Positions 1 through 64,000 of a DNA stretch of 64,000 nt are shown here, piece after piece. Position 1 is the stretch's first letter; every line of letters begins with the position of its first letter. Below the pieces are notes generated by a model that made no database searches, was not told where the DNA came from, and saw only the letters and a program-made list of their open reading frames with translations. A program made the translations under genes and the position numbers. This stretch comes from Terebella lapidaria (Eukaryota > Annelida > Polychaeta > Terebellida > Terebellidae), in NCBI GenBank assembly GCA_949152475.1, contig OX424568.1, forward strand, positions 8,779,667 through 8,843,666, written 5' to 3'.

Positions 1-1084
1 ATTTTGTGGCGACACATGTGTATATGTTGTTCCAATGTGTGATATCAATTTATCATTATACTAACCAACAATTATTTCTTTATTTTCACAAACTTTATGG
101 TACGCATGCTGGCATATATTATCAATGAGATTGGTTCCGTGGTTTGAAATTCTTGTCAATCGGATTCCAGCAATCAGTAATCAGCAAATGAACCTTGCGC
201 ACTAGCAGATTTACGTATGACAACACCGGTCAAATAATTTCAACCGATACTGAGAAAGATTTAATGATATTCTTGTAATTTTCGCAATTTTCTTTCTTTA
301 TAAAAATAGTTAATGTGGTTTATACAGTACGTAAAAATGGTGATCTAAAAGAATTAATCACAAGTGAGTATCATATAAGCATATCCACCAGAAAATATAT
401 TATCCTAGTATAAAAACGTACCTTTTTTGGCAATGAATTTTCATTGTTTCAAACATTATTAATCGCACATTTCATTGTTTTCTTTCCCAAAATTTTAGCC
501 ATTGGATATTTCAACATTTATGATGATAAAATGAATAAAACAAACATAAAAAGTACTGCGAGCTACGGACGGATACCTTCATATTAAAATGGTATACATC
601 AAAATCAAATTTACCGTCGGTGAAGCATAAATGTGTGTCTGTGGTGGGGTAATTTATTGATACAGCAATTGTTCGGACAGCTCGGATGATCCGATATACA
701 TATATCACAATATAATACGGACATGAATGGTTATTTAACTACACCCAGATATAATATGACTAGAATGAGTGATGTTTCCACGCTGTGAATTCATATAATT
801 ACCGGTATCCATTAAAATAAAATTTACAACATATGAATCATACCTCGTGTTTGTGTGTCAGTCTTTTTTCGGAACCACAATAATTCACTGTGCTTTTATG
901 ATTTAACTCGCGATGTATCACAATAAAATTGCAATGAATTTACTCATAGCAAAATGAATTGTCACACGTACATATCGGGGTTGGTATAATACAGCGAACA
1001 TGAGTTATGTGCTCACATCTAATATAAGCGCGACCATCGCAGCAATTCCTACATCGAGTCTTCGCCTGAAGACAGAACAGAAAG
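1..1084 (+). promoter_or_regulatory. Promoter region of copy 1
   Basis: This stretch resembles 57545-58502 upstream of copy 2, in the same order up to both start codons. Similarity is highest in the last 100 bases, which share GTATAATACAGCGAA and a TATA-like element. The duplication therefore included the promoter. The left limit of the duplicated block lies outside the window. No other gene is seen here. Confidence 0.6.
1023..1028 (+). promoter_or_regulatory. TATA-like box of copy 1
   Basis: TATAAG lies about 60 bases before the ATG at 1085. It aligns with TATAAA at the same place in copy 2, and the sequence around it is conserved between copies. This would put transcription start near 1053 with a short 5' leader. 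Confidence 0.5.
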
Positions 1085-1162
1085 ATGGGGAAGTTGTCGA
1101 CTGTCACTTTGCTGTTACTGGCAGCGATCTGCATGACCGTCGTGTTGGCGAAAAACAAGAAG
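1085..1162 (+). CDS. Exon 1: signal peptide
   Basis: It encodes 26 residues starting MGKLSTVTLLLLAAICM, with a hydrophobic Leu/Ala-rich core and a likely signal peptidase site near VLA/KN. It ends in a full codon before the donor GTGAGA at 1163. Copy 2 has the same exon with few changes. Confidence 0.85.
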
Positions 1163-4100
1163 GTGAGAATTGTTAACAAAAAACGGATGGTATTATTAGT
1201 GATGATTAAAGTTAATTGAACAGTCGTTATTCCCGGCAGCTCGTTGGTACGACGCAACTGTTCTTATTTTGATTTTTGTTTCGAAATTGTCAGTATTTCC
1301 CAGTAATTTAAACCAGGAAAAAATATTCAAACCGGGAATAAATCATTAAAACCAGAATTCTTTCCCAGAATAAATAGTTATTTACAGGTTTAAATAATTT
1401 ATTCCTGGTGTACATAGTTTTTCCCGGTATAAATAGTTTATACTTGCACCTTTCAGCTGGAACTTGTGTGCTGGACTAGCTTCACGAAAACTTATTTCAG
1501 TTCATACGCACTCCAATTTCTTACTTTTACATTCAATATCAAGAACTTCTGATTGAATTGCGAACTCTGAGCTCTTTTTAGGATACCGGACCTTTGATCC
1601 GATAACCTATTGGCATGGCGTTGCGTCCGTCGTCCGTCCGTCGTCTGTCATCCGTAAACAATTTTATCTTTAAAGTTTACGGTCGAATCTTTCTGAAATT
1701 TTGCACAAAGATGCCTAAAAATACTTCCAGAGGGAGGTATTTTTTCTTTTTCTTTTTTTCGCATTTTTTTTTCAGGATGGCGGCCGTTTTGACGAAAAAT
1801 TGCCAATTTGGGACTTCAGTAACTTTTTTTCTTATTGATGCATAACACTCTTCATATATACTCCTGTGATGTGTATAAGTTTCGTTGCGATTGAATCGCT
1901 CGAAGTGGGCCATTTTGGGCCCAAACTCGGCCCAAATGGAATTTTCCCATGTTGAACGGCCCTCTGCTTTATTATGGGAAACATTTTGCCTAATATTCCA
2001 CTTAATATTGAGATTAGAGATTAGGAATCAATTGTGGACATATAGGAAATGATATATGCTGCATATTCTGATGACCTTGAATTCGAACTTAGACCTCATT
2101 TTCAAGGTCAGAGCACAAAATGGCTAATATCTCGCTTATTATTGACTTTACAGCTTAGCAATCAATTGTGAACATATAGGAAATGATATATGTTGAATAT
2201 TCTGGTTACCTCGAACTTGACCTTTGACGTTATTTTCAAGGTCAGGGAACAAAATGGGTAATATCTCGCTCATTATCGAATTCACAGCTTAGGAATCCAT
2301 AGTGGACATATAGGGAATGATATATGCTGAATATTTTGGTGACCTTGAATTTGACCTTGACCTCATTTTCAAGGTCAGAGAACAAAAACAGTTAATATCT
2401 CACTTGTTACCGACTTTACAGCTTAGGAGTCAATTGCGAACATATTGGAAATGATATATGCTGAATATTCTCGTGAACTTGACCTTTGACTCCATTTTCA
2501 AGGTCAGATCACAAAATGGCTAATATCTCACTTAATGTCGACTTTACAGCTTAGGAATCAATTGTGGACATGCTAGAAATGATATGGGCTGAATATTCTC
2601 ATGAGCTCGATTTGACCCATGACCTTATTTTCCAGGGTATGGGACTAAAGGTTAATATCTAAAATATTCATTGTCCGGTAACTTCCCTTAGCCATTGGAC
2701 TAATTTTTTATAGTTGCAATGCCTTTGTATTAATATGAAACGATATAAAGGGCATTAAAACGTGATATCATTTGTTGCCTGTGACAACAAAAACCTGTTC
2801 GTAATGTCCACGAACAATTATCAAACACAGCAGAAACCTGAAAAGGAATCAGTTGTGAAATACAAAAATTATTTGAATTAATACGGTAGTACCTATATTA
2901 TTTTTACTACGATTGTTGTCAATATTTCAAAGACTCAAAATGTGGGGAGTTTACACGATGACATGATTGAGTTAAATATTGCTTGAATCGACAGAATTGG
3001 CTCTTTAGTTTGACATAATTTGGTTTTTAGTTTCGGTACATGGACATCATGCCCAGCATGTATACATAGTAATCAGCATTCTGTACGACTGTAGAGACCG
3101 GTCGAATATCTCCAATAGCGGGATAGAAAATCACATAAGTGTTGCCACCCGGCAAAGGTGACCTCTGAAATTTGACAACGATATTTCCATCATGCTGGTT
3201 TCCAATTTTCAGTTTACGCCTGTTTCGACGAATAACATTCAATTGTTGAACGTACTGTAAAATTAACACACAATACTCATTATTCTTACTTTCAATTCTC
3301 ATTTGCAGAAAGGACTGGAGAAGTGTTTCAAAGATGATGGAACACCAAAAGAGAAAGCGTGCAATCCGCGAAAGCTCAAGAAGATACTGTCTCGATGGTA
3401 TGACGACGTGCCAAATGAATTGAAAAAGAACATGACAGAGGAAGAGTTCATGAATACTCGTGGTTTGGGTAAGGACGGTCTGGCAAGAGTCCAAGCACTC
3501 GCAATGGAAGTGAGAGAAAAGATGGCGGAGGAGGATGGTGTTAGTGTGAGTATCAGACATATCAAAAACTGACATCATAAATATCGCTAATATTATCAAA
3601 TAACCTTGTAAAACAAAAGCCTCATACATAACTTTATGATTTTGAGTTCAAACTTTTTTTTCTGGACAGTCAAAAACAACACTGCTTTGTGACGACATGT
3701 TTTAGTGTTACAAAAGCCTAGAATAAAGACTCTCAGCCCGCTCGTTGACACGTGATGAAAGCAACAAACGTTACTACCTTTAATGGCTACTACATTCACT
3801 AACTACCATTACTTGTCCTAGTAAAACGAAACATCCAGCAACAGCTAGTGTTCCAAAGACCTGCAGTTCAATAGCCTTCGATATTATCAAAGACAGACTC
3901 CACCATGTGAAATATTACAGTGTGCTTATCTTTTGTGTACGAAATTGCATTTTCATATTCATCAGGTTACCAGTTGCGTACATCCGTCATCGTCCACTTA
4001 TCGTGAAATTTTGCACAAAAATACTTCCAAATAATTCCAGAGGGAGGAATTTTTTCAGTGTTTTATATGCCTTTTTCGACATGTCACAGACTTGACATGT

Positions 4101-7100
4101 CAGGCCATCTGTATGGTGTAAAAGGTGGGATGCCTTGGTTAAATGAGCCTAATTCAATGTTTCTGCACTTTGCTCATCCTAACCAGTAACTCTCCAAAAG
4201 TAATCAGTAGGCCTACATTTCTCTTCACATAATTATGACATCTCTTTTCTATCTCGTGTATAAAAAGGAATGCCTTGAATCGCTCCAATGGTCCGGAATT
4301 TAGACCCAATAGCCCCCCCCCCCCCCAAAAAGAAAAGAGAGACCAAAATTAAAATTGCACTTTCAGGCACTTCGCTCGAACACTCTCACAACTTTCTCTC
4401 TAATTTCACTTATTCATAACATCATGGACTCTGCATACAAAATGGCTATGCGTAGAGCTTAGGTGTGTATTATGAACATTTTGGACGTCATAATATATAT
4501 AATGGAACTTCTCGTGGACATTTTGATGAGTTTGAAATTGACCTTAGATGACCGTCATCTGACCTGACACTGTAAAGTGCACTATACTATGCAGACCATA
4601 CGCTTGCAGATAGTGCTCAAGAATGTATTTCGAGCATAAAATTTTAGGACGTCATTATCATTATTCATTATAAGAGGTTGACCTTGAGTGGTAACTCGAG
4701 ATGATGTACAAGCTGATATGTGCATTGACTTCTGCATATAAACGATTGCAGATGGAGCTTAGGTTTACAATACGAGCATGTAAGAAGCCATATATATAAG
4801 CCATATATTTGATGATCTCATCGCTAGTTGAAGCTAACCCCCTAATATATTTGCTCAGCCGTTGGAATCTGGAGCTTGCCGAAGCATGCTGATTTGAAAG
4901 GTCAGCCCCAGAATGTGAAATCAGCTTTCAATGAGAGATACAAAGTTGCCATCAAAGTTCATTTCTGGGCGAATACTAGTATGATCAATCGAGGCGACAA
5001 CTTGGAAAATGCTGAGGTGGATGTAGCTTTGAATATTGCAGTGGAAACTATGCAACAGTGTGTCTACCAACAATACTGAATTTCAGAACCAGAGCTGAAA
5101 CATTCAAGCCTCGAATGTTCGTGGACAATGTCATGCAGAGAGTTGAACCCATCAGTGGGACATTTTCAGAATATCTGCAATCGTCACCAGTAGCACTGGT
5201 ATGGGAGGTAATAGACGTAGAATCAATACCCAGTATTAAGTATTCCCAGCGAACAAAACAGGGTCCGTTATCCGATCTTATAGTCCGGGGACAGAAAGTC
5301 ATATCAGGCATACGAAGTGAGAGAAAACAAAAATGACAGGGAAAGTCATGACCCCCCCCCCCCCCCCCCCCCCCAAAATGGCAATTAGGAGGTGAAATCA
5401 GGTGTAAATATGACGTAATTATCTTGTTTTTTCTGTCGTTAGCGATCTGAACGTAAGTTCGCCATAATTTACCCCATAAGTTACGTCATTATTGATCACT
5501 TTTCCAAAGTACAATGCTACCCTCTGTTGAAAGAATGTAATGTATGACATGCCCCATTGGTGAGACTCACACAAAAGTGGAAAAGCCACTCTAAAGTCCG
5601 TAACAGACTTGGCACACAAAAGGCTGGAAAACTTGTGTATATACCGTAGACATGAATGCAACATGAAAGAACTGTAGGTTACAGATGGAAATATGTACGA
5701 TGGAACTTGGAAAAATTGAAATTTTGAGTTCATTTGCTTCATTCACTACATACAGCATCCTTCGGGTCAAACATTCAACTCTAACACGAACTTTAACATT
5801 AAGATGATGTTGATACGCAGTTGGTTATACTGGCTAAATTATTTCAAGGAGCATTTAAATAAAAAAAAAGTTCAATTTGTTAGAAGAAAACATGATTCTT
5901 ATCAATCTTTTTGTGAAAAATCATGATTTTTATCAGCACTGCTGGTCAGCAGTGACTCAGCACATAGCGATCATTTTGATGTTTTGCGACATAATGACAT
6001 TTGTAAGTAATCCCTGGTAGCATAGAATATAGAATATTACAGAAATAATAGTAATAATTTAATAATACCATTTTCATTCGTTTTCTCCGTTTGAAGTGGG
6101 GATCTGTCAATTATTACCAATATCGTAATCATACGTGAACCTCGACATCCCTGGAAATATGGTCAAGCCTGAAAAGATGCTCATACAATTTTTACAGCAG
6201 TGCGAACTCAACGCAAAGTTACCGTAATTGCTGCATAGTTTATTATAGCAATTCAATCTTTACACGCGCACATTGAATTCTAAACATTTAAATACTGTTG
6301 TGCTTCATCTTGTGAGGTCAGAAGGGATTGCCCATTCACAATCCCGAAAAAAATGGACGATTGCTGACATATCACACATGGGAAGGAAATAATTGCATAA
6401 ATCGGTGGCTTTCAATCTATACGCCGTCATCAACCAATGTATACCAAATTCATATGTTTTGGCAACTCAGTATTTCTGCGCAACTGTTATTTTTCTTGCA
6501 GAGGGTAGAAAAATGAATTGCTATGAATTGTTCGAGTCGTTTCTTGAACTTTTTGATACATGCCAAATTCATGTATGGGACACATTATGCCTAATATATC
6601 ACTTAATAATGAGATTAGAGACTAGGAATCAATTGTGGACACACAGGAAATGATATGTGCCGAATATTGCCATGACTGTGAATTTCACCTTTGACCTCAT
6701 TTTCAAGGTCAGAGTACCAAATTGTTAATATCTCGCTTATTATCGACTTTACGATTTAGAAATCAATTGTTCACATATAGGAAATAATATATACCGAATA
6801 TTCTCATGACCTTGAATTTGACCTTTGACCTAATTTTCAAGGTCAGAGGACGAAATGGCTAGCATGTCTCTTATTATCGAGTTTACAGCTTGGGAATCAT
6901 TGTGAACATATAGGAAATGTTATATGCTGAATATTTTCATGAGCTTGAACTTGCCTTTGACCTTATTTTCAAGGTTAGAGCAGAAAATGGCTAATATGTC
7001 GCTTATTATCGATTTTACAGATTAGGAATCAATCGGGAACACATAGTAAATGATATTTGCTGGATATCGTCATGACCTTGAATTAACCTTACGTTATTTT

Positions 7101-10100
7101 CGAGGTCACTGGAAAAAAATGACTAATATCTCGCTTATTATTCGACTTTACACCCTAAAAATGAATTGTGCACATTATAGGAAATGATATATGATATATA
7201 ATAACAACAAGGGCCCATGGGGCGCCGTACTCACCGAAGATGGTACATTAAAGTCTAGCTTCAGCGGCCTTGACAACCCCAGACAAAATGACCCAGACCC
7301 AGTATGAGTAGTATCCAAGTTTACATTGTTTGAGAACACTACTACAATAAATAATTTGGGTGAGATTTCTTTCACAAGAACACTCAGGCCAAAATGATAT
7401 GCTTTTAAAATGTTGCCTTTCTTATGATTTAGACATATGGGTACATTATGACGGGCTGCAGCATGTAATAATGTACACATTATGACGTGATGCAGCCTGT
7501 CATAATATACCCCTATGCAAGCTTACAGTAATACAAATTACAAAATAGGACCAAATTTCCTGTAGCATACCAGCTGAATTTGAATACCAATAACCATCCT
7601 AGGGACAAAATTCATGTTTCATACACCTGTGGCAGTTTTTTTTTACCGAATGAAATACAGTGTGTCGTACAAGTACACAGAAAATACCTGGAATATACTG
7701 TGGCAATATACATGTATAAAATATCATATTTATAATTGATAAAATGAGCTTTTTGATGTTTAGGCTATAGGTTCAGGTTAGAATAATAAAGTATATACTT
7801 TATAACATTTTGTCAGTACGTATGTGTTATCGTAGTTGCAACTGTTTTTCACTAATTGGTAACTATATATATTCATCACATAATCCACCAATTTTCGGTA
7901 TACTTCTTTTTTGGGACACATTCTACCTCGCCAGCATATTATGTCCAGAGTCACTCAATTCAAGGTTCTATTTGAAAGACCTTTATTTGTTAAGCATACA
8001 TACATTGGCATACGTGGTATATACAAGTACTGCTAATGAAGCTATCAATACTTAAATATGCATCTGACAATACTCTACTGAGTCACAACACAATTATACA
8101 ATTGTACACACAAATATACTGTACATTTCTGCTGAAAAGTAGTTTGTACATATTGAAGTCTCAAGACATGTATTACTCTGGAAAGTGTACTACAACCACT
8201 GCGTGAATCTCATGTTAGAACAGAGGACCACGAAATGTGGTCAAAATCCCACAGATTATCCAAATCCGGTTGATACAAGAAGCCACACTGAGTGTAAAAA
8301 CACCATCAAAAATATGATATTCTTTTATCCTTCTGATTTCCCGTTCAACGTGGATACGAAGTCTTGCGATTTCACGTGTCAGCTGCACTTCCTCCTCAGA
8401 AAACTTTCCTTTCTGGCCAGAGAAGGGTGGAATCACAAGACGCGATTTCTTTCTTGACAAAAGATCCAGAATAAGAAATCCTTTGTCCGCCATGACGTCG
8501 TCGTTGGGTTCTAGTAAATCCACGATTCCAGATCTTGATGTTATTTCTTTATCAGAAATGCAGCCAGTATACAAAGAACTGATAAAAGTAACCATTCCAC
8601 AAGGTGATATACCTATCAGGCCTTTAAATGTGGTACGACTTTTATAATTGGAGAATGTTTCCGAGTTTAAGACCTTGAAACTCGGCGTCAGCCCCTTTAA
8701 CACTGTGCAGTCCAATATGACCCGAGTTTTGGGGGGTATTTGGCCATATTACTAAGGAACCTAACATAAAATACATATAATTCGTCCATGTAATAAGAAT
8801 CCTGCTCACAGATGATTGTGATATTCCAAATCTCACTGCCAAGTCCTGCTCATTGAATCCCCCTACGAGTATAGGAAATTCTCAACAATAGAAAAATTAC
8901 TTCATATTTTATCAATATCCATAGAAAGTTCCAAATGATTCAATCTGACAGTCTAGTACTAGACATTACAGTGTGAATGCAGATAAGATTTAAAATTTTG
9001 TAACATATATCAATAACGCTGCTGGATGTTATCTGACAATAGTCACCTCATAAAAATGAACCAAGCCATACAGAACATTTTAAATACATACATGTACTTG
9101 CGGGACCGCTTTTGGGGTCCTAGTCGTTTTGGCGTTTCCTTGGTCCAGGCAAAAACTGAAGGCACAGCATCAGGCTTTCGTCTCCTCACACCCGACAGTT
9201 TTCTCTCAATATCTGATGTCAAGAAATGAGTAGAACACACCCTTGTTGCTTTGGTAATCTGCAAAGAAAAAGATCCAAATGTGAATGAAAAAAAATATAT
9301 GAAAGGAAAAGCTTTCGGATAATAGTTCTACATAATAGTAATACACACCGCTGCTAACTCTGGCAAGCGTATTCCTTTCTCCCAAAGGCAGGGAATACTA
9401 TTACTATTAAAAACATCGATTGCAGGTTCAGCCGTGGAGCAGGGTTACACCGCAGCAATAACACTTTCAAATTATCACACCAATAGTTAAGATATTCATG
9501 AAGTTCATGACTTTTAATTAATTCATTCGAGAACCAAAAACAAAACGAAAAAAAATGTCTAGCTCATATCGTGTCTCATAAACTGACAAGTGACATGTAA
9601 AATTAGTATATTCTGGCCTCCACAACAAAGGGGGTAATTCCCTGTATTTTCGCTCACTTACTCAGGAGTTTTTGCCAACATCGCGTCGGATTTCGATGAT
9701 CTAAGCCTCCCTCTGCTTCTTGTCACTTGGCAACTTGAAAAAAAGATAGCTCTTTGTCCTTGTCATACCGCGAATCATTGGAACAAAAAGGAGCGCAACA
9801 ATGATACGCTGCTGAACTTGCCATTTCTGCTCTGGCTGGTTTTTGCGTTCCGAGCCTCGTTTTCACTGCTGATGACGTCACTCGTGAATACGGTGCATTC
9901 ATTCAAACTTCGACTGTTCGCCCATCTCAGAACCTATCACACACGGCTGTCACGTCTATCATCTCCCTCCCTCCCATCTTAGATACCTGTTGGCGACTGG
10001 CGTTGTGTGCGGAATTTGTCCGACTCGACAATTAAATTTGCAACTACGTCAACATGGATGGACGAAGAAATTCCAAAGTTGGTATATCGATAGAGCGAGC

Positions 10101-13100
10101 AGAAAGGGCCAGAACGTGCCCCAAAAGGAAGAAATCTGTCCCCATACAACAAAATGTGCCACGTTTGTGACATTCATACAGTTATGACAAATATTCTCAA
10201 GACAACTTGAAGTTTGACCTTATTGTCAAGGTCAGAGCACAAAATGACTGATACTTTTTTTCGACTAAACTTTTTTCGAGCTTGGTAATCAAATGTGAAC
10301 AGATAGGACATGATATTCTGAATATTTCACGACATTGAATTTGACTCTTGATCTCATTTTCAAAGGCACATGACAAAATGGCTAATATCTCGCTTATTAT
10401 CAGCTTTACAGCTCGGGAATCAATTGTGCACATATATGAAATTATATGTGCTGAATATTTTCATGAGCTTGAACTTCGATCTTATTTTCAAGGTCAGAGC
10501 ACAAAATGGGTAATATCTCGTTTATGACCGACTGTACAACGTGACAAACAAGTGTTAACTTACAGGAAATGATATATGCCAAATATTCTGATCTTTCTTT
10601 TGACCTTTGACTTCATTTTCAAGGTCACAGGTAAAAAAAGCTAATATATCTCATCACTGAATTTACATCTTAGTGATCAATTGTGGACATTCGACCAGTG
10701 ACCTCATTTTCACGGTCAAGTGACAAAATGGCTATTATACCAAATATAAAACATATACCCCGGTAACCTTTCTTAGAGCCTGGGTTAATTTTTTCAATAG
10801 TGATATCAAAATTGAAATTTTCATCCAGCTCTAGTCCGAAAATATTTATTGAATCAGAACCAGCTTTGCTCGATATATTATTTCCCAAAAACATAAATTG
10901 GAACGTCGCAGGATTAGCTTTCACCATATTTTCACTGAACCAGCGTATTGCTTTGAGGGTATCTCGTTGTAGAGTATTTTTCATTGTGAGAAAATCTTTG
11001 TGTATATATGATATGGTGTTGTCGTCAGCGTAATTGTATAGGATAACATACATCTGCTTATCTCTACATCTGAAATGTGGTACAATGTATTTTTCAGTCG
11101 CGGGTATCCATGAAAAACCCAGAGGAGTTCGATGACATGATATTTGACGAAGATCAGCTCCAAGCCATGCTGCAGGATCAAGACAACACCAACAATAACC
11201 AGAGCGGCAGGCTTGTTATGAAAAACAAAAACCGGCTTTGGCCACTGAGACGAGGAAATCCAAATACCAGAGAAATACGCTACCTATTTGACAACACATG
11301 GACACGTATGTTTTTACGTGATAAGGATGCACCCCCCCCCCCTCTCCCCAAATGGGAGTAAAACGAGATAATATTGGCCTAAATGCCACAACTCTAACGA
11401 AATATGCGAGAAATATGTAACGAAATATTAACGAAAAATTTTGTTTCGTACGACCATCGGTCATGCAGTAAATCATGGGGAATGGACTAAAGAAAAATAC
11501 AAAATTATAAGAGAAAATTATAAGGGTTCTTACAACGTTTTGATTTTGACCTTTTCCATGACCTTGACCTTGTCGTTCATTATCGAGCTGTAAAATTCCA
11601 CAGTATTGTTCCTATTATCAAGGCACATCTCCTTGGTGAATAGATTGAAAGCTGGCTTCACAATATGCTCTTGAATTTTAGAACATTCAGAGGTCGTAAA
11701 ATCTTTTGCCCAAATTTAAACCCAAATTTTCGACATTGGTCGATAATGGGGTGTTTTGGTATTAGGACCATCGGTCGTGGAGCATCCGATCGGGAATTGG
11801 ACAAAGACAATTACAAAAATAGTTGGAAAATTTAATATTGATTAGAAATGGAGTTATAGCATATTGTGTTTCCACTTTTTCGGTTGCCACGGCAACCAAT
11901 TCTGTTCGATTTTGACAAAAATTGAGGAGGACCGAGACACTATGCCGCTTCATCCCTATAAGTTTGAAGTCGATAGGACCATTTGTTGTCAAGTTATGCG
12001 CGCGGAAATTCAAAAGTCCTAAGATCGTGACCCCCAAATTTTCGACCTCAGGCGATAATGGGGAGTTTCGGACCTAAGACTATCGGTGGTACACCATACG
12101 ATCGGGAATTGGCAAAAAAAAATACAACAAGAAAATGCGTCATGGCTGCCCAAAAACCAACATCGCCTGATGAAAAAAATAAAAGATTCCATGTTGATTT
12201 AAGCACTTGCTATTTAACTGCATATATCACTAACCTCTCTACACGGGATATTCGTTGCCGGAAACAACGAATTTGTTTTAAATTGTGGCCAATTTTATTA
12301 CCAGGAAATCCACCACAAATAGAAGGCAGCTTATTCATACCAATGACATATCCAGAAATTCAAATAACCCTATTATGGTGTGTATACTCAAATGCAGCAA
12401 CACCCTAGACATGGTATTACATATTTATTTGCCACTTCCTAGCAGTTCATGCATACATTTGATCTGTGGTGCCAAAGTAATACCAACAACAGGGAAACAG
12501 AATTATAGTAGTACTATATGTTTACTGTAATACCTGGCTGTGACCAGGATTTTCCAGCAACAATGGGTCATGATTAAAATCCCATTTACTACTACTGTAC
12601 AATTTTGTTATATTTGCCATCCAGGCTGTACGAAACTTTCATCACATCTATTACTATGATCTAGGAGTTCCTTAAATGCAAATAATGATGGATATATGAT
12701 ACTAGTAGGTTGCGCACATTATACATGAACCTTTGACAAAATGTCATGAAAAATCTATGATGATCAATAACAATATTGATAAGATAAGATAGAACTTTGT
12801 ATTACGTTGGTATAGCATGAAACAATAAACATTAACTACAAGGTTATTGACCGCAGAGGCGGATCCAGGAATTTTGATTATGGAGGGCGCAAAGAAGCTA
12901 AATGCGGTCTGGGGGTTCCGGGGGCGCCGTAAGGCCCACGAGAAAATTTGCATTTTGGTGTTTTCTGAGAGCATTTAGGGTGGTTTCTGGAGACATTTCT
13001 GGGACTATTGGATGTCTATTTCGTGTATTAATCAGGGACTGGTACAGGAAACTTGGTTCCAAGTTTTGGGTGGCGCTGAATCCCGATATGACCAAATATA

Positions 13101-16100
13101 TATATACACTGCTCAAAACATTATTTTAAGGATAAAATTTGCATTTTGGTGTTTTCTGAGAGCATTTAGGGTGGTTTCTGGAGACATTTCTGGGACTATT
13201 GGATGTCTATTTCGTGTATTAATCAGGGACGGGTACAGGAAACTTGGTTCCAAGTTTTGGGTGGCGCTGAATCCCGATATGACCAAATATATATATATAC
13301 ACTGCTCAAAACATTATTTTAAGGATATTTTCCTAGATATGTGAATTATATGACTCACAATCAAGCAACTACGGTTGTGACACATATACCTATTAGTACT
13401 GGACATTATAACAAATAAAGATTAACAAAGTGCAATGCAGTAGTATTTGTGTGAGAGCAATGACCTATTGTACACAACAAGGTTAACGACAAAAAAAGAG
13501 ACAAATTATTGTAACGTGGAAACATCAATAAGTGGTACATGAACTCCTCACTGCAATCACTGCCTCCGTGCACTGATATCACTGATAGAGTCGGGATATC
13601 ACAGACTGTGACACTCCATAGATTCGTGCAACATCAGCCTGTGTAGTACCACCTGTCAAGCAACCAATGAATTGCCATCGTTACGATACGCTGACAAACT
13701 TAGCGATTGAGTTGTCGAAAAAATCTATTGGTCTATAGCGGGCAATCAGGTAGGCCTATGAAAAAGTACATATATAAATCTGATGTCTATTTTACCTCTT
13801 GAAAAAGCGTGTAATGTCCTGTTCTGTCTTTCTCTTCATTGCGGATTTTTAAAGTTTTTACACCCCCTAAACTAATGCCGACTCATATCCGAGTCATCCG
13901 ACTGTAGGCTAGCAGTCTAATCATATGACTATAGCCCGTGCACTAGCACGTGCGAGCGCCAGTGAAAAGTCATTCAATTGCACAGTTGTAGGTCTATATT
14001 AAATATGCGGCCGCCAAAGCTAATTTGATTATCTAAGCCGATGATCATGGTTAGGCGGTCTAATGAAATTAATAACATTCACAGAGGTATGCCTAGATTA
14101 TTACATTTTATTGACATTAGAGCGTTGGGGCGAAGCCCCCAACCCTCTACATGTCTATGTGCTGACTTTTTCATGGAGGTTTCATGCCAACCTATCGACG
14201 CCCGTTTTGGCATGTAAACGTTTAGAAACCTACTTCAAATGAGAATTTTCTTCGTCCTCGACATGAAATCTCTCGAATTGATGGTAAACTTTGAATATTC
14301 CACACATGTATAATGCATAAATCGATGTGTTAGGTTTGAGAAAATTACGCAAAATGCTGAGATTGTTTGGAAAACGTCAAAATGGCGGAGCCGATGGAAA
14401 TTGACGTTCCCAGAATGCAAAGCAAATTTTACCGCAATGACGCGTATCTTGGAGCACACAATTATCTCCTGTGCAGCATCCATGTAAGCTTGCGTGTGCC
14501 GTGTGGCATTCCTCGGTCTTATGAAGCGAACACAACGATTCGTCTGCGATGCCACGGCTACATTTACCATAATTTGACGTATTTTATATGTCAAGGTGTT
14601 GGGTTTGCGAAGCCTTCAAAAAATCCTTTATATTTTAAACTGGTCTTTTCATTAGCCCAGTGGGCATATATGTTAATTATCATGATATCAGATGCAGATA
14701 TTCTTCATAGTTTAAAATATTCTTAAGGATATTTCATTAAGGTTCAATACCATTTTAGCAGGAGTATCTGTTTCATTGAGTTCAAAATGAAGGTTTACTT
14801 ATTAGAAAAATATGAATGGAGTAGGCCTATGCTTTCATCATAATATACGGGAATGAATTGGAATCATTTAAGAGAGGATATCATTATGGTAGCATTATTA
14901 TTTGGAGGGGGGGGGGGGTTACGTTGAGTAGAATACATCCCGCTGTATAGGGTGCTGATGGTGTGCTCGAGCTCTAATGTCGACTCTCACAGTTAGCTGT
15001 ATTTTCTTGTTTATATCAGCTCTTTACCTTAGATATTATATTTATATTCAAGGGATAAAACTGTGCACTGGCTCGATGTCTGTGACGTGAAAAAAAATTC
15101 CAGAGAGATCACAACGGAGATCCCGAGGGATTTTTGTTAGTCACAGACATCGAACCAAACACAGTTTTATCCCGATTATAACATGGCATCCTAAAGTGTT
15201 ATTTTCTTCCAATCTTTAATGAAAATGATCAACAAACCCGGTTTATTTTCCATGTCAACAACTTTCCGTTGTTGTTGCAGTCTGCTTGGCTGAGTAGCGC
15301 CACGGCTCATTTGCATATCGATCGATCAAATACGCGCATGTGATTGGTCAGTTTTATTGACGTTTTCCACCTGGATCTCTGTACTCCATTAGAAACCGCT
15401 GCTGGCCGTTTCAGATTACGGAAAGACGTTTCTGTCACAGCAATGCCATGTTATAATATCTACATTAAATCTAGGGCCTCTCTCTCTCTCTCCCTCTCCC
15501 TCTCATCATCATGGTCAATAGTGCGTGTAATTTGTAACTCATGACATGACATGTCTATTAGCCACTTGATGAAGTTTGCTTTGGTTGGTCTTGGGCCTCT
15601 TATCTTTTCTCCGGTGGGATTTGTGACTACACCCGTTTCCTTTCTAATATATGACATATCATTCATGTTGACATGTAGATCTAAAACCTGTAAATACAAT
15701 TACATGTAAGATTAAGTTGTTGAGTAAACTATTCACACAGTCAGTTTTGTGTCACTTTTACGTTGACAGTCAGAACCGGTATTTTTGGGATCTGTAGAAT
15801 ATCTGACAGATGATGACAGCACGGTATTAGCACACTATTCTAGTTGTACAGTAAATTATACACATATAATATACTTACTGTTATTCTTGATCCATGCAGG
15901 TGGCTGCTCTGCACTACGCATTAGAACAGTTTTTCAGGCTTAGATCTGTGGTTGTTGCTGTGTGCTGACTCGCCTGACTGGCTGTCTCAACCTATTCTGT
16001 GACTGGTCAGACATAAAGCACCTCTTGGTACCTAATTCACCCGGACTCGTATATTGGACAAATAACTAACTCGGACAACCAAATATGATTTTTGAACGTT

Positions 16101-19100
16101 TAATAAGTAGACAATATGAACAATAAATGACAGCTGTGTAATATTAAAATAGCGATTCGAGCAACACTGCTACTGTTACAATAATTTCAATCTTGAACTG
16201 CTGTACTAGACGCTCCCGCGTTGCTTGGAGGTTAGCGGCGACCCGACTTGTATTCTTGAGTTTTCCCACGTAGTTCTTCCCCCGTATATATGTATACGTC
16301 TGTTATCGGCTCTCTAGTTCAGCCCTGTTCTAGGCGTTTGTCACAACGTCTGTTACATCATGTCAGGTTCCCGACCCTGAAGCTAAGTGAATCAAACAAA
16401 TAGCACAACATGTCCAACCCACCTAACTATCTTACCCTATCCCCGACCTATCGATAAAATCCAACACAAGTAGTAGATAGAGCACGAGCACCCGTGGGTA
16501 TGGCTCATACACGAGGTAATTCTCGATGCGTTAGCCGAGAGATTACCGAGTGCATGAGCCATACCCACGGGTGCGAGTGGTCTATCTGACTTTTGTACCA
16601 CGGTTGACACCTTTAACAATAGGCCAGACTGTGGTCTATTCAACATACACCACTGTCTGCCGTGGAATATAGGATCACACTTGAGTGAACCCATGGTACA
16701 AGTCAGATAGACCACTCGCACCCGAGTTTCCACGGCAGACAGTGGTGTATGTTGAATAGACCACAGTCTGGCCTATTGTTAAAAAGGTGTCAACCGTGGT
16801 ACAAATACATGTACTCACGGTGAAAGTGTCAAGTCCTCCACACAATTTCACATAATACTGCTAATTTCACATAGCACTACATCGCACTATCAATACTGCC
16901 TCTGTCTGGTGCAGTTGCTGATCTCCCAGTTGCATTGTAACAAACACAAATCAGCCTCGAGTTTATATATCCTAGTGAGCGTCTGACAGATTTTATCTCT
17001 CATCGTTGACGAGTTTGCAAAAACAAATTCTGGGTCCAGAATACGTGTATGTTCCTTTCAGCACACAAAAAAGTGCAATTCCGTGCAGCCATTATATCGA
17101 TCCTACTAACAAATTAACTCACGCGACTCAAAACTTTTTCTCTTAGGTGGACATAACACATTTGTTCAACCATTTTCATATGCTCAAATATCGTGCCCAA
17201 ATGATCACTCTCGTTCACAGGTACCGTGGATATCTCTGCGGTGCTCCAAGCGATGGTTGATTGGGAGCGTGTTAGTTGTTACCGTTTTCGACGAGTCCAC
17301 GGCACTCTTTTCAACTGGGGGATCGCTGTTATGACGAGGAGGAATAGTGGTTGTTCTGCATCTCTTGGGTATAGAAGTACACAGGCCAGACTCATTAATT
17401 TCGGTACCGGTTGTCTTACGGTAAATATTGGGTTGCCCATTGTTTCCCCTGATACATCAATATGCAATGAATCGTACCATGTACCACTAGTACATTTTTA
17501 ACATGTGTCCATTTTATTACTATTCAGCGAGGCATGATTATGCATCTAATTGGACATTCCATCGGAATTCAACACGAACATCAGCGGCCGGACAGAGACA
17601 GTTTCGTTACTATTAATTGGGCCGCTATACCGCTATCACAGCGAGGCAATTACCGCATCTTGAATCCAAATGACGTTGATAACCATGGTGTACCATATGA
17701 TCACTCATCACTGTGGCATTATTCTACGACGGTGAGTACCCTAGAATTGAGTCCTGAAATAGTGCCCTGTATATTTTTAGGTTACCGGACCTATGGTCCG
17801 ATAACCTATTGGCATGGCGTTGCGTTCGTCGTCCGTCGTCGTCCACATTTTTATCTTTTTTGTTTACAGGCGAATTTTTCTGGAATTTTGCACAAAAAAA
17901 CTTAAAAATAATTCAAGAAGGAGGTATTTTTTATTTTTTTTATTTTCGCATCTTTTTTTCAAAATGGCGGCCGTTTTCGACGAAAAATGCCTGATTTTGG
18001 ACTTTGGCGGCCATTTTCTCAAAATCTTTTCAGTACCTTTTGTTCTTTTTGATACATAACACTCCTCGTATGTATTCCTATGATGTCTATAAATTTCGTT
18101 GCGCTTGATTCGCTCGAAGTGGGCCATTTTGGCCCAAACTCGGCCCAAATAGGACTCTCCCATGTTAAATTCTCCTATGCTTTATAATGGTCCAAACCTA
18201 CATTATGCCTAATATCTCACTTAATATTGAGATTAGAGACTAGGAATCAATTGTGGACATATAGGAAATGATATATGCTGAATATTCTGATGACCTTGAA
18301 TTTGACCTTCGACCCCATTTTCAAGGTCACAGGACAAAATGGCTAATATCTCGCTTATTATCGACTTTACAGCTTAGGAATCAATTGTGAACATATAGGA
18401 AATGATATATGCTGAATATTCTCGTGACCTTGAATTTGACCTTTGACCTCATTTTCAAGGTCACATGACAAAATGGCCAATATCTTGCTTATTATCGACT
18501 TTACAGCTTAGGAATCAATTGTGAACATATAGGAAGTGATATATTCTGAATATTCTCATGACCTTGAATTTGACCTTTGACCTAAATTTCAATGTCAGTC
18601 ATTTTATTCTCAAGGTCAGAATACAAAATGGCTTATATCTCGCTTATTATCGAATTTACAGTTTAGAAGTCCATAGTGAACATATAGGAAATGATGTATG
18701 TTGAATATTTTGGTGATCTAGAATTTGACCTGTGATCCCATTTTCATGGTCAGAGAACAAAATGGCTAATATGTCGCTTATTATCAACTTTACAGCTTAG
18801 AAATCAATTGCGAATATAGAGGAAATGATATATTTGTTGAAAATTTCATGGCCTTGAAGCTATCAGTGACTTTATTCTCAAGGTCACTGGACAAAAGGCT
18901 AATATCTAAAATGTATATTGTCCGGTAACCTTTCTTAGCCCTTGGGCTAATTTTTTTGAATGGCCCTGTGCTTCCGAAATTGTGCGGGCTTCAATTTAAC
19001 TCTATGCTTACACACCTCCCGAAGTATTTGAACAGGCAAATCATATGACTTATACTCCACAAGAGTTCCAGACAGAGTATCATTTATCATTTCCACATAC

Positions 19101-22100
19101 TCAATATCAGTCAACAAAACATTATTCATTTTCGAGTATGAAGGACCACGTTCAACTAGATGAACACCATACGTTAACAAAGCACCTCTATGATCAGTAA
19201 AACCAACATCTATGATTTTACAGTCTACAATTTGATTTGCAACAGTAGAGTTGCACAATATATAATCAAGTCTCCTTATGATTGATTTACTCTTATGTTT
19301 CCAATTAAAATCCTTCCTATGAGGGTTTATAGAACGCTAGGAATCAATCAGACTCACACTTTCCACCAGGTTCTGAAACCCTTCGATTTCCCTTTTATCA
19401 TGATTTCTACCCATAATATCATCTAGCGAATGTTCTAATACACAGTTGAAGTCTCCACACAGCAAGACATAAGAATCGACTGGTTGATCCAACACATTCA
19501 ATTGACAGCTTAACTCCTCTCAAAATTTGACTTTCGCAGCAGTGCCATGCGGTGCATCAATACAACATACTATATAGTTTCGCTCCTTGTGTGTGAATTC
19601 AATAGATAGTACACCTGGTTTTTCAGTGAGCACAATAAAGTAAGGACAATCAAAGCCATCTCTCATTAGTATCATTTCACCCTGTTTTTTTCACAGTACA
19701 AGACACAAATTTGTCCCTTCCATTCATTTCGCCGCTGGCTAACAACGTCATCTCCAACATGAGTCTCCTGCATACATACAATATCAACATTTAAATTTTG
19801 TACTCTCCTGAATATACTTCTCCGGGTTGTCAGCTTTCTTGGACCACGTACATTTAGGGTTAGGACCTTACCGATAGATGTTTATTTAGAGCACTTAGCG
19901 TCTGATCTGGACGGTTCGTCGTCACGAATCACCATGAGCAAGGAACCCATCTTGTTTTTTCCTGGCCACTCATCGCAGTTGTATTTCATGGTGTGCTGTT
20001 TCTTGAGTCCGGAGGCCCAGAAGTTGTCCCTTGTGGCCTCAACCAGGATCTTCTTGCCAGTCAGGTGTAAGGTCTCACGAAATTGGGGACAGTTCTTATA
20101 TTTATTCACCCAAATCATCGTCATCTTCTGGACTTTCACTTTGTCCCAGGAATCATTCTCACCAAGCCTGTCTCCAAGGACTTTACATTTACGAGGGTTC
20201 TTAGTCTTGAGTATCATGGCCGCGGTATCATTCTGTTCGAGGGTCACTGCCTTACTCTACTGGAACATCTGTTCTGTAGAGGAAAATCTCCTGTTGTCCT
20301 CGCCTACCAGCTCACAGGGAAAGAAGTTCGAGAGGGGCTCTTCCTCTCCCTTGAAGACTATTATATCCGGGTTGACTGTTCTGGTACATTCTCTAGCCGC
20401 GTGATTGTATCTCCACACTCATAGCATTCACGAAAGGGGCGACGGGTGGGACAGTCTTCTATTTTATGTGTTTCTTCCTTAGACCGCTTACAATTCACTA
20501 CCAGACCTTCATAGTACAGTGTGATGTTACAGATTATCGGTTCAGATGGTTTGCATGGGTTCTGAATGTCAATTGTGCTGTAGCGGGGTCTTGGGTCCAG
20601 TATTTCTGAGGTAAAACAGAATCTGTTTCCATTGTAGAATTTACCTTGTTGGGGGCTAGTCTTCAGAACGGCTTTTACTTTAGAAGTACGTACAGCGAAA
20701 GTATCGACCCACGTCTCTATTCCCTCCTCATCGACATGAAGTGGTATTCCATGAATGGAGAGGCATAGACTCCTGGGTTTGGGGTTATAGTTGAAGTCTG
20801 ACAGTTCACATCGACAACCTTCTATGTTCACACTGTGCAGGGGTATCACTGTGTAGGGGTGGCTTTTGCCACTGGGCCAGTGGTATATATTATCCAGTGC
20901 TTCTGGCCAGGTATCTCACAACGCTGGACACCAAAGATGTCAGGACTAGTGAAACCAATAGGCCCCATCTCATTATCCAAGGTGTTTCTGATGATTTCAA
21001 GCATTTCGTCTTCTTTAATCCAGGGCATTCTGTCCCCTTGCAGCTTTTTCCAGTTATTTCTATCTTTCACCAATTGCCTCATATCACTGAAGCTAATGAT
21101 TCTAGCTGCCATTTTTGCTTTCTCATATGTAGGGTGAGCAGAAATAGAGGAACGTTTCAATCTAGATTATAAACACCACACAAACGTTGAGAATTGTATC
21201 CAAATTTGTATATTCACAGCTTCTATACAACCTAGAAACTATTCTGAATTGTTTCTCAGGCTTGGCAATTGCCTAGAACAGTATAATTTTTGTATCTCAA
21301 GAGAGCATCCAAAAAGTGCTGCCTTCAGCTATCCGCCATCTTGCCTCTCATAGGAAATGATATATACTGAATATTCTCATGATATTGAATTTGACCTTAT
21401 TTTCAAGGTCAGAGCTCAAAATGGCTAATATCTCGCTCATTATTGACTTTGCAGTTTAGAAATCAATTGTGAACCTATAGGAAATCATATACTAGTACTA
21501 GTATGCTGCATATATATGCTCATTTTGAATTTGACATTTGGCTGCATTTTCAAGGTCAAAGCACAAAATGGCTAATATATCGCTTATTATCGAGTTTACA
21601 GCTTAGGAATCAATTGTGGATATAATAGAAATGATATATGCTGAATATTCTCGTGACATTGAATTGACCAATGACCTTATTCCAAGGTCACATGACAAAA
21701 AGCTAATATCTAAAATATATATTGTCCGGTAACCTTTCTTAGCCCTTGGGCTGATTTTCGTATCATTATGATGTTTACTTTATGATGTGCTCTGACCTCT
21801 CTAATGAACGATTGAAATCCAGAAAAAAATGCAAACATGTACATGCAACATGACGGTTTCAAAGCATGCCATGAAGAGCAAATTTATTTGATCTTTGTGT
21901 TATTTAGGAGTTAAACGTATCAAACACACCAGAGTCAATAAACATCGGTTGTCGCGCACACATAACAGTGTCACATACGTGTGCCAATTGACCTATCGCC
22001 AAATGCCCCAAAAGTTGTCCGAGTTTCACAAATTACGTCGGCCAACTTCTCTTTGGCCAATGATAACGTTTTGCAGAATGCGTCGTAAATGGCGTAAAAA

Positions 22101-24367
22101 GACTCGGACAAATGGGCTCGGCGATAGGTCAATTGACCCCAAATGCCCCCAAAAGTTGTCCGAGTTTCACAAAATACGTCAGAAAACTTCTCTTTGGCCA
22201 ATAATAACGTTTTGCAGAATATGTCGAAAATGACGTAAAAAGACTCAGACAAATTGGATTTGGGATAGGTCAATTCACAATAACATCGAGTTGATATTAC
22301 ACTCTTCGATAACATGCCGATTGTAGGCTGACATCAATTTTCTTGATTCCCAGTTTGAAAACACTGTATGTATTGTTTTAATATTATTTTAGAGGATCAC
22401 ACCAAGGAACCCTTTATTTCGCAACAACATGGGCCAGCGGACGTGGGGACCAACATTTTTTGATTTGAAAGTCGTTCACAAGCAAGGATGTCTTGAACGT
22501 AGGTGTATGCTCAAATTCGCCCTACAGAATAAAATAGTTGTTGTATGAATATTGAACATGCATTCCTCTAATGATTTGATTGTTGCACATGTATGTACTG
22601 ACATCTTAAGGGCGGAATGGCGTGCCTTGTGAATCGACTATACCATGTCGGAGAGACGGATTCACAAACTACGAGGACTGTAGGACTTGCATTTGTCCCT
22701 GGGGTCTGGCTCCACCGTTTTGCAGACTAGAACCCAGTCCAAGTGGTAGGTCACTGTGAGAATTTTTGTCATCAGATTCATGCGACATTATTATAATATA
22801 TCTAACATCGAATTCGATATTATCATAGGCTGAATTAGAATCATATTATTTGAACAACGTATAAATAATGACAATAATATTTGTTTATTTATTTATAATG
22901 CGCAGTACAAGTTGGAAGAATAATAATAATATTAAAATATTCATACGTAAAAGGATAAATATCCATAAGAATGAAATCGCTGCAGTCTGCCCAAATGCTC
23001 GTGTACATGACGTGCCGGTGGGACGCACATCGTGCGTCACTGTAAATGGACCGGGTCTCAGGGGCGCCAGATGTGCATGGTTCCTCAGAGTGAGTATGTC
23101 AGAACACATCGATATCAGAGTAGGCTAAAGGAGGTATTTTTTTTAGGTTACCAGACCTTTGGTCCGATAACCTATTGGCATGGCGTTGCGTCCGTCCGTC
23201 CGTCCGTCCGGCATTAACATTTTTATCTTTTAAGTTAACGATCGAATCTTTCTGAAATTTTGCACAAAAATGCCTAAAAATATTTTGAGAAGGAGGTATT
23301 TTTTTGTTTTTTGATTTTCGCATTTTTTTCAAAATGGCGGCCGTTTTTGTCGAAAAACGCTCAATTTTGGACTTTGACGGCCATTTTCTCAAAAATTGTC
23401 TGATCAGTTTTGAGTTGTTGGTTTCAAAAGATTCCCCTCATATACCTCTTTGATATGTATAAGTTTGGTTGCCCTAAATTCGCCGGTCTCCGTGTGGCGG
23501 CCATTTTGAATTTTTGGCGGGTCGGCGAAAAAAATTTTTTTCGCCCCAAATCGCATTACTATCCATTTTGGGCCATTTCTAGGGCAAAAAAAATTTTTCA
23601 TTCTTTGAAAAAAATTTTGGACTTGAAAAATTTTCGTCACTTTTTCCCTTCATAATGGGAGCTGCCCGGACTGTACTCATAGAACGCTTGAAGATAGAGC
23701 TTAGAAATTGGCACTTTCAAATGGGAAGTCATATATGGCGACTTGTGTGGTGACCTTGAATTTGACCTTGGATGACATTGAAAGGTCAAAACAGCCATTT
23801 TGGGGTCAAAAAATGCCCAGATTTGCCTCTATAGATGAAATGCTTGTAGATAGAGCTCATGTTTGCATTATGAACATATCGCAAGACATATATGGCACAA
23901 CTAATGATGACCTTGAACTTGACGTCAGATGACCTTGAGTGCCAAATGTCTGACTTGGAATGTGTAAATTGACCTGAGCGGCCTAAACGATTCCACCCAG
24001 ATATATCTTTGTATTATGAACATATAGAATATCAAATGCCGCACACATACATGTAATGGTGACATCGAAGTTCACACAGATGACCTTGATTGGTAAATTT
24101 CGAGGTCTTATGTTTACACTGCGAACCTTGATTGGTAAATCTCAAGGTCTGTTACCTGCCAATGCTGCCATGGCCAAACCAAAATTGTCCGGTAACCTAT
24201 CTTAGCCTTTGGGCTAATTTTTTGTTTACAAATATAACAGAATTCTATCTGATTTTACAGAGAGGGTTCAGGACAAACAACATACGACTGTGGTTTCCAG
24301 AATTCCGTTTGGCCAGTTGCTCTGACACATTTATTGAGATAAAACAAAACATTCGGCGCTATCCCTG
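1085..24367 (+). CDS. Astacin-like (M12A) protein, copy 1: nine exons, probable pseudo-protease, 3' end not found
   Basis: Nine exons (1085-1162, 3309-3545, 11098-11305, 17221-17420, 17528-17731, 22393-22498, 22611-22745, 22986-23089, 24261-24367) join in phase with GT/AG borders to give about 459 residues. The order is signal peptide, prodomain (about residues 27-190), astacin peptidase domain (about 190-345), Cys-rich EGF-like module and first part of a CUB domain. Astacins are secreted zinc endopeptidases made as proenzymes. All three zinc His, the family RPDRD motif, the Tyr after the Met-turn and the four core Cys are kept. The catalytic Glu is Leu and the Met-turn Met is Trp, so peptidase activity is unlikely (inference). 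The CUB domain stops at a good donor at 24368; no later exon was recognised. Introns are full of repeats. A broken tandem copy lies at 58.5-62.4 kb. The family call is firm; the role is unknown. Confidence 0.88.
1575..2711 (+). mobile_element. Helentron-like non-autonomous element, family I, intron 1
   Basis: The left end is an imperfect palindrome (GGATACCGGACC arm), followed by a CCGT-rich stretch and a conserved segment with ATGGCGGCCG. Then come degenerate tandem units with TGACCTTGAA and CAAGGTCA. The right end carries TTGTCCGGTAAC and a small hairpin next to CTAATTTTTT. It sits in the intron between exons 1 and 2. No protein is encoded; the open frames across it are low-complexity. Confidence 0.7.
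2712..3308. other. Intron 1 remainder, no gene
   Basis: This is AT-rich intron between the element and exon 2. A minus-strand open frame across 3027-3629 overlaps exon 2 antisense and resembles no known family. A polypyrimidine stretch and TTTGCAG precede exon 2. Confidence 0.5.
3309..3545 (+). CDS. Exon 2: prodomain, first part
   Basis: It encodes 79 codons, phase 0 at both ends, from AAAGGACTGG after TTTGCAG to AGT before GTGAGT. The peptide is charged and Lys/Glu-rich with two Cys (KCF, KACN) and probably helical, for example RKLKKILSRWYDDVP. It belongs to the N-terminal propeptide and lacks similarity to known domains. The same exon in copy 2 is 10 bases shorter. Confidence 0.8.
3962..4850 (+). 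repeat. Decayed family I Helentron-like fragment
   Basis: It starts with a weak copy of the left end (GGTTACCAG, then ATCCGTCATCGTCC and GAAATTTTGCACAAA). It continues into AGGTCA-type spaced repeats such as TGACCTTAGATGACC. No clear right end is seen. Confidence 0.45.
4313..4326. repeat. Poly-C run
   Basis: About 14 C in a row. Similar runs occur at 5352-5374, 11333-11342, 26652-26668, 40103-40116 and 57236-57250, and as G near 14907. Confidence 0.8.
5045..5320 (-). mobile_element. Possible Ty3/gypsy-like integrase fossil
   Basis: On the minus strand a short reading stretch has IRSDNGPCF followed by a Trp/Tyr-Leu-rich segment, recalling the second Asp region of an LTR-retroelement integrase core. 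Nothing else of such an element is seen next to it. It is old and broken if real. A plus-strand open frame just upstream (4876-5079) matches no family known to me. Confidence 0.3.
5380..6560. other. Intron 2 stretch, no gene seen
   Basis: AT-rich sequence with scattered short open frames on both strands; none has a recognisable motif, and no terminal repeats were found. Confidence 0.4.
6570..7195 (+). repeat. Family I tandem array, ends missing
   Basis: Four to five degenerate copies of the 134-base unit occur (GGAATCAATTGTGGACA, then AAATGATAT, TGACCTTGAA and CAAGGTCA). A perfect DR1 site TGACCTTTGACCT lies at 6819-6831. Both element ends are absent. Confidence 0.65.
7196..8200. other. Intron 2 stretch, no gene seen
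   Basis: It includes a short GC-richer block near 7205-7300 that looks like a dispersed repeat, then AT-rich sequence next to the 3' side of the THAP transposon. No coding motif was found. Confidence 0.35.
8200..9830 (-). mobile_element. THAP-DDE DNA transposon A (ISL2EU/Harbinger-like), decayed
   Basis: The minus strand carries, in order: a THAP zinc-finger first half (start codon at 9824, HCCAPFCSND); a second THAP exon from 9258 (RVCSTHF) after TTTGCAG; a helix-turn-helix segment (FGISQSSVSRILITW, about 8840-8780); and a DDE nuclease (8715-8215) with DCT, SDKEIT, ADKGF and HVERE. A cut-and-paste transposase would bind the ends through THAP. The THAP exon has one extra T (a frameshift) and a TAG where Trp is usual, and more breaks follow, so it is dead. 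Terminal repeats were not identified. It lies antisense in intron 2 of copy 1. Confidence 0.8.
10187..10797 (+). repeat. Family I element, right part with tandem units
   Basis: Degenerate 134-base units with TGACCTT and AAGGTCA end in the family right terminus (CCGGTAACCTTTCTTAG, then AATTTTTT). The left end is lost. A LINE RT fragment abuts the right terminus. Confidence 0.65.
10798..11053 (-). mobile_element. LINE reverse transcriptase fragment
   Basis: On the minus strand the protein has YADDNTIS (the RT catalytic YADD box) and then AIRWFSENMVKANPATFQF, typical of Rex/CR1-like LINE RT. It is about 85 codons long, cut at both ends, and stops 45 bases before exon 3 of copy 1. Confidence 0.75.
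11098..11305 (+). CDS. Exon 3: prodomain end and mature N-terminus
   Basis: 208 bases, phase 0 in and phase 1 out, between TTTTTCAG and GTATGT. It encodes an acidic segment (EEFDDMIFDEDQLQAML) that resembles the region around the inhibitory Asp motif of astacin propeptides. An Asn-rich linker and then RLWPLRRGNPN follow, where RxWP is usual near the mature N-terminus. Confidence 0.85.
11440..12130. repeat. Degenerate 310-base tandem repeat, about 2.3 copies
   Basis: The landmark CATCGGTC plus GGGAATTGGAC recurs near 11455, 11768 and 12078. The middle unit holds a perfect inverted repeat, GTTGCCACGGCAAC (11883-11896). Confidence 0.55.
12131..12850. other. Intron 3 stretch, no gene seen
   Basis: AT-rich sequence without recognisable motifs, tandem structure or terminal repeats. 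Confidence 0.35.
12853..12942. repeat. Dispersed GGCGGATCCAGG-type repeat
   Basis: GAGGCGGATCCAGGAATTTT followed by a GC-rich GGGGGTTCCGGGGGCGCC block is a short dispersed repeat type. A related minus-oriented copy lies at 39840-40140. Confidence 0.4.
12943..13327. repeat. 191-base tandem duplication
   Basis: The block 12943-13133 is repeated directly at 13134-13327. The copies differ by one base (GGGACTGG against GGGACGGG) and one extra TA in an (AT)n run, so the event is recent. Each copy starts AAAATTTGCATTTTGG. Confidence 0.85.
13575..13700 (-). mobile_element. Tc1/mariner-like transposase scrap (HTH)
   Basis: The minus strand reads TTQADVARIYGVSQSVISRL, a Tc1-type paired-like helix-turn-helix. 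No catalytic domain follows, so only the DNA-binding start of the transposase is left. Confidence 0.6.
13780..15050. other. Intron 3 stretch with one orphan open frame
   Basis: An ATG at 14382 in a good context (AAAATGGCGGAGCC) opens a 34-codon frame ending at a donor-like CAT/GTAAGC near 14486. No partner exon or family is known. A short hairpin (TTGGGGCGAAGCCCCCAA) lies near 14126. The rest is featureless. Confidence 0.3.
15052..15173. mobile_element. Foldback MITE, about 122 bp
   Basis: The ends are inverted copies: GGGATAAAACTGTG with TCGATGTCTGTGAC on the left, and GTCACAGACATCGA with CACAGTTTTATCCC on the right. Arms are about 34 bases. No coding capacity. Confidence 0.75.
15174..16470. 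other. Intron 3 stretch, no gene seen
   Basis: It holds a (CT)n run at about 15478-15505 and otherwise no recognisable feature. A minus-strand open frame near 15460-15699 matches no known family. Confidence 0.35.
16475..16805. repeat. Nested palindromes / foldback MITE pair
   Basis: A first hairpin pairs GCACCCGTGGGTATGGCTCA (from 16488) with its inverse ending near 16584. A second pairs about 16594-16665 with 16730-16803, sharing TTGACACCTTT and GGCCAGACTGTGGTCTATTC. The segment GGTGCGAGTGGTCTATCTGA also has an inverse copy near 16700-16725, so the units interlock. Confidence 0.7.
17221..17420 (+). CDS. Exon 4: astacin domain, N-terminal half
   Basis: 200 bases, phase 1 in and phase 0 out, from TTCACAG to GTAAAT. 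It encodes AVLQAMVDWERVSCYRFR (the usual start of the domain with the first Cys), then SGCSASLGYR and FGTGCLT, which match the Cys-containing strands just before the zinc helix. The segment between the first two Cys is hydrophobic and degenerate compared with active family members. Confidence 0.9.
17528..17731 (+). CDS. Exon 5: zinc-binding helix and Met-turn, catalytic Glu replaced
   Basis: 68 codons, phase 0 at both ends, between TATTCAG and GTGAGT. The zinc signature reads HLIGHSIGIQHEHQRPDRD: the three zinc His, Gly, second Glu, Arg and DRD are kept, but the general-base Glu is Leu (CTA, 17546-17548). The usual SVMHY turn reads SLWHY, with Trp (TGG, 17714-17716) for Met, while the Tyr that can bind zinc is kept. 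Each substitution needs at least two base changes. A spliced, in-frame exon with both changes suggests a retained pseudo-enzyme. Confidence 0.92.
17775..18950 (+). mobile_element. Helentron-like element, family I, complete (intron 5)
   Basis: The left palindrome at 17780-17806 has arms GGTTACCGGACC and GGTCCGATAACC around TAT. A CCGT-rich stretch, a conserved segment with CAAAATGGCGGCC, and tandem units with an exact 134-base period (18243, 18377, 18511) follow. The right end has GTCCGGTAACC (inverse of the left arm, 18920-18930) and hairpin TTAGCCCTTGGGCTAA (18935-18950), ending CTAA before a T-run. DR1 sites TGACCTTTGACCT lie at 18437 and 18571. It starts about 45 bases after the exon 5 donor. 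Confidence 0.8.
18951..21348 (-). mobile_element. LINE (L1/Tx1-like) with NADAR-bearing ORF1, RT missing
   Basis: On the minus strand the element starts GAGGCAAGATGGCGGAT at about 21348, like the 5' end of an L1-type LINE. ORF1 follows from about 21160 with a zinc-knuckle-like stretch (NCKRSKEETHKIEDC, second Cys changed to Ser), then a NADAR domain. ORF2 starts near 19860 with an APE endonuclease (LTLNVRGP, DIVCMQETH, later FTDHRGALLTYG). The sequence ends before any RT, at the right terminus of the Helentron-like element. Loss of the 3' rather than the 5' part is not how LINEs truncate on insertion, so a later deletion is likely. Several stops and shifts make it inactive. Confidence 0.8.
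19895..20347 (-). pseudogene. NADAR (YbiA-like) domain of LINE ORF1
   Basis: Minus-strand motifs in NADAR order are EEPLSNFFPCEL, FSSTEQMFQ with SKA after it, WDKVKVQKMTMIWVNKYKN, ILVEATRDNFWASGL, and WPGKNKMGSLLMVIRDD. NADAR proteins act on NAD/ADP-ribose or riboflavin intermediates; YbiA is an N-glycosidase. One in-frame TAG lies between FQ and SKA. The usual WGxG core is WASG, so activity cannot be assumed even in the ancestor. It follows the zinc-knuckle segment and precedes ORF2, so it belongs to the LINE, not to a host gene. Confidence 0.8.
21349..21758 (+). repeat. Family I right part with tandem units
   Basis: About three degenerate 134-base units lead into ATTGTCCGGTAACCTTTCTT and a weak copy of the terminal hairpin. 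The left end is replaced by the 5' end of the LINE. Confidence 0.65.
21985..22274. mobile_element. Two tandem MITE units with shared TIR
   Basis: Units 21985-22135 and 22129-22274 each run from CAATTGACCTATCGCC plus AAGTTGTCCGAGT to ACTCGGACAA plus GGCGATAGGTCAATTG, which are inverse copies. The second unit is slightly diverged. The pair ends about 118 bases before exon 6. Confidence 0.7.
22393..22498 (+). CDS. Exon 6: C-terminal part of astacin domain
   Basis: 106 bases, phase 0 in and phase 1 out. It encodes ITPRNPLFRNNMGQRTWGP, then FFDLKVVHKQGC, matching the usual TIxPKDP-IGQR-LSxxDIxKINxLYxC end with the last core Cys. The loop usually found between the Met-turn and this segment (about ten residues) is missing, so it is either shortened or an exon was overlooked. 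Confidence 0.85.
22611..22745 (+). CDS. Exon 7: EGF-like Cys-rich module
   Basis: 135 bases between ATCTTAAG and GTAGGT, phase 1 at both ends. It encodes CRRDGFTNYEDCRTCICPWG and ends near PPFC. This is the CxNGGYxDPxxCxxCxCPxGxxGxxC type of EGF-like module seen between astacin and CUB domains in many invertebrate astacins. Confidence 0.82.
22986..23089 (+). CDS. Exon 8: CUB domain, first strands
   Basis: 104 bases after GCTGCAG, phase 1 in and phase 0 out, before GTGAGT. It encodes SCVTVNGPGLRGARCAWFLR; the CAWFLR piece fits the CxWxI strand of CUB domains. Confidence 0.72.
23145..24217 (+). mobile_element. Helentron-like element, family I variant B, intron 8
   Basis: Left end AGGTTACCAGACC with GGTCCGATAACC, then (CCGT)n, CAAAATGGCGGCC at 23330, and a body without the clean 134-base array. 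It does hold spaced TGACCTTGAA and AAGGTC motifs. Right end TTGTCCGGTAACC, hairpin TTAGCC/GGGCTAA and CTAA before T. It starts about 55 bases after the exon 8 donor. Confidence 0.75.
24261..24367 (+). CDS. Exon 9: CUB domain, middle strands
   Basis: 107 bases after GATTTTACAG, phase 0 in and phase 2 out. It encodes NNIRLWFPEFRLASCSDTF followed by IEIK, the typical CUB core with one Cys. A donor GTGAGT follows; without splicing the frame ends at once with TGA. The second half of CUB was not found downstream, so the gene either continues with an unrecognised exon or is cut here. Confidence 0.78.
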
Positions 24368-25369
24368 GTGAGTAAGCATTATTCACGAGTATTCCATGGC
24401 AGCATCACAGACCACACAACATAACCAGTACCAAACATACTAGGATGGTCTAGCAACGCCAATCGCCGAAAACTCCTCAAGGAATTGTGTAAAGTTGCAG
24501 TATGAACATGCTGAAACATCTGGATCTTTTTTCTGTATCCGAACGAGTAAGAGGCTGGTACATCAGTTGGCAATGTCGACAACAAAATATTTACAACTCT
24601 CGGTATATATGATATCGTTAGTCTGATATCGTATCTGTGAGTCTGGAGAACAAGTTTCAACTTTCTGTAACACAAGTATCAAAGGATGTGTTTAGGTCCG
24701 GTTGCACTCAATTACCTCAAGCTATGTAACCTCACGTGGTTATACCACATTCACTAGGTGGTGTCAGTAATAGATATACACTGAGCTCGAGGCATATTAG
24801 AATATTATGGAGTATGGACCGAGCGGCGAAGCCGCGAGGTTTCATACTATCCTAATTCACCGAAGCGCGAAGTGTATATCTGACTTAGTTACGGTCCTCC
24901 TCCTTTCCTCCTTTCTACCCCTTGGAACGGGAGATGAAAAATGAACTAACCCTTCGCGCTTCAATTCAGTCCCGCTTGTACACGTGAGACATATATGGTC
25001 ACTTTTGAATATGCCAAATACACCAAATACACATGAGAACAAAACATAGCTTACATTATATGATGTCAGTGTTACATATGATGTTTATCCTCGCTATGAT
25101 AAGGGAATGATTTCGTCTGGAATGATTGAGGCAACTTTTAACCATACAACGCCATAAACGTTAGGTTTGTGGTGTAGCGTTCACACGCACATGGCAAGTT
25201 GTATTGGCCACATTTCGGGCTTATCCCAGGCCATTCCACTCAATCAGTCTTAGAGTGATCATCGAAACTATACTTAAGTATATCCGTGTTCTCTCGTTTA
25301 CGTTTTGCACTGCCACCTACAGGCAAATGCATATGGGTTCAGTAGGAACATCACAAACATGGAATATAT
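24368..25369. other. No gene seen; short inverted repeats
   Basis: Around 24810-24850 a GC-richer block (GAGCGGCGAAGCCGCGAGG) sits in an imperfect inverted repeat, probably a MITE. The rest has no recognisable feature. Confidence 0.35.
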
Positions 25370-25835
25370 GATTTGATTTGATTTGAGTTTATTCAGTAAA
25401 CACATGTACAATATAAAAATATGATAAAAGTACATATAGTATATAACACATGAATGTCTACCTGGGATAGCGCAAAAAGTCAAAAGACTTAATTCCATTG
25501 CGGTCCCATATGTATAAAAGAAACAAAAATGACAAGGGCAAGAACAGGATGTAAATGAAAAAAGTAGAAAATACAAACAATGACTAACTTAAAAAAATAA
25601 TTAACAATACTGATATTTGAAAACAGGAATACAAAACTAATATACATATATATCAGACTCCTGAGATAGCACCTGATGTAATAAAAAGGATTTAACTTTG
25701 CTCTTAAAATGAGATCTATCTAAAATAGACTGTGTCCCGACTGGGAGTCTGTTCCATTCCAATGCACCAGAATACATAAAAGAACTTTTACCAACTAAAA
25801 AATTGAAGCGTGGAACAACTAAAGACATATAATTC
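25370..25835 (-). mobile_element. LINE 3' fragment (CR1-like)
   Basis: The minus strand encodes the usual LINE C-terminus (FMYSGALEWNRLPVGTQSI, then FKSKVKSFLL). The 3' end is a run of ATTTG-type repeats at 25371-25390. It is 5'-truncated as is normal for LINEs. Confidence 0.7.
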
Positions 25836-25984
25836 TACCTCGACCCATCAACCGAATTAACTTTCGGCAATGATGAGCACTGACTCAGTGAACAAATACG
25901 TGTTATTTTGAGCATACATAGTTTGTACACTTGCAAGTATCGCCTCAAGGGCCTTTTCGAGTGGATCGTCAAGGTTCAGTGCGC

Positions 25985-26162
25985 CAGGTATATAACGTGT
26001 TGGGGCCAAGTATCATACACTGCGCCTTCCTCTATATTCAATAAGGATTACAAAGGTGACAGACGGATTAAATGGCATTCATTCAGTGGACGAGTAGTAT
26101 TAAGGCGCAGTGTATGATACTTGGGCCCATGTTGGTTATATACCCGCTAGCAGGTATATAAG
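25985..26162. mobile_element. Palindromic MITE
   Basis: Arms of about 44 bases share GGTATATAAC and AGTATCATACACTGCGCCTT, with inverse copies at 26098-26160, around a loop of about 70 bases. No coding capacity. Confidence 0.7.
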
Positions 26163-26985
26163 TTAGATATCGACAGCTGGAGAACAATAGGACCAATAAC
26201 TAATAACTTTTTAAGCCTATACATACGGGTGGCGTCTAAATGTTGTACTCGCTTGAGTCACCCTTAGGCCCAATATCATCAAGAACCCATGTATGTTTAT
26301 ATCAAAATGTACTAATAATGTTTTTGAATGTCATAGCGCACCTCGGAATTGGCTTCACCCATAAAAAAATTAATATCATGACATTCCAAAACGTCTTGAA
26401 TATCATAACGCGCCCACATTTGTTTTCAACGTGAGGAGAATTATTTTTATTTTCTCTAATTCATTCTCCAAATCAATATTGAATAGACTTATTATTTTCA
26501 GCATATTTTCATTTTTTTCTAAATGTTAATCATTATTTTGTTTTTCTTTTATATCAACTTTGTTTAAATTTTCATAATTTTTTTGGGATATTGTTTACAT
26601 TTATATTTTTTTCTTTTTAGTTACATTTTCTACTGGTTTATCAATTTACTCCACCCCCCCCCCCCCCCAGCAGCATTTCATCAGCAGCACAGGAAACAGT
26701 TTACTTGTTTCACATTTATGTAGCAGTTTTGCGGTGGTAATGCTATACAAAATCAACATTGAATAGCCATTTCCTAAATTTGCATAGCAATTTATAATGA
26801 TTTTTATAATGAGTCTGTCTTCATTGCACGATTTAACTCATTTACTGTGATTAAATCTGTGTGAAATCGGTGATACTATGGGGAATATGTTGAAATTTGT
26901 ATAGCAGTTAGGCCACAGTTACTGCGATGCACTTCCAATATTGTATAGCAAAACCCTAAAATGCATGGCAAACTGCGATGCTATG
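26163..26985. other. No gene seen
   Basis: AT-rich with a T-rich block (26440-26640) and a C-run at 26652. No motif was found. Confidence 0.4.
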
Positions 26986-27860
26986 CCAGTTAAAATGGTC
27001 ATTGAAGGTCCCATTTAAGGTCACCATTGAAACCGCAATATATGATTTCCCATTTGTTAAGCTCTATCTTGAAATGTTTTAGGAGTTTATTCCATAAAAC
27101 TCCCATTTATGACGGAAAAATGAGGTCAAAGGTCAATTAAAACTCATCAGAATTTTTTGGCATATATCATTCCCTGTATCATTTCCTGTATGGCCACAAT
27201 TGTCGAGTTGCAAATTCGATAATGAACGAGATATAAGTCATTTTGTCCTGTGACCTTGAAAATGAGGTCACAAGTCAATTTGAAGGTGATGGCAATATTC
27301 AGCATATATCATTTCCTATATGTTCACAATTAATTCCTAAGCTGCCAATTGAAAATTGGGTCAAAGGTCAAATTCAAAGTCACGAGAATAATTAGCATAT
27401 ATCATTTCCTTTATATCGACAATTGATTCCTAATCTCAATATTAAGTGAGATATTAAGAAGAATCGTCGCATTATAAAGCATAGGAAAATTTAACATGGG
27501 AAAATCCCATTTGAGCCAAAATGGCCCACTTCCATCGATCCAAGGGTAATGAAACTTGTACACATCACAGGGGTACATATGAGGAGTCTTATGCATCAAT
27601 AAAAAAAAATTACCAACAGATTTTGAGAAAATGGCCGCCAACATCCAAAATTGGCGGGTTTTCATAAAAAAAATGGCCGCCATTTGCGAAAATAAAAAAA
27701 TTAAAAAATGCCTCCCTCTTGAAATATGAGTAGCTATTTTGTGCAATATTTAAAACAAATCTGACTGTAAATTTAAAGATAAAAATGTGGACGACGCCGT
27801 ACCGACGCCGGACACAACTTCATTCCAATCGGTCGCCATAGGGTCGGCAACCAAAAAAGA
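26986..27860 (-). repeat. Decayed family I Helentron-like copy, reverse orientation
   Basis: Reversed tandem units (27060-27430) include a perfect DR1, AGGTCAAAGGTCA, at 27123-27135. They are followed by the reversed left part (AAAATGGCCGCCA, GGACGACGCCGTACCGACG). Both termini are eroded. Confidence 0.6.
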
Positions 27861-27910
27861 AAGTCATATCAGTGAACTTGCTTACGCAGTTCGTGATCTT
27901 AATCGCCCAA

Positions 27911-28699
27911 ACAATCGTTAGTGCATCCCGCTATGGCGGACAGTAAACACGGGTCAGTTTGGTTTTTAACCGTACTTTATCAAATGACAGGTTCAATTGT
28001 GATAAATGGATACTTCGAAGGTAGCTTATCGTTTTGGTCAAAGACATGCGTAGTTATTTCAAGCAGATCACGCTCTTTTGTTGAGATTTGTTGAGGAAAA
28101 GACTTAGCAATAAAATCCACCAACGACAAAAGTGAGATTCCCTAACGATATAGGCCTAATAAATAGATAAACAGAACTAAATGCACACATATGTACCTTT
28201 TGTCTATCTATCGCAAACGAAGCTCCGGCTCCAAGTGAAGTTGGATTTAATGGTGTGTATCAATACATACAAATATAGTCACATACCTCATATACCTACA
28301 CACACGCCTACACAATATATTATGTTTTTCATATCAGAAGATCATCCGTACACATCAATACATGTCAATATTGGTACTTTATTTCACGTTTAATATTTAA
28401 ATAACGTAGACTTGAATTAATAAAGAAAAGATCGTTAGGGAATCTTTACATGTTCGTTAAGAAATCTTTGATTTGACAAAAACAATCGTTAGGGAATCTT
28501 TCGGCTTTTTTTTCAGACGAGATTCTCATGCTCAAACCAACATAAATCGCCATGAATTTGCAACGAACGGTTATTTCGTGCGCATACGAATCAGCAGGTG
28601 TATGTGTGTATCGATCACAATCGTAATTATCCGGAAAATGTAGAAAAATAAAACGAACCGCGAGTGCTGTTCGCCATTGTGGGATGCACTAACGATTGT
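27911..28699. mobile_element. Non-autonomous DNA transposon, about 790 bp, TIR of about 29 bases
   Basis: Left end ACAATCGTTAGTGCATCCC plus ATGGCGG is inverted at 28671-28699 (CGCCATTGTGGGATGCACTA plus ACGATTGT). Just outside, 28702-28730 holds another head-to-head pair of the same terminus, so a second copy has been lost next to it. No transposase was seen inside. Confidence 0.7.
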
Positions 28700-28730
28700 T
28701 CGGGATGCACTAACGAGCGTTAGTGCATCC

Positions 28731-30185
28731 AGTCTCGCCACAGTGTAAACTCCCAAAGAAACCAGAAACTAGTATGTCCAGTGGATCTTAGATCTCCGAT
28801 GAGTATTAGGCCGCTGGTAAAATATAACGCACGAGCACTACCCCCTCACCACTTCATCTAAATCCCACTAACATTTCTTGAATCCCAGAAGCATTCTGAA
28901 CACGATTTGGAATGTTGCCAAGAAAAAGGTTCAGACGAAGTTCATGTCAACAGCATTTAAAGAATTGTATCCCTAGAGGCATTGTTCATATTGTTTACAG
29001 GTATACCCCCAGTAGTAAGATGTTTAGAGGCTACGGGTTGTTCAGAATACAGATGACAGTCTATTGTCGAAATACCTTTGAAATGTCTGCACTGGTTGCC
29101 TGCAAAATCCCATATTGACTTGTTTATGGTCCAGAAACCTTACACGATCAAGCTCCACAGTTCATTCGCCCTTCGATAACTGCCTTTAAATGTACGCAAC
29201 ATTCAGTGGGTGGTGTAGTTTCAACTTGTGGCTCATAAAGGCAACTCCTAAATATGTATCGAATGCCTCACATCTGAAATACTCATACTCAGACCTCATT
29301 CAAACATTTGTTTGTATGAATCCCGCACTACAGGCGGGATGAAGCAAGACCACTAATCTACAATGAAACATATGTTGATAGCTACCATTAATGGATCACG
29401 CTGAAAGCATCATGATTATTCCAGGTTCTGTTCGTCAGTCAGTCCCCCTGCCCAGGTCGGAGACAGGTTCCTGGTTCACTTCCGGAGCAGGATAAATGGC
29501 TGGTCTGTCAGATTTAGGATGTGCTGGCGGGGAATCTGATTATGAGGATGGCATCGCACACACATAGTCTACTGACAGGGATTTGTCTGCCACGGAACAG
29601 AGACATTCCAAAATAAATACCATTGCATCATGATAATGGAGTTGTTGTTTTAACTGCTGTGGGAATATTTTTGTTGCAGCAGTGTGAATATAACGGTAAC
29701 CACACTATCAAAGGACGTTGTGAAGTTACATACATGTATGGCAAATAACAATGAGAAGACTATTAACTTGAAAGAATGTGAGTTCGAAACAATTACATTG
29801 AGGCTACACACAACATGAAGTACAGAAATAAATTTGTGACCGAAATTGGAATTGTGATTGGGAAATTGAATCGTTAGCTCGAACTTACAAATTGTTAACT
29901 TGAATTTGAAATTTGATACCTCGATTGTAATATCAGTATGACAATTTTTGTTAGTCGTAAGCAAGGTGTAAAATGCTGGTTTCGAATCTTTCCGAACCGG
30001 TATTGACTTTTGATGATATTTATTTTCAAGGTAACAATTTTTAAATTCGTTAGAACGGAATTGGAACACCATAAAGACTTGTAGAACGGTTTTGACGACA
30101 CTGCAATAGTGCGAATGTGATGTAAGATGATGTGTAACCACACTATGCTAATGAAAATGGAATGTAAAATAAATATATAATAATG
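28731..30185. other. No gene seen; one dispersed repeat
   Basis: The part 29930-30010 shares a diverged segment (GGTGTAAAATG, TTCGAATCTTTCCGAACC-like) with 33260-33310 on the other side of the LINE. No coding family was recognised. Confidence 0.35.
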
Positions 30186-30189
30186 ACGA

Positions 30190-30220
<31 letters not shown>

Positions 30221-33055
30221 ATTTTATTCACATCAAACAGCCCAGTTTAAAACATGTATAATAAAAAATATGTACAAATAATGGCAAATGTCCAAGCATA
30301 GATGTACATATTGAACTGTTTGACAAATGAAAAAGGAGTACTAAAAAGACATAAAAAGAATTAATGTCTTATTTCCATAGTAGACCTAGTTTGACAAGTA
30401 CAAAATGGATACCACGACCTGGAAAATGCCTAGCTTGATAAACAAACACATTGATACAACATACACAACACAAACAAAATCACTGAAGTATTAGAAGAAC
30501 AACTTTTTTCCTACGAGGAATTGTTTACATAGATTGGCGAATTGGCTCTTGGTTTGGGCATTTTTTATTTCAAGCGGTAGGCCATTCCAGAGTTTAATAC
30601 CACATGCATGGAAACTAGATTTACTTTTTGATTTCGTTAGTGGTTGTACAAACGCAGACTGGCTGTGCCTGGTTGCATAACTGTGGTTGACCCGATAGAA
30701 ATTACAGAAATATGACGGAGCACTACCATTGAATATATTATACATCAAGTTAAGGCTCAGATAATCTACTCTGCTGGCAACATCCAGCCACTCTAGTTTT
30801 CTGAAATCAGTATGGTCGATATGTTTCCTGGGGTGATAGTTAAATACATATCTGATCATCTTATTTTGGGCACATTGCAATTTCCTTTTGATAACACTGT
30901 TTTGACATCTGTACCACGCATTACTAGCGTAGTCGAAACTCGATTGGAGAAAGGCAGAACATACAAGTTTTATTTCCTTGATACCAAAGAAGTCCTTCTT
31001 TCTGTACAGAAACTTCAATTTACTGTTAACATTTTTCACGACAGATTGTCCTACCTCAGCACAAGTTAGAGTTTGGTCAATTGACATGCCGAGGTACTTA
31101 ATACAGGATTGTGCTTCCATGTTAACATTATTGCATTTGATTGACATTTTATCAGAAGGGCGTATTTTAGATTTTGTACCGAACAGTATACTTTCCGTCT
31201 TTCCGAGGTGTAATGACAGTTTGTTTTGTTCTAACCATACACTCAGTGATTCTAATTCTTGAGTTAATTTATTCTCAATGTGTTTCGGATCATTACCGTT
31301 TACTAACAACACAGAGTCGTCGGCATATAACAACAAGTCACACGTTACTGCCTGCTTCATATCGTTTACGTAAATTGTGAACAACAAAGGCCCCAGAATG
31401 GAGCCCTGGGGTACACCACAGGTTACTGGAAGTAAGGACGATTTAACATTATCAACCTCGACATATTGTTGTCTTTCGCCGAGATAAGAGTTGAACCACA
31501 TTAACGACATATCATCTACGCCTATGGCTTTTAATTTTGTGTTTAAAATAGAATGGTCCACAGTATCGAACGCCTTCTGCAGGTCGATAAGGACTGCACC
31601 TGTCAGAAGTCCCTGGTCCATGTCCAGTTTTAATCGGTCAGTGAGATAAGTTAATGCAGTGTTGGTTGAGAAAGATTTCCGAAACCCTGATTGGAATTCA
31701 TAAATTAGATTGTGAACATCAAGATATTCAAACAATTGATCATAAATGACACGTTTCAAGATTTTAGACACTACTGGTAATATGGACACAGGTCTATAAT
31801 TACCCTCTATATTGCGATTCCCTTTCTTGTACAGAGGTACTACTTTAGCTGTTTTAAAAGATTCTGGTACAATACACGTTCTCACAGACAGATTTATGAT
31901 ATACGTGAGTGGTGTAGTGATCTCTTGTGCACCATCTTTAAGAAATTTTGCAGCAATATTGTCATTGCCCGTAGCCTTAGATACATTCAGTTTGTACAAC
32001 AATCCGTTGACTACAGACTCGGTAGTAGCATTCAGTTTGAAACATGGGTTTACTTGGCCCTCGTAATACTCGGCTAATTTATCTACATCGAGAATTCTGG
32101 TTTTTAACTTTGAAACCAAGGTACTTGCCACACTACAAAAAAATTTATTGAAACTGTTTGCCACAAATTTAGCTTCAAAACACACGTTATCTAGGGCATC
32201 ATTCAGGCCAATGTTGCATCGTTCCTCCTTAACTTTAGAAGGTACACCCAGATTTTTAATAGTTTTCCACACACGTTTGGGCGAATTGCGACACTCGTTA
32301 ATCTCGTTTTTGACATAATCCCTTTTGGCCTTTTTAATGGCTGTTTGGGTACTGTTTCTCAGTCTTTTATACACACAATACAGTTCATCTGATTTACACT
32401 TTCGAAATTTTACCCATGCTTTGTCACGCTCACTAATAAGATTCAATAACTCACCAGAAAACCAAGGCTAGCTTCCCTGCTTCAGTCTCAACGTTTTAAC
32501 AGGGACTAAGTCATTTACAACTGCCAAAAACTACTGAAATTTATCCATGCTCTATCAACCGTTTCTGCGTTTACATCAGACCAGCTTAATTCCCTTAGTC
32601 TTTGCTTGAAAACATTGCGATCATAATTTCTCATTGACCTTATCTGGGTAACATTGTGTTTGTTGAAAACTGCTTTGGTACATTTCCTAGTGCAAAATAT
32701 TATATTATGGTCACTGAGTTTACATGGAAGAACTCCGCTCTGAACTACTTTGGCGGAGTCGGAGGCAATAATCAGATCAATAATTGACTCGCTTGATATT
32801 GTTACTCGGGTCGGGTCTCTGATCAATTGACACATGTCAAACATGTCAAGGAAATTATACAGAGCTGTTTTTAGTGGATTACTTTTTGCCAGAATATTCG
32901 TATTAAAATCACCCAGCAAATAGCATTCTAGCTGCATAAAAACAGGCGAGTTTATGAAAGCATTTTCCAATTTGTTGTAAAAACCGTGATCGGTCGGTGG
33001 TCGATACGTCACGGCCAGGAGATATGTATAATGACCTCTCAGGTTGACAACTTAT
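30186..33055 (-). mobile_element. CR1/Jockey-like LINE, 5'-truncated, nearly whole RT
   Basis: From 33012 the minus strand has the C-terminal half of an APE endonuclease (LLGDFNTNI, IIDLIIASDS, KLSDHNIIF). Then a 651-codon frame (32446-30491) covers the RT: PLYKKGNRNIEGNYRPVSIL, GVPQGSILGPLLF, LLYADDSVLL and a long thumb/C-terminus ending SFHACGIKLWNGLP. The 3' end is (ATTG)n at 30191-30220. The endonuclease and RT frames are separated by one shift and one TAG near 32470-32520, so it is close to intact but inactive. It is the youngest-looking LINE in the window. Confidence 0.88.
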
Positions 33056-34015
33056 CAAGGGCACTCCCTAAAAAATAAGTCTTAGGCTTTGACGCAACTT
33101 TTTCACAATTTTTCACAAGTCGTAGGTCATGTGCCAAGAAGTTCCACAGGTTGTCTATGCACGAAGGGCGGTTTTGGGGCATCAAGCAATGGTTCATAGT
33201 TTATAAGGCGTCTTTTCCTCGGTGACGTACTGGTAGACTGGCGATTATCTGTGGAGAGTCGGATAAGCAAGGAGTGAAATGTTGAATTCGAATCTTTTCC
33301 GAGCCGGTAGCAAATGCAAACCCAAGGCCAGGGTTGGTGTGGGCAAGCAATGAAATCTTCAGGATGGTCGTGGTTGTATATTTTTGTATTCTCTTGAGCT
33401 TTGTTAATAGTAGAGTGTGGGTATGAATGACTGACACCTCTATGTATAGCACGCTGTGCTGCCGAACAAATGCCGTTCAATTGTGATTCCATGTGGGTGG
33501 GCATAAGTAACTAGTAACAGGAATTCAGATATTATTATACTCCTAAATATGTTTTAAGTATCACACAGTTTAAACATGCCATATTTCTGCTCGATTATAT
33601 ACAAAAGCTAAATGTTTTCAGTGAATTTCATACACATTCTATGATTTATCGTCCACCCCACAACGATATTCATTACACTCAAATTCTTAATTATCTTAGA
33701 TTCATTTGCGGGTACCAAATGCTCTCCAACTCAATAAATCTGAATCGTATTTACTCCCAAACCCTTCCCACCCCCACACATATATATTAACCAAATCCTT
33801 GTATAATAACTGGACCGTCTCAAACAGTTCACTTCCCCATCAGTATAGTCCATCTGGGCCGACCCCTATTGGGAACTTATTCCAATAAATCGTAAATATC
33901 AATTCTCACTAAAACACCCGACGTAACCATACGCCGTAACGGTAATCTATGGTAATCTTAAAATGGCTTATTATCTCATTCATCTCATTAGCGCGGTATT
34001 TTAACGAGGTTAGGG
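33056..34015. other. No gene seen
   Basis: It contains the diverged repeat shared with 29930-30010; otherwise it is AT-rich without motifs. Confidence 0.35.
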
Positions 34016-34092
34016 GTAGGAAGGTAGGTAGGTAGGTAGGTGGGTAGGTGGGTTGGTAGGTTGGTAGGTAGGTAGGTAGGTAGGTAGGTAGT
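34016..34092. repeat. (TAGG)n microsatellite at a LINE 3' tail
   Basis: About 15 GGTA units with GGGT and GGTT variants. Next to it, 34093-34170 reads on the minus strand like a LINE 3' end (CAGCCCTCTTGTATACAGAC). Confidence 0.7.
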
Positions 34093-34560
34093 TTATTTAG
34101 ATGTGCATACACATGTTACACAATGACAATGTCTGTATACAAGAGGGCTGGGATCACCTGTAAAAGAGATCACACCGGCAGAACATAACAGAAATACCAT
34201 ATACTAGTAGTTCGATCATATAAATTTAGGATCCTGGAACCCAAGTTACGGTCACTTGGGAATAATCCTGAAACAATGAGTCGTGTTGACGAGATGTAAA
34301 TAGCAGTAAGAAGGCAGCGATGTATGAGTATTGCCAAATGAGAAAAAAAGTAATTAAGTTGTTTTATCGAGAAAATAAGTCTTAAGTATATAACAGCCCT
34401 AGCTTGGGCTAACATAGCAGTTTGTATAGAGTGCGGTGGAAGCATGTGTGGTCAAATAAGGACAAGTTAAATTTGGAACTATTTGTAAAGCTAGCCTAAC
34501 GGCCAGCCTAATTGGCTTATTATGTCAACAGAGGATGTGTTTCTGCGGCGGTCGGGTTTA
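34093..34560 (-). mobile_element. LINE 3' remnant
   Basis: Minus-oriented remnant ending in the (TACC)n tail. The coding part is too decayed to place; it is called from tail structure only. Confidence 0.4.
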
Positions 34561-34985
34561 ATAAACACCCTGCAACATATCTTAAGTCGGTGACGACCTA
34601 ATTCTTTTATCTAGGGGTCATGTCATGTTATTGTCACCGATTTGAGCTCGACACCCCGTAAGAAAAATTCAATTTCTGCAATATGAGGCATACATATAGT
34701 AACTAAGGGGATGATACGATGTCCGAGATACTACTGCCCATTTAGGTAACGCACAAATGTTAGTAGCACTTGATATTCCCCAGAAATAAGTTTTTTTTCC
34801 GCCGATATTTACCCCAATTTTGACGAAGTGATCACAATCATCGTCATTTTCAAGAACTTCTGGACATTGTATTTCAATAATCTCCACACGGGAGTTACGA
34901 AAATCATCTCATGTTTCATATATCCTGTGCATATGCAAAGATATATTGTAATTTTCCAGTTATTCCTAAATTACTCCCCATGCTT
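34560..34985. repeat. Dispersed repeat, inverse copy at 41470-41900
   Basis: It shares, in reverse, CACCCTGCAACATATCTTA, CCGCCGATATTTACCCCAAT, TTGTATTTCAATAATCTCC and AGTTATTCCTAAATTACTCC with 41470-41900. About 80 percent similar by eye. Nature unknown. Confidence 0.6.
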
Positions 34986-35499
34986 GTAGAGGAGCGGTCA
35001 TGCCCGGTTTTTGTAGCTGAACCCCAACCCGATGTATAACAAAACGAAACAATGTTTTTCTTGATGGAAAAATTTTCTTCTGTACGAAAATCATGGTTGT
35101 AGTCACCGCAGACGTGTTCTTCATACGGCAGGAGGGCCGTTTCCATGGTAACCTCCTGGATATCTCCTCATTCCGTTTGAACACATATTCAGTAATATCT
35201 CCAAAGGTATTTGACATACAGGCACAAAGTTTGAACTGAAATGTGTCTTTTAAGGCGTGCTTGCATACTAAATACTATTCGGAATACACACTACACTATT
35301 TAGTTTAAAGAATAATGACTTTAAGGCTGGATAAAAACTAAAAAAGGGACCTTTTTCGGTTTAGAATCGATTTGTTCTTACAAAAAATATAAATTGCCTT
35401 TTTACTGCGTATATTGAAGCAGAATAGGTCTACTATATACAAAAATAAGTTAACATTATTTAAAAGACATAATTTTGCATCTCTTGCAAGAAAGAACTA

Positions 35500-38400
35500 G
35501 ATGTCAAGGGCTAAAGATGCCTTTGGGGCATTTCGTGTGGAGCTCTATTCCTACATACCATATAACTAAGAGACCAGGTCTAGAACCATGATGACTCTGA
35601 AAACGTCCATGGTCAAAGTTTACCTGACATACCCCTTAGGCTTTGTGTAGAACGTCTGTTCTGCTTTATGACACACCGTTTCTGAGATATCGACGAAAAT
35701 GAAGAATGCTGAATTGGCAGAAAAATTAAGGTTAAGGTCAGAGTTCATCCCTGATTTTCTTTAAACGTGTTTGTCTAGGGCGATGAGTCTGAAAATAACA
35801 CACGTTTTGCTCTACGATGCACCGTTTCTGAGATATTGGAACATTGAATCGAAGAAAACTTCGATACCAGGGGTCTTCACCCAATTCACCCCCTAGACTA
35901 GTTTGTCTAGTGCCAGGAGGCCGAAATGAAGCTTCGTTTCGCTCTACGATGCACCGTTTCCAAGATACGGCCAAACAAAAATAATTGACACCAGGGGTCG
36001 TCTCGACCCAATATACCCCTAGACTAGTTTGTCTAGTGTGAGGAGGCTGAAATTAAGCTTCGTCTCGCTCTATGACGCACCGTTTCCGAGAAACGCCCAA
36101 AACGCAGTGTAGAGTCAGCTAAAAAAAATCGACACCAGGTTTGCCTGGGATTCTGAGAAAATTTTGTTGTTGCTAAAGGTGATTTTGAAGAGTTTTGAAG
36201 AAGTACAGCGTACTGAGGAAACCTAGTTTGTCTAGCCTAGTTTGTCTAGTGGCAGCAGGCCGAAATTAAGCTCCGTTTCACTCTACGACAAGAAGTGTCG
36301 AGTCGGCGAAAGAAAAAATTGACACCAGGGGGTCATCTCGACCCAAGATCCCACCCTAGGGCCATAGTTATTTCGCTGGTTTATGGATCCCTCTGACCCT
36401 ATTTTTTACAAAATGGGAAATAAATCTAATTTGTTCCAAAGTACCGATCCAAGACCCAAGATACCCTCTAGACTAGTTTGTCTAGTGCAGGAGGACGAAA
36501 TTAAGCTCTGTTTTGCAACGCACCATTTCCAAGATACGACCAAACAGGAAGTGCCGAGTTGGGGAAAAAAATTCACACCAGGGATCTTCTCGACCGAAGA
36601 TACCTCCTAGACTAGTTTGTCTAGTGCCAGCAGGCCGAAATTAAGCTCCGGTTCGCTCTACGACACATCATTTCCAAGATACGGCCAAACAGGAAGTGCC
36701 AAGTCTGCAAAAAAAATTCGACACCAAAAAAAATTGACCCAAGATCCCACACTAGGGCCATAGTTGTTTATTTCGCTGGTTAACGGATCCTCCCGACCCT
36801 ATTTTTTACAAAATGGAAAATAAGTATGATTGGTTCCAAAGTACCAAATTATTTATTTTACAACCGATCGTAGTGTCAAGCTCAAAAAATATATAAATTA
36901 TCTAGTGCTGGCACGCTATATATAATGTAAGTATTAATCTATTACCACCAATACAGCCAAATTTTGATGATTCTAATAACAAGCGTAAAACACAACATTT
37001 TGTAATAGAAACAAAGCCCGACCAAATACGTTATCAAAAAACACACTGGCGTCATCAGGGGCAGACAGTGTGGTTATTGTAGTTGTTTCTACTGTATACC
37101 TGATGGAATTAGTATACAACTGCCCAACAACCTACGAAAATAATTTAGAAATCCGAAACTAACCCCATGGAATAGATATATGACAAGTACATAAGTACTT
37201 TTATAATTATCTAGCACTGGTAGGCCTGTGGAGAATCTAAAGCTTCTAGATTCTTGAAAGATGATCATGAATAATATATATTTTGGGGCGACCGACTGGT
37301 TAAAGTGTCAAATTACATTTATTTTCACATTTTTTTTTTTTTTTTTTAGACTGACAAATTAAAAATTTTTTTGTTAAAATCCGTGAACCAGCGAATCAAT
37401 AACTATGTCCTAGCCTGATTTGTCTAGTGCCAGTTGGCCGAAATTGACCGCCGTTTCGCTTTACGACGCACCTTTTCTGAAATACGGCCAAACAGGAAGT
37501 GCCGGCAAAAAAAAATTCAGCACAAGGGATCGTATCGACCCGAGATACCCCCTATCTTTACCCCCCACCTTCCCTAGCTACGGCCAAACAGCAAGTGCCG
37601 AGTCGGAGAGAAAAAATCGAAACTAGGGGTATTCTCGACCCAAGATACCACCCTAGCCTGGTTTGTCTAGTGCCACGAGGCCAAAATTGAGCTCCGTTTC
37701 ACTCTACGACGCACCGTGTTGAGAAACGACCAAACAGGAAGTGCCGAGTCACAACAAAAACAAATATTCTAATGTAGGGGTTTCATGTCACTTTGAATGA
37801 AGGTACATGTACGAATTATATGTTTGCGTTGTCAATACCGAATTTGATAGACTAAATGGACGTACAGTTGGAACCATCACCAAACTAGACATCAAGGCCT
37901 GAAGATCCCTTGGGGCATTTCGTGTGAACTCTATTCCTACCTATCATATACCTAAGAGACTTTGTCTAGAACCATGATGACTCTGAAACTGTCCTTGGTG
38001 AAAGTGTGACTGACATACTCCGCTCTTAGGCATCTTTGTGTAGAAGATTCTGTTCTGGTTTATGACACACTATTTTTGAGATATCGACGAAAATGAAGAA
38101 TGCCGAATTAGCAGGAAATTTCATTCTTGATACGATTTAGACATGTTTGTCTAAGGCGACGAGTCTGAAAATAACGTCCCTTTTGCTCTAGGACACACCT
38201 TTTCGACAAAAATTTCGACACTTCAACCCAAGATACCCCCAAGACTAGTTTGTCTAGTGCCGTACGCCGAAATTAACCTCCGTTTCGTTCTAGGCGCACC
38301 GTTTCCGAGATATGGACAAACAGGAAGTGCTGAGAAGGCAGAAAAAATCGACACCAGGGGTCGTCTCGACCCAAAATACCCCCTGTACTAGTTTGTCTAG

Positions 38401-38630
38401 TGCCAGAAGGTCAAAATTAAACTCTGTTTTGCTCCACGACGCACCGTTTTCGAGATACAGCCAAACAGGAAGCGCTGAAAAAAAATCGACACCAGGGGTC
38501 ATCATAGGGTACCCCCTAGATAGACTAGGCCGAAATTAAGCTCCGTTTCACTTTACGACGCATCATTTCCAAGATACGGCCGAACAGAAATGTGGACACT
38601 CACGAACTTGCGGAAAATTGACCTCGATGT
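35500..38630. repeat. Composite tandem-repeat region, 127-140 base units
   Basis: Units carry CTAGACTAGTTTGTCTAGTG, AGGCCGAAATTAAGCTCCGT, CGACGCACCGTTTCC, GGCCAAACAGGAAGTGCCGA and CACCAGGGGTCGTCTCGACC. They occur at about 35890-36140, 36230-36360, 36465-36740, 37410-37770 and 38240-38600. A distinct leader (GGGGCATTTCGTGTG, ACCATGATGACTCTGAAA) comes before arrays at 35502 and again at 37885, so the whole element is present twice. It has no coding potential. Confidence 0.75.
36932..37200 (-). repeat. Inverted partial copy of the 53.3-kb element
   Basis: It shares, in reverse, CTGGCGTCATCAGGGGCAGA, GCCCGACCAAATACG, CAACTGCCCAACAACCTA and CATGGAATAGATATATGACA with 53390-53700. It splits the tandem arrays on either side. 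Confidence 0.65.
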
Positions 38631-38649
38631 AGTTTCTCGTATGCTTGAA

Positions 38650-39860
38650 CACATGGTCATGAGTCAGTGAGTACTTGAGTGGTGTGAGCACTTTGCATGA
38701 CAAAAGGTGAGAAATGTTTGACGGCCATACCTATGGAGAGGGCTTCAATCTCACAAGGTAGCCAGGGTACCTGGTGCTGTTTGAGTTTAGCTTTGAAAAA
38801 CCCAGCCAACTTCAAGTGATCCCCGCGCAGAACATACAGAGTGGCCGTTAGACCTCTGTTCTTGAGAGCATTATCAGTGACAATCCATGTGATGTCACTT
38901 GGTCGAGGCATGGTTATTGTTTTGCAGTCTTTGAGTGCACCATGTGCTGCTTTGAAGGCTCCGGCCAACTCAGCTGTCCAATTGAGCTTATCACGAAAAT
39001 GTACTACCTGTAAGATAAGACCTCACCTTTTGCAGGGAAAATGAGGCCTTATCTTACAGGAAGTCTTATTTCACAGGTTTATTTACATGTTAAATTGATC
39101 TTTGGGGAATACAAAAAAGTCTTTACAGACAGGGAAGTCTTATTTCGGAGGTGTCTTATCTTACAGGGACCACTGTAGTATGCCTTTTGATCGAGTGGGG
39201 TGAGCATAAATCAGCATAACCTTTCAATACACGACTCAGGGTTTTGTAGACTCCAATGAATGACCGTAGACCATGCACGGTGAATGGAGACTGAACAGAT
39301 ATTAAAACCGAGATGCGGTGTGGAGTTGTAGCGAGAGTACCACAAGACTAAAGAGTGCCAGGTGCTAGCCTAGAATAGTTGTAGTCTAGGACAGATGATG
39401 GTTTTCTTGGCAGATAATCTCAGGTTGTTTTCATGATGTAGGTCGGAGAGCACCTTGAACCAGGTTGACAAAAATTCTTGAGGAGTGTTGCCTCCACAAT
39501 AGAGATCATCAGCTATTTCAGCCACGACTCCGTCTTGTACAAGGTGACCAAGAACACGACTCATGACTTCTTCCAGGCACGTCTTGGGGGAATCTGATAG
39601 AAGGCCTGGAGAAGATTTGTGACGATGAGGTACCTCCATCGGGCTTTGTCACGAAGAACTGAATTGACGTCAGGCATGAGTGATGGCTGTGGCTTTGAGT
39701 AGAGACCCACTTCACCGAATGACGTAGCGAGCCGATGGCCACCAATTGGCTTTTTGATCAGAAATGACAGATTGAGGTACTCAACATCAACGTTGACCTG
39801 TTCAGGTTTGGCGAGTACACTAACAGACTCCAGCCAAAATATGACTAGAATGCACAAGCA
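38650..39860 (-). mobile_element. Fossil Ty3/gypsy-like LTR retrotransposon, pol part
   Basis: The minus strand shows, in order, an RT segment ([28 protein letters not shown]), the catalytic ADDLYCGG region with LRLSAKKTIICP after it, and an RNase H segment (CEIEALSIGMAVKHF, then VLTDS). No gag, integrase or LTR was recognised next to it. It is broken in several places and looks old. A small MITE has inserted at 39003-39178. Confidence 0.72.
39003..39178. mobile_element. MITE inside the gypsy-like fossil
   Basis: Ends CCTGTAAGATAAGACCTC (from 39007) and GTCTTATCTTACAGGGACC with ACTGTA are inverse copies. About 175 bp, non-coding. Confidence 0.65.
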
Positions 39861-40140
39861 AACGCAAAAAGCATTGGGCTTCTGGGGCCCTTAAAACGGG
39901 CCCAGACCCCCGGCGTATTGGGACTCGCTTGTGCCTCGCCAATGGTTATATGTACCCAGAAGAGGGCTAGAAAGCACCAGCAAACCCAATAAAGCGTTAG
40001 GCTTCTGGGGCTTAAGCGGAACCCAGACCCCCGGCCGCTTGGGACTCGCTGCGCTCGTGCCTCGCTTGGCTCGGACCATCCACTCAATTTTATTTTTGTG
40101 CCCCCCCCCCCCCCCTTTCTGGGATTTCTAGATACGCCCC
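39840..40140 (-). repeat. Dispersed GC-rich repeat with internal 115-base duplication
   Basis: Two copies of GGGACTCGCT/CAGACCCCCGGC-type sequence lie at about 39895-39960 and 40020-40080. They are followed by a poly-C run and GGGATTTCTAGATACGCCCC. It resembles the block at 12853 in reverse. Confidence 0.55.
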
Positions 40141-41280
40141 TGATGTCAGCATCGTGTCTATCGCCTCATAAATGACTTTCAGGTTCTTCATGTTGTTTGC
40201 CTCCTTTCATTTTCCTATCCTTTCCCAGTTAAAGTATTAGTAAAGTACAAACATTAAGTTACTACATGTAGTATGACAGATCTCAATGATCTGAACAAAA
40301 TATTGTCTTTACGGTTTTTCAATATCACTATCCGTTCAAAAGTTACAGCGATTTGAAATTACATTTGCAAAAAATATCTGCTATTACATTGCAGGGTGAG
40401 ATTTGAATGGCAAACAGACATTTTCTTTCCTTATACCAATGATCGATATATCGGCTCATCAATATTGCTGTTCATGCATCTATTGTTTTCGTGAGTGACC
40501 TTTGATCTCCATCTTTGTCATTGTCCATTCAGATATATGGATTCCATTCCATATTCAGGCCCTAGCAACAGTGGGTGCTATGGGTCCTTCCCATAGCAAC
40601 CATGCATATGGGGGGTATGAGTGTTTCTGACTACATGGACTAGGATTATATAAACAGAAACGTGTGTCGCACAATAAAATGGATAGTCAAATTTACTGAT
40701 AAGAGCACTTGCATTTCACATGTAATTTCTGGTTTGAATTCCCGTGTTATAAATTTGGATGAATATGTAATTATTTCTTTAACTTTCTTGAATACGTTCA
40801 ATAAACATGGAAATGCAGTAAATATTTCCTGATTGTCCCATTCTTCTCATTTTTTTTTCAATATGTCGGCATTTATAACACGATACATATACATGTATTG
40901 ACATGATTACAGGCTTGGACACGTCAACACCATTCCTGGGATCACAATGTGGTGGTTGCCATAGCAACCAAATGTAAAACCAACCATCATTCTTTCATAC
41001 TATTAGTGAGCCAATAGTCTTGGCATTTATTGGTGATGTATTCCATGATCGTACCATGTATGGTGTTTTTATATTTTATAATTTGCAAGACCATGCCAAT
41101 TATGTGTCTTACTTTTGATCGTACATTACCATTCAGTGGTTACTATGGAAACGGCCCGATTACAGTATGAAAAACACAATCGGAATAATCTACTGCAATA
41201 TTCTATTGGGAACCGTCTCCCAGTATATTCTGAAAAATAATGTACTGCAGAGAACAATAGAACCGTGGACTAAGAATTGC
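40141..41280. other. No gene; cluster of X-box-like sites
   Basis: Three RFX X-box-like sequences occur: TTCCCATAGCAAC (40588), GTTGCCATAGCAAC (40955-40968, matching the consensus GTNRCC-N-RGYAAC form) and GTTACTATGGAAAC (about 41139). No coding motif was recognised. The stretch is less obviously repetitive than its neighbours. Confidence 0.4.
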
Positions 41281-41469
41281 TACTGCTCATTTCCAATTAT
41301 GAATTCGAGCATAATTATGAAAAGAAAATAATATAAACATTTGCATTATGATGTTGCAATACAGAGCGTTAATTGAACATCGGTGGTGGCTACTACTATT
41401 TACGTTTTTTTTTCGTGGAGAGATACCAGTCCTTTTCTGGAAAGCTAACATCTGTGACATGATAAACAT

Positions 41470-41900
41470 GTGGAGTAATTTAGGAATAACTGAAAAGTTA
41501 CGATATATTTGTGCATATGTATAGGATATGTGAAACTTGAGATGATTATCGTAACTCCCATGCGGAGATTATTGAAATACAATGTACGAAAGTATTTGAA
41601 AACGACGATGAATGTGATCAACGGGTCAAAATTGGGGTAAATATCGGCGGAAAACACCTTAATTCTGGGGGATATCAACCGCTACTAACATTTGTAAATG
41701 ACATAAACGGTCAGTAGTATCTCGAACATCGTACCCCCACAGTTTCTCTATATATGCATCAAATTGCAGAAATTGCATTTCTCCTTACGTGTGTCGATGT
41801 TCTGTCCAAAAATTCTGAGCTAAAGTCGGTCACAATAACATGACCTGACCTGAGACAAAAGAACTAGGTACCGCCGTAAGATATGTTGCAGGGTGTAAAG
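41470..41900. repeat. Dispersed repeat, inverse copy of 34560-34985
   Basis: See the partner for shared segments. It overlaps the 3' side of a decayed LINE fragment, so both copies may stem from LINE 3' sequence. Confidence 0.55.
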
Positions 41901-42560
41901 CGTGCGGCACTGTTCTGGTTCTTTTGTATTCGGCGTATACTTTGTTTAGTGTGGGGGTTCCGTACTGGAGCAGTATATTCAAGTTTAAGGCGTACCAACA
42001 TATTTTATGCAGTTTCCTTTTACCGATGATTTGCAAGGTGTCAAGGTTGGTTTTATCATACCTAGAATTTTTTAGGATTCTATATTAATATCGGCAATAT
42101 GTTTGGACAAGCTTAGTTTGGATTCAACTTTTTTACACCGAGATTTACACCGAGATGTTGCTTTTGTGAGGGGTTGGTTTAATAACGTGTAGGTGCCATC
42201 AGTTGTTTGGTCTTCATTTGCCACGTTTCAGTCCATTGTTGTAAGAAATTCAAGTCATTTTGAAGAAGTTGGCGATATGTGTGTAAGTTAATATTCCTGT
42301 GAATAATGGTCTGCAAATAGTCGCATGGTGGTTGAGATATTTTCTGATTTATAACGGACCTTTAGAAAGCTTTAGAAAAGTCTGATGGTATTGCGTGTCA
42401 CCTGAACAGAATCCATGTTCACGTTTTTGAATGATTTTTTTGTGGGCGTTTAGGTGTTTCCATTTGTTAATGAGTACGACATATTCCATGACTTTACAGA
42501 GTCTGCAGGTAAGCGATATGGACCAGGGGCCTCTAACTCAAAGCACTCTTATCCTTACGT
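41830..42560 (-). mobile_element. Decayed LINE reverse transcriptase fragment
   Basis: Minus-strand pieces resemble LINE RT: CRLCKVMEYVVLINKWKHL with HGFCSGDTQ after it (fingers), then NDLNFLQQW, then YALNLNILLQYGTPTLNKV. The catalytic YADD piece is missing. Several frame changes. Confidence 0.5.
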
Positions 42561-42838
42561 TAATACTTACGACAACCTTGAAATTTTCTCCCTCTAACTC
42601 GACACAGTCTTGGCTGAGATCGCAATCTTGAGTCATAGATTTTTCATCCTAACTTAAGGGAGCTTGGGAGGTGGTGTAACGCCATCTTAGCTGAATTTGC
42701 AACGAGCTCTGTTTTCAAATGTTTCACATAATTTTATTGCAACGACGTGAAAATCGGCGGCGTTTTCCGACAATGGGACTTTCGCGGAAGCCGGTACCCT
42801 TTGGACTTCAGGGTGACATAGAATAGTAAAAACAAAAA

Positions 42839-44157
42839 TTAGCCCAAGGGCTAAGCTAGGTTACCGGACAATTTTAGTTGAAACACGACAGGTGAGATAT
42901 GACGTTCAGATTAACCAATTAAGGTCATCTTCGTGAACTTCAATGTCATCATTAAGTGAGCAGCATATAACCTTGTATTCATGTATGTTCAAAATACAAA
43001 TACAAGGTCCATCTAAAAGACTTTTGTCTATAGACGAAATTTACACATTTCTTGTTGGACGTGACACTGAGATATAGCACTCAATGTCATCTGAGGTCAT
43101 GTTCAAGGTCACCACACAAATCGCCATATATGACTTCCCATTTGAAAGTGCCAATTTCTAAGCTCTATCTATAAGCGTTCTAGGAGTACTGTTCTGGCAG
43201 CTCCCATTATGAAGGCAAAAAGTGCCGAAAATTTTCTAAGTCCAAAATTTTTTCCAAAGGGTGAAATTATTTTTTACCTAGAAATGACCTAGAATGGATA
43301 GTAATGCGATTTGGGGCAAAAAAAATTTTTTTCGCTGACCCCTCAAAAATTCAAAATGGCCGCCACGCGGAGACCAGCAATTCAAGGGCAACAAAACATC
43401 ATAGAGGTAAATAAGGGGAATCTTTTAAAACAAAAATCTCAAAACTGATCAGACAGTTTTCGAGAAAAGACAGACAAGGTGCAAATCTGGGCATTTTTCG
43501 ACCCAAAAATGGCTGTTTTGACCTTTCAAGGTCATCCAAGGTCAAATTCAAGGTCACCACACAAGTCGCCATAGATGACTTCCCATTTGAAAGTGCCAAT
43601 TTCTAAGCTCTATCTTCAGGCGTTCTATGAGTACAGTCCTGGCAGCTCCCATAATGAAGGAAAAAAGTGCCGAAAATTTTCTAAGTGCAAATTTTTTTTC
43701 AAAGGGTGAAAAAATTTTTTTGTCTAGAAATGGCCCAAAATGTATAGTAATGCGATTTTTTCGTCGACCCGTCGAAAATTAAAAATGGCCGCCATACGCA
43801 GACCGGCGATTCAAGGGCAACCAAACTTATACACATCACAGAGGTACATAACTAGAATCTTTTGAAACAAAAATTTCAAATCTGATCAGACAGTTTTTGA
43901 GAAAATGACCGCCAAAGTTCAAAATTGACCGTTTTTCGACGAAAACGGCCGCCATTTTTTAAAAAATTAAAAAATAAAAAAAATAAAAAATACCTCCTTT
44001 TCAAATTATTTTAAGGTATCTTTTCCCAAATTTTCAGAAAGATTGGACCGTACACTTTAAAGATAAAAATGTGGACGGACGACGACGACGACGGACGGAC
44101 GGACGCCGGACGCAACGCCACGGCAATAGGTTATCGGACCATAGGTCCGGTAACCTA
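42839..44157 (-). mobile_element. Helentron-like element, family I variant B, reverse orientation
   Basis: Right terminus at 42839 (TTAGCCCAAGGGCTAA, then AGGTTACCGGAC) and left palindrome at 44127-44156 (GGTTATCGGACC/GGTCCGGTAACC) next to (ACGG)n. Inside, a 445-base block is duplicated in tandem (about 43056-43500 and 43501-43945; landmark TTTGAAAGTGCCAATTTCTA). Confidence 0.78.
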
Positions 44158-44809
44158 AAAACTAGTCCCTACAGGTTGGACAGATCTAGAGATCTAAAGT
44201 TGGACAGATCTAAAGTTCAACACCCAATTTTTAATTGGTTTTGACCATAGTATTAATTGTATCCCCCGAACAAAGTTCGGCGGATACTATGGATTTGGCT
44301 TCGTCGTCCGCGTCCGCGTCCGTGTCCGCGTCCGCGTCCGCAGAGATTTTCTTGTGAACGCACTACAGGCCGCAATTCTCACCCGATCACCATTATTTTT
44401 TGCAGGCACATATATAATGGTAAGATCCCGACTCCAATCGATTTTGGTTGCCGTGGCAACTGAATTGGTCGTTTGGGGACACATTTTGCATTGAAAACAG
44501 CCTGTTTAAGACACATGGCTTGTGAACGCGCTACAGGCCGCAATTCTCACCTGATCACCATTATTTTTTTGCAGGCTCATATATTATGGTAAGATCCCGA
44601 CACCAATCGATTTTGGTTGCCGTGGCAACTGAATTGGTCGTTTGGGGACACATTTTGCATTGAAAACAGCCTGTTTGAGACACATGGCTTGTGAACGCTC
44701 TACAGATGGCAATTTTTGACGAATCTCGATAATATTTGGAAGTGTTGTTGGGAAGGGCTGTCACACGAAACCAATCGTTTTTTAGAATGATCATGTAAAT
44801 ATTAATATG

Positions 44810-45835
44810 TTAACAGCCTAACTTATTACAGAATTTTGAAATATCCATTTTGACATGTACGATCATTCCAATAGCCTGTACAATGGAAGGTAATGACACT
44901 GGTTTCTTGTTCAGAATGGAGAACTGAAGTTTTCAGTGAAAACATTACAATATTACTGAATAAGTTAACATTAGTTTTACTAGTTAAGTCTATTATTGTC
45001 CACAATAAAAATAGTTAAGACGAGAAACGTTTATTATTAAGCTCAACAAGGTAAAGGTTTTGTCCAGTACAGATTTCATGGGTGTAACTGAATAAGTTAA
45101 CATTATTTTTAATAGTTAAATCTATTATTGACCACAATAAACATAGTTAAGACAAGAAATATTTATTATTAACCTCAACAAGGTAAATGTTTTGTCCAGT
45201 ACAAATTTCATTGGTGTAACCGAATAAGTCAACATTATTTTCACCAGTTAAGTCTATTATTGACCACAATAAAAATAGTTAAGTCTATTATTGACCACAA
45301 TAAAAATAGTTAAGATGAGAAATATTTATTATTAAGCTCAACAAGGTGAAAGTATGTCCAGTACAGATTTCATGGGTGTACTGAATAAGTTAACATTATT
45401 TTTACTAGTTTAGTCTATTATTGACCACAATAAAAATAGTTAAGACAAGAAATATTTATTATTGGGCTCAACAAGGTAAAGATTCTGTACAGTAGACATT
45501 TTATGTCTGTAACCAAATAAGTTAACATTTTTTTTGCTAGTTAAGTCTATTATTGACCTCAATAAAAATAGTTAGGTGAGAAACAATAATTATTGAGTTC
45601 AACAAGGTTAAGATTTTGTCCGGTAGAAATTTCTGGGTGTAACCGAATAAGTTAACTTTATTTTTATATGTTAAGTCTATTATTGACCACAATGAAAATA
45701 GTTAAGACAAGAAATATTTATTATTGGGCTCAACAAGGTGAAGGCTTTGTCCAGTAGAGATTTTATGGCTGTGATCAAATAAGTTAACATTTTTTTTTGC
45801 TAGTTAAGTCTATTATTGATCACAATAGCTTTTTA
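44810..45835 (+). repeat. 132-base satellite array, about 7 copies
   Basis: The landmark GTTAAGTCTATTATTG recurs at 44983, 45115, 45247, about 45409, 45539, 45670 and 45802. Units share GAATAAGTTAACATT and CTCAACAAGGTAAAG. One unit near 45278 carries a 32-base internal duplication. Confidence 0.8.
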
Positions 45836-46770
45836 TGAAAACATTGATCAACTTTTACTTTGAATTTCAACTTGAGACCATGTTTGGCACAAATTATGAG
45901 TTAAAATATAACTTATGGTGAAAAATTCGATCTGGCTCCAATTTCGTCATCTTGAAATGCAGTTTTGGTCAACTTTACTTTGAATTTCAACTTGAAAGCA
46001 TGATTGGCACATATTATAAGTCGAAATATAACTTATGGTGAAAAGTTTGATCTGGCTCCATTTTCGTTATCTTGAAATGCAGTTCTGGTCAATTTTTAGT
46101 TTGAATTTCAACTTGAAACCAAGTTTGGCACATATTATGAGTTAAAATATAACTTATGATGAAAAGTTCGATCTGGCTCCAATTTCTTCATCTTGAAATG
46201 CAGTTTTGGTAAACTTTTAGCTTGAATTTCAACTTGAAACCAAGTTTAGCACATATTATGAGTTAAAATATAACTTATGACGAAAAGTTTGATCTGGCTC
46301 CAATTTCGTCATCTTGAAATGCAGTTTTGGTCAACTTTTACATTGAATTTCAACTTAATACCAAGTTTGGCACATATTATGAGTTAAAATATAACTCATG
46401 GCGAAAAGTTTGATCTGGCTCCAATTTCGTCATCATGAAATGCAGTTTTGGTCAACTTTTAGTTTGAATTCCAACTTGAAATCAAGTTGGGCAGGTATTA
46501 TGAGTTAAAATATAACTCATGACGAAAAGTTTGATCTGGCTCCAATTTTGTCATCTCGAAATGCAGTTTTGATTAACTTTTACTTTGAATTTCAACTTGA
46601 AACCATGTTTGGCACATGTATACATGTATTATGAGTCGAAATATAACTTATGTTGAGAAGTTCAATCTGGCTCCAATTTCGTCATCTTGAAATGCATTTT
46701 TGGTCAAATTTTACTTTGAATTTCAACTTGGAACCAAGTTTGTAAAATATTCAGAGTTGAAATATAAATA
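45836..46770 (+). repeat. 121-base satellite array, about 7-8 copies
   Basis: The landmark CTTGAAATGCAGTTTTGGTC recurs at 45951, 46071, 46192 and 46313 and onward. Units share TTTGAATTTCAACTTGAAAC and GATCTGGCTCCAATTTCGTC. It directly follows the unrelated 132-base array. Confidence 0.82.
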
Positions 46771-47064
46771 GGTGAAAAGATTGATCTATCTGTATTTTCG
46801 TTATTTTATCAAACATGTCGAATGGAAATAAAGAGATTTCAGTGGTGATTTTGAATTCGACCTTCAATAACCTCGGAATATCAGTGCAGCAATTTTGGTG
46901 GGGAAAAGAAAACAGTTGTGACTTGAGATTTAACATTTCTCTGGTAATCTTTTTCAGCCCTTGCTCTAGTTTTTCACACTTGACAGTGATATATTTGGGG
47001 CAACAGAGATGATAGGGCTACGGGGGATACACCCAAGCGGTCGTAGGCGACCGGAAGCGTCTAG

Positions 47065-47555
47065 TTTTGATCGTCAGTTCAAATTGAAATTGTATATCTT
47101 TACTTGACATAAAACCATAGTTTATCTTCAAAACTGAAGGAAAATTGCAATCTACTCCAATGTTAAGTGTCAGCCGCAAAAAGATCACGTGAATTCGAGC
47201 AAATTCAGGGATTTCATGATGTTTGTTTGAGCCCATGAGCAATGTACAAATTGTGAGTTTTTTATGATAGAAGACTACTAGTGTATTCTGATCAACAATC
47301 TTTTTGCCAAAACACTGTACAATTCAAACATCCATTATCTTGCCAAATTGTGTTCAGACTAGCAAAATTCATGTTTGAGGTGGAAGTTAACATAGTAGAT
47401 TATTGACCTTTGTTTCTTTCAGTTTTGAAGATAAAATGTGGTGGAAATAATGCAGTTCTATGCCAAATGGAAAGGGATCATAATTGAACCCAAAAAAAAT
47501 TATGGACAAAAATCATTCGAAGTTATGTGTTGAAGTTGACGTCAGTACTTCAAAC
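47065..47555. other. No gene seen
   Basis: AT-rich flank of the family II element; no motif or repeat structure recognised. Confidence 0.35.
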
Positions 47556-47559
47556 TATG

Positions 47560-48150
47560 TAATATGTTCAAAAACGACTTGGAGAAGCCAACTGCTCGTT
47601 GTATTGCATTGTTCGTACCAATGCGAGTACAACAGTCATCAATGATGACAATCATACTGATGTGCATGGTCTCAGTGCCATGTCTGCGTCTGAATATAAC
47701 GATGGGCTTTTGGTTGGTCTTGGCAGCTTTTCGTTGGTGAATACTAATTTGAACTGATTGTCGAGGCAGTGGCTTTGTCTGAGGTTATGTTTTGACCGTT
47801 TACATTCAGGGTCGGTGTGTTGATATTTTCTTGTTTGCTTGACTTTATGAATGACAAGAAACGTTTAGGTTCAGTTTGTAGGCTGTTGCTGATAACTTTG
47901 TTCACGTAGTTGTATAATTTTGCTAAGTGTTTGTAAACTTCGGTTCTAAGTTTTCTGAATTTTTCCCAGTGGGAATTTTTTGTTTGGCTCTTGTCCATCT
48001 TGTCTTTTGCGTTTGAGTCGGATACTGCTATTTTTGACCCTCGGGAGATGTGGTTTTCATTTGGTAATGCGACTGGGTATGTTGCTGGTGATACTAAAAC
48101 ATCCGAGGAGCAGAGGTACTGAAATCGAGGGTTACGGCAATCACGTCAAT
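47560..48150 (-). mobile_element. LINE fragment, endonuclease-RT linker
   Basis: The minus-strand frame 47998-47744 reads WEKFRKLRTEVYKHLAKLYN and later KRFLSFIKSSKQEN, the usual linker before a LINE RT. Decayed sequence on both sides continues the match weakly. RT itself is absent. Confidence 0.55.
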
Positions 48151-48499
48151 GTGTGTAAACTTTCACAATGTTTAAACATCGGTGAATTATCATCTTATTG
48201 CAGCATGTCCTTGAAATTTTATCAGAATACAGTAAAATTATATATCTTAAAGGAAACCGCTTAGCTATGCCACACTCATATACAAATGGAAAATATTCCG
48301 GGGTAGGGGCACCGTATGTGGATCTCTGCGTCACAATGCTACACGCGTAGGGTAGGGGTATGAGGGGGTACAGCCGAGAATACAGGCCTATCACTATAAT
48401 ATCGCAGGATGGGTGTATATCTTGACAACTACAACAAGGAGATCGGCCAAAATATAACTTCATTGAAGCCTTTGCAACGACGGGCACTGGAATGTTTAA

Positions 48500-49227
48500 T
48501 GAAGCACCAAAACACCATGGTCAATTTGCTTACATCTTATGGCAAGTCTGATTTATGAGGTCCTGCCATTAGTTGATTCTTCTGTTTTATGTATTGCTCT
48601 GGTTCGGTTCAATGCCATAATAGAACAGCAAGCAGAAAAGCTAGGGAAGATATGTAAAAAAAATTGGAGAAATCAAGAACAGTGACGCCGGAACACTCCG
48701 TCGGTATTCGATGTCGGTATTTGATAAGACATCCTGAAGAGTTTCTGACAGCGACGAGTTTGCTACGGGACTTGTCAAAGAGAGTCAATAAGCATTTCTT
48801 CATAATAGCTGATGAATGCCACTGTATACTTGAATGAGGCCCTGAATTTAGACCTCAATATCAAGATATATACAAGTTGCGAACAATACTCGGTGGATCG
48901 TTCTGTTGCACAACAGCAGCTAAAGTTCAAGAGGAAATCGTGACACAGCTGAGAATGAAGGATGCGGTTAAAATCATCCTGACACCTATCAGGGGAAATA
49001 CCTCCCCATCAGCTGTTCACAGAGAAGCGGCTGCTGGTGATGAGAGTAGCATTGAGCATACGTGCAACAAGAAGGACGATGTGGACGTGGTGGTCAGGCA
49101 GCCAAAGCCGTCCTGTATCTTGGCAGCAAATTTGACAGTGACTTATCATATAATCATGTCCTCGAGACGAACGGTTGTGATGTATGTGACCAGAAGACTT
49201 GATTTAATAAATAAAATTTTCAACTAG
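48500..49227 (+). pseudogene. RecQ-like helicase fragment
   Basis: Plus-strand pieces follow the order of a RecQ superfamily 2 helicase: YGKS (Walker A, near 48536), EVLPLVDSSV and LVRFNAIIEQQAEKL, IRHPEEFL, then FIIADECHCILEW (DExH box at about 48805-48830) with EFRPQYQDIYKLR after it. A 116-codon open frame (48877-49227) covers the last part and then loses similarity. Stops and shifts break the rest. AATAAA lies near 49208. It faces a DUF6589-like fragment on the other strand, so it may be part of a mobile element. Confidence 0.68.
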
Positions 49228-49239
49228 CATTCATGTAAC

Positions 49240-52140
49240 ATACACACTTGTCAACAATGCGCTGCATGACCAGATCAGCAGGAACATGAGAATCAATTTT
49301 ACCTTGTGTGTTGACAATGAGACTGTACATAGTTTCATCTGCCTCTCAGTCTGATAATGTACACAGCTGATGGAACAGTAACCTTAGCAGCTCCAAATTA
49401 TATTTGGCTTGCACATATTTCCCTCTGAACACGACCATCATATACTTGACCAAGAATCTCTGTCTGTCAGGAAGTTTACAAGAATCTTCTAGTTCTGTGA
49501 AGAGCAAGCCCAACTCCAGGAAATTTCCACCGTAGTTATATACATGATCATCTTGTACTTTCATCATCACTGGAGGGTAGAAGCCAGGAATAGACCTGGG
49601 GATGCCTCACACATTGAGGATTCCGTTTTAAGTGACGTCATTTCGCCAGATGTATGGTTGCCTAAGGAGACAACGCGAAGCGATATTGATCCACGTGCTG
49701 GTTTATTTTGCGCGTATGGAAGTCTGGTTTTGAGAAAAGCAAAAATTCCGATGGTATTTCCCGGGATTTGGAGTAGAGAAAGGTTTTGCTGAATGTATGC
49801 TATGTCGGCAATTGTGATCTGAAAACGAGCTAAATTGACAGGGGTCCTGTTCAACGTCATTTTATGAAAAATTGGTACTATCATGCTCTATAGTGACCTA
49901 GATTTTATTGAAGTACTATGATTATACTATCACACCCTGTCAACCGTTAAGCCCTAATTTTTTTTTGGAAAGGCAAATTTTTTTTTGGAAAGGCAAGAAA
50001 CGCACACCCGAAGTTGCCCAATTTAACATTGATTTAAATGCAGCCAATAATTGGTCATATCAACCCTGGAACTTGTTTGCATTGTACTGACCCATCATTG
50101 AACACAACATTCACTGGTCTGTTTACAAGCAAAACTCTTTGCTGCTCACCATACACTAACTTGTTCAAGTTATGTGATGCTAGAAAGTTTTTCATCACCT
50201 CTGAAAACCAAGCTTTTAAACCTGGTTCACCACAGTCAGTTACATTAGGTGGCACATTCTTTGTCGGTGGACTGTTTTCTGGACAAGATTTTCTGGACAT
50301 TTAAGCGAACCTGCTCTGCCTCCAATGTGCCACTGTCATCACTGTCTTTCTTGTACAACATTTGAGATATGACAGAAATTCATTTTCAAGTAAAACACTT
50401 CAAAAGTTATGGGTTCCAAACTATCAAGACGATAGTCACACTTTCAGCAAAAACCCTTTTCACTCCAGAAAAACTTTCTCGGGTCTTTTGATCACCTCCT
50501 GTGTGCTCGCAACTAAGTGGAATTTATACATCACTGTCTGCATACACTCTATCAACAAGCTTTTGATAATAGTCTAGAATATTTATGCATTCTGCATAAT
50601 CTGACTCATTGCATGGTAGACATTCGTTAGGTACAGTCTCAGATGTTTTCTGACAGATGTTCCGACATCGCACCAGTAATGTGTGTGGGCAAAAGCTTCT
50701 TCAGGAATGCAAAGTGAGGGAGATAAGTACTCGCTATTCTACCTATTTGGATTGCATAGTTGTTACACAATATTACTTCTGACAGAATGAGCTGAGAAGG
50801 AATCTGCTGACTTATCCAGAAACAAGGGCTTAGGCCGCACCAAATTGTGATGTTGGTCGATGGATTTTTCGACCAAAATTTCTGTAAGGAGGCGATTTTA
50901 TTATTTTTTTAAAATATAAATTTTCCATCAATGGATTTTATGACAAAAATTTCATGAGATTTAATTTTTTAAATAAATTTTTCAATATGAAAACATGCGG
51001 ATATACATTTCCAGTAGAGATGTTTTTAAAGAAATAAATTTTTGGACATGCGGAGATACATGTTCAGTAGTTTCACTTTTATCCTACACTTGTGTATCAT
51101 AGATATGTCACCTGCAAATAATGCTACACAGAGAATCACATCAAAGCAACCATTGGAATCTTAGTTGATTTATTGTAGAAAAAATCATGTATATCATTGA
51201 AATTACATATAAGAGCAGCTGTTGGATTTCACCCATCACACACTACCCGAATAATCATATACGAACATGTATTTATATTGCAGGTATTAAGCTATATACC
51301 ATATAGTGATACCATATTTAAGCGTATCATGAATGAGTCAATTCCATAGAATGAAGGATTAAAGGCTCATAAGAGATACATTATTCGCCTCGCCAGCCAC
51401 AGATATTATGATTTTACTCAAATTATTGATGGAAAATGAGAGGACCATCCGGGAACCATCTTTGAGAACCATCCGGTTCAGTGTTCATGTGCTAATTAGC
51501 GTGGACTTGAGCGAATTTGTGAGCGTCTAATGCGAAGTTCGAGTCTCATTCAAATCATAAGGCTCTCAACGTAACTTGTTATCTGTCATCCAAGAACTGG
51601 TATCTATTGTGCGTCTGTCCTTTTTGCCACACATTCTACATAGCAATCACACAATAGTATTACATGTTAGCTATTGACCATCTTCTGCATTTCTTGCACA
51701 GTGCACAGTTTGTACAGTGGTTTTCTCTCAAGGCAATCGTTCGTTGTATAAAAATCCGGCCGCTATATAAAAAAAAAGATTGGTTCGAAAAATAGTAGCG
51801 GCGATTTTTTTATAGAAAGTGAAAATCACTTTTGAAAATGCGGCGATGCCATCGACCAACATTACAACTTGGTGTGGCCTTATCAAACAGTGCCAGTGTC
51901 CCGAACCAGTGCTCCATGTGTACACGCTTCTCTTTACGCTCATGCTTGACACCAATCACAACATCTACGTTGTCGCCAACAAGTCGAAGTCTGTGAACTT
52001 GCATGATGTTGTCTATCAGCTGACTGTTGAAGTGTCCACGAAATTGCTGGACCAGGTATAGGATACCAGAGTGGTTCAACGTTATCCCTAGTGGTCGAAG
52101 GTTGTCATTAACCTGGAGAGAGAAGAAGCGGGTTATGTTG
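49240..52140 (-). mobile_element. DUF6589-like transposon protein, dispersed fragments
   Basis: Minus-strand pieces in order: 52079-51810 with RLVGDNVDVVIG and HMEHWFGTLALFDKAT; an unassigned open frame 50300-50055; then 49570-49240 with DDHVYNYGGNFLELGLLF, KYNLELLRLLFHQL, VNTQGKIDSHVPADLVMQR. The first and last match the two conserved parts of DUF6589-type proteins, which are found with eukaryotic DNA transposons. Between them is AT-rich filler. The call rests on motif memory; the link to the RecQ fragment is inference. Confidence 0.5.
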
Positions 52141-52670
52141 AGAAAAATTTGTTATACATTTCAGTTCACTTTGGGTAGTCTGATAAAAGGCTAACTTAAA
52201 AGACTTACATGTTGGTATTTAAGAGTATTGATTTTGTTTACAAGGCTACTAAAAAGTGCTGCATTTGTACTCTGGTTACCAAGAACCATGAACATTAGTA
52301 CTTTTGCATTTATATTGCTGGCATGAAAACAATACCAACCACATTGCTTACACCTTACAGGGTTACTCTCTCAGTCCCAACTTTATTGACAGCATTGCAT
52401 CATTTCCAGGGATGAAACAACATGGACAGTATTTGACCTTAAATACAGGAACCTTCAATAAAAAATAGAGCCGTAGGGCTCTGCGCTTACCGGACCCAAG
52501 ATATATGTTTCAGTTATATGTAAGCTGGAAGCAATGTCATGAAGTCATGAGAATAATTGCACATCTTTCACGCCTGAAACTTGCTCTACGTAAGTCGATC
52601 GTGTTAGAGCCTAATATACAATGATATGAAACTAGAATGGCACTGACTAGTACTGTCAAAAATATTCTTT
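52141..52670. other. No gene seen
   Basis: AT-rich sequence without recognisable motifs. Confidence 0.35.
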
Positions 52671-52789
52671 GCTTTTGTATCGGTTTCAGTTTATTGACGT
52701 CAAAGGTCAAATTTAAGCTCACAAGAATATTCGGCATATATAGTTTCCTATATGTCCTCAATCGATGCCTAAGCCTTAAAGTCGATAAT

Positions 52790-53153
52790 ATTATTATTAT
52801 TAATACACCGGGTTTTATTGAGCGCAGTTTCCAACATTTGTTCAGTGCGCTTTACAGAATAAAACAGACATGAACGAATACATACTCAAAACATGTATAC
52901 AGGGTATAGATAAAAATATAAATATGCCAGTAAAACCTAATTTTTTAAGATTTAAGGTGAAAAATTAGCAATAATATCTGGTGAATAGAACTGTTTTAAA
53001 ACGTCTCTTGAATGCGGGAAGTGTGTCCTGACTTTTTGCACAATCCGGAAGTTCATTCCTAAGAATGGGGCCGATGACGTGGAAGGCATGCCGAGCAACG
53101 GAGCGTTTGTGAGCGGGTTGGACGAGACGATGTACGTCTGAGGATGAGCACAA
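52790..53153 (-). mobile_element. LINE 3' fragment with target-site duplication
   Basis: The minus strand encodes the C-terminus ARHAFHVIGPILRNELPDCA, then FKRRFKTVLFTRYY. The 3' tail is (ATT)n. GATAAT flanks it at 52784-52789 and 53154-53159, and the empty site matches the family I unit, so this is a clean 5'-truncated insertion. Confidence 0.82.
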
Positions 53154-53310
53154 GATAATAAGCAAGATATTAGCGATTTTGTGCTCTGACCATCAAAACG
53201 AGGTCAAGTGTCAGGTTCAAGGTCATCGGCATACATCATTTCCTATCATACATCATTTCCTATATATCGTTTCCTATATTCGACATACATCATTTCCTCA
53301 TTTCATCATT

Positions 53311-53751
53311 AAAATATTGTGTTTTACGTTTGTTATTGGAATCTTAAAAATTTGGCTGTATTGGTGGTAATAGATTGATTCTTACATTCATACCACTGAG
53401 CCGGTGTCACTGCTGGTGGACGTTAAGTCTGTCCCCGAGGATACCATCAACTCAGTAGCCTTTTGGCTTGTGATTAGGTACTTATGTACTTGTCATATAT
53501 CTATTCCATGGGTTTTTTCGGATTTCTAAATTATGTTCATAGGTTGTTGGGCAGCTGTATACTAATTCCATCAGGTGTATAGTAGAAACAACTACACTTA
53601 CCACACTGTCTGCCCCTGATGACGCCAGTGTGTCTTTTGGTAAAGTATTTGGTCGGGCTTTGTTTCTATTGCAAAATATTGTGTTTTACGTTTGTTATTG
53701 GAATCATAAAAATTTGGCTGTAATGGTGGTAATAGATTGATTCTTACATTC
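53311..53751. mobile_element. Small element with 79-base terminal direct repeats
   Basis: 53311-53389 and 53673-53751 are about 96 percent alike (GTGTTTTACGTTTGTTATTG, GGTGGTAATAGATTGATTC) around 283 unique bases. It sits in the family I array. A partial inverse copy lies at 36932-37200. It could be a small LTR-like element or a partial tandem copy of a SINE. Confidence 0.6.
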
Positions 53752-54200
53752 CTATATGTTCACAATTGATTCCTAAGCTGTAAAGTCGATAATAAGCGAG
53801 ACATTAGCCTTTTTGTCCTGTGACCTTGAAAATGAGGTCAAAGGTCAAATTCAAGGTCACGATAATATTCAGAATATATCGTTTCCTATATGCTGACAAT
53901 TGATTCCTAAGCTGTAAAGTCGATAATAAGCGAGATATTAGCCATTTTGTGCTGTGACCTTGTAAGTTAGGTCGAAGGTCGAATTCAAGGTCACGTGAAT
54001 AATCGGCATATATAATTTCCTATATGTACACAATTGATTCCTAATGTCTATTCCTAATATTAAGTGAGATTTTAGGAGAAATTTGTCCCCATTATAAAGC
54101 ATAGGCTAATTTAACATGAGAAAGTCCTATCTGGGATCGGTCGAAAAAATCAAACTGGCTGCCACACGCAAACCGGCGATTCAGGGGCAAAAGTCCATGT

Positions 54201-55040
54201 ATGATTAGAGAGATACCAGTGCTCTTTTCATCCAGTGACACATATCTTGTATCTTATATTTTATTCTATAATACAGGTAACTCTATTAATCTTTGACATA
54301 AATGATGTACTAGGATGTTGTGAATGAATGTTCAATGCCTGATGGTCATGTAAGCTACAAAAAACATTGGAGTGGAGACACCTAACGAATAATTAACTGG
54401 ATTATGCACGGTCATGATTTCGATAATGGTCATAACGTGATCAATCCAGGGATGAGACAGAGCCAAAAAATACCTGATTTCCAATGTATTCCTCTAAATA
54501 TTACCATTTTCTTCTGCATTTGATCTGAAATGAATGAACATGGAATTCAGATTTGTTTTCGTTCATGTTCTCTTATCCCTGGACCAAATACATACCACAG
54601 TTTATTTTAATACATTTATCAGTAACAGATGTGATCAAAACTATTGATGCCTTGTAGGCTGGTACACACATTTTGTGACAAATATACCTACAAGTTTATA
54701 AGCATAACTACATATAGCAATTACATAACCATTCATATTCAATCAACTGTTATACACATATCAACTTGCATGCAATGAATATATGTAAAAAACAATTCAC
54801 ACATGTTATAATGTCATCTTATGCAGGGAAATTTGTCCAATCCTATCAGGAGATTTGTGCAATCAGATACATATCCAGAGCATTACATCTAATTCACTTT
54901 TAATGTCAATTGGAATCAAGGGTACAGCAAATACATTATACTACAATATGAAGTCAACAAAATATTCCACTGTTCTTCACACAATGCCATTTGCAAAATC
55001 ATTCATTGATTCACATATTATTATTTACAAAAAGTCCATA
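54201..55040. other. No gene seen
   Basis: AT-rich flank on the 3' side of the second THAP transposon; its terminal repeat was not identified. Confidence 0.35.
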
Positions 55041-55048
55041 TTGTTCAA

Positions 55049-56932
55049 CTAGAACAGAGGTCCACGGAAATTTGTGAGCAAGGCACACACAGACCAGATT
55101 TGATTTATTGTTCCAGCCAAACTGAGTGGCAAAACACTATCAAATATGTGAAATTCTTTCACCCGGCGAATTGCACGCTCAACATGTATCCTGACACCGG
55201 CAACACCTTGTGTTTGCAGAACTTCCTCACTCGCGAACTGGCTCCGCTTGTCTGTGAGAAATGGGGGAATGTTGAGTGTAGCGCACTTTGTTGAAAGTAG
55301 ATATTCAATGGAGAAACCCTTGTCTGTCATAACTTCATCTTTCTCCAGGAGATCCATGATGCCAGATCGTGCTGTGATTTCTACATCCGATATACCTCCG
55401 CTGTACAGTTCACTGACGGATGACACTGTGCCTGACGGAGTGATGCCAATGAGCCCCTTGAAAATCGTGTGACTCTTGTAGTGGGAGTACAGCTGACTGT
55501 TGACATATAACGAAGAAGGTGTTTGACGTTTCAACTCGGTCAACTCGGTGCTGGACCAATCAGACAGGGAGTGCACCCAGGACATGGTACAGGTAGTTAG
55601 CCCAGGTGATTATAATCCTGCTGACTGTAGAAACACTGATGTTGAAACGCACCGCGAGATCTTTCTCGAATAATCCACATTTACATCGGCAAAGGAACAA
55701 AAAGAACTGATCTACGGTGCACGAACTTTCATGCTTCATGACGTTTCGTGTGTTGATGGCAGTGCCTGATTTCTGTCCCTGGAACTGTGACCAAGTGAAC
55801 AGGATGCTCGCTGTAGGCTGCAAAGCTTCGAATATTGCACAGAAGATCTCATACAAAATGGAAACCAGTGTAGAAAGCCATCATATCTGGATCAGCGGTT
55901 AAGCTGTTGATGGTGAATGACATGGACCTCAGATGACGGTTCTCTTTCTCGAGTCGTTCTATGTGCTCCATAGCAGCGGCCAGCTGATCCTCTAAGGACA
56001 TCTCTGGAGGTCTTTCATAGTCATGATCAGGGTGTGGAGTGGAGGTGGTGGCAACTTCCATCGGACTGTAAACATAATTCATTCATGATCATTAACAAAA
56101 AAAATGTTCTGAAGCTGATAGTTTTTCATATGCACATCAATCAAAATAATACAACCATCATTTTTGCCATACTAGGTCTAATTGAAATGCATATTATATT
56201 TCACATAAAATTATTTTTTGTCCCATGCAGTTTTTTTCTTATCATGAACTGGTATGTTTTGATCTATATCTCACATCCCATACACACAAACATTTCGAAA
56301 TGTATCAGCAAAAATAGGATGATGAAATTGCTTATGTTTCTTCATGACATTCGCTTTCCCCATTCACATCTGCTCCAGAGCAGTTATCTTTGGGAGGTTT
56401 CCTTGATTTTTTTTTCATCTGACCAAGGAAATACCTCTGGCACAGCTGCCTTCACCAACAGTCTCTTGCCAGCTAAACTTTTCCTTAAATTCGAAGGTTT
56501 GAAGTGAGCCGAGCAAACTGCGGTCCATTCATGATTGATCTGTAATAAAATGTAATAAATTGAACACATCTCAATAAAATTCCTGATAAGGCTACTGCTG
56601 GACCAATCGCCTGATCTACTGTCACTCTGCGTGGTCTTATTTGAATGTGGCTTCGAGTGTCAACTGTCAAGTGACCGGCTGGGCGATAATACAACAAACA
56701 TTGATTTAGTTCACTTACATACCTTGAAATAAGGACCTGTATCCCTGCGAATTGCATGAATCCATTGTCGCCTTATTTTCTCATCTTTCGGAAATGCATG
56801 GAACGACAATAACTTCTCTGGGTCGTAGTGGGAATCGTTCGAACAAAGATGAACACAGCAATGTTCCTGTCGGCACGACGCCATTGCTGCCACTTGACCC
56901 AGTGACCTTTGCACTATTGGCCTCGCTTTCAA
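55049..56932 (-). mobile_element. THAP-DDE DNA transposon B (ISL2EU/Harbinger-like), decayed
   Basis: Minus-strand exon 1 (start 56884 or 56932, to 56723) has the THAP start (HCCVHLCSND, FHAFPKDEKIRRQW) and a perfect donor GTATGTAAGT. Exon 2 from 56539 completes it (AVCSAHFKPSNL). Exon 3 from 56065 has a coiled coil (EHIERLEKENRHLRSM), helix-turn-helix (FNISVSTVSRIIITW) and DDE domain (55585-55049) with SDVEIT, TDKGF and HVERAIRR. Two frame changes lie in exon 3 (near 55850 and 55570), and the first Asp region reads WSSTEL instead of DCTE. Same strand and order as element A at 8.2-9.8 kb, but slightly better kept. Confidence 0.85.
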
Positions 56933-56970
56933 TCCAAGATGAGGTCAGCGTGAAATGGGTGTATTACTGA

Positions 56971-57544
56971 CCAGTCACTAATACTCTAACCTCCGATTCC
57001 TGAAGCAGAAAACTCTCACATGAATCATAAGATACCTTTGCTGATACCTATACCACAAGAGTATTTGATGGGTTCAAGTGGCAAATCTTCGCTCTTTCGT
57101 TCCTCATCAACAGAGTACCTAATGACCAACGTGGCACCTCTTTCCTCTGTCACCGAGAGATTTTTTTTTCGATGTGCATGGCCGATCTCATTGGACACTG
57201 TCACATTGGTCTGCCACCTCCCGACCTACAATGACCCCCCCCCCCCCCCTCCCAAGAACTTACCTCATAAATAGCTGCTTCTGTTCTTGTACGTTTATTC
57301 ACCACACCATCACTTTGATATGATACGGTATATAGTTCGTACTATGGTAGTTCCAACGCATGCATGGCGTGCATGCATATTTATTTGAACACAGGGTGAA
57401 ATATTGATTTCATACTAACATCAGTTAGGGTTTCAGTTTAAGTTTGCAACATTTTAATTTACGCACATTGGACAAGGTACCCATATACTCTAGTAACACA
57501 TTTGATACACATCATAATTTCGCATCGTGACAGAAACACATAAA
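56971..57544. other. No gene seen
   Basis: It contains a C-run at 57236-57250 and otherwise no recognisable feature before the duplicated promoter region. Confidence 0.35.
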
Positions 57545-58502
57545 ATGGGGAAATATGCTGGCAACACATGCGCATATGTTTTTTTCCAATGTGTAAATTC
57601 ATTTTATCAATACACCTACCAACAGTCTATCGTTTTATTGTTAAGTAATTCATATTATGCATGTTGGCATATATCATTAGTCAATTCAAATCACTGTTTC
57701 ATAATTACTACTCGAGACTCTTGTCAGCAAATGAACCACGCATAATAATTTAATTTCGGTAACATAATTTAGAAACCAACATTATGTCAACAAAGATGCT
57801 TTTGAGATTTCTCACAATTTATTTCTAAAAAAAATTTAGTAGGTCTGGTTCTATATACAGTAAGTGAAAATGGCGGTGTAAGATCACTATCTACGTGCGA
57901 GTATTGCATAACGATCATAACCAACAAAATATCATTTTATCCCTTCATTAAACATACCCCCTTAATAGGATCTGTGTTTTGAAAATTGTTCATTGGAAAT
58001 TTAATTGCTTTCAATTTTATTTCAACATTTATGATGATAAAATGAACAAAGCATACATGAACACTATAATGTGAGCTATGACGGATACGTTTATAATACA
58101 TCAAAATCAAATTTTACAGTCGGTGAAGCATAAACGTGTGTCTGTGTTGGTGTAATTAATTGATACGGCAATTGTTCGGACAGCTTGGATGGATAAACGT
58201 TATCCATAAAACGCAATTTACAATTATAAATGAAACACAACCGTGTCTCAGTTACGGTCTTATATCATAACAACAATAATTCAATCAGCTCTTATGATCC
58301 AACTTTCGATACGTCACAATAAAATTGCAATGCATGTACTCTTAGCAAAAAGGGTAGTTTATTGCCATACGGCATAACGGGGTATTCACTTACATCTGGG
58401 TATAATACAGCGAAAATGAGTTATGAGTTCTCACACCTAATATAAACGCGACCCTCGCAGCAATTCCTACCGCAAGTCTTCGACAGAAGACAATACAGCA
58501 AG
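57545..58502 (+). promoter_or_regulatory. Promoter region of copy 2
   Basis: Collinear with 1-1084: shared GGCAACACATG-like start, CCAATGTGT, TTTATGATGATAAAATGAA, GGTGAAGCATAAA, AATTGTTCGGACAGCT and the proximal GTATAATACAGCGAA with a TATA box. Both copies may therefore still be transcribed. Confidence 0.6.
58441..58446 (+). promoter_or_regulatory. TATA box of copy 2
   Basis: TATAAA, 62 bases before the ATG and aligned with TATAAG at 1023 in copy 1. A few bases downstream both copies share CGCAGCAATTCCTAC. Confidence 0.6.
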
Positions 58503-58580
58503 ATGGGAAAGTTGTTGACTGTCACTTTGCTGCTACTAGCAGCGATCTGCATGACAGTCGTTCTGGCGAAAAACAAGAAG
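58503..58580 (+). CDS. Copy 2 exon 1: signal peptide
   Basis: 26 codons, phase 0, before GTGAGA. It differs from copy 1 by one residue in the visible signal sequence (Ser to Leu at position 5), with more silent changes. Confidence 0.75.
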
Positions 58581-58941
58581 GTGAGAGAACAAAACCTGGC
58601 ACTAGTAGTATTAATAATGATAATTAATAATGGTGGTTTGTGTAAATATTACAAGCGTGTTCACCCAGTTGCAAATTGTTGTTTATATGGCGAAGTCCTA
58701 TGTACAATAATGATCGATATAAAATAATGAATGGTCTCAAATCCTTGGTGATACCCACACTTAATCAGTAGTCAAACATTGAGGGGGAAATATCCACTGT
58801 TATTGTACCGTTGTCCCAAAGGCAAAACATATTATATGTATATTATGCATGGTCAAAAAACAGTACTTTCTGTTTGTAGATTTCCAAAAGCAACATAGAA
58901 TATGTCATATATGTCTTCATATATGTCTTCCTATATGTCTT

Positions 58942-59182
58942 GATCAAGGTTCGCAGTGTGAACATTTGATCTTGAGATTTACCAATCAAGGTCATCCGTT
59001 TTAACTTCGATGTCACCATTACATGTATGTGTGTGGTATTTGATATTCTATGTGTTCATAATACAAAGATATATCTGGGTGGAATCGTTTAGGACGCTCA
59101 GGTCAATTTACACATTCCGAGTCAGACATTTGGCACTCAAGGTCATCTGACGTCAAGTTCAAGGTAATCATTAGTTGTGCCA
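58942..59182 (-). repeat. 241-base partial family I copy, duplicated at 59581-59822
   Basis: Nearly identical to part of the complete element at 59496-60551 (TGTGTGTGGTATTT against TGTGTGCGGCATTT). Both lie in intron 1 of copy 2. Confidence 0.75.
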
Positions 59183-59495
59183 TAATCATTAGTTGTGCCA
59201 TATATGTCTTCCTATATGTCTTCCTATAGTCCACGTTGTTCAAATATGATATCCCAATGTAGAGCTACTATTGATTTGCTACTAATTAGTGCACTGCAAC
59301 AGGCAAGGCAATCTACATGTATGTTTGGTGAGTTTATACAAATCTATAATTCGAAGCATGTACTAGTATACAGGTGTACAATTTCTCGATATAAGTTAGT
59401 CAACTTATCAAGATAATATCTCGATTATCGAGTTACATTTATCGTGGATATATCAGATATGTACGTTCACAAATAGAACAAGAGTAGTTTAAAAA

Positions 59496-60551
59496 TTAGC
59501 ACAAATGCTAAGATAGGTTACCGGACAATTTTGGTTTGGCCATGGCAGCATTGGCAGGTAACAGACCTTGAGATTTATCAATCAAGGTTCGCAGTGTGAA
59601 CATTTGATCTTGAGATTTACCAATCAAGGTCATCCGTTTTAACTTCGATGTCACCATTACATGTATGTGTGCGGCATTTGATATTCTATGTGTTCATAAT
59701 ACAAAGATATATCTGGGTGGAATCGTTTAGGACGCTCAGGTCAATTTACACATTCCGAGTCAGACATTTGGCACTCAAGGTCATCTGACGTCAAGTTCAA
59801 GGTAATCATTAGTTGTGCCATATATGTATTCCTATATGTTCATAATGCAAACATGAGCTCTATCTGCAAGCATTTCATATATAGAGGCAAATCTGGGCAT
59901 TTTTTGACCCCAAAATGGCTGTTTTGACCTTTCAAGGTCATCGAAGGTCAAACTCAAAGTCACCACACAAGTTGCCATATATGACTTCCCATTTGAAAGT
60001 GCCGATTTCTAAGCTCTATCTTCAAGCGTTCTATGAGTACAATCCTGACAGCCCCCCTTATGAGGGAAAAACGTTCAAAAAATTTTTCAAAGGGTGAAAA
60101 AAAAATTTTGCTTTAGAAATGGCCCAAAATGGATAGTAATGCGATTTGGGGCGAAAAACTTTTTTGCGCCGACCCGCCAAAAAATTCAAAATGGCCGCCA
60201 CACGGAGACCGGCGATTCAAGGGCAACCACCAAACTTATACATATCACAGAGGTATATGATGGGAATCTTTGAATCAAAAACTCAAAACTGATCAGACAG
60301 TTTTTGAGAAAAAGGCCGTCAAAGTCCAAAATTGAGCGTTTTTCGACAAAAACGGCCACGATTTTGAAAAAAATGAGAAGATCAAAAAAAAAAAAAAACC
60401 TCCTCAAAATATTTTCAGGCATTTTTGTGTGAAATTTCAGAAAGATTCGATCGTAAACTTTGAAGATAAAAATGTTAATGCCGGACGGACGGACGGACGA
60501 CGGACGCAATGCCATGCCAATAGGTTATCGGACCAAAGGTCCGGTAACCTA
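59496..60551 (-). mobile_element. Helentron-like element, family I variant B, reverse orientation
   Basis: Right terminus TTAGCACAAATGCTAA with AGGTTACCGGAC after it; left palindrome GGTTATCGGACC/GGTCCGGTAACCT at 60522-60550 next to (ACGG)n. It lies in intron 1 of copy 2, in the opposite orientation to the one in intron 1 of copy 1. The two sit at different positions, so they are independent insertions. Confidence 0.78.
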
Positions 60552-61301
60552 AAAAATAAGGTGGAAATCTCCTATCATGGTAAATCATGTTCGGATGCGT
60601 CATAATTGACCAGCGTGGTCAAGGAGTTTCCCGACCGGAAGAAGAAAGTGAAAACAGATTAAAAACAGATGAAAAAACCCTTAAAAACTTTTAGTTGAGT
60701 GGCACCAATCTTCTTCCGCACCTTAGAGGCACAACAGTGGGATATTTGGGAAAACGGGAATTGAACTGGTCTTGATAAAAAAAACGTCATGGTGACTGAA
60801 TATATGTTTCCATTTTTAAAAATATAATAATGGTCTCGTATGGGAGTCGAACTGAGCATAAACCTTGTTCTGGTTATTATATATATGATTTACAATGATA
60901 CCATTCGGGTTTAAATATGTTTTAATATTATTTAGCTGACTAGATATTAGTTTGAGATTTGCATTAGGGCGTTTTCAATTATCAGTATACAATTTAATGA
61001 TCAATTTATGATCGAAGAGTCTGACCAACCCCCCAAACATGATATAAGCACAAACTTTTGCTTGAATCGACAGAATCAGCTCTTAACAAGGGTATTATAC
61101 AGAGCATATATATACAACAATATACAGTGTAAACGTCATGGGAAATCACATAAACGTTCCAACCTGGCATCTCTGAAATCTATTATGAGGCATTGATATT
61201 TTCAATTTTTACGTGTCATTCACATATTATATTCGAATATTCAATGTGCAATAACACTTCACACATTATGTATTATTCCTACCTCCAATTTTCACTTGCA
61301 G
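60552..61301. other. Intron 1 of copy 2, no gene seen
   Basis: Short stretches near 61060-61090 (CTTGAATCGACAGAATC) match the end of intron 1 in copy 1 (near 2985), confirming the duplication. Otherwise there are no features. Confidence 0.4.
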
Positions 61302-61528
61302 AAAGGATTGGAGAAGTGTTTCAATGATGATGGTACACCTAAAGAGAAAGCGTGCAATCCGCGAAAGCTCAAGAAGATACTGTCTCGATGGTATGACATC
61401 GTACCAGATGAGTTGAAAAAGAAGACGAGTTCATGAATACTCGTGGTTTGGGTAAGGACGGGCTTGCAAGAGTTCAAGCACTCGCAATGAAAGTGAGGGA
61501 AAAGATGGCGGAAATGAATGGCGTCAGT
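61302..61528 (+). pseudogene. Copy 2 exon 2, frameshifted
   Basis: 227 bases against 237 in copy 1. Splice sites (TTGCAG, GTAAGT) are kept. The missing 10 bases fall in the NMTEEEF segment (copy 1 AAGAACATGACAGAGGAAGA, copy 2 AAGAAGACGA). After the gap the old frame resumes at MNTRGLGKDGLARVQALAM in another phase. Confidence 0.85.
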
Positions 61529-62196
61529 GTAAGTATCCTACATCTAATTTGCAAAAACTCAGTATTACTTTACAATCGTGGTTCACAAACTATATCGCAC
61601 GTTCCTGATCCCAATGTTTGGGAAAAACGATTCCGGACCGCCAAATATACTGAACACTTATATAAAAGCCTCATTTCGAAAAGTTATACCTTATGATATA
61701 ACGCGTTCATAATTCTGTTCAGTACATACATGCTTTATAGCGAAATTGTACACACTGTGCACGTGTTATAGTAACCATTTCTAGGGCTTTTCATTTCCCT
61801 CTGAGTGACCCCGCCCGTCCACACTCGATGAAAAAGCAACCACTAGTTGTTGTTAATGTTGAACATAACATATGCATAACAGATGCAGCAGCGTGATTTA
61901 CAAAAACTGACTTATCTTGATCTTGAAATTTTTGAAAATGAATTATTCCTGAGATATATATGATTGTGAGTTTAAATCTTAAATTGCAATTGTAAACTGT
62001 CAAGTGCAATGTCTGGAAAGGCAACTGGTACAACATGTTCAAATATCGCCTACATCCAAATGAACAATTGATGTGTAATATTCAACATTCCTCATGGTTT
62101 ACCCAGTTGATTCCACAGGGTGAACGCATACAAATGCGGATGAAGTCGTTTTCATACACAAATCACTGGTTCATCTCAAACTTTATATTCTTTCAG
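61529..62196. other. Intron 2 of copy 2, no gene seen
   Basis: Only 668 bases, against 7.55 kb in copy 1. The difference is repeats and transposons, so most of those inserted into copy 1 after duplication or were never copied. Confidence 0.5.
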
Positions 62197-62404
62197 TTGA
62201 GGGTGTCGCAGAAAGACCCAGAGGAGTTCGATGACATATTATTTGACGAGGATCAGCTCCAAGCCATGCTGCAGGACCTAAACAACACCAGCAATAACCA
62301 GAGCGGCAGGTTTGTTATGCAGAACGTGAACCGTCTCTGGCCGCTCAAACGAGGAACACCCAATACCAGAGAAATACGATACTTATTCGACAGCACGTGG
62401 AAAA
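62197..62404 (+). pseudogene. Copy 2 exon 3, donor lost
   Basis: 208 bases, open throughout, with LFDEDQLQAMLQDLNNTSNN and RLWPLKRGTPNTREIRYLF as in copy 1. The base pair after the exon is TT, not GT, so normal splicing to exon 4 is not possible. Confidence 0.8.
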
Positions 62405-62436
62405 TTATGTATATGGAAAAATGGTCCACGGGCTAG

Positions 62437-63240
62437 AGACGTTAGTGGAAAAATGTACATTGTTGATTCACGAAGTCCAGACACAAGACCAAGGTCCTTG
62501 TAGCTCACTGGCAGATTACCATGTTAAATCATCATTACAAGTATGATATCCATACTGCAAAAAAAATCATCATTATGCGGTATTTTTCAAAAGACCAATT
62601 TAGTCATGTTGTGGTGAACATAAACATAATTTGAGTAACGGTACTCATTTTCAACTTAGCTCTAATTCGAGATCACTACAAGATGTATCATATATGATTT
62701 ACTAGGTACTCATATTACACACATGGGTATTATTCTCAAGAGTTTTTCCTCACAACAAAACTTTATAAATTCCAGCGCATTGATCATCATACACCACATA
62801 CTATGTTAAAATTAGTTAAATTACCATCCGATGATATGGTTAAATTGCAGTCTCATGAAAATTTATCTCTCTATTACTGTTTAAATGTACAGTTTATCGA
62901 AGACCCTGTTGAACACTCATATGGTAGTTGGAATGAGTTATCCTGAGAGCTCTCAGAGACTGGTCACCCACTGGTGTAATTTTGTCACCTGAGATCTCCA
63001 ACGTTGTAAAACGTTATGAACAACTTCATGCTGACAATCCCCAAACATGTGAAGCCTGGAATTGACATTTCATAATTTTCGAAATTAAAAGTTATTTAAG
63101 AGGGTGCAAGGCCTACATGGTTTATGGGCCACTACATCAACCCCAATACATTGATCATCACATGACACATAACATAATTGTTAAACGGTAATTGACATAT
63201 ATGTCCAAAGCTGTGCTGATATTTCAGCTCTTTTGGAAAC
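62437..63240. other. No gene seen
   Basis: AT-rich sequence corresponding to intron 3 of copy 1; no recognisable exon or mobile-element motif. Confidence 0.35.
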
Positions 63241-63540
63241 AATTCATCGCTCCATAAACAGTTGAATGTAACTGTCAACAACTCTAACGGAACTGTGTCG
63301 AAGATTCCCAAGGTACATGGCTTGAGCTATCATCTGAGATATTGCTCTGAATTTTCCCTTGAAAACAATGAATGGTTGCAATTTTGCACCATTCGCTTTG
63401 GCTGTAAGGCAGGTGGTGAACCGGTTGTTCTGGTTGCCTGTAGATTTCACACCCACGTTTTCACTCAAATGCTACAGTTAGAACAATTGTATCAACAAAT
63501 ATGTCAACAGATACTGCAATTTCGTCCATGACTCTGATGG
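63240..63540 (-). mobile_element. Pogo/Tigger-like transposase fragment (DDE_1)
   Basis: The minus strand reads VMDEIAVSVDI (first Asp region, MDE) and then VGVKSTGNQNNRFTTCLTAK followed by LQPFIVFKGK, the typical central block of a pogo-type DDE transposase. About 90 codons are left, with one frame change between the two blocks. The rest of the nuclease and the DNA-binding part are missing. Confidence 0.65.
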
Positions 63541-64000
63541 TTGGTAGTTGAACTTCAACCTCAAATGGCGAATGTTCACAACAATATTCACGAGCTTAGG
63601 GATTGGTTGTCTAGGCGGAGTTTGACTGGCTGTGGTGCATCACCTGATTGTTGTGTTCTTTGCTGGGGTTGAAGTTGTTTGTTGCAGCGTCGACACATTC
63701 GTCAGTAGCAAAGAGTGCCAAGGATTTATCGGCTGACTCGGCTGATATTGAAACCCCTCTGCTCGTGAATCCAATCCAGGAGCATTTACTGTAGGTTCTC
63801 ACTTCTGAGATTCCTGCCTGTCTGCCGAGTCAAGCTTCTCCCTTTTAGAACAAATTTTGTTGTTATTAACGACTGCAAATCAAGATCCTGTTTGCATTAT
63901 TCGTTTGCTGTCACTGGCTTGCTGTAAAATATCGACAGCAGCAGTGCTTCCTTCGAATGACTCTTTTCAAATATTACTACTGGGGTGTTAAAGAAAATGC
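63541..64000. other. Window end, no gene seen
   Basis: A minus-strand open frame 63802-63611 could be decayed transposon sequence, but it has no motif I can name. Confidence 0.3.

Follow-up and report, generated by a model that had tools for sequence, protein, structure and literature searches.

An astacin-type exon in the genome of Terebella lapidaria, in which the catalytic glutamate is replaced by leucine, raises the question of whether the gene that holds it is maintained as a non-peptidase protein or is decaying. The exon lies at 17528-17731 on the forward strand of the window, the 64,000-nucleotide stretch analysed here (C15:8779667-8843666 of a 761.6-Mb genome), and the gene is termed W below.

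Active site and exon structure of W

The exon, exon C, reads HLIGHSIGIQHEHQRPDRD...SLWHY with Leu where the catalytic Glu belongs, and its full translation on the forward strand is RGMIMHLIGHSIGIQHEHQRPDRDSFVTINWAAIPLSQRGNYRILNPNDVDNHGVPYDHSSLWHYSTT. The same frame matches the Pfam Astacin profile (72 bits, E 6.5e-20), so the reading is not due to chance; the reverse strand contains stops. The exon is bounded by the splice sites ATTCAG/CGA and ACG/GTGAGT (the slash marks the exon border). Compared with the HExxHxxGxxH motif of active peptidases, the zinc motif HLIGHSIGIQH lacks the catalytic Glu, and the Met-turn SLWHY departs from SxMHY in that Met is replaced by Trp while Tyr is kept. Two family hallmarks, the Glu that follows the third His and the RxDRD stretch, are present (QHEHQRPDRD). 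The initial annotation, which had described the two replacements in an open, cleanly spliced exon with the zinc His, RPDRD and Tyr retained, is thereby borne out by the translation and the canonical splice sites. It had also listed the core Cys as retained; the candidates for these lie in exons B and D, and exon C itself contains none. Three of the Cys align with those of BMP1 and TLL1, and the fourth (QGC, exon D) is placed by position only.

Each replacement had further been said to require at least two base substitutions. This holds for the Glu position, where GAA of the nearest paralogue faces CTA, whereas the Met to Trp replacement may not be a change of the W lineage, since Trp is common to five paralogues that keep HExxH. 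The Trp Met-turn, which had been taken as a second mark of inactivation, was rejected as such because five of the six Trp-bearing genes of the cluster retain HExxH.

W is a complete 10-exon gene (1085-29539, forward strand) that encodes 497 amino acids in one frame with a terminal stop, and all nine introns are canonical GT-AG (Table 1). The remaining exons were located with the help of the closest paralogue, which lies 48 kb further downstream and is 70% identical over exon C. The protein consists of a signal peptide, a propeptide, an astacin domain and a Cys-rich tail in this order; signal peptide and propeptide are encoded by exons S, P2 and A, and the signal was judged by hydrophobicity. 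Queried without P2, the protein scored 113.4 bits against Pfam Astacin PF01400 (cut-off 22.5; profile positions 5-181 of 189), a score above the cut-off that places it in the astacin family M12A. The Pfam search of the tail returned no EGF and no CUB family, only the astacin domain being matched, and the EGF-like (exon E) and CUB-like (exons F-H) labels were therefore derived from Cys pattern and position. The propeptide carries FDDM, which was aligned by eye to FxGD with a one-residue gap. The P2 domain (~79 residues, CF.DDG...AC...LLSRWYD.VP...MTEEE...T.G.G) is conserved across the cluster genes. A 294-bp conserved stretch at 3267-3560, considered as an intronic enhancer, was rejected as such and proved to be exon P2.

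Table 1. Positions of the exons of W and of associated features in the window
Feature	Position	Strand	Basis or remark
Conserved upstream region (putative promoter)	507..1084	+	Three genomic places, one upstream of each sibling gene, 77-80% identity
Exon S: start codon and signal peptide MGKLSTVTLLLLAAICMTVVLAKNKK	1085..1162	+	25 of 26 residues identical to sibling at 58503-58580; donor GTGAGA
Exon P2: propeptide domain KGLEKCF...MAEEDGVS	3309..3545	+	Relatives in most cluster loci searched; no match in Pfam
Exon A: propeptide with FDDM (possible aspartate switch), start of mature domain (RLWP...)	11098..11305	+	75-81% identity to sibling; splice sites
Exon B: N-terminal half of astacin domain, three Cys	17221..17420	+	Pfam Astacin 24.5 bits, frame 17205-17501; splice sites
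Exon C: zinc site HLIGHSIGIQHE and Met-turn SLWHY	17528..17731	+	Translation, Pfam, splice sites
CTA (Leu) at position of catalytic Glu	17546..17548	+	Sequence; GAA in sibling
TGG (Trp) at position of Met-turn Met	17714..17716	+	Sequence; common to five Glu-bearing paralogues
Exon D: end of astacin domain, ~8 residues shorter than in sibling after Met-turn	22393..22498	+	Sibling comparison; splice sites
Exon E: Cys-rich, EGF-like (from Cys pattern)	22611..22745	+	No Pfam match
Exon F: CUB-like region, first part (putative)	22986..23089	+
Exon G: CUB-like region (putative)	24261..24367	+
Exon H: end of CUB-like region (putative), ...CWRGI and stop TGA	29425..29539	+
5' part of L039, the closest sibling (exons S, P2, A)	58503..62400	+	Remaining gene beyond the window

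W combines an intact gene with the loss of a catalytic residue, as is characteristic of pseudopeptidases. Without the Glu, the zinc-bound water would stay unactivated and no cutting would follow, and Leu is incapable of serving as a base; with three His and a Tyr, a zinc site can form. W is predicted to be without peptidase activity because the general base is lost, the zinc ligands being kept, and the absence of peptide cutting proposed in the initial annotation thus stands as a prediction. It is very improbable that W is still a weak or altered peptidase, in which another residue or a zinc hydroxide replaces the general base: the zinc ligands and the family-specific Glu do remain, and HExxH persists in the five relatives that share the Met-turn Trp, but Leu cannot take over as the base, and a non-systematic look identified no compensating acidic residue nearby. 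The available text of PMC9848320 also speaks against residual activity, describing the E93-type glutamate as the general base and as required for catalysis.

A further departure, absent from the initial annotation, is that W lacks ~8 residues just after the Met-turn compared with the closest paralogue. This missing segment could harm the fold, and it can be argued to reflect either a cleft that no longer needs an enzymatic shape or a weakened fold.

Nested perfect inverted repeats at 16475-16805 (arms of 56 nt that match at 100%, plus others of 46, 25 and 23 nt) form a foldback-like element just upstream of exon B. Beyond exon H, LINE-type endonuclease and reverse transcriptase frames occupy 30491-33051 on the reverse strand. 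DDE_Tnp_4 transposase frames at 8215-8748 and 55049-55609, both on the reverse strand, are placed alike with respect to the two sibling astacin genes.

Selection on W and the state of its siblings

A self-written branch codon model (GY type, F3x4) was fitted to W and its siblings, with L047 or L051 as the outgroup. Over all ten exons, the three-gene fit gave a W branch omega of 0.31 (LRT against 1, 37.8). With the outgroup L047, the three topologies gave 0.324, 0.445 and 0.334 (LRT against 1 of 25.95, 4.20 and 24.72, respectively), and the best-scoring topology is the one that rejects neutrality most weakly (omega 0.445, LRT 4.20, approximate 95% range about 0.26-0.95). W did not differ from the background in any topology (LRT 0.69, 2.70 and 0.88). 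No stop was seen in 495 codons of W, against 9.2 (best topology) or 15.6 expected if the branch had been neutral throughout. Among the parts of the gene, exon P2 has the lowest W branch omega (0.12), and the three-gene fit yields 0.30 for exons B-D together (LRT 17.5). Earlier fits with fewer exons, or with the more distant outgroup L051, were less clear-cut. Exons A-C gave 0.41, a set of eight exons gave 0.51, and exons D-H by themselves reached 1.32; with L051, one topology of the eight-exon fit reached 1.08, and neither this value nor that of 1.32 differed from 1. Once exons D-H of L042 were included, the three-gene fit gave an omega of 0.34 and the fits with an outgroup gave 0.38-0.56, the value of 0.56 having an LRT of 1.9. 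The fits made without exons D-H of L042 and without exons S and P2 are superseded by the ten-exon fits. Averaged over its branch, which includes the time before the Glu loss, W is under purifying selection. The initial annotation had proposed that dN/dS well below 1 would support a maintained pseudo-enzyme; the ten-exon values of 0.31-0.45 lean to this side, though they come from paralogues only and from a branch that spans time before the loss.

The region upstream of W points in the same direction. A stretch of 662 bases (507-1168) matches three genomic places, one for each sibling, and the JC branch lengths of the part before the ATG (445 gap-free columns of 614) are 0.066 for W, 0.125 for L039 and 0.114 for L042. 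The upstream region of W is thus the best conserved among the three siblings. By comparison, the silent divergence of the W branch amounts to ~0.36 when three genes are fitted; with eight exons, the best topology puts it at 0.20. With this region and its open frame, W looks live.

The siblings differ in their fate. L039 (C15:8845146) keeps HEIGH, but a 10-bp deletion in its exon P2 shifts the frame, its exon B contains a TGA, and no in-phase donor was seen by eye after its exon A. The HEIGH-bearing L039 is a dead gene, and the Glu-less W is the intact copy of the pair. The third sibling, L042, keeps the Glu (HEIGH, with SLWHY) and has equivalents of all ten exons, with splice sites checked in part. 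Because its closest sibling is a pseudogene, the neighbourhood of W is one that loses genes.

W itself may accordingly be a pseudogene at an early stage, with a recent loss of the Glu in a dispensable gene and a constraint left over from the time of the active enzyme. The Glu may have been lost recently, with decay since then, as up to 33% of the W branch may be neutral in the best topology. The broken L039, the ~8 residues missing after the Met-turn in W alone, the omega of 1.32 for exons D-H in one fit, and the near-copies in the cluster, one with a stop (exon D of L040), are in line with such a course. Against it, the ten exons, splice sites and zinc ligands of W are intact, its upstream region is the slowest of the three, the full-gene omega is below 1 in all topologies tried, and two further Glu-less neighbours have no stops in their aligned parts. 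We regard early decay as rather unlikely. It is improbable, in turn, that W is a zymogen-like storage or matrix protein, in which the propeptide and Cys-rich tail are maintained and the astacin domain is a mere scaffold. P2 does show the lowest omega among the parts of W and is present across the cluster, but exons B-D are constrained too and keep the zinc ligands. The reading that we favour, as reasonably probable, is that W is a live ten-exon gene for a secreted non-peptidase astacin homologue (a pseudo-astacin), most likely acting by binding.

Glutamate losses across the astacin cluster

The census covers the Glu position at 47 of the 48 listed catalytic-exon places (C6:26882759 was left out); the list comprises the best-scoring candidates only, and the astacin family in the genome may exceed it. 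Eighteen genes were grouped as the cluster set by similarity, a common exon set and position, namely 16 genes of a tandem array on C15 (8.80-10.05 Mb) plus two genes on C9 that resemble them. The catalytic Glu is absent from 3 of these 18 genes and from none of the 29 others read (Fisher p 0.050), L070 and L071 being distant members among the 29. The three Glu-less genes carry Leu (W, HLIGH), Phe (L013, HFIGH) and Val (L026, HVFGH) in its place, and all of them retain every His of the zinc motif, the Glu that follows the third one, and the Tyr. A Met-turn Trp is found in 6 of the 18 genes, five of them with the Glu, against none of 22 others in which the motif was read. The almost identical L019 and L020 (2 of 18) have Phe for the Tyr ligand and keep the Glu. 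Taken together, departures from the canonical active site at Glu, Met-turn or Tyr occur in 10 of 18 cluster-set genes and in none of 22 others with both motifs read. The loci of L019 and L020, L041 and L044 (C15:8927664 and 9249200), are near-identical while lying >300 kb apart, and both read SVMHF with an intact HExxH.

A maximum-likelihood tree was built for 16 of the 18 genes, leaving out L052 and L053, which are near-identical to L051, and using no outgroup from outside the family. W and two genes that carry the Glu form one group (support 100). L045, the locus of L013, is nested in a Glu-bearing group (support 100), and L049, the locus of L026, forms a separate long branch; weak nodes include those joining L039 with L042 (66) and the group holding L045 (65). 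Since W, L045 and L049 sit apart in the tree, three independent losses of the Glu are the simplest reading, the one in W being private to it. An artefact of assembly or sequencing at the Glu codon of W is hardly credible: the codon is known from one assembly, but an error would have to account for two substitutions in a single codon of an otherwise intact exon and for a Glu lost at three separate loci to different residues.

The other two Glu-less genes also appear constrained. Branch omega is 0.21 for L045 (LRT 13.1, exons A-E) and 0.16 for L049 (LRT 13.4, exons A-C, a long branch), and no stops occur in the aligned parts of either. Further exons were found beyond A-C in L049; exons F-H of L045 were not found within its locus. 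In astacin zymogens, according to the available text of PMC9848320, an aspartate switch keeps the enzyme silent. The L049 propeptide reads WEGG where relatives have the Asp-bearing FDD or WDD, an alignment made by eye that suggests a loss of this switch. Such a loss would fit expectation, because latency is unneeded without catalysis.

The Met-turn Trp arose at least twice, since it is present in L050 and absent from the closely related L051, and gene conversion is a possible source of this pattern. The exons C of L050 and L051 (C15:9980051 and 9995651) are very similar, yet read SIWHYR and SIMHYG, and the more distant L047 also has SIWHYR, which hints at gene conversion. Other cluster loci show signs of turnover. 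L040 is a near-copy of L043 with a stop in exon D (C15:8872102-8872212) and HEIAHAMEAPHE (Gly to Glu) as its zinc motif, and is probably a pseudogene. Within L048 (positions 1-4141, C15:9390000-9394141) and into L047, ~35 tandem copies of a 118-bp unit carry the CUB-like exon F; the unit is exon F of the neighbouring astacin gene turned minisatellite, and some copies have stops.

Known pseudopeptidases and the putative role of W

Non-peptidase homologues are listed in MEROPS across many families. Among metzincins, the available parts of PMC11266112 describe pseudo-ADAMs of family M12, such as ADAM7 (HQLGHNLGMQHD) and ADAM29 (HHLGHNLGMNHD). Like these, W is a metzincin with a replaced general base, all three His kept, a secreted or extracellular location and a presumed binding role; unlike W, ADAMs keep the Met of the Met-turn, are membrane proteins and belong to another subfamily.

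W resembles the M12A astacins with EGF and CUB domains, as outlined in the available part of PMC2824743, in that a signal peptide, a propeptide and an astacin domain are followed, judging by position, by a single EGF-like and a single CUB-like region, and in keeping HxxxHxxGxxHE and RPDRD. It differs from them in the Leu for Glu, the Trp for Met, the lack of the AFS segment after the Met-turn, and an extra conserved propeptide exon that has no Pfam match. The closest solved structures, with P2 omitted from the query, are Tolloid-like 1, a hatching enzyme and BMP1; the catalytic domains of Tolloid-like 1 and BMP1 (PDB 3edi, 6bsm, 3edg) match W with E 4.4e-19 and 3.4e-18. Unlike W, these two read HELGH and have several CUB domains, and they are active enzymes (PMC9848320, available text).

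In the open literature, including the accessible parts of PMC2824743, PMC4826915, PMC5753285, PMC4398375 and PMC4460706, no described astacin pseudopeptidase was found, and no description of a mixed arrangement of cutters and binders in one cluster was found for astacins. The available text of PMC11266112 covers ADAMs; astacins appear in it a single time, listed as a metzincin family, and no astacin pseudopeptidase is named. The sequences in PMC9848320 were, by its available text, chosen for an intact zinc motif, and Glu-less astacins would be missed by such a census because that motif is required.

The W protein would be expressed, folded, zinc-binding and inactive, and it probably binds rather than cuts because the residue needed for cutting is lost. 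With Leu in place of Glu, its zinc-bound water would not be activated and no peptide would be cut, while the zinc site could still form through the three His and the Tyr. The cleft and the Cys-rich tail may then hold substrates or partners of the active proteases of the cluster without cutting them, and W may act as a decoy or regulator of these enzymes or of their substrates; the initial annotation had proposed a decoy, lectin-like or inhibitor-type pseudo-enzyme. More tentatively, as a reading that falls somewhat short of probable, the C15 cluster may be a repeated birthplace of maintained pseudo-astacins, in which cutters and zinc-bearing binders control one another or capture ligands.

Pseudopeptidases are already familiar from the ADAMs. 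The cluster, in which active-type, Trp-Met-turn and Glu-less members adjoin, offers a direct test of decay against a repeated route to binding, and lets one ask whether a Trp Met-turn permits activity.
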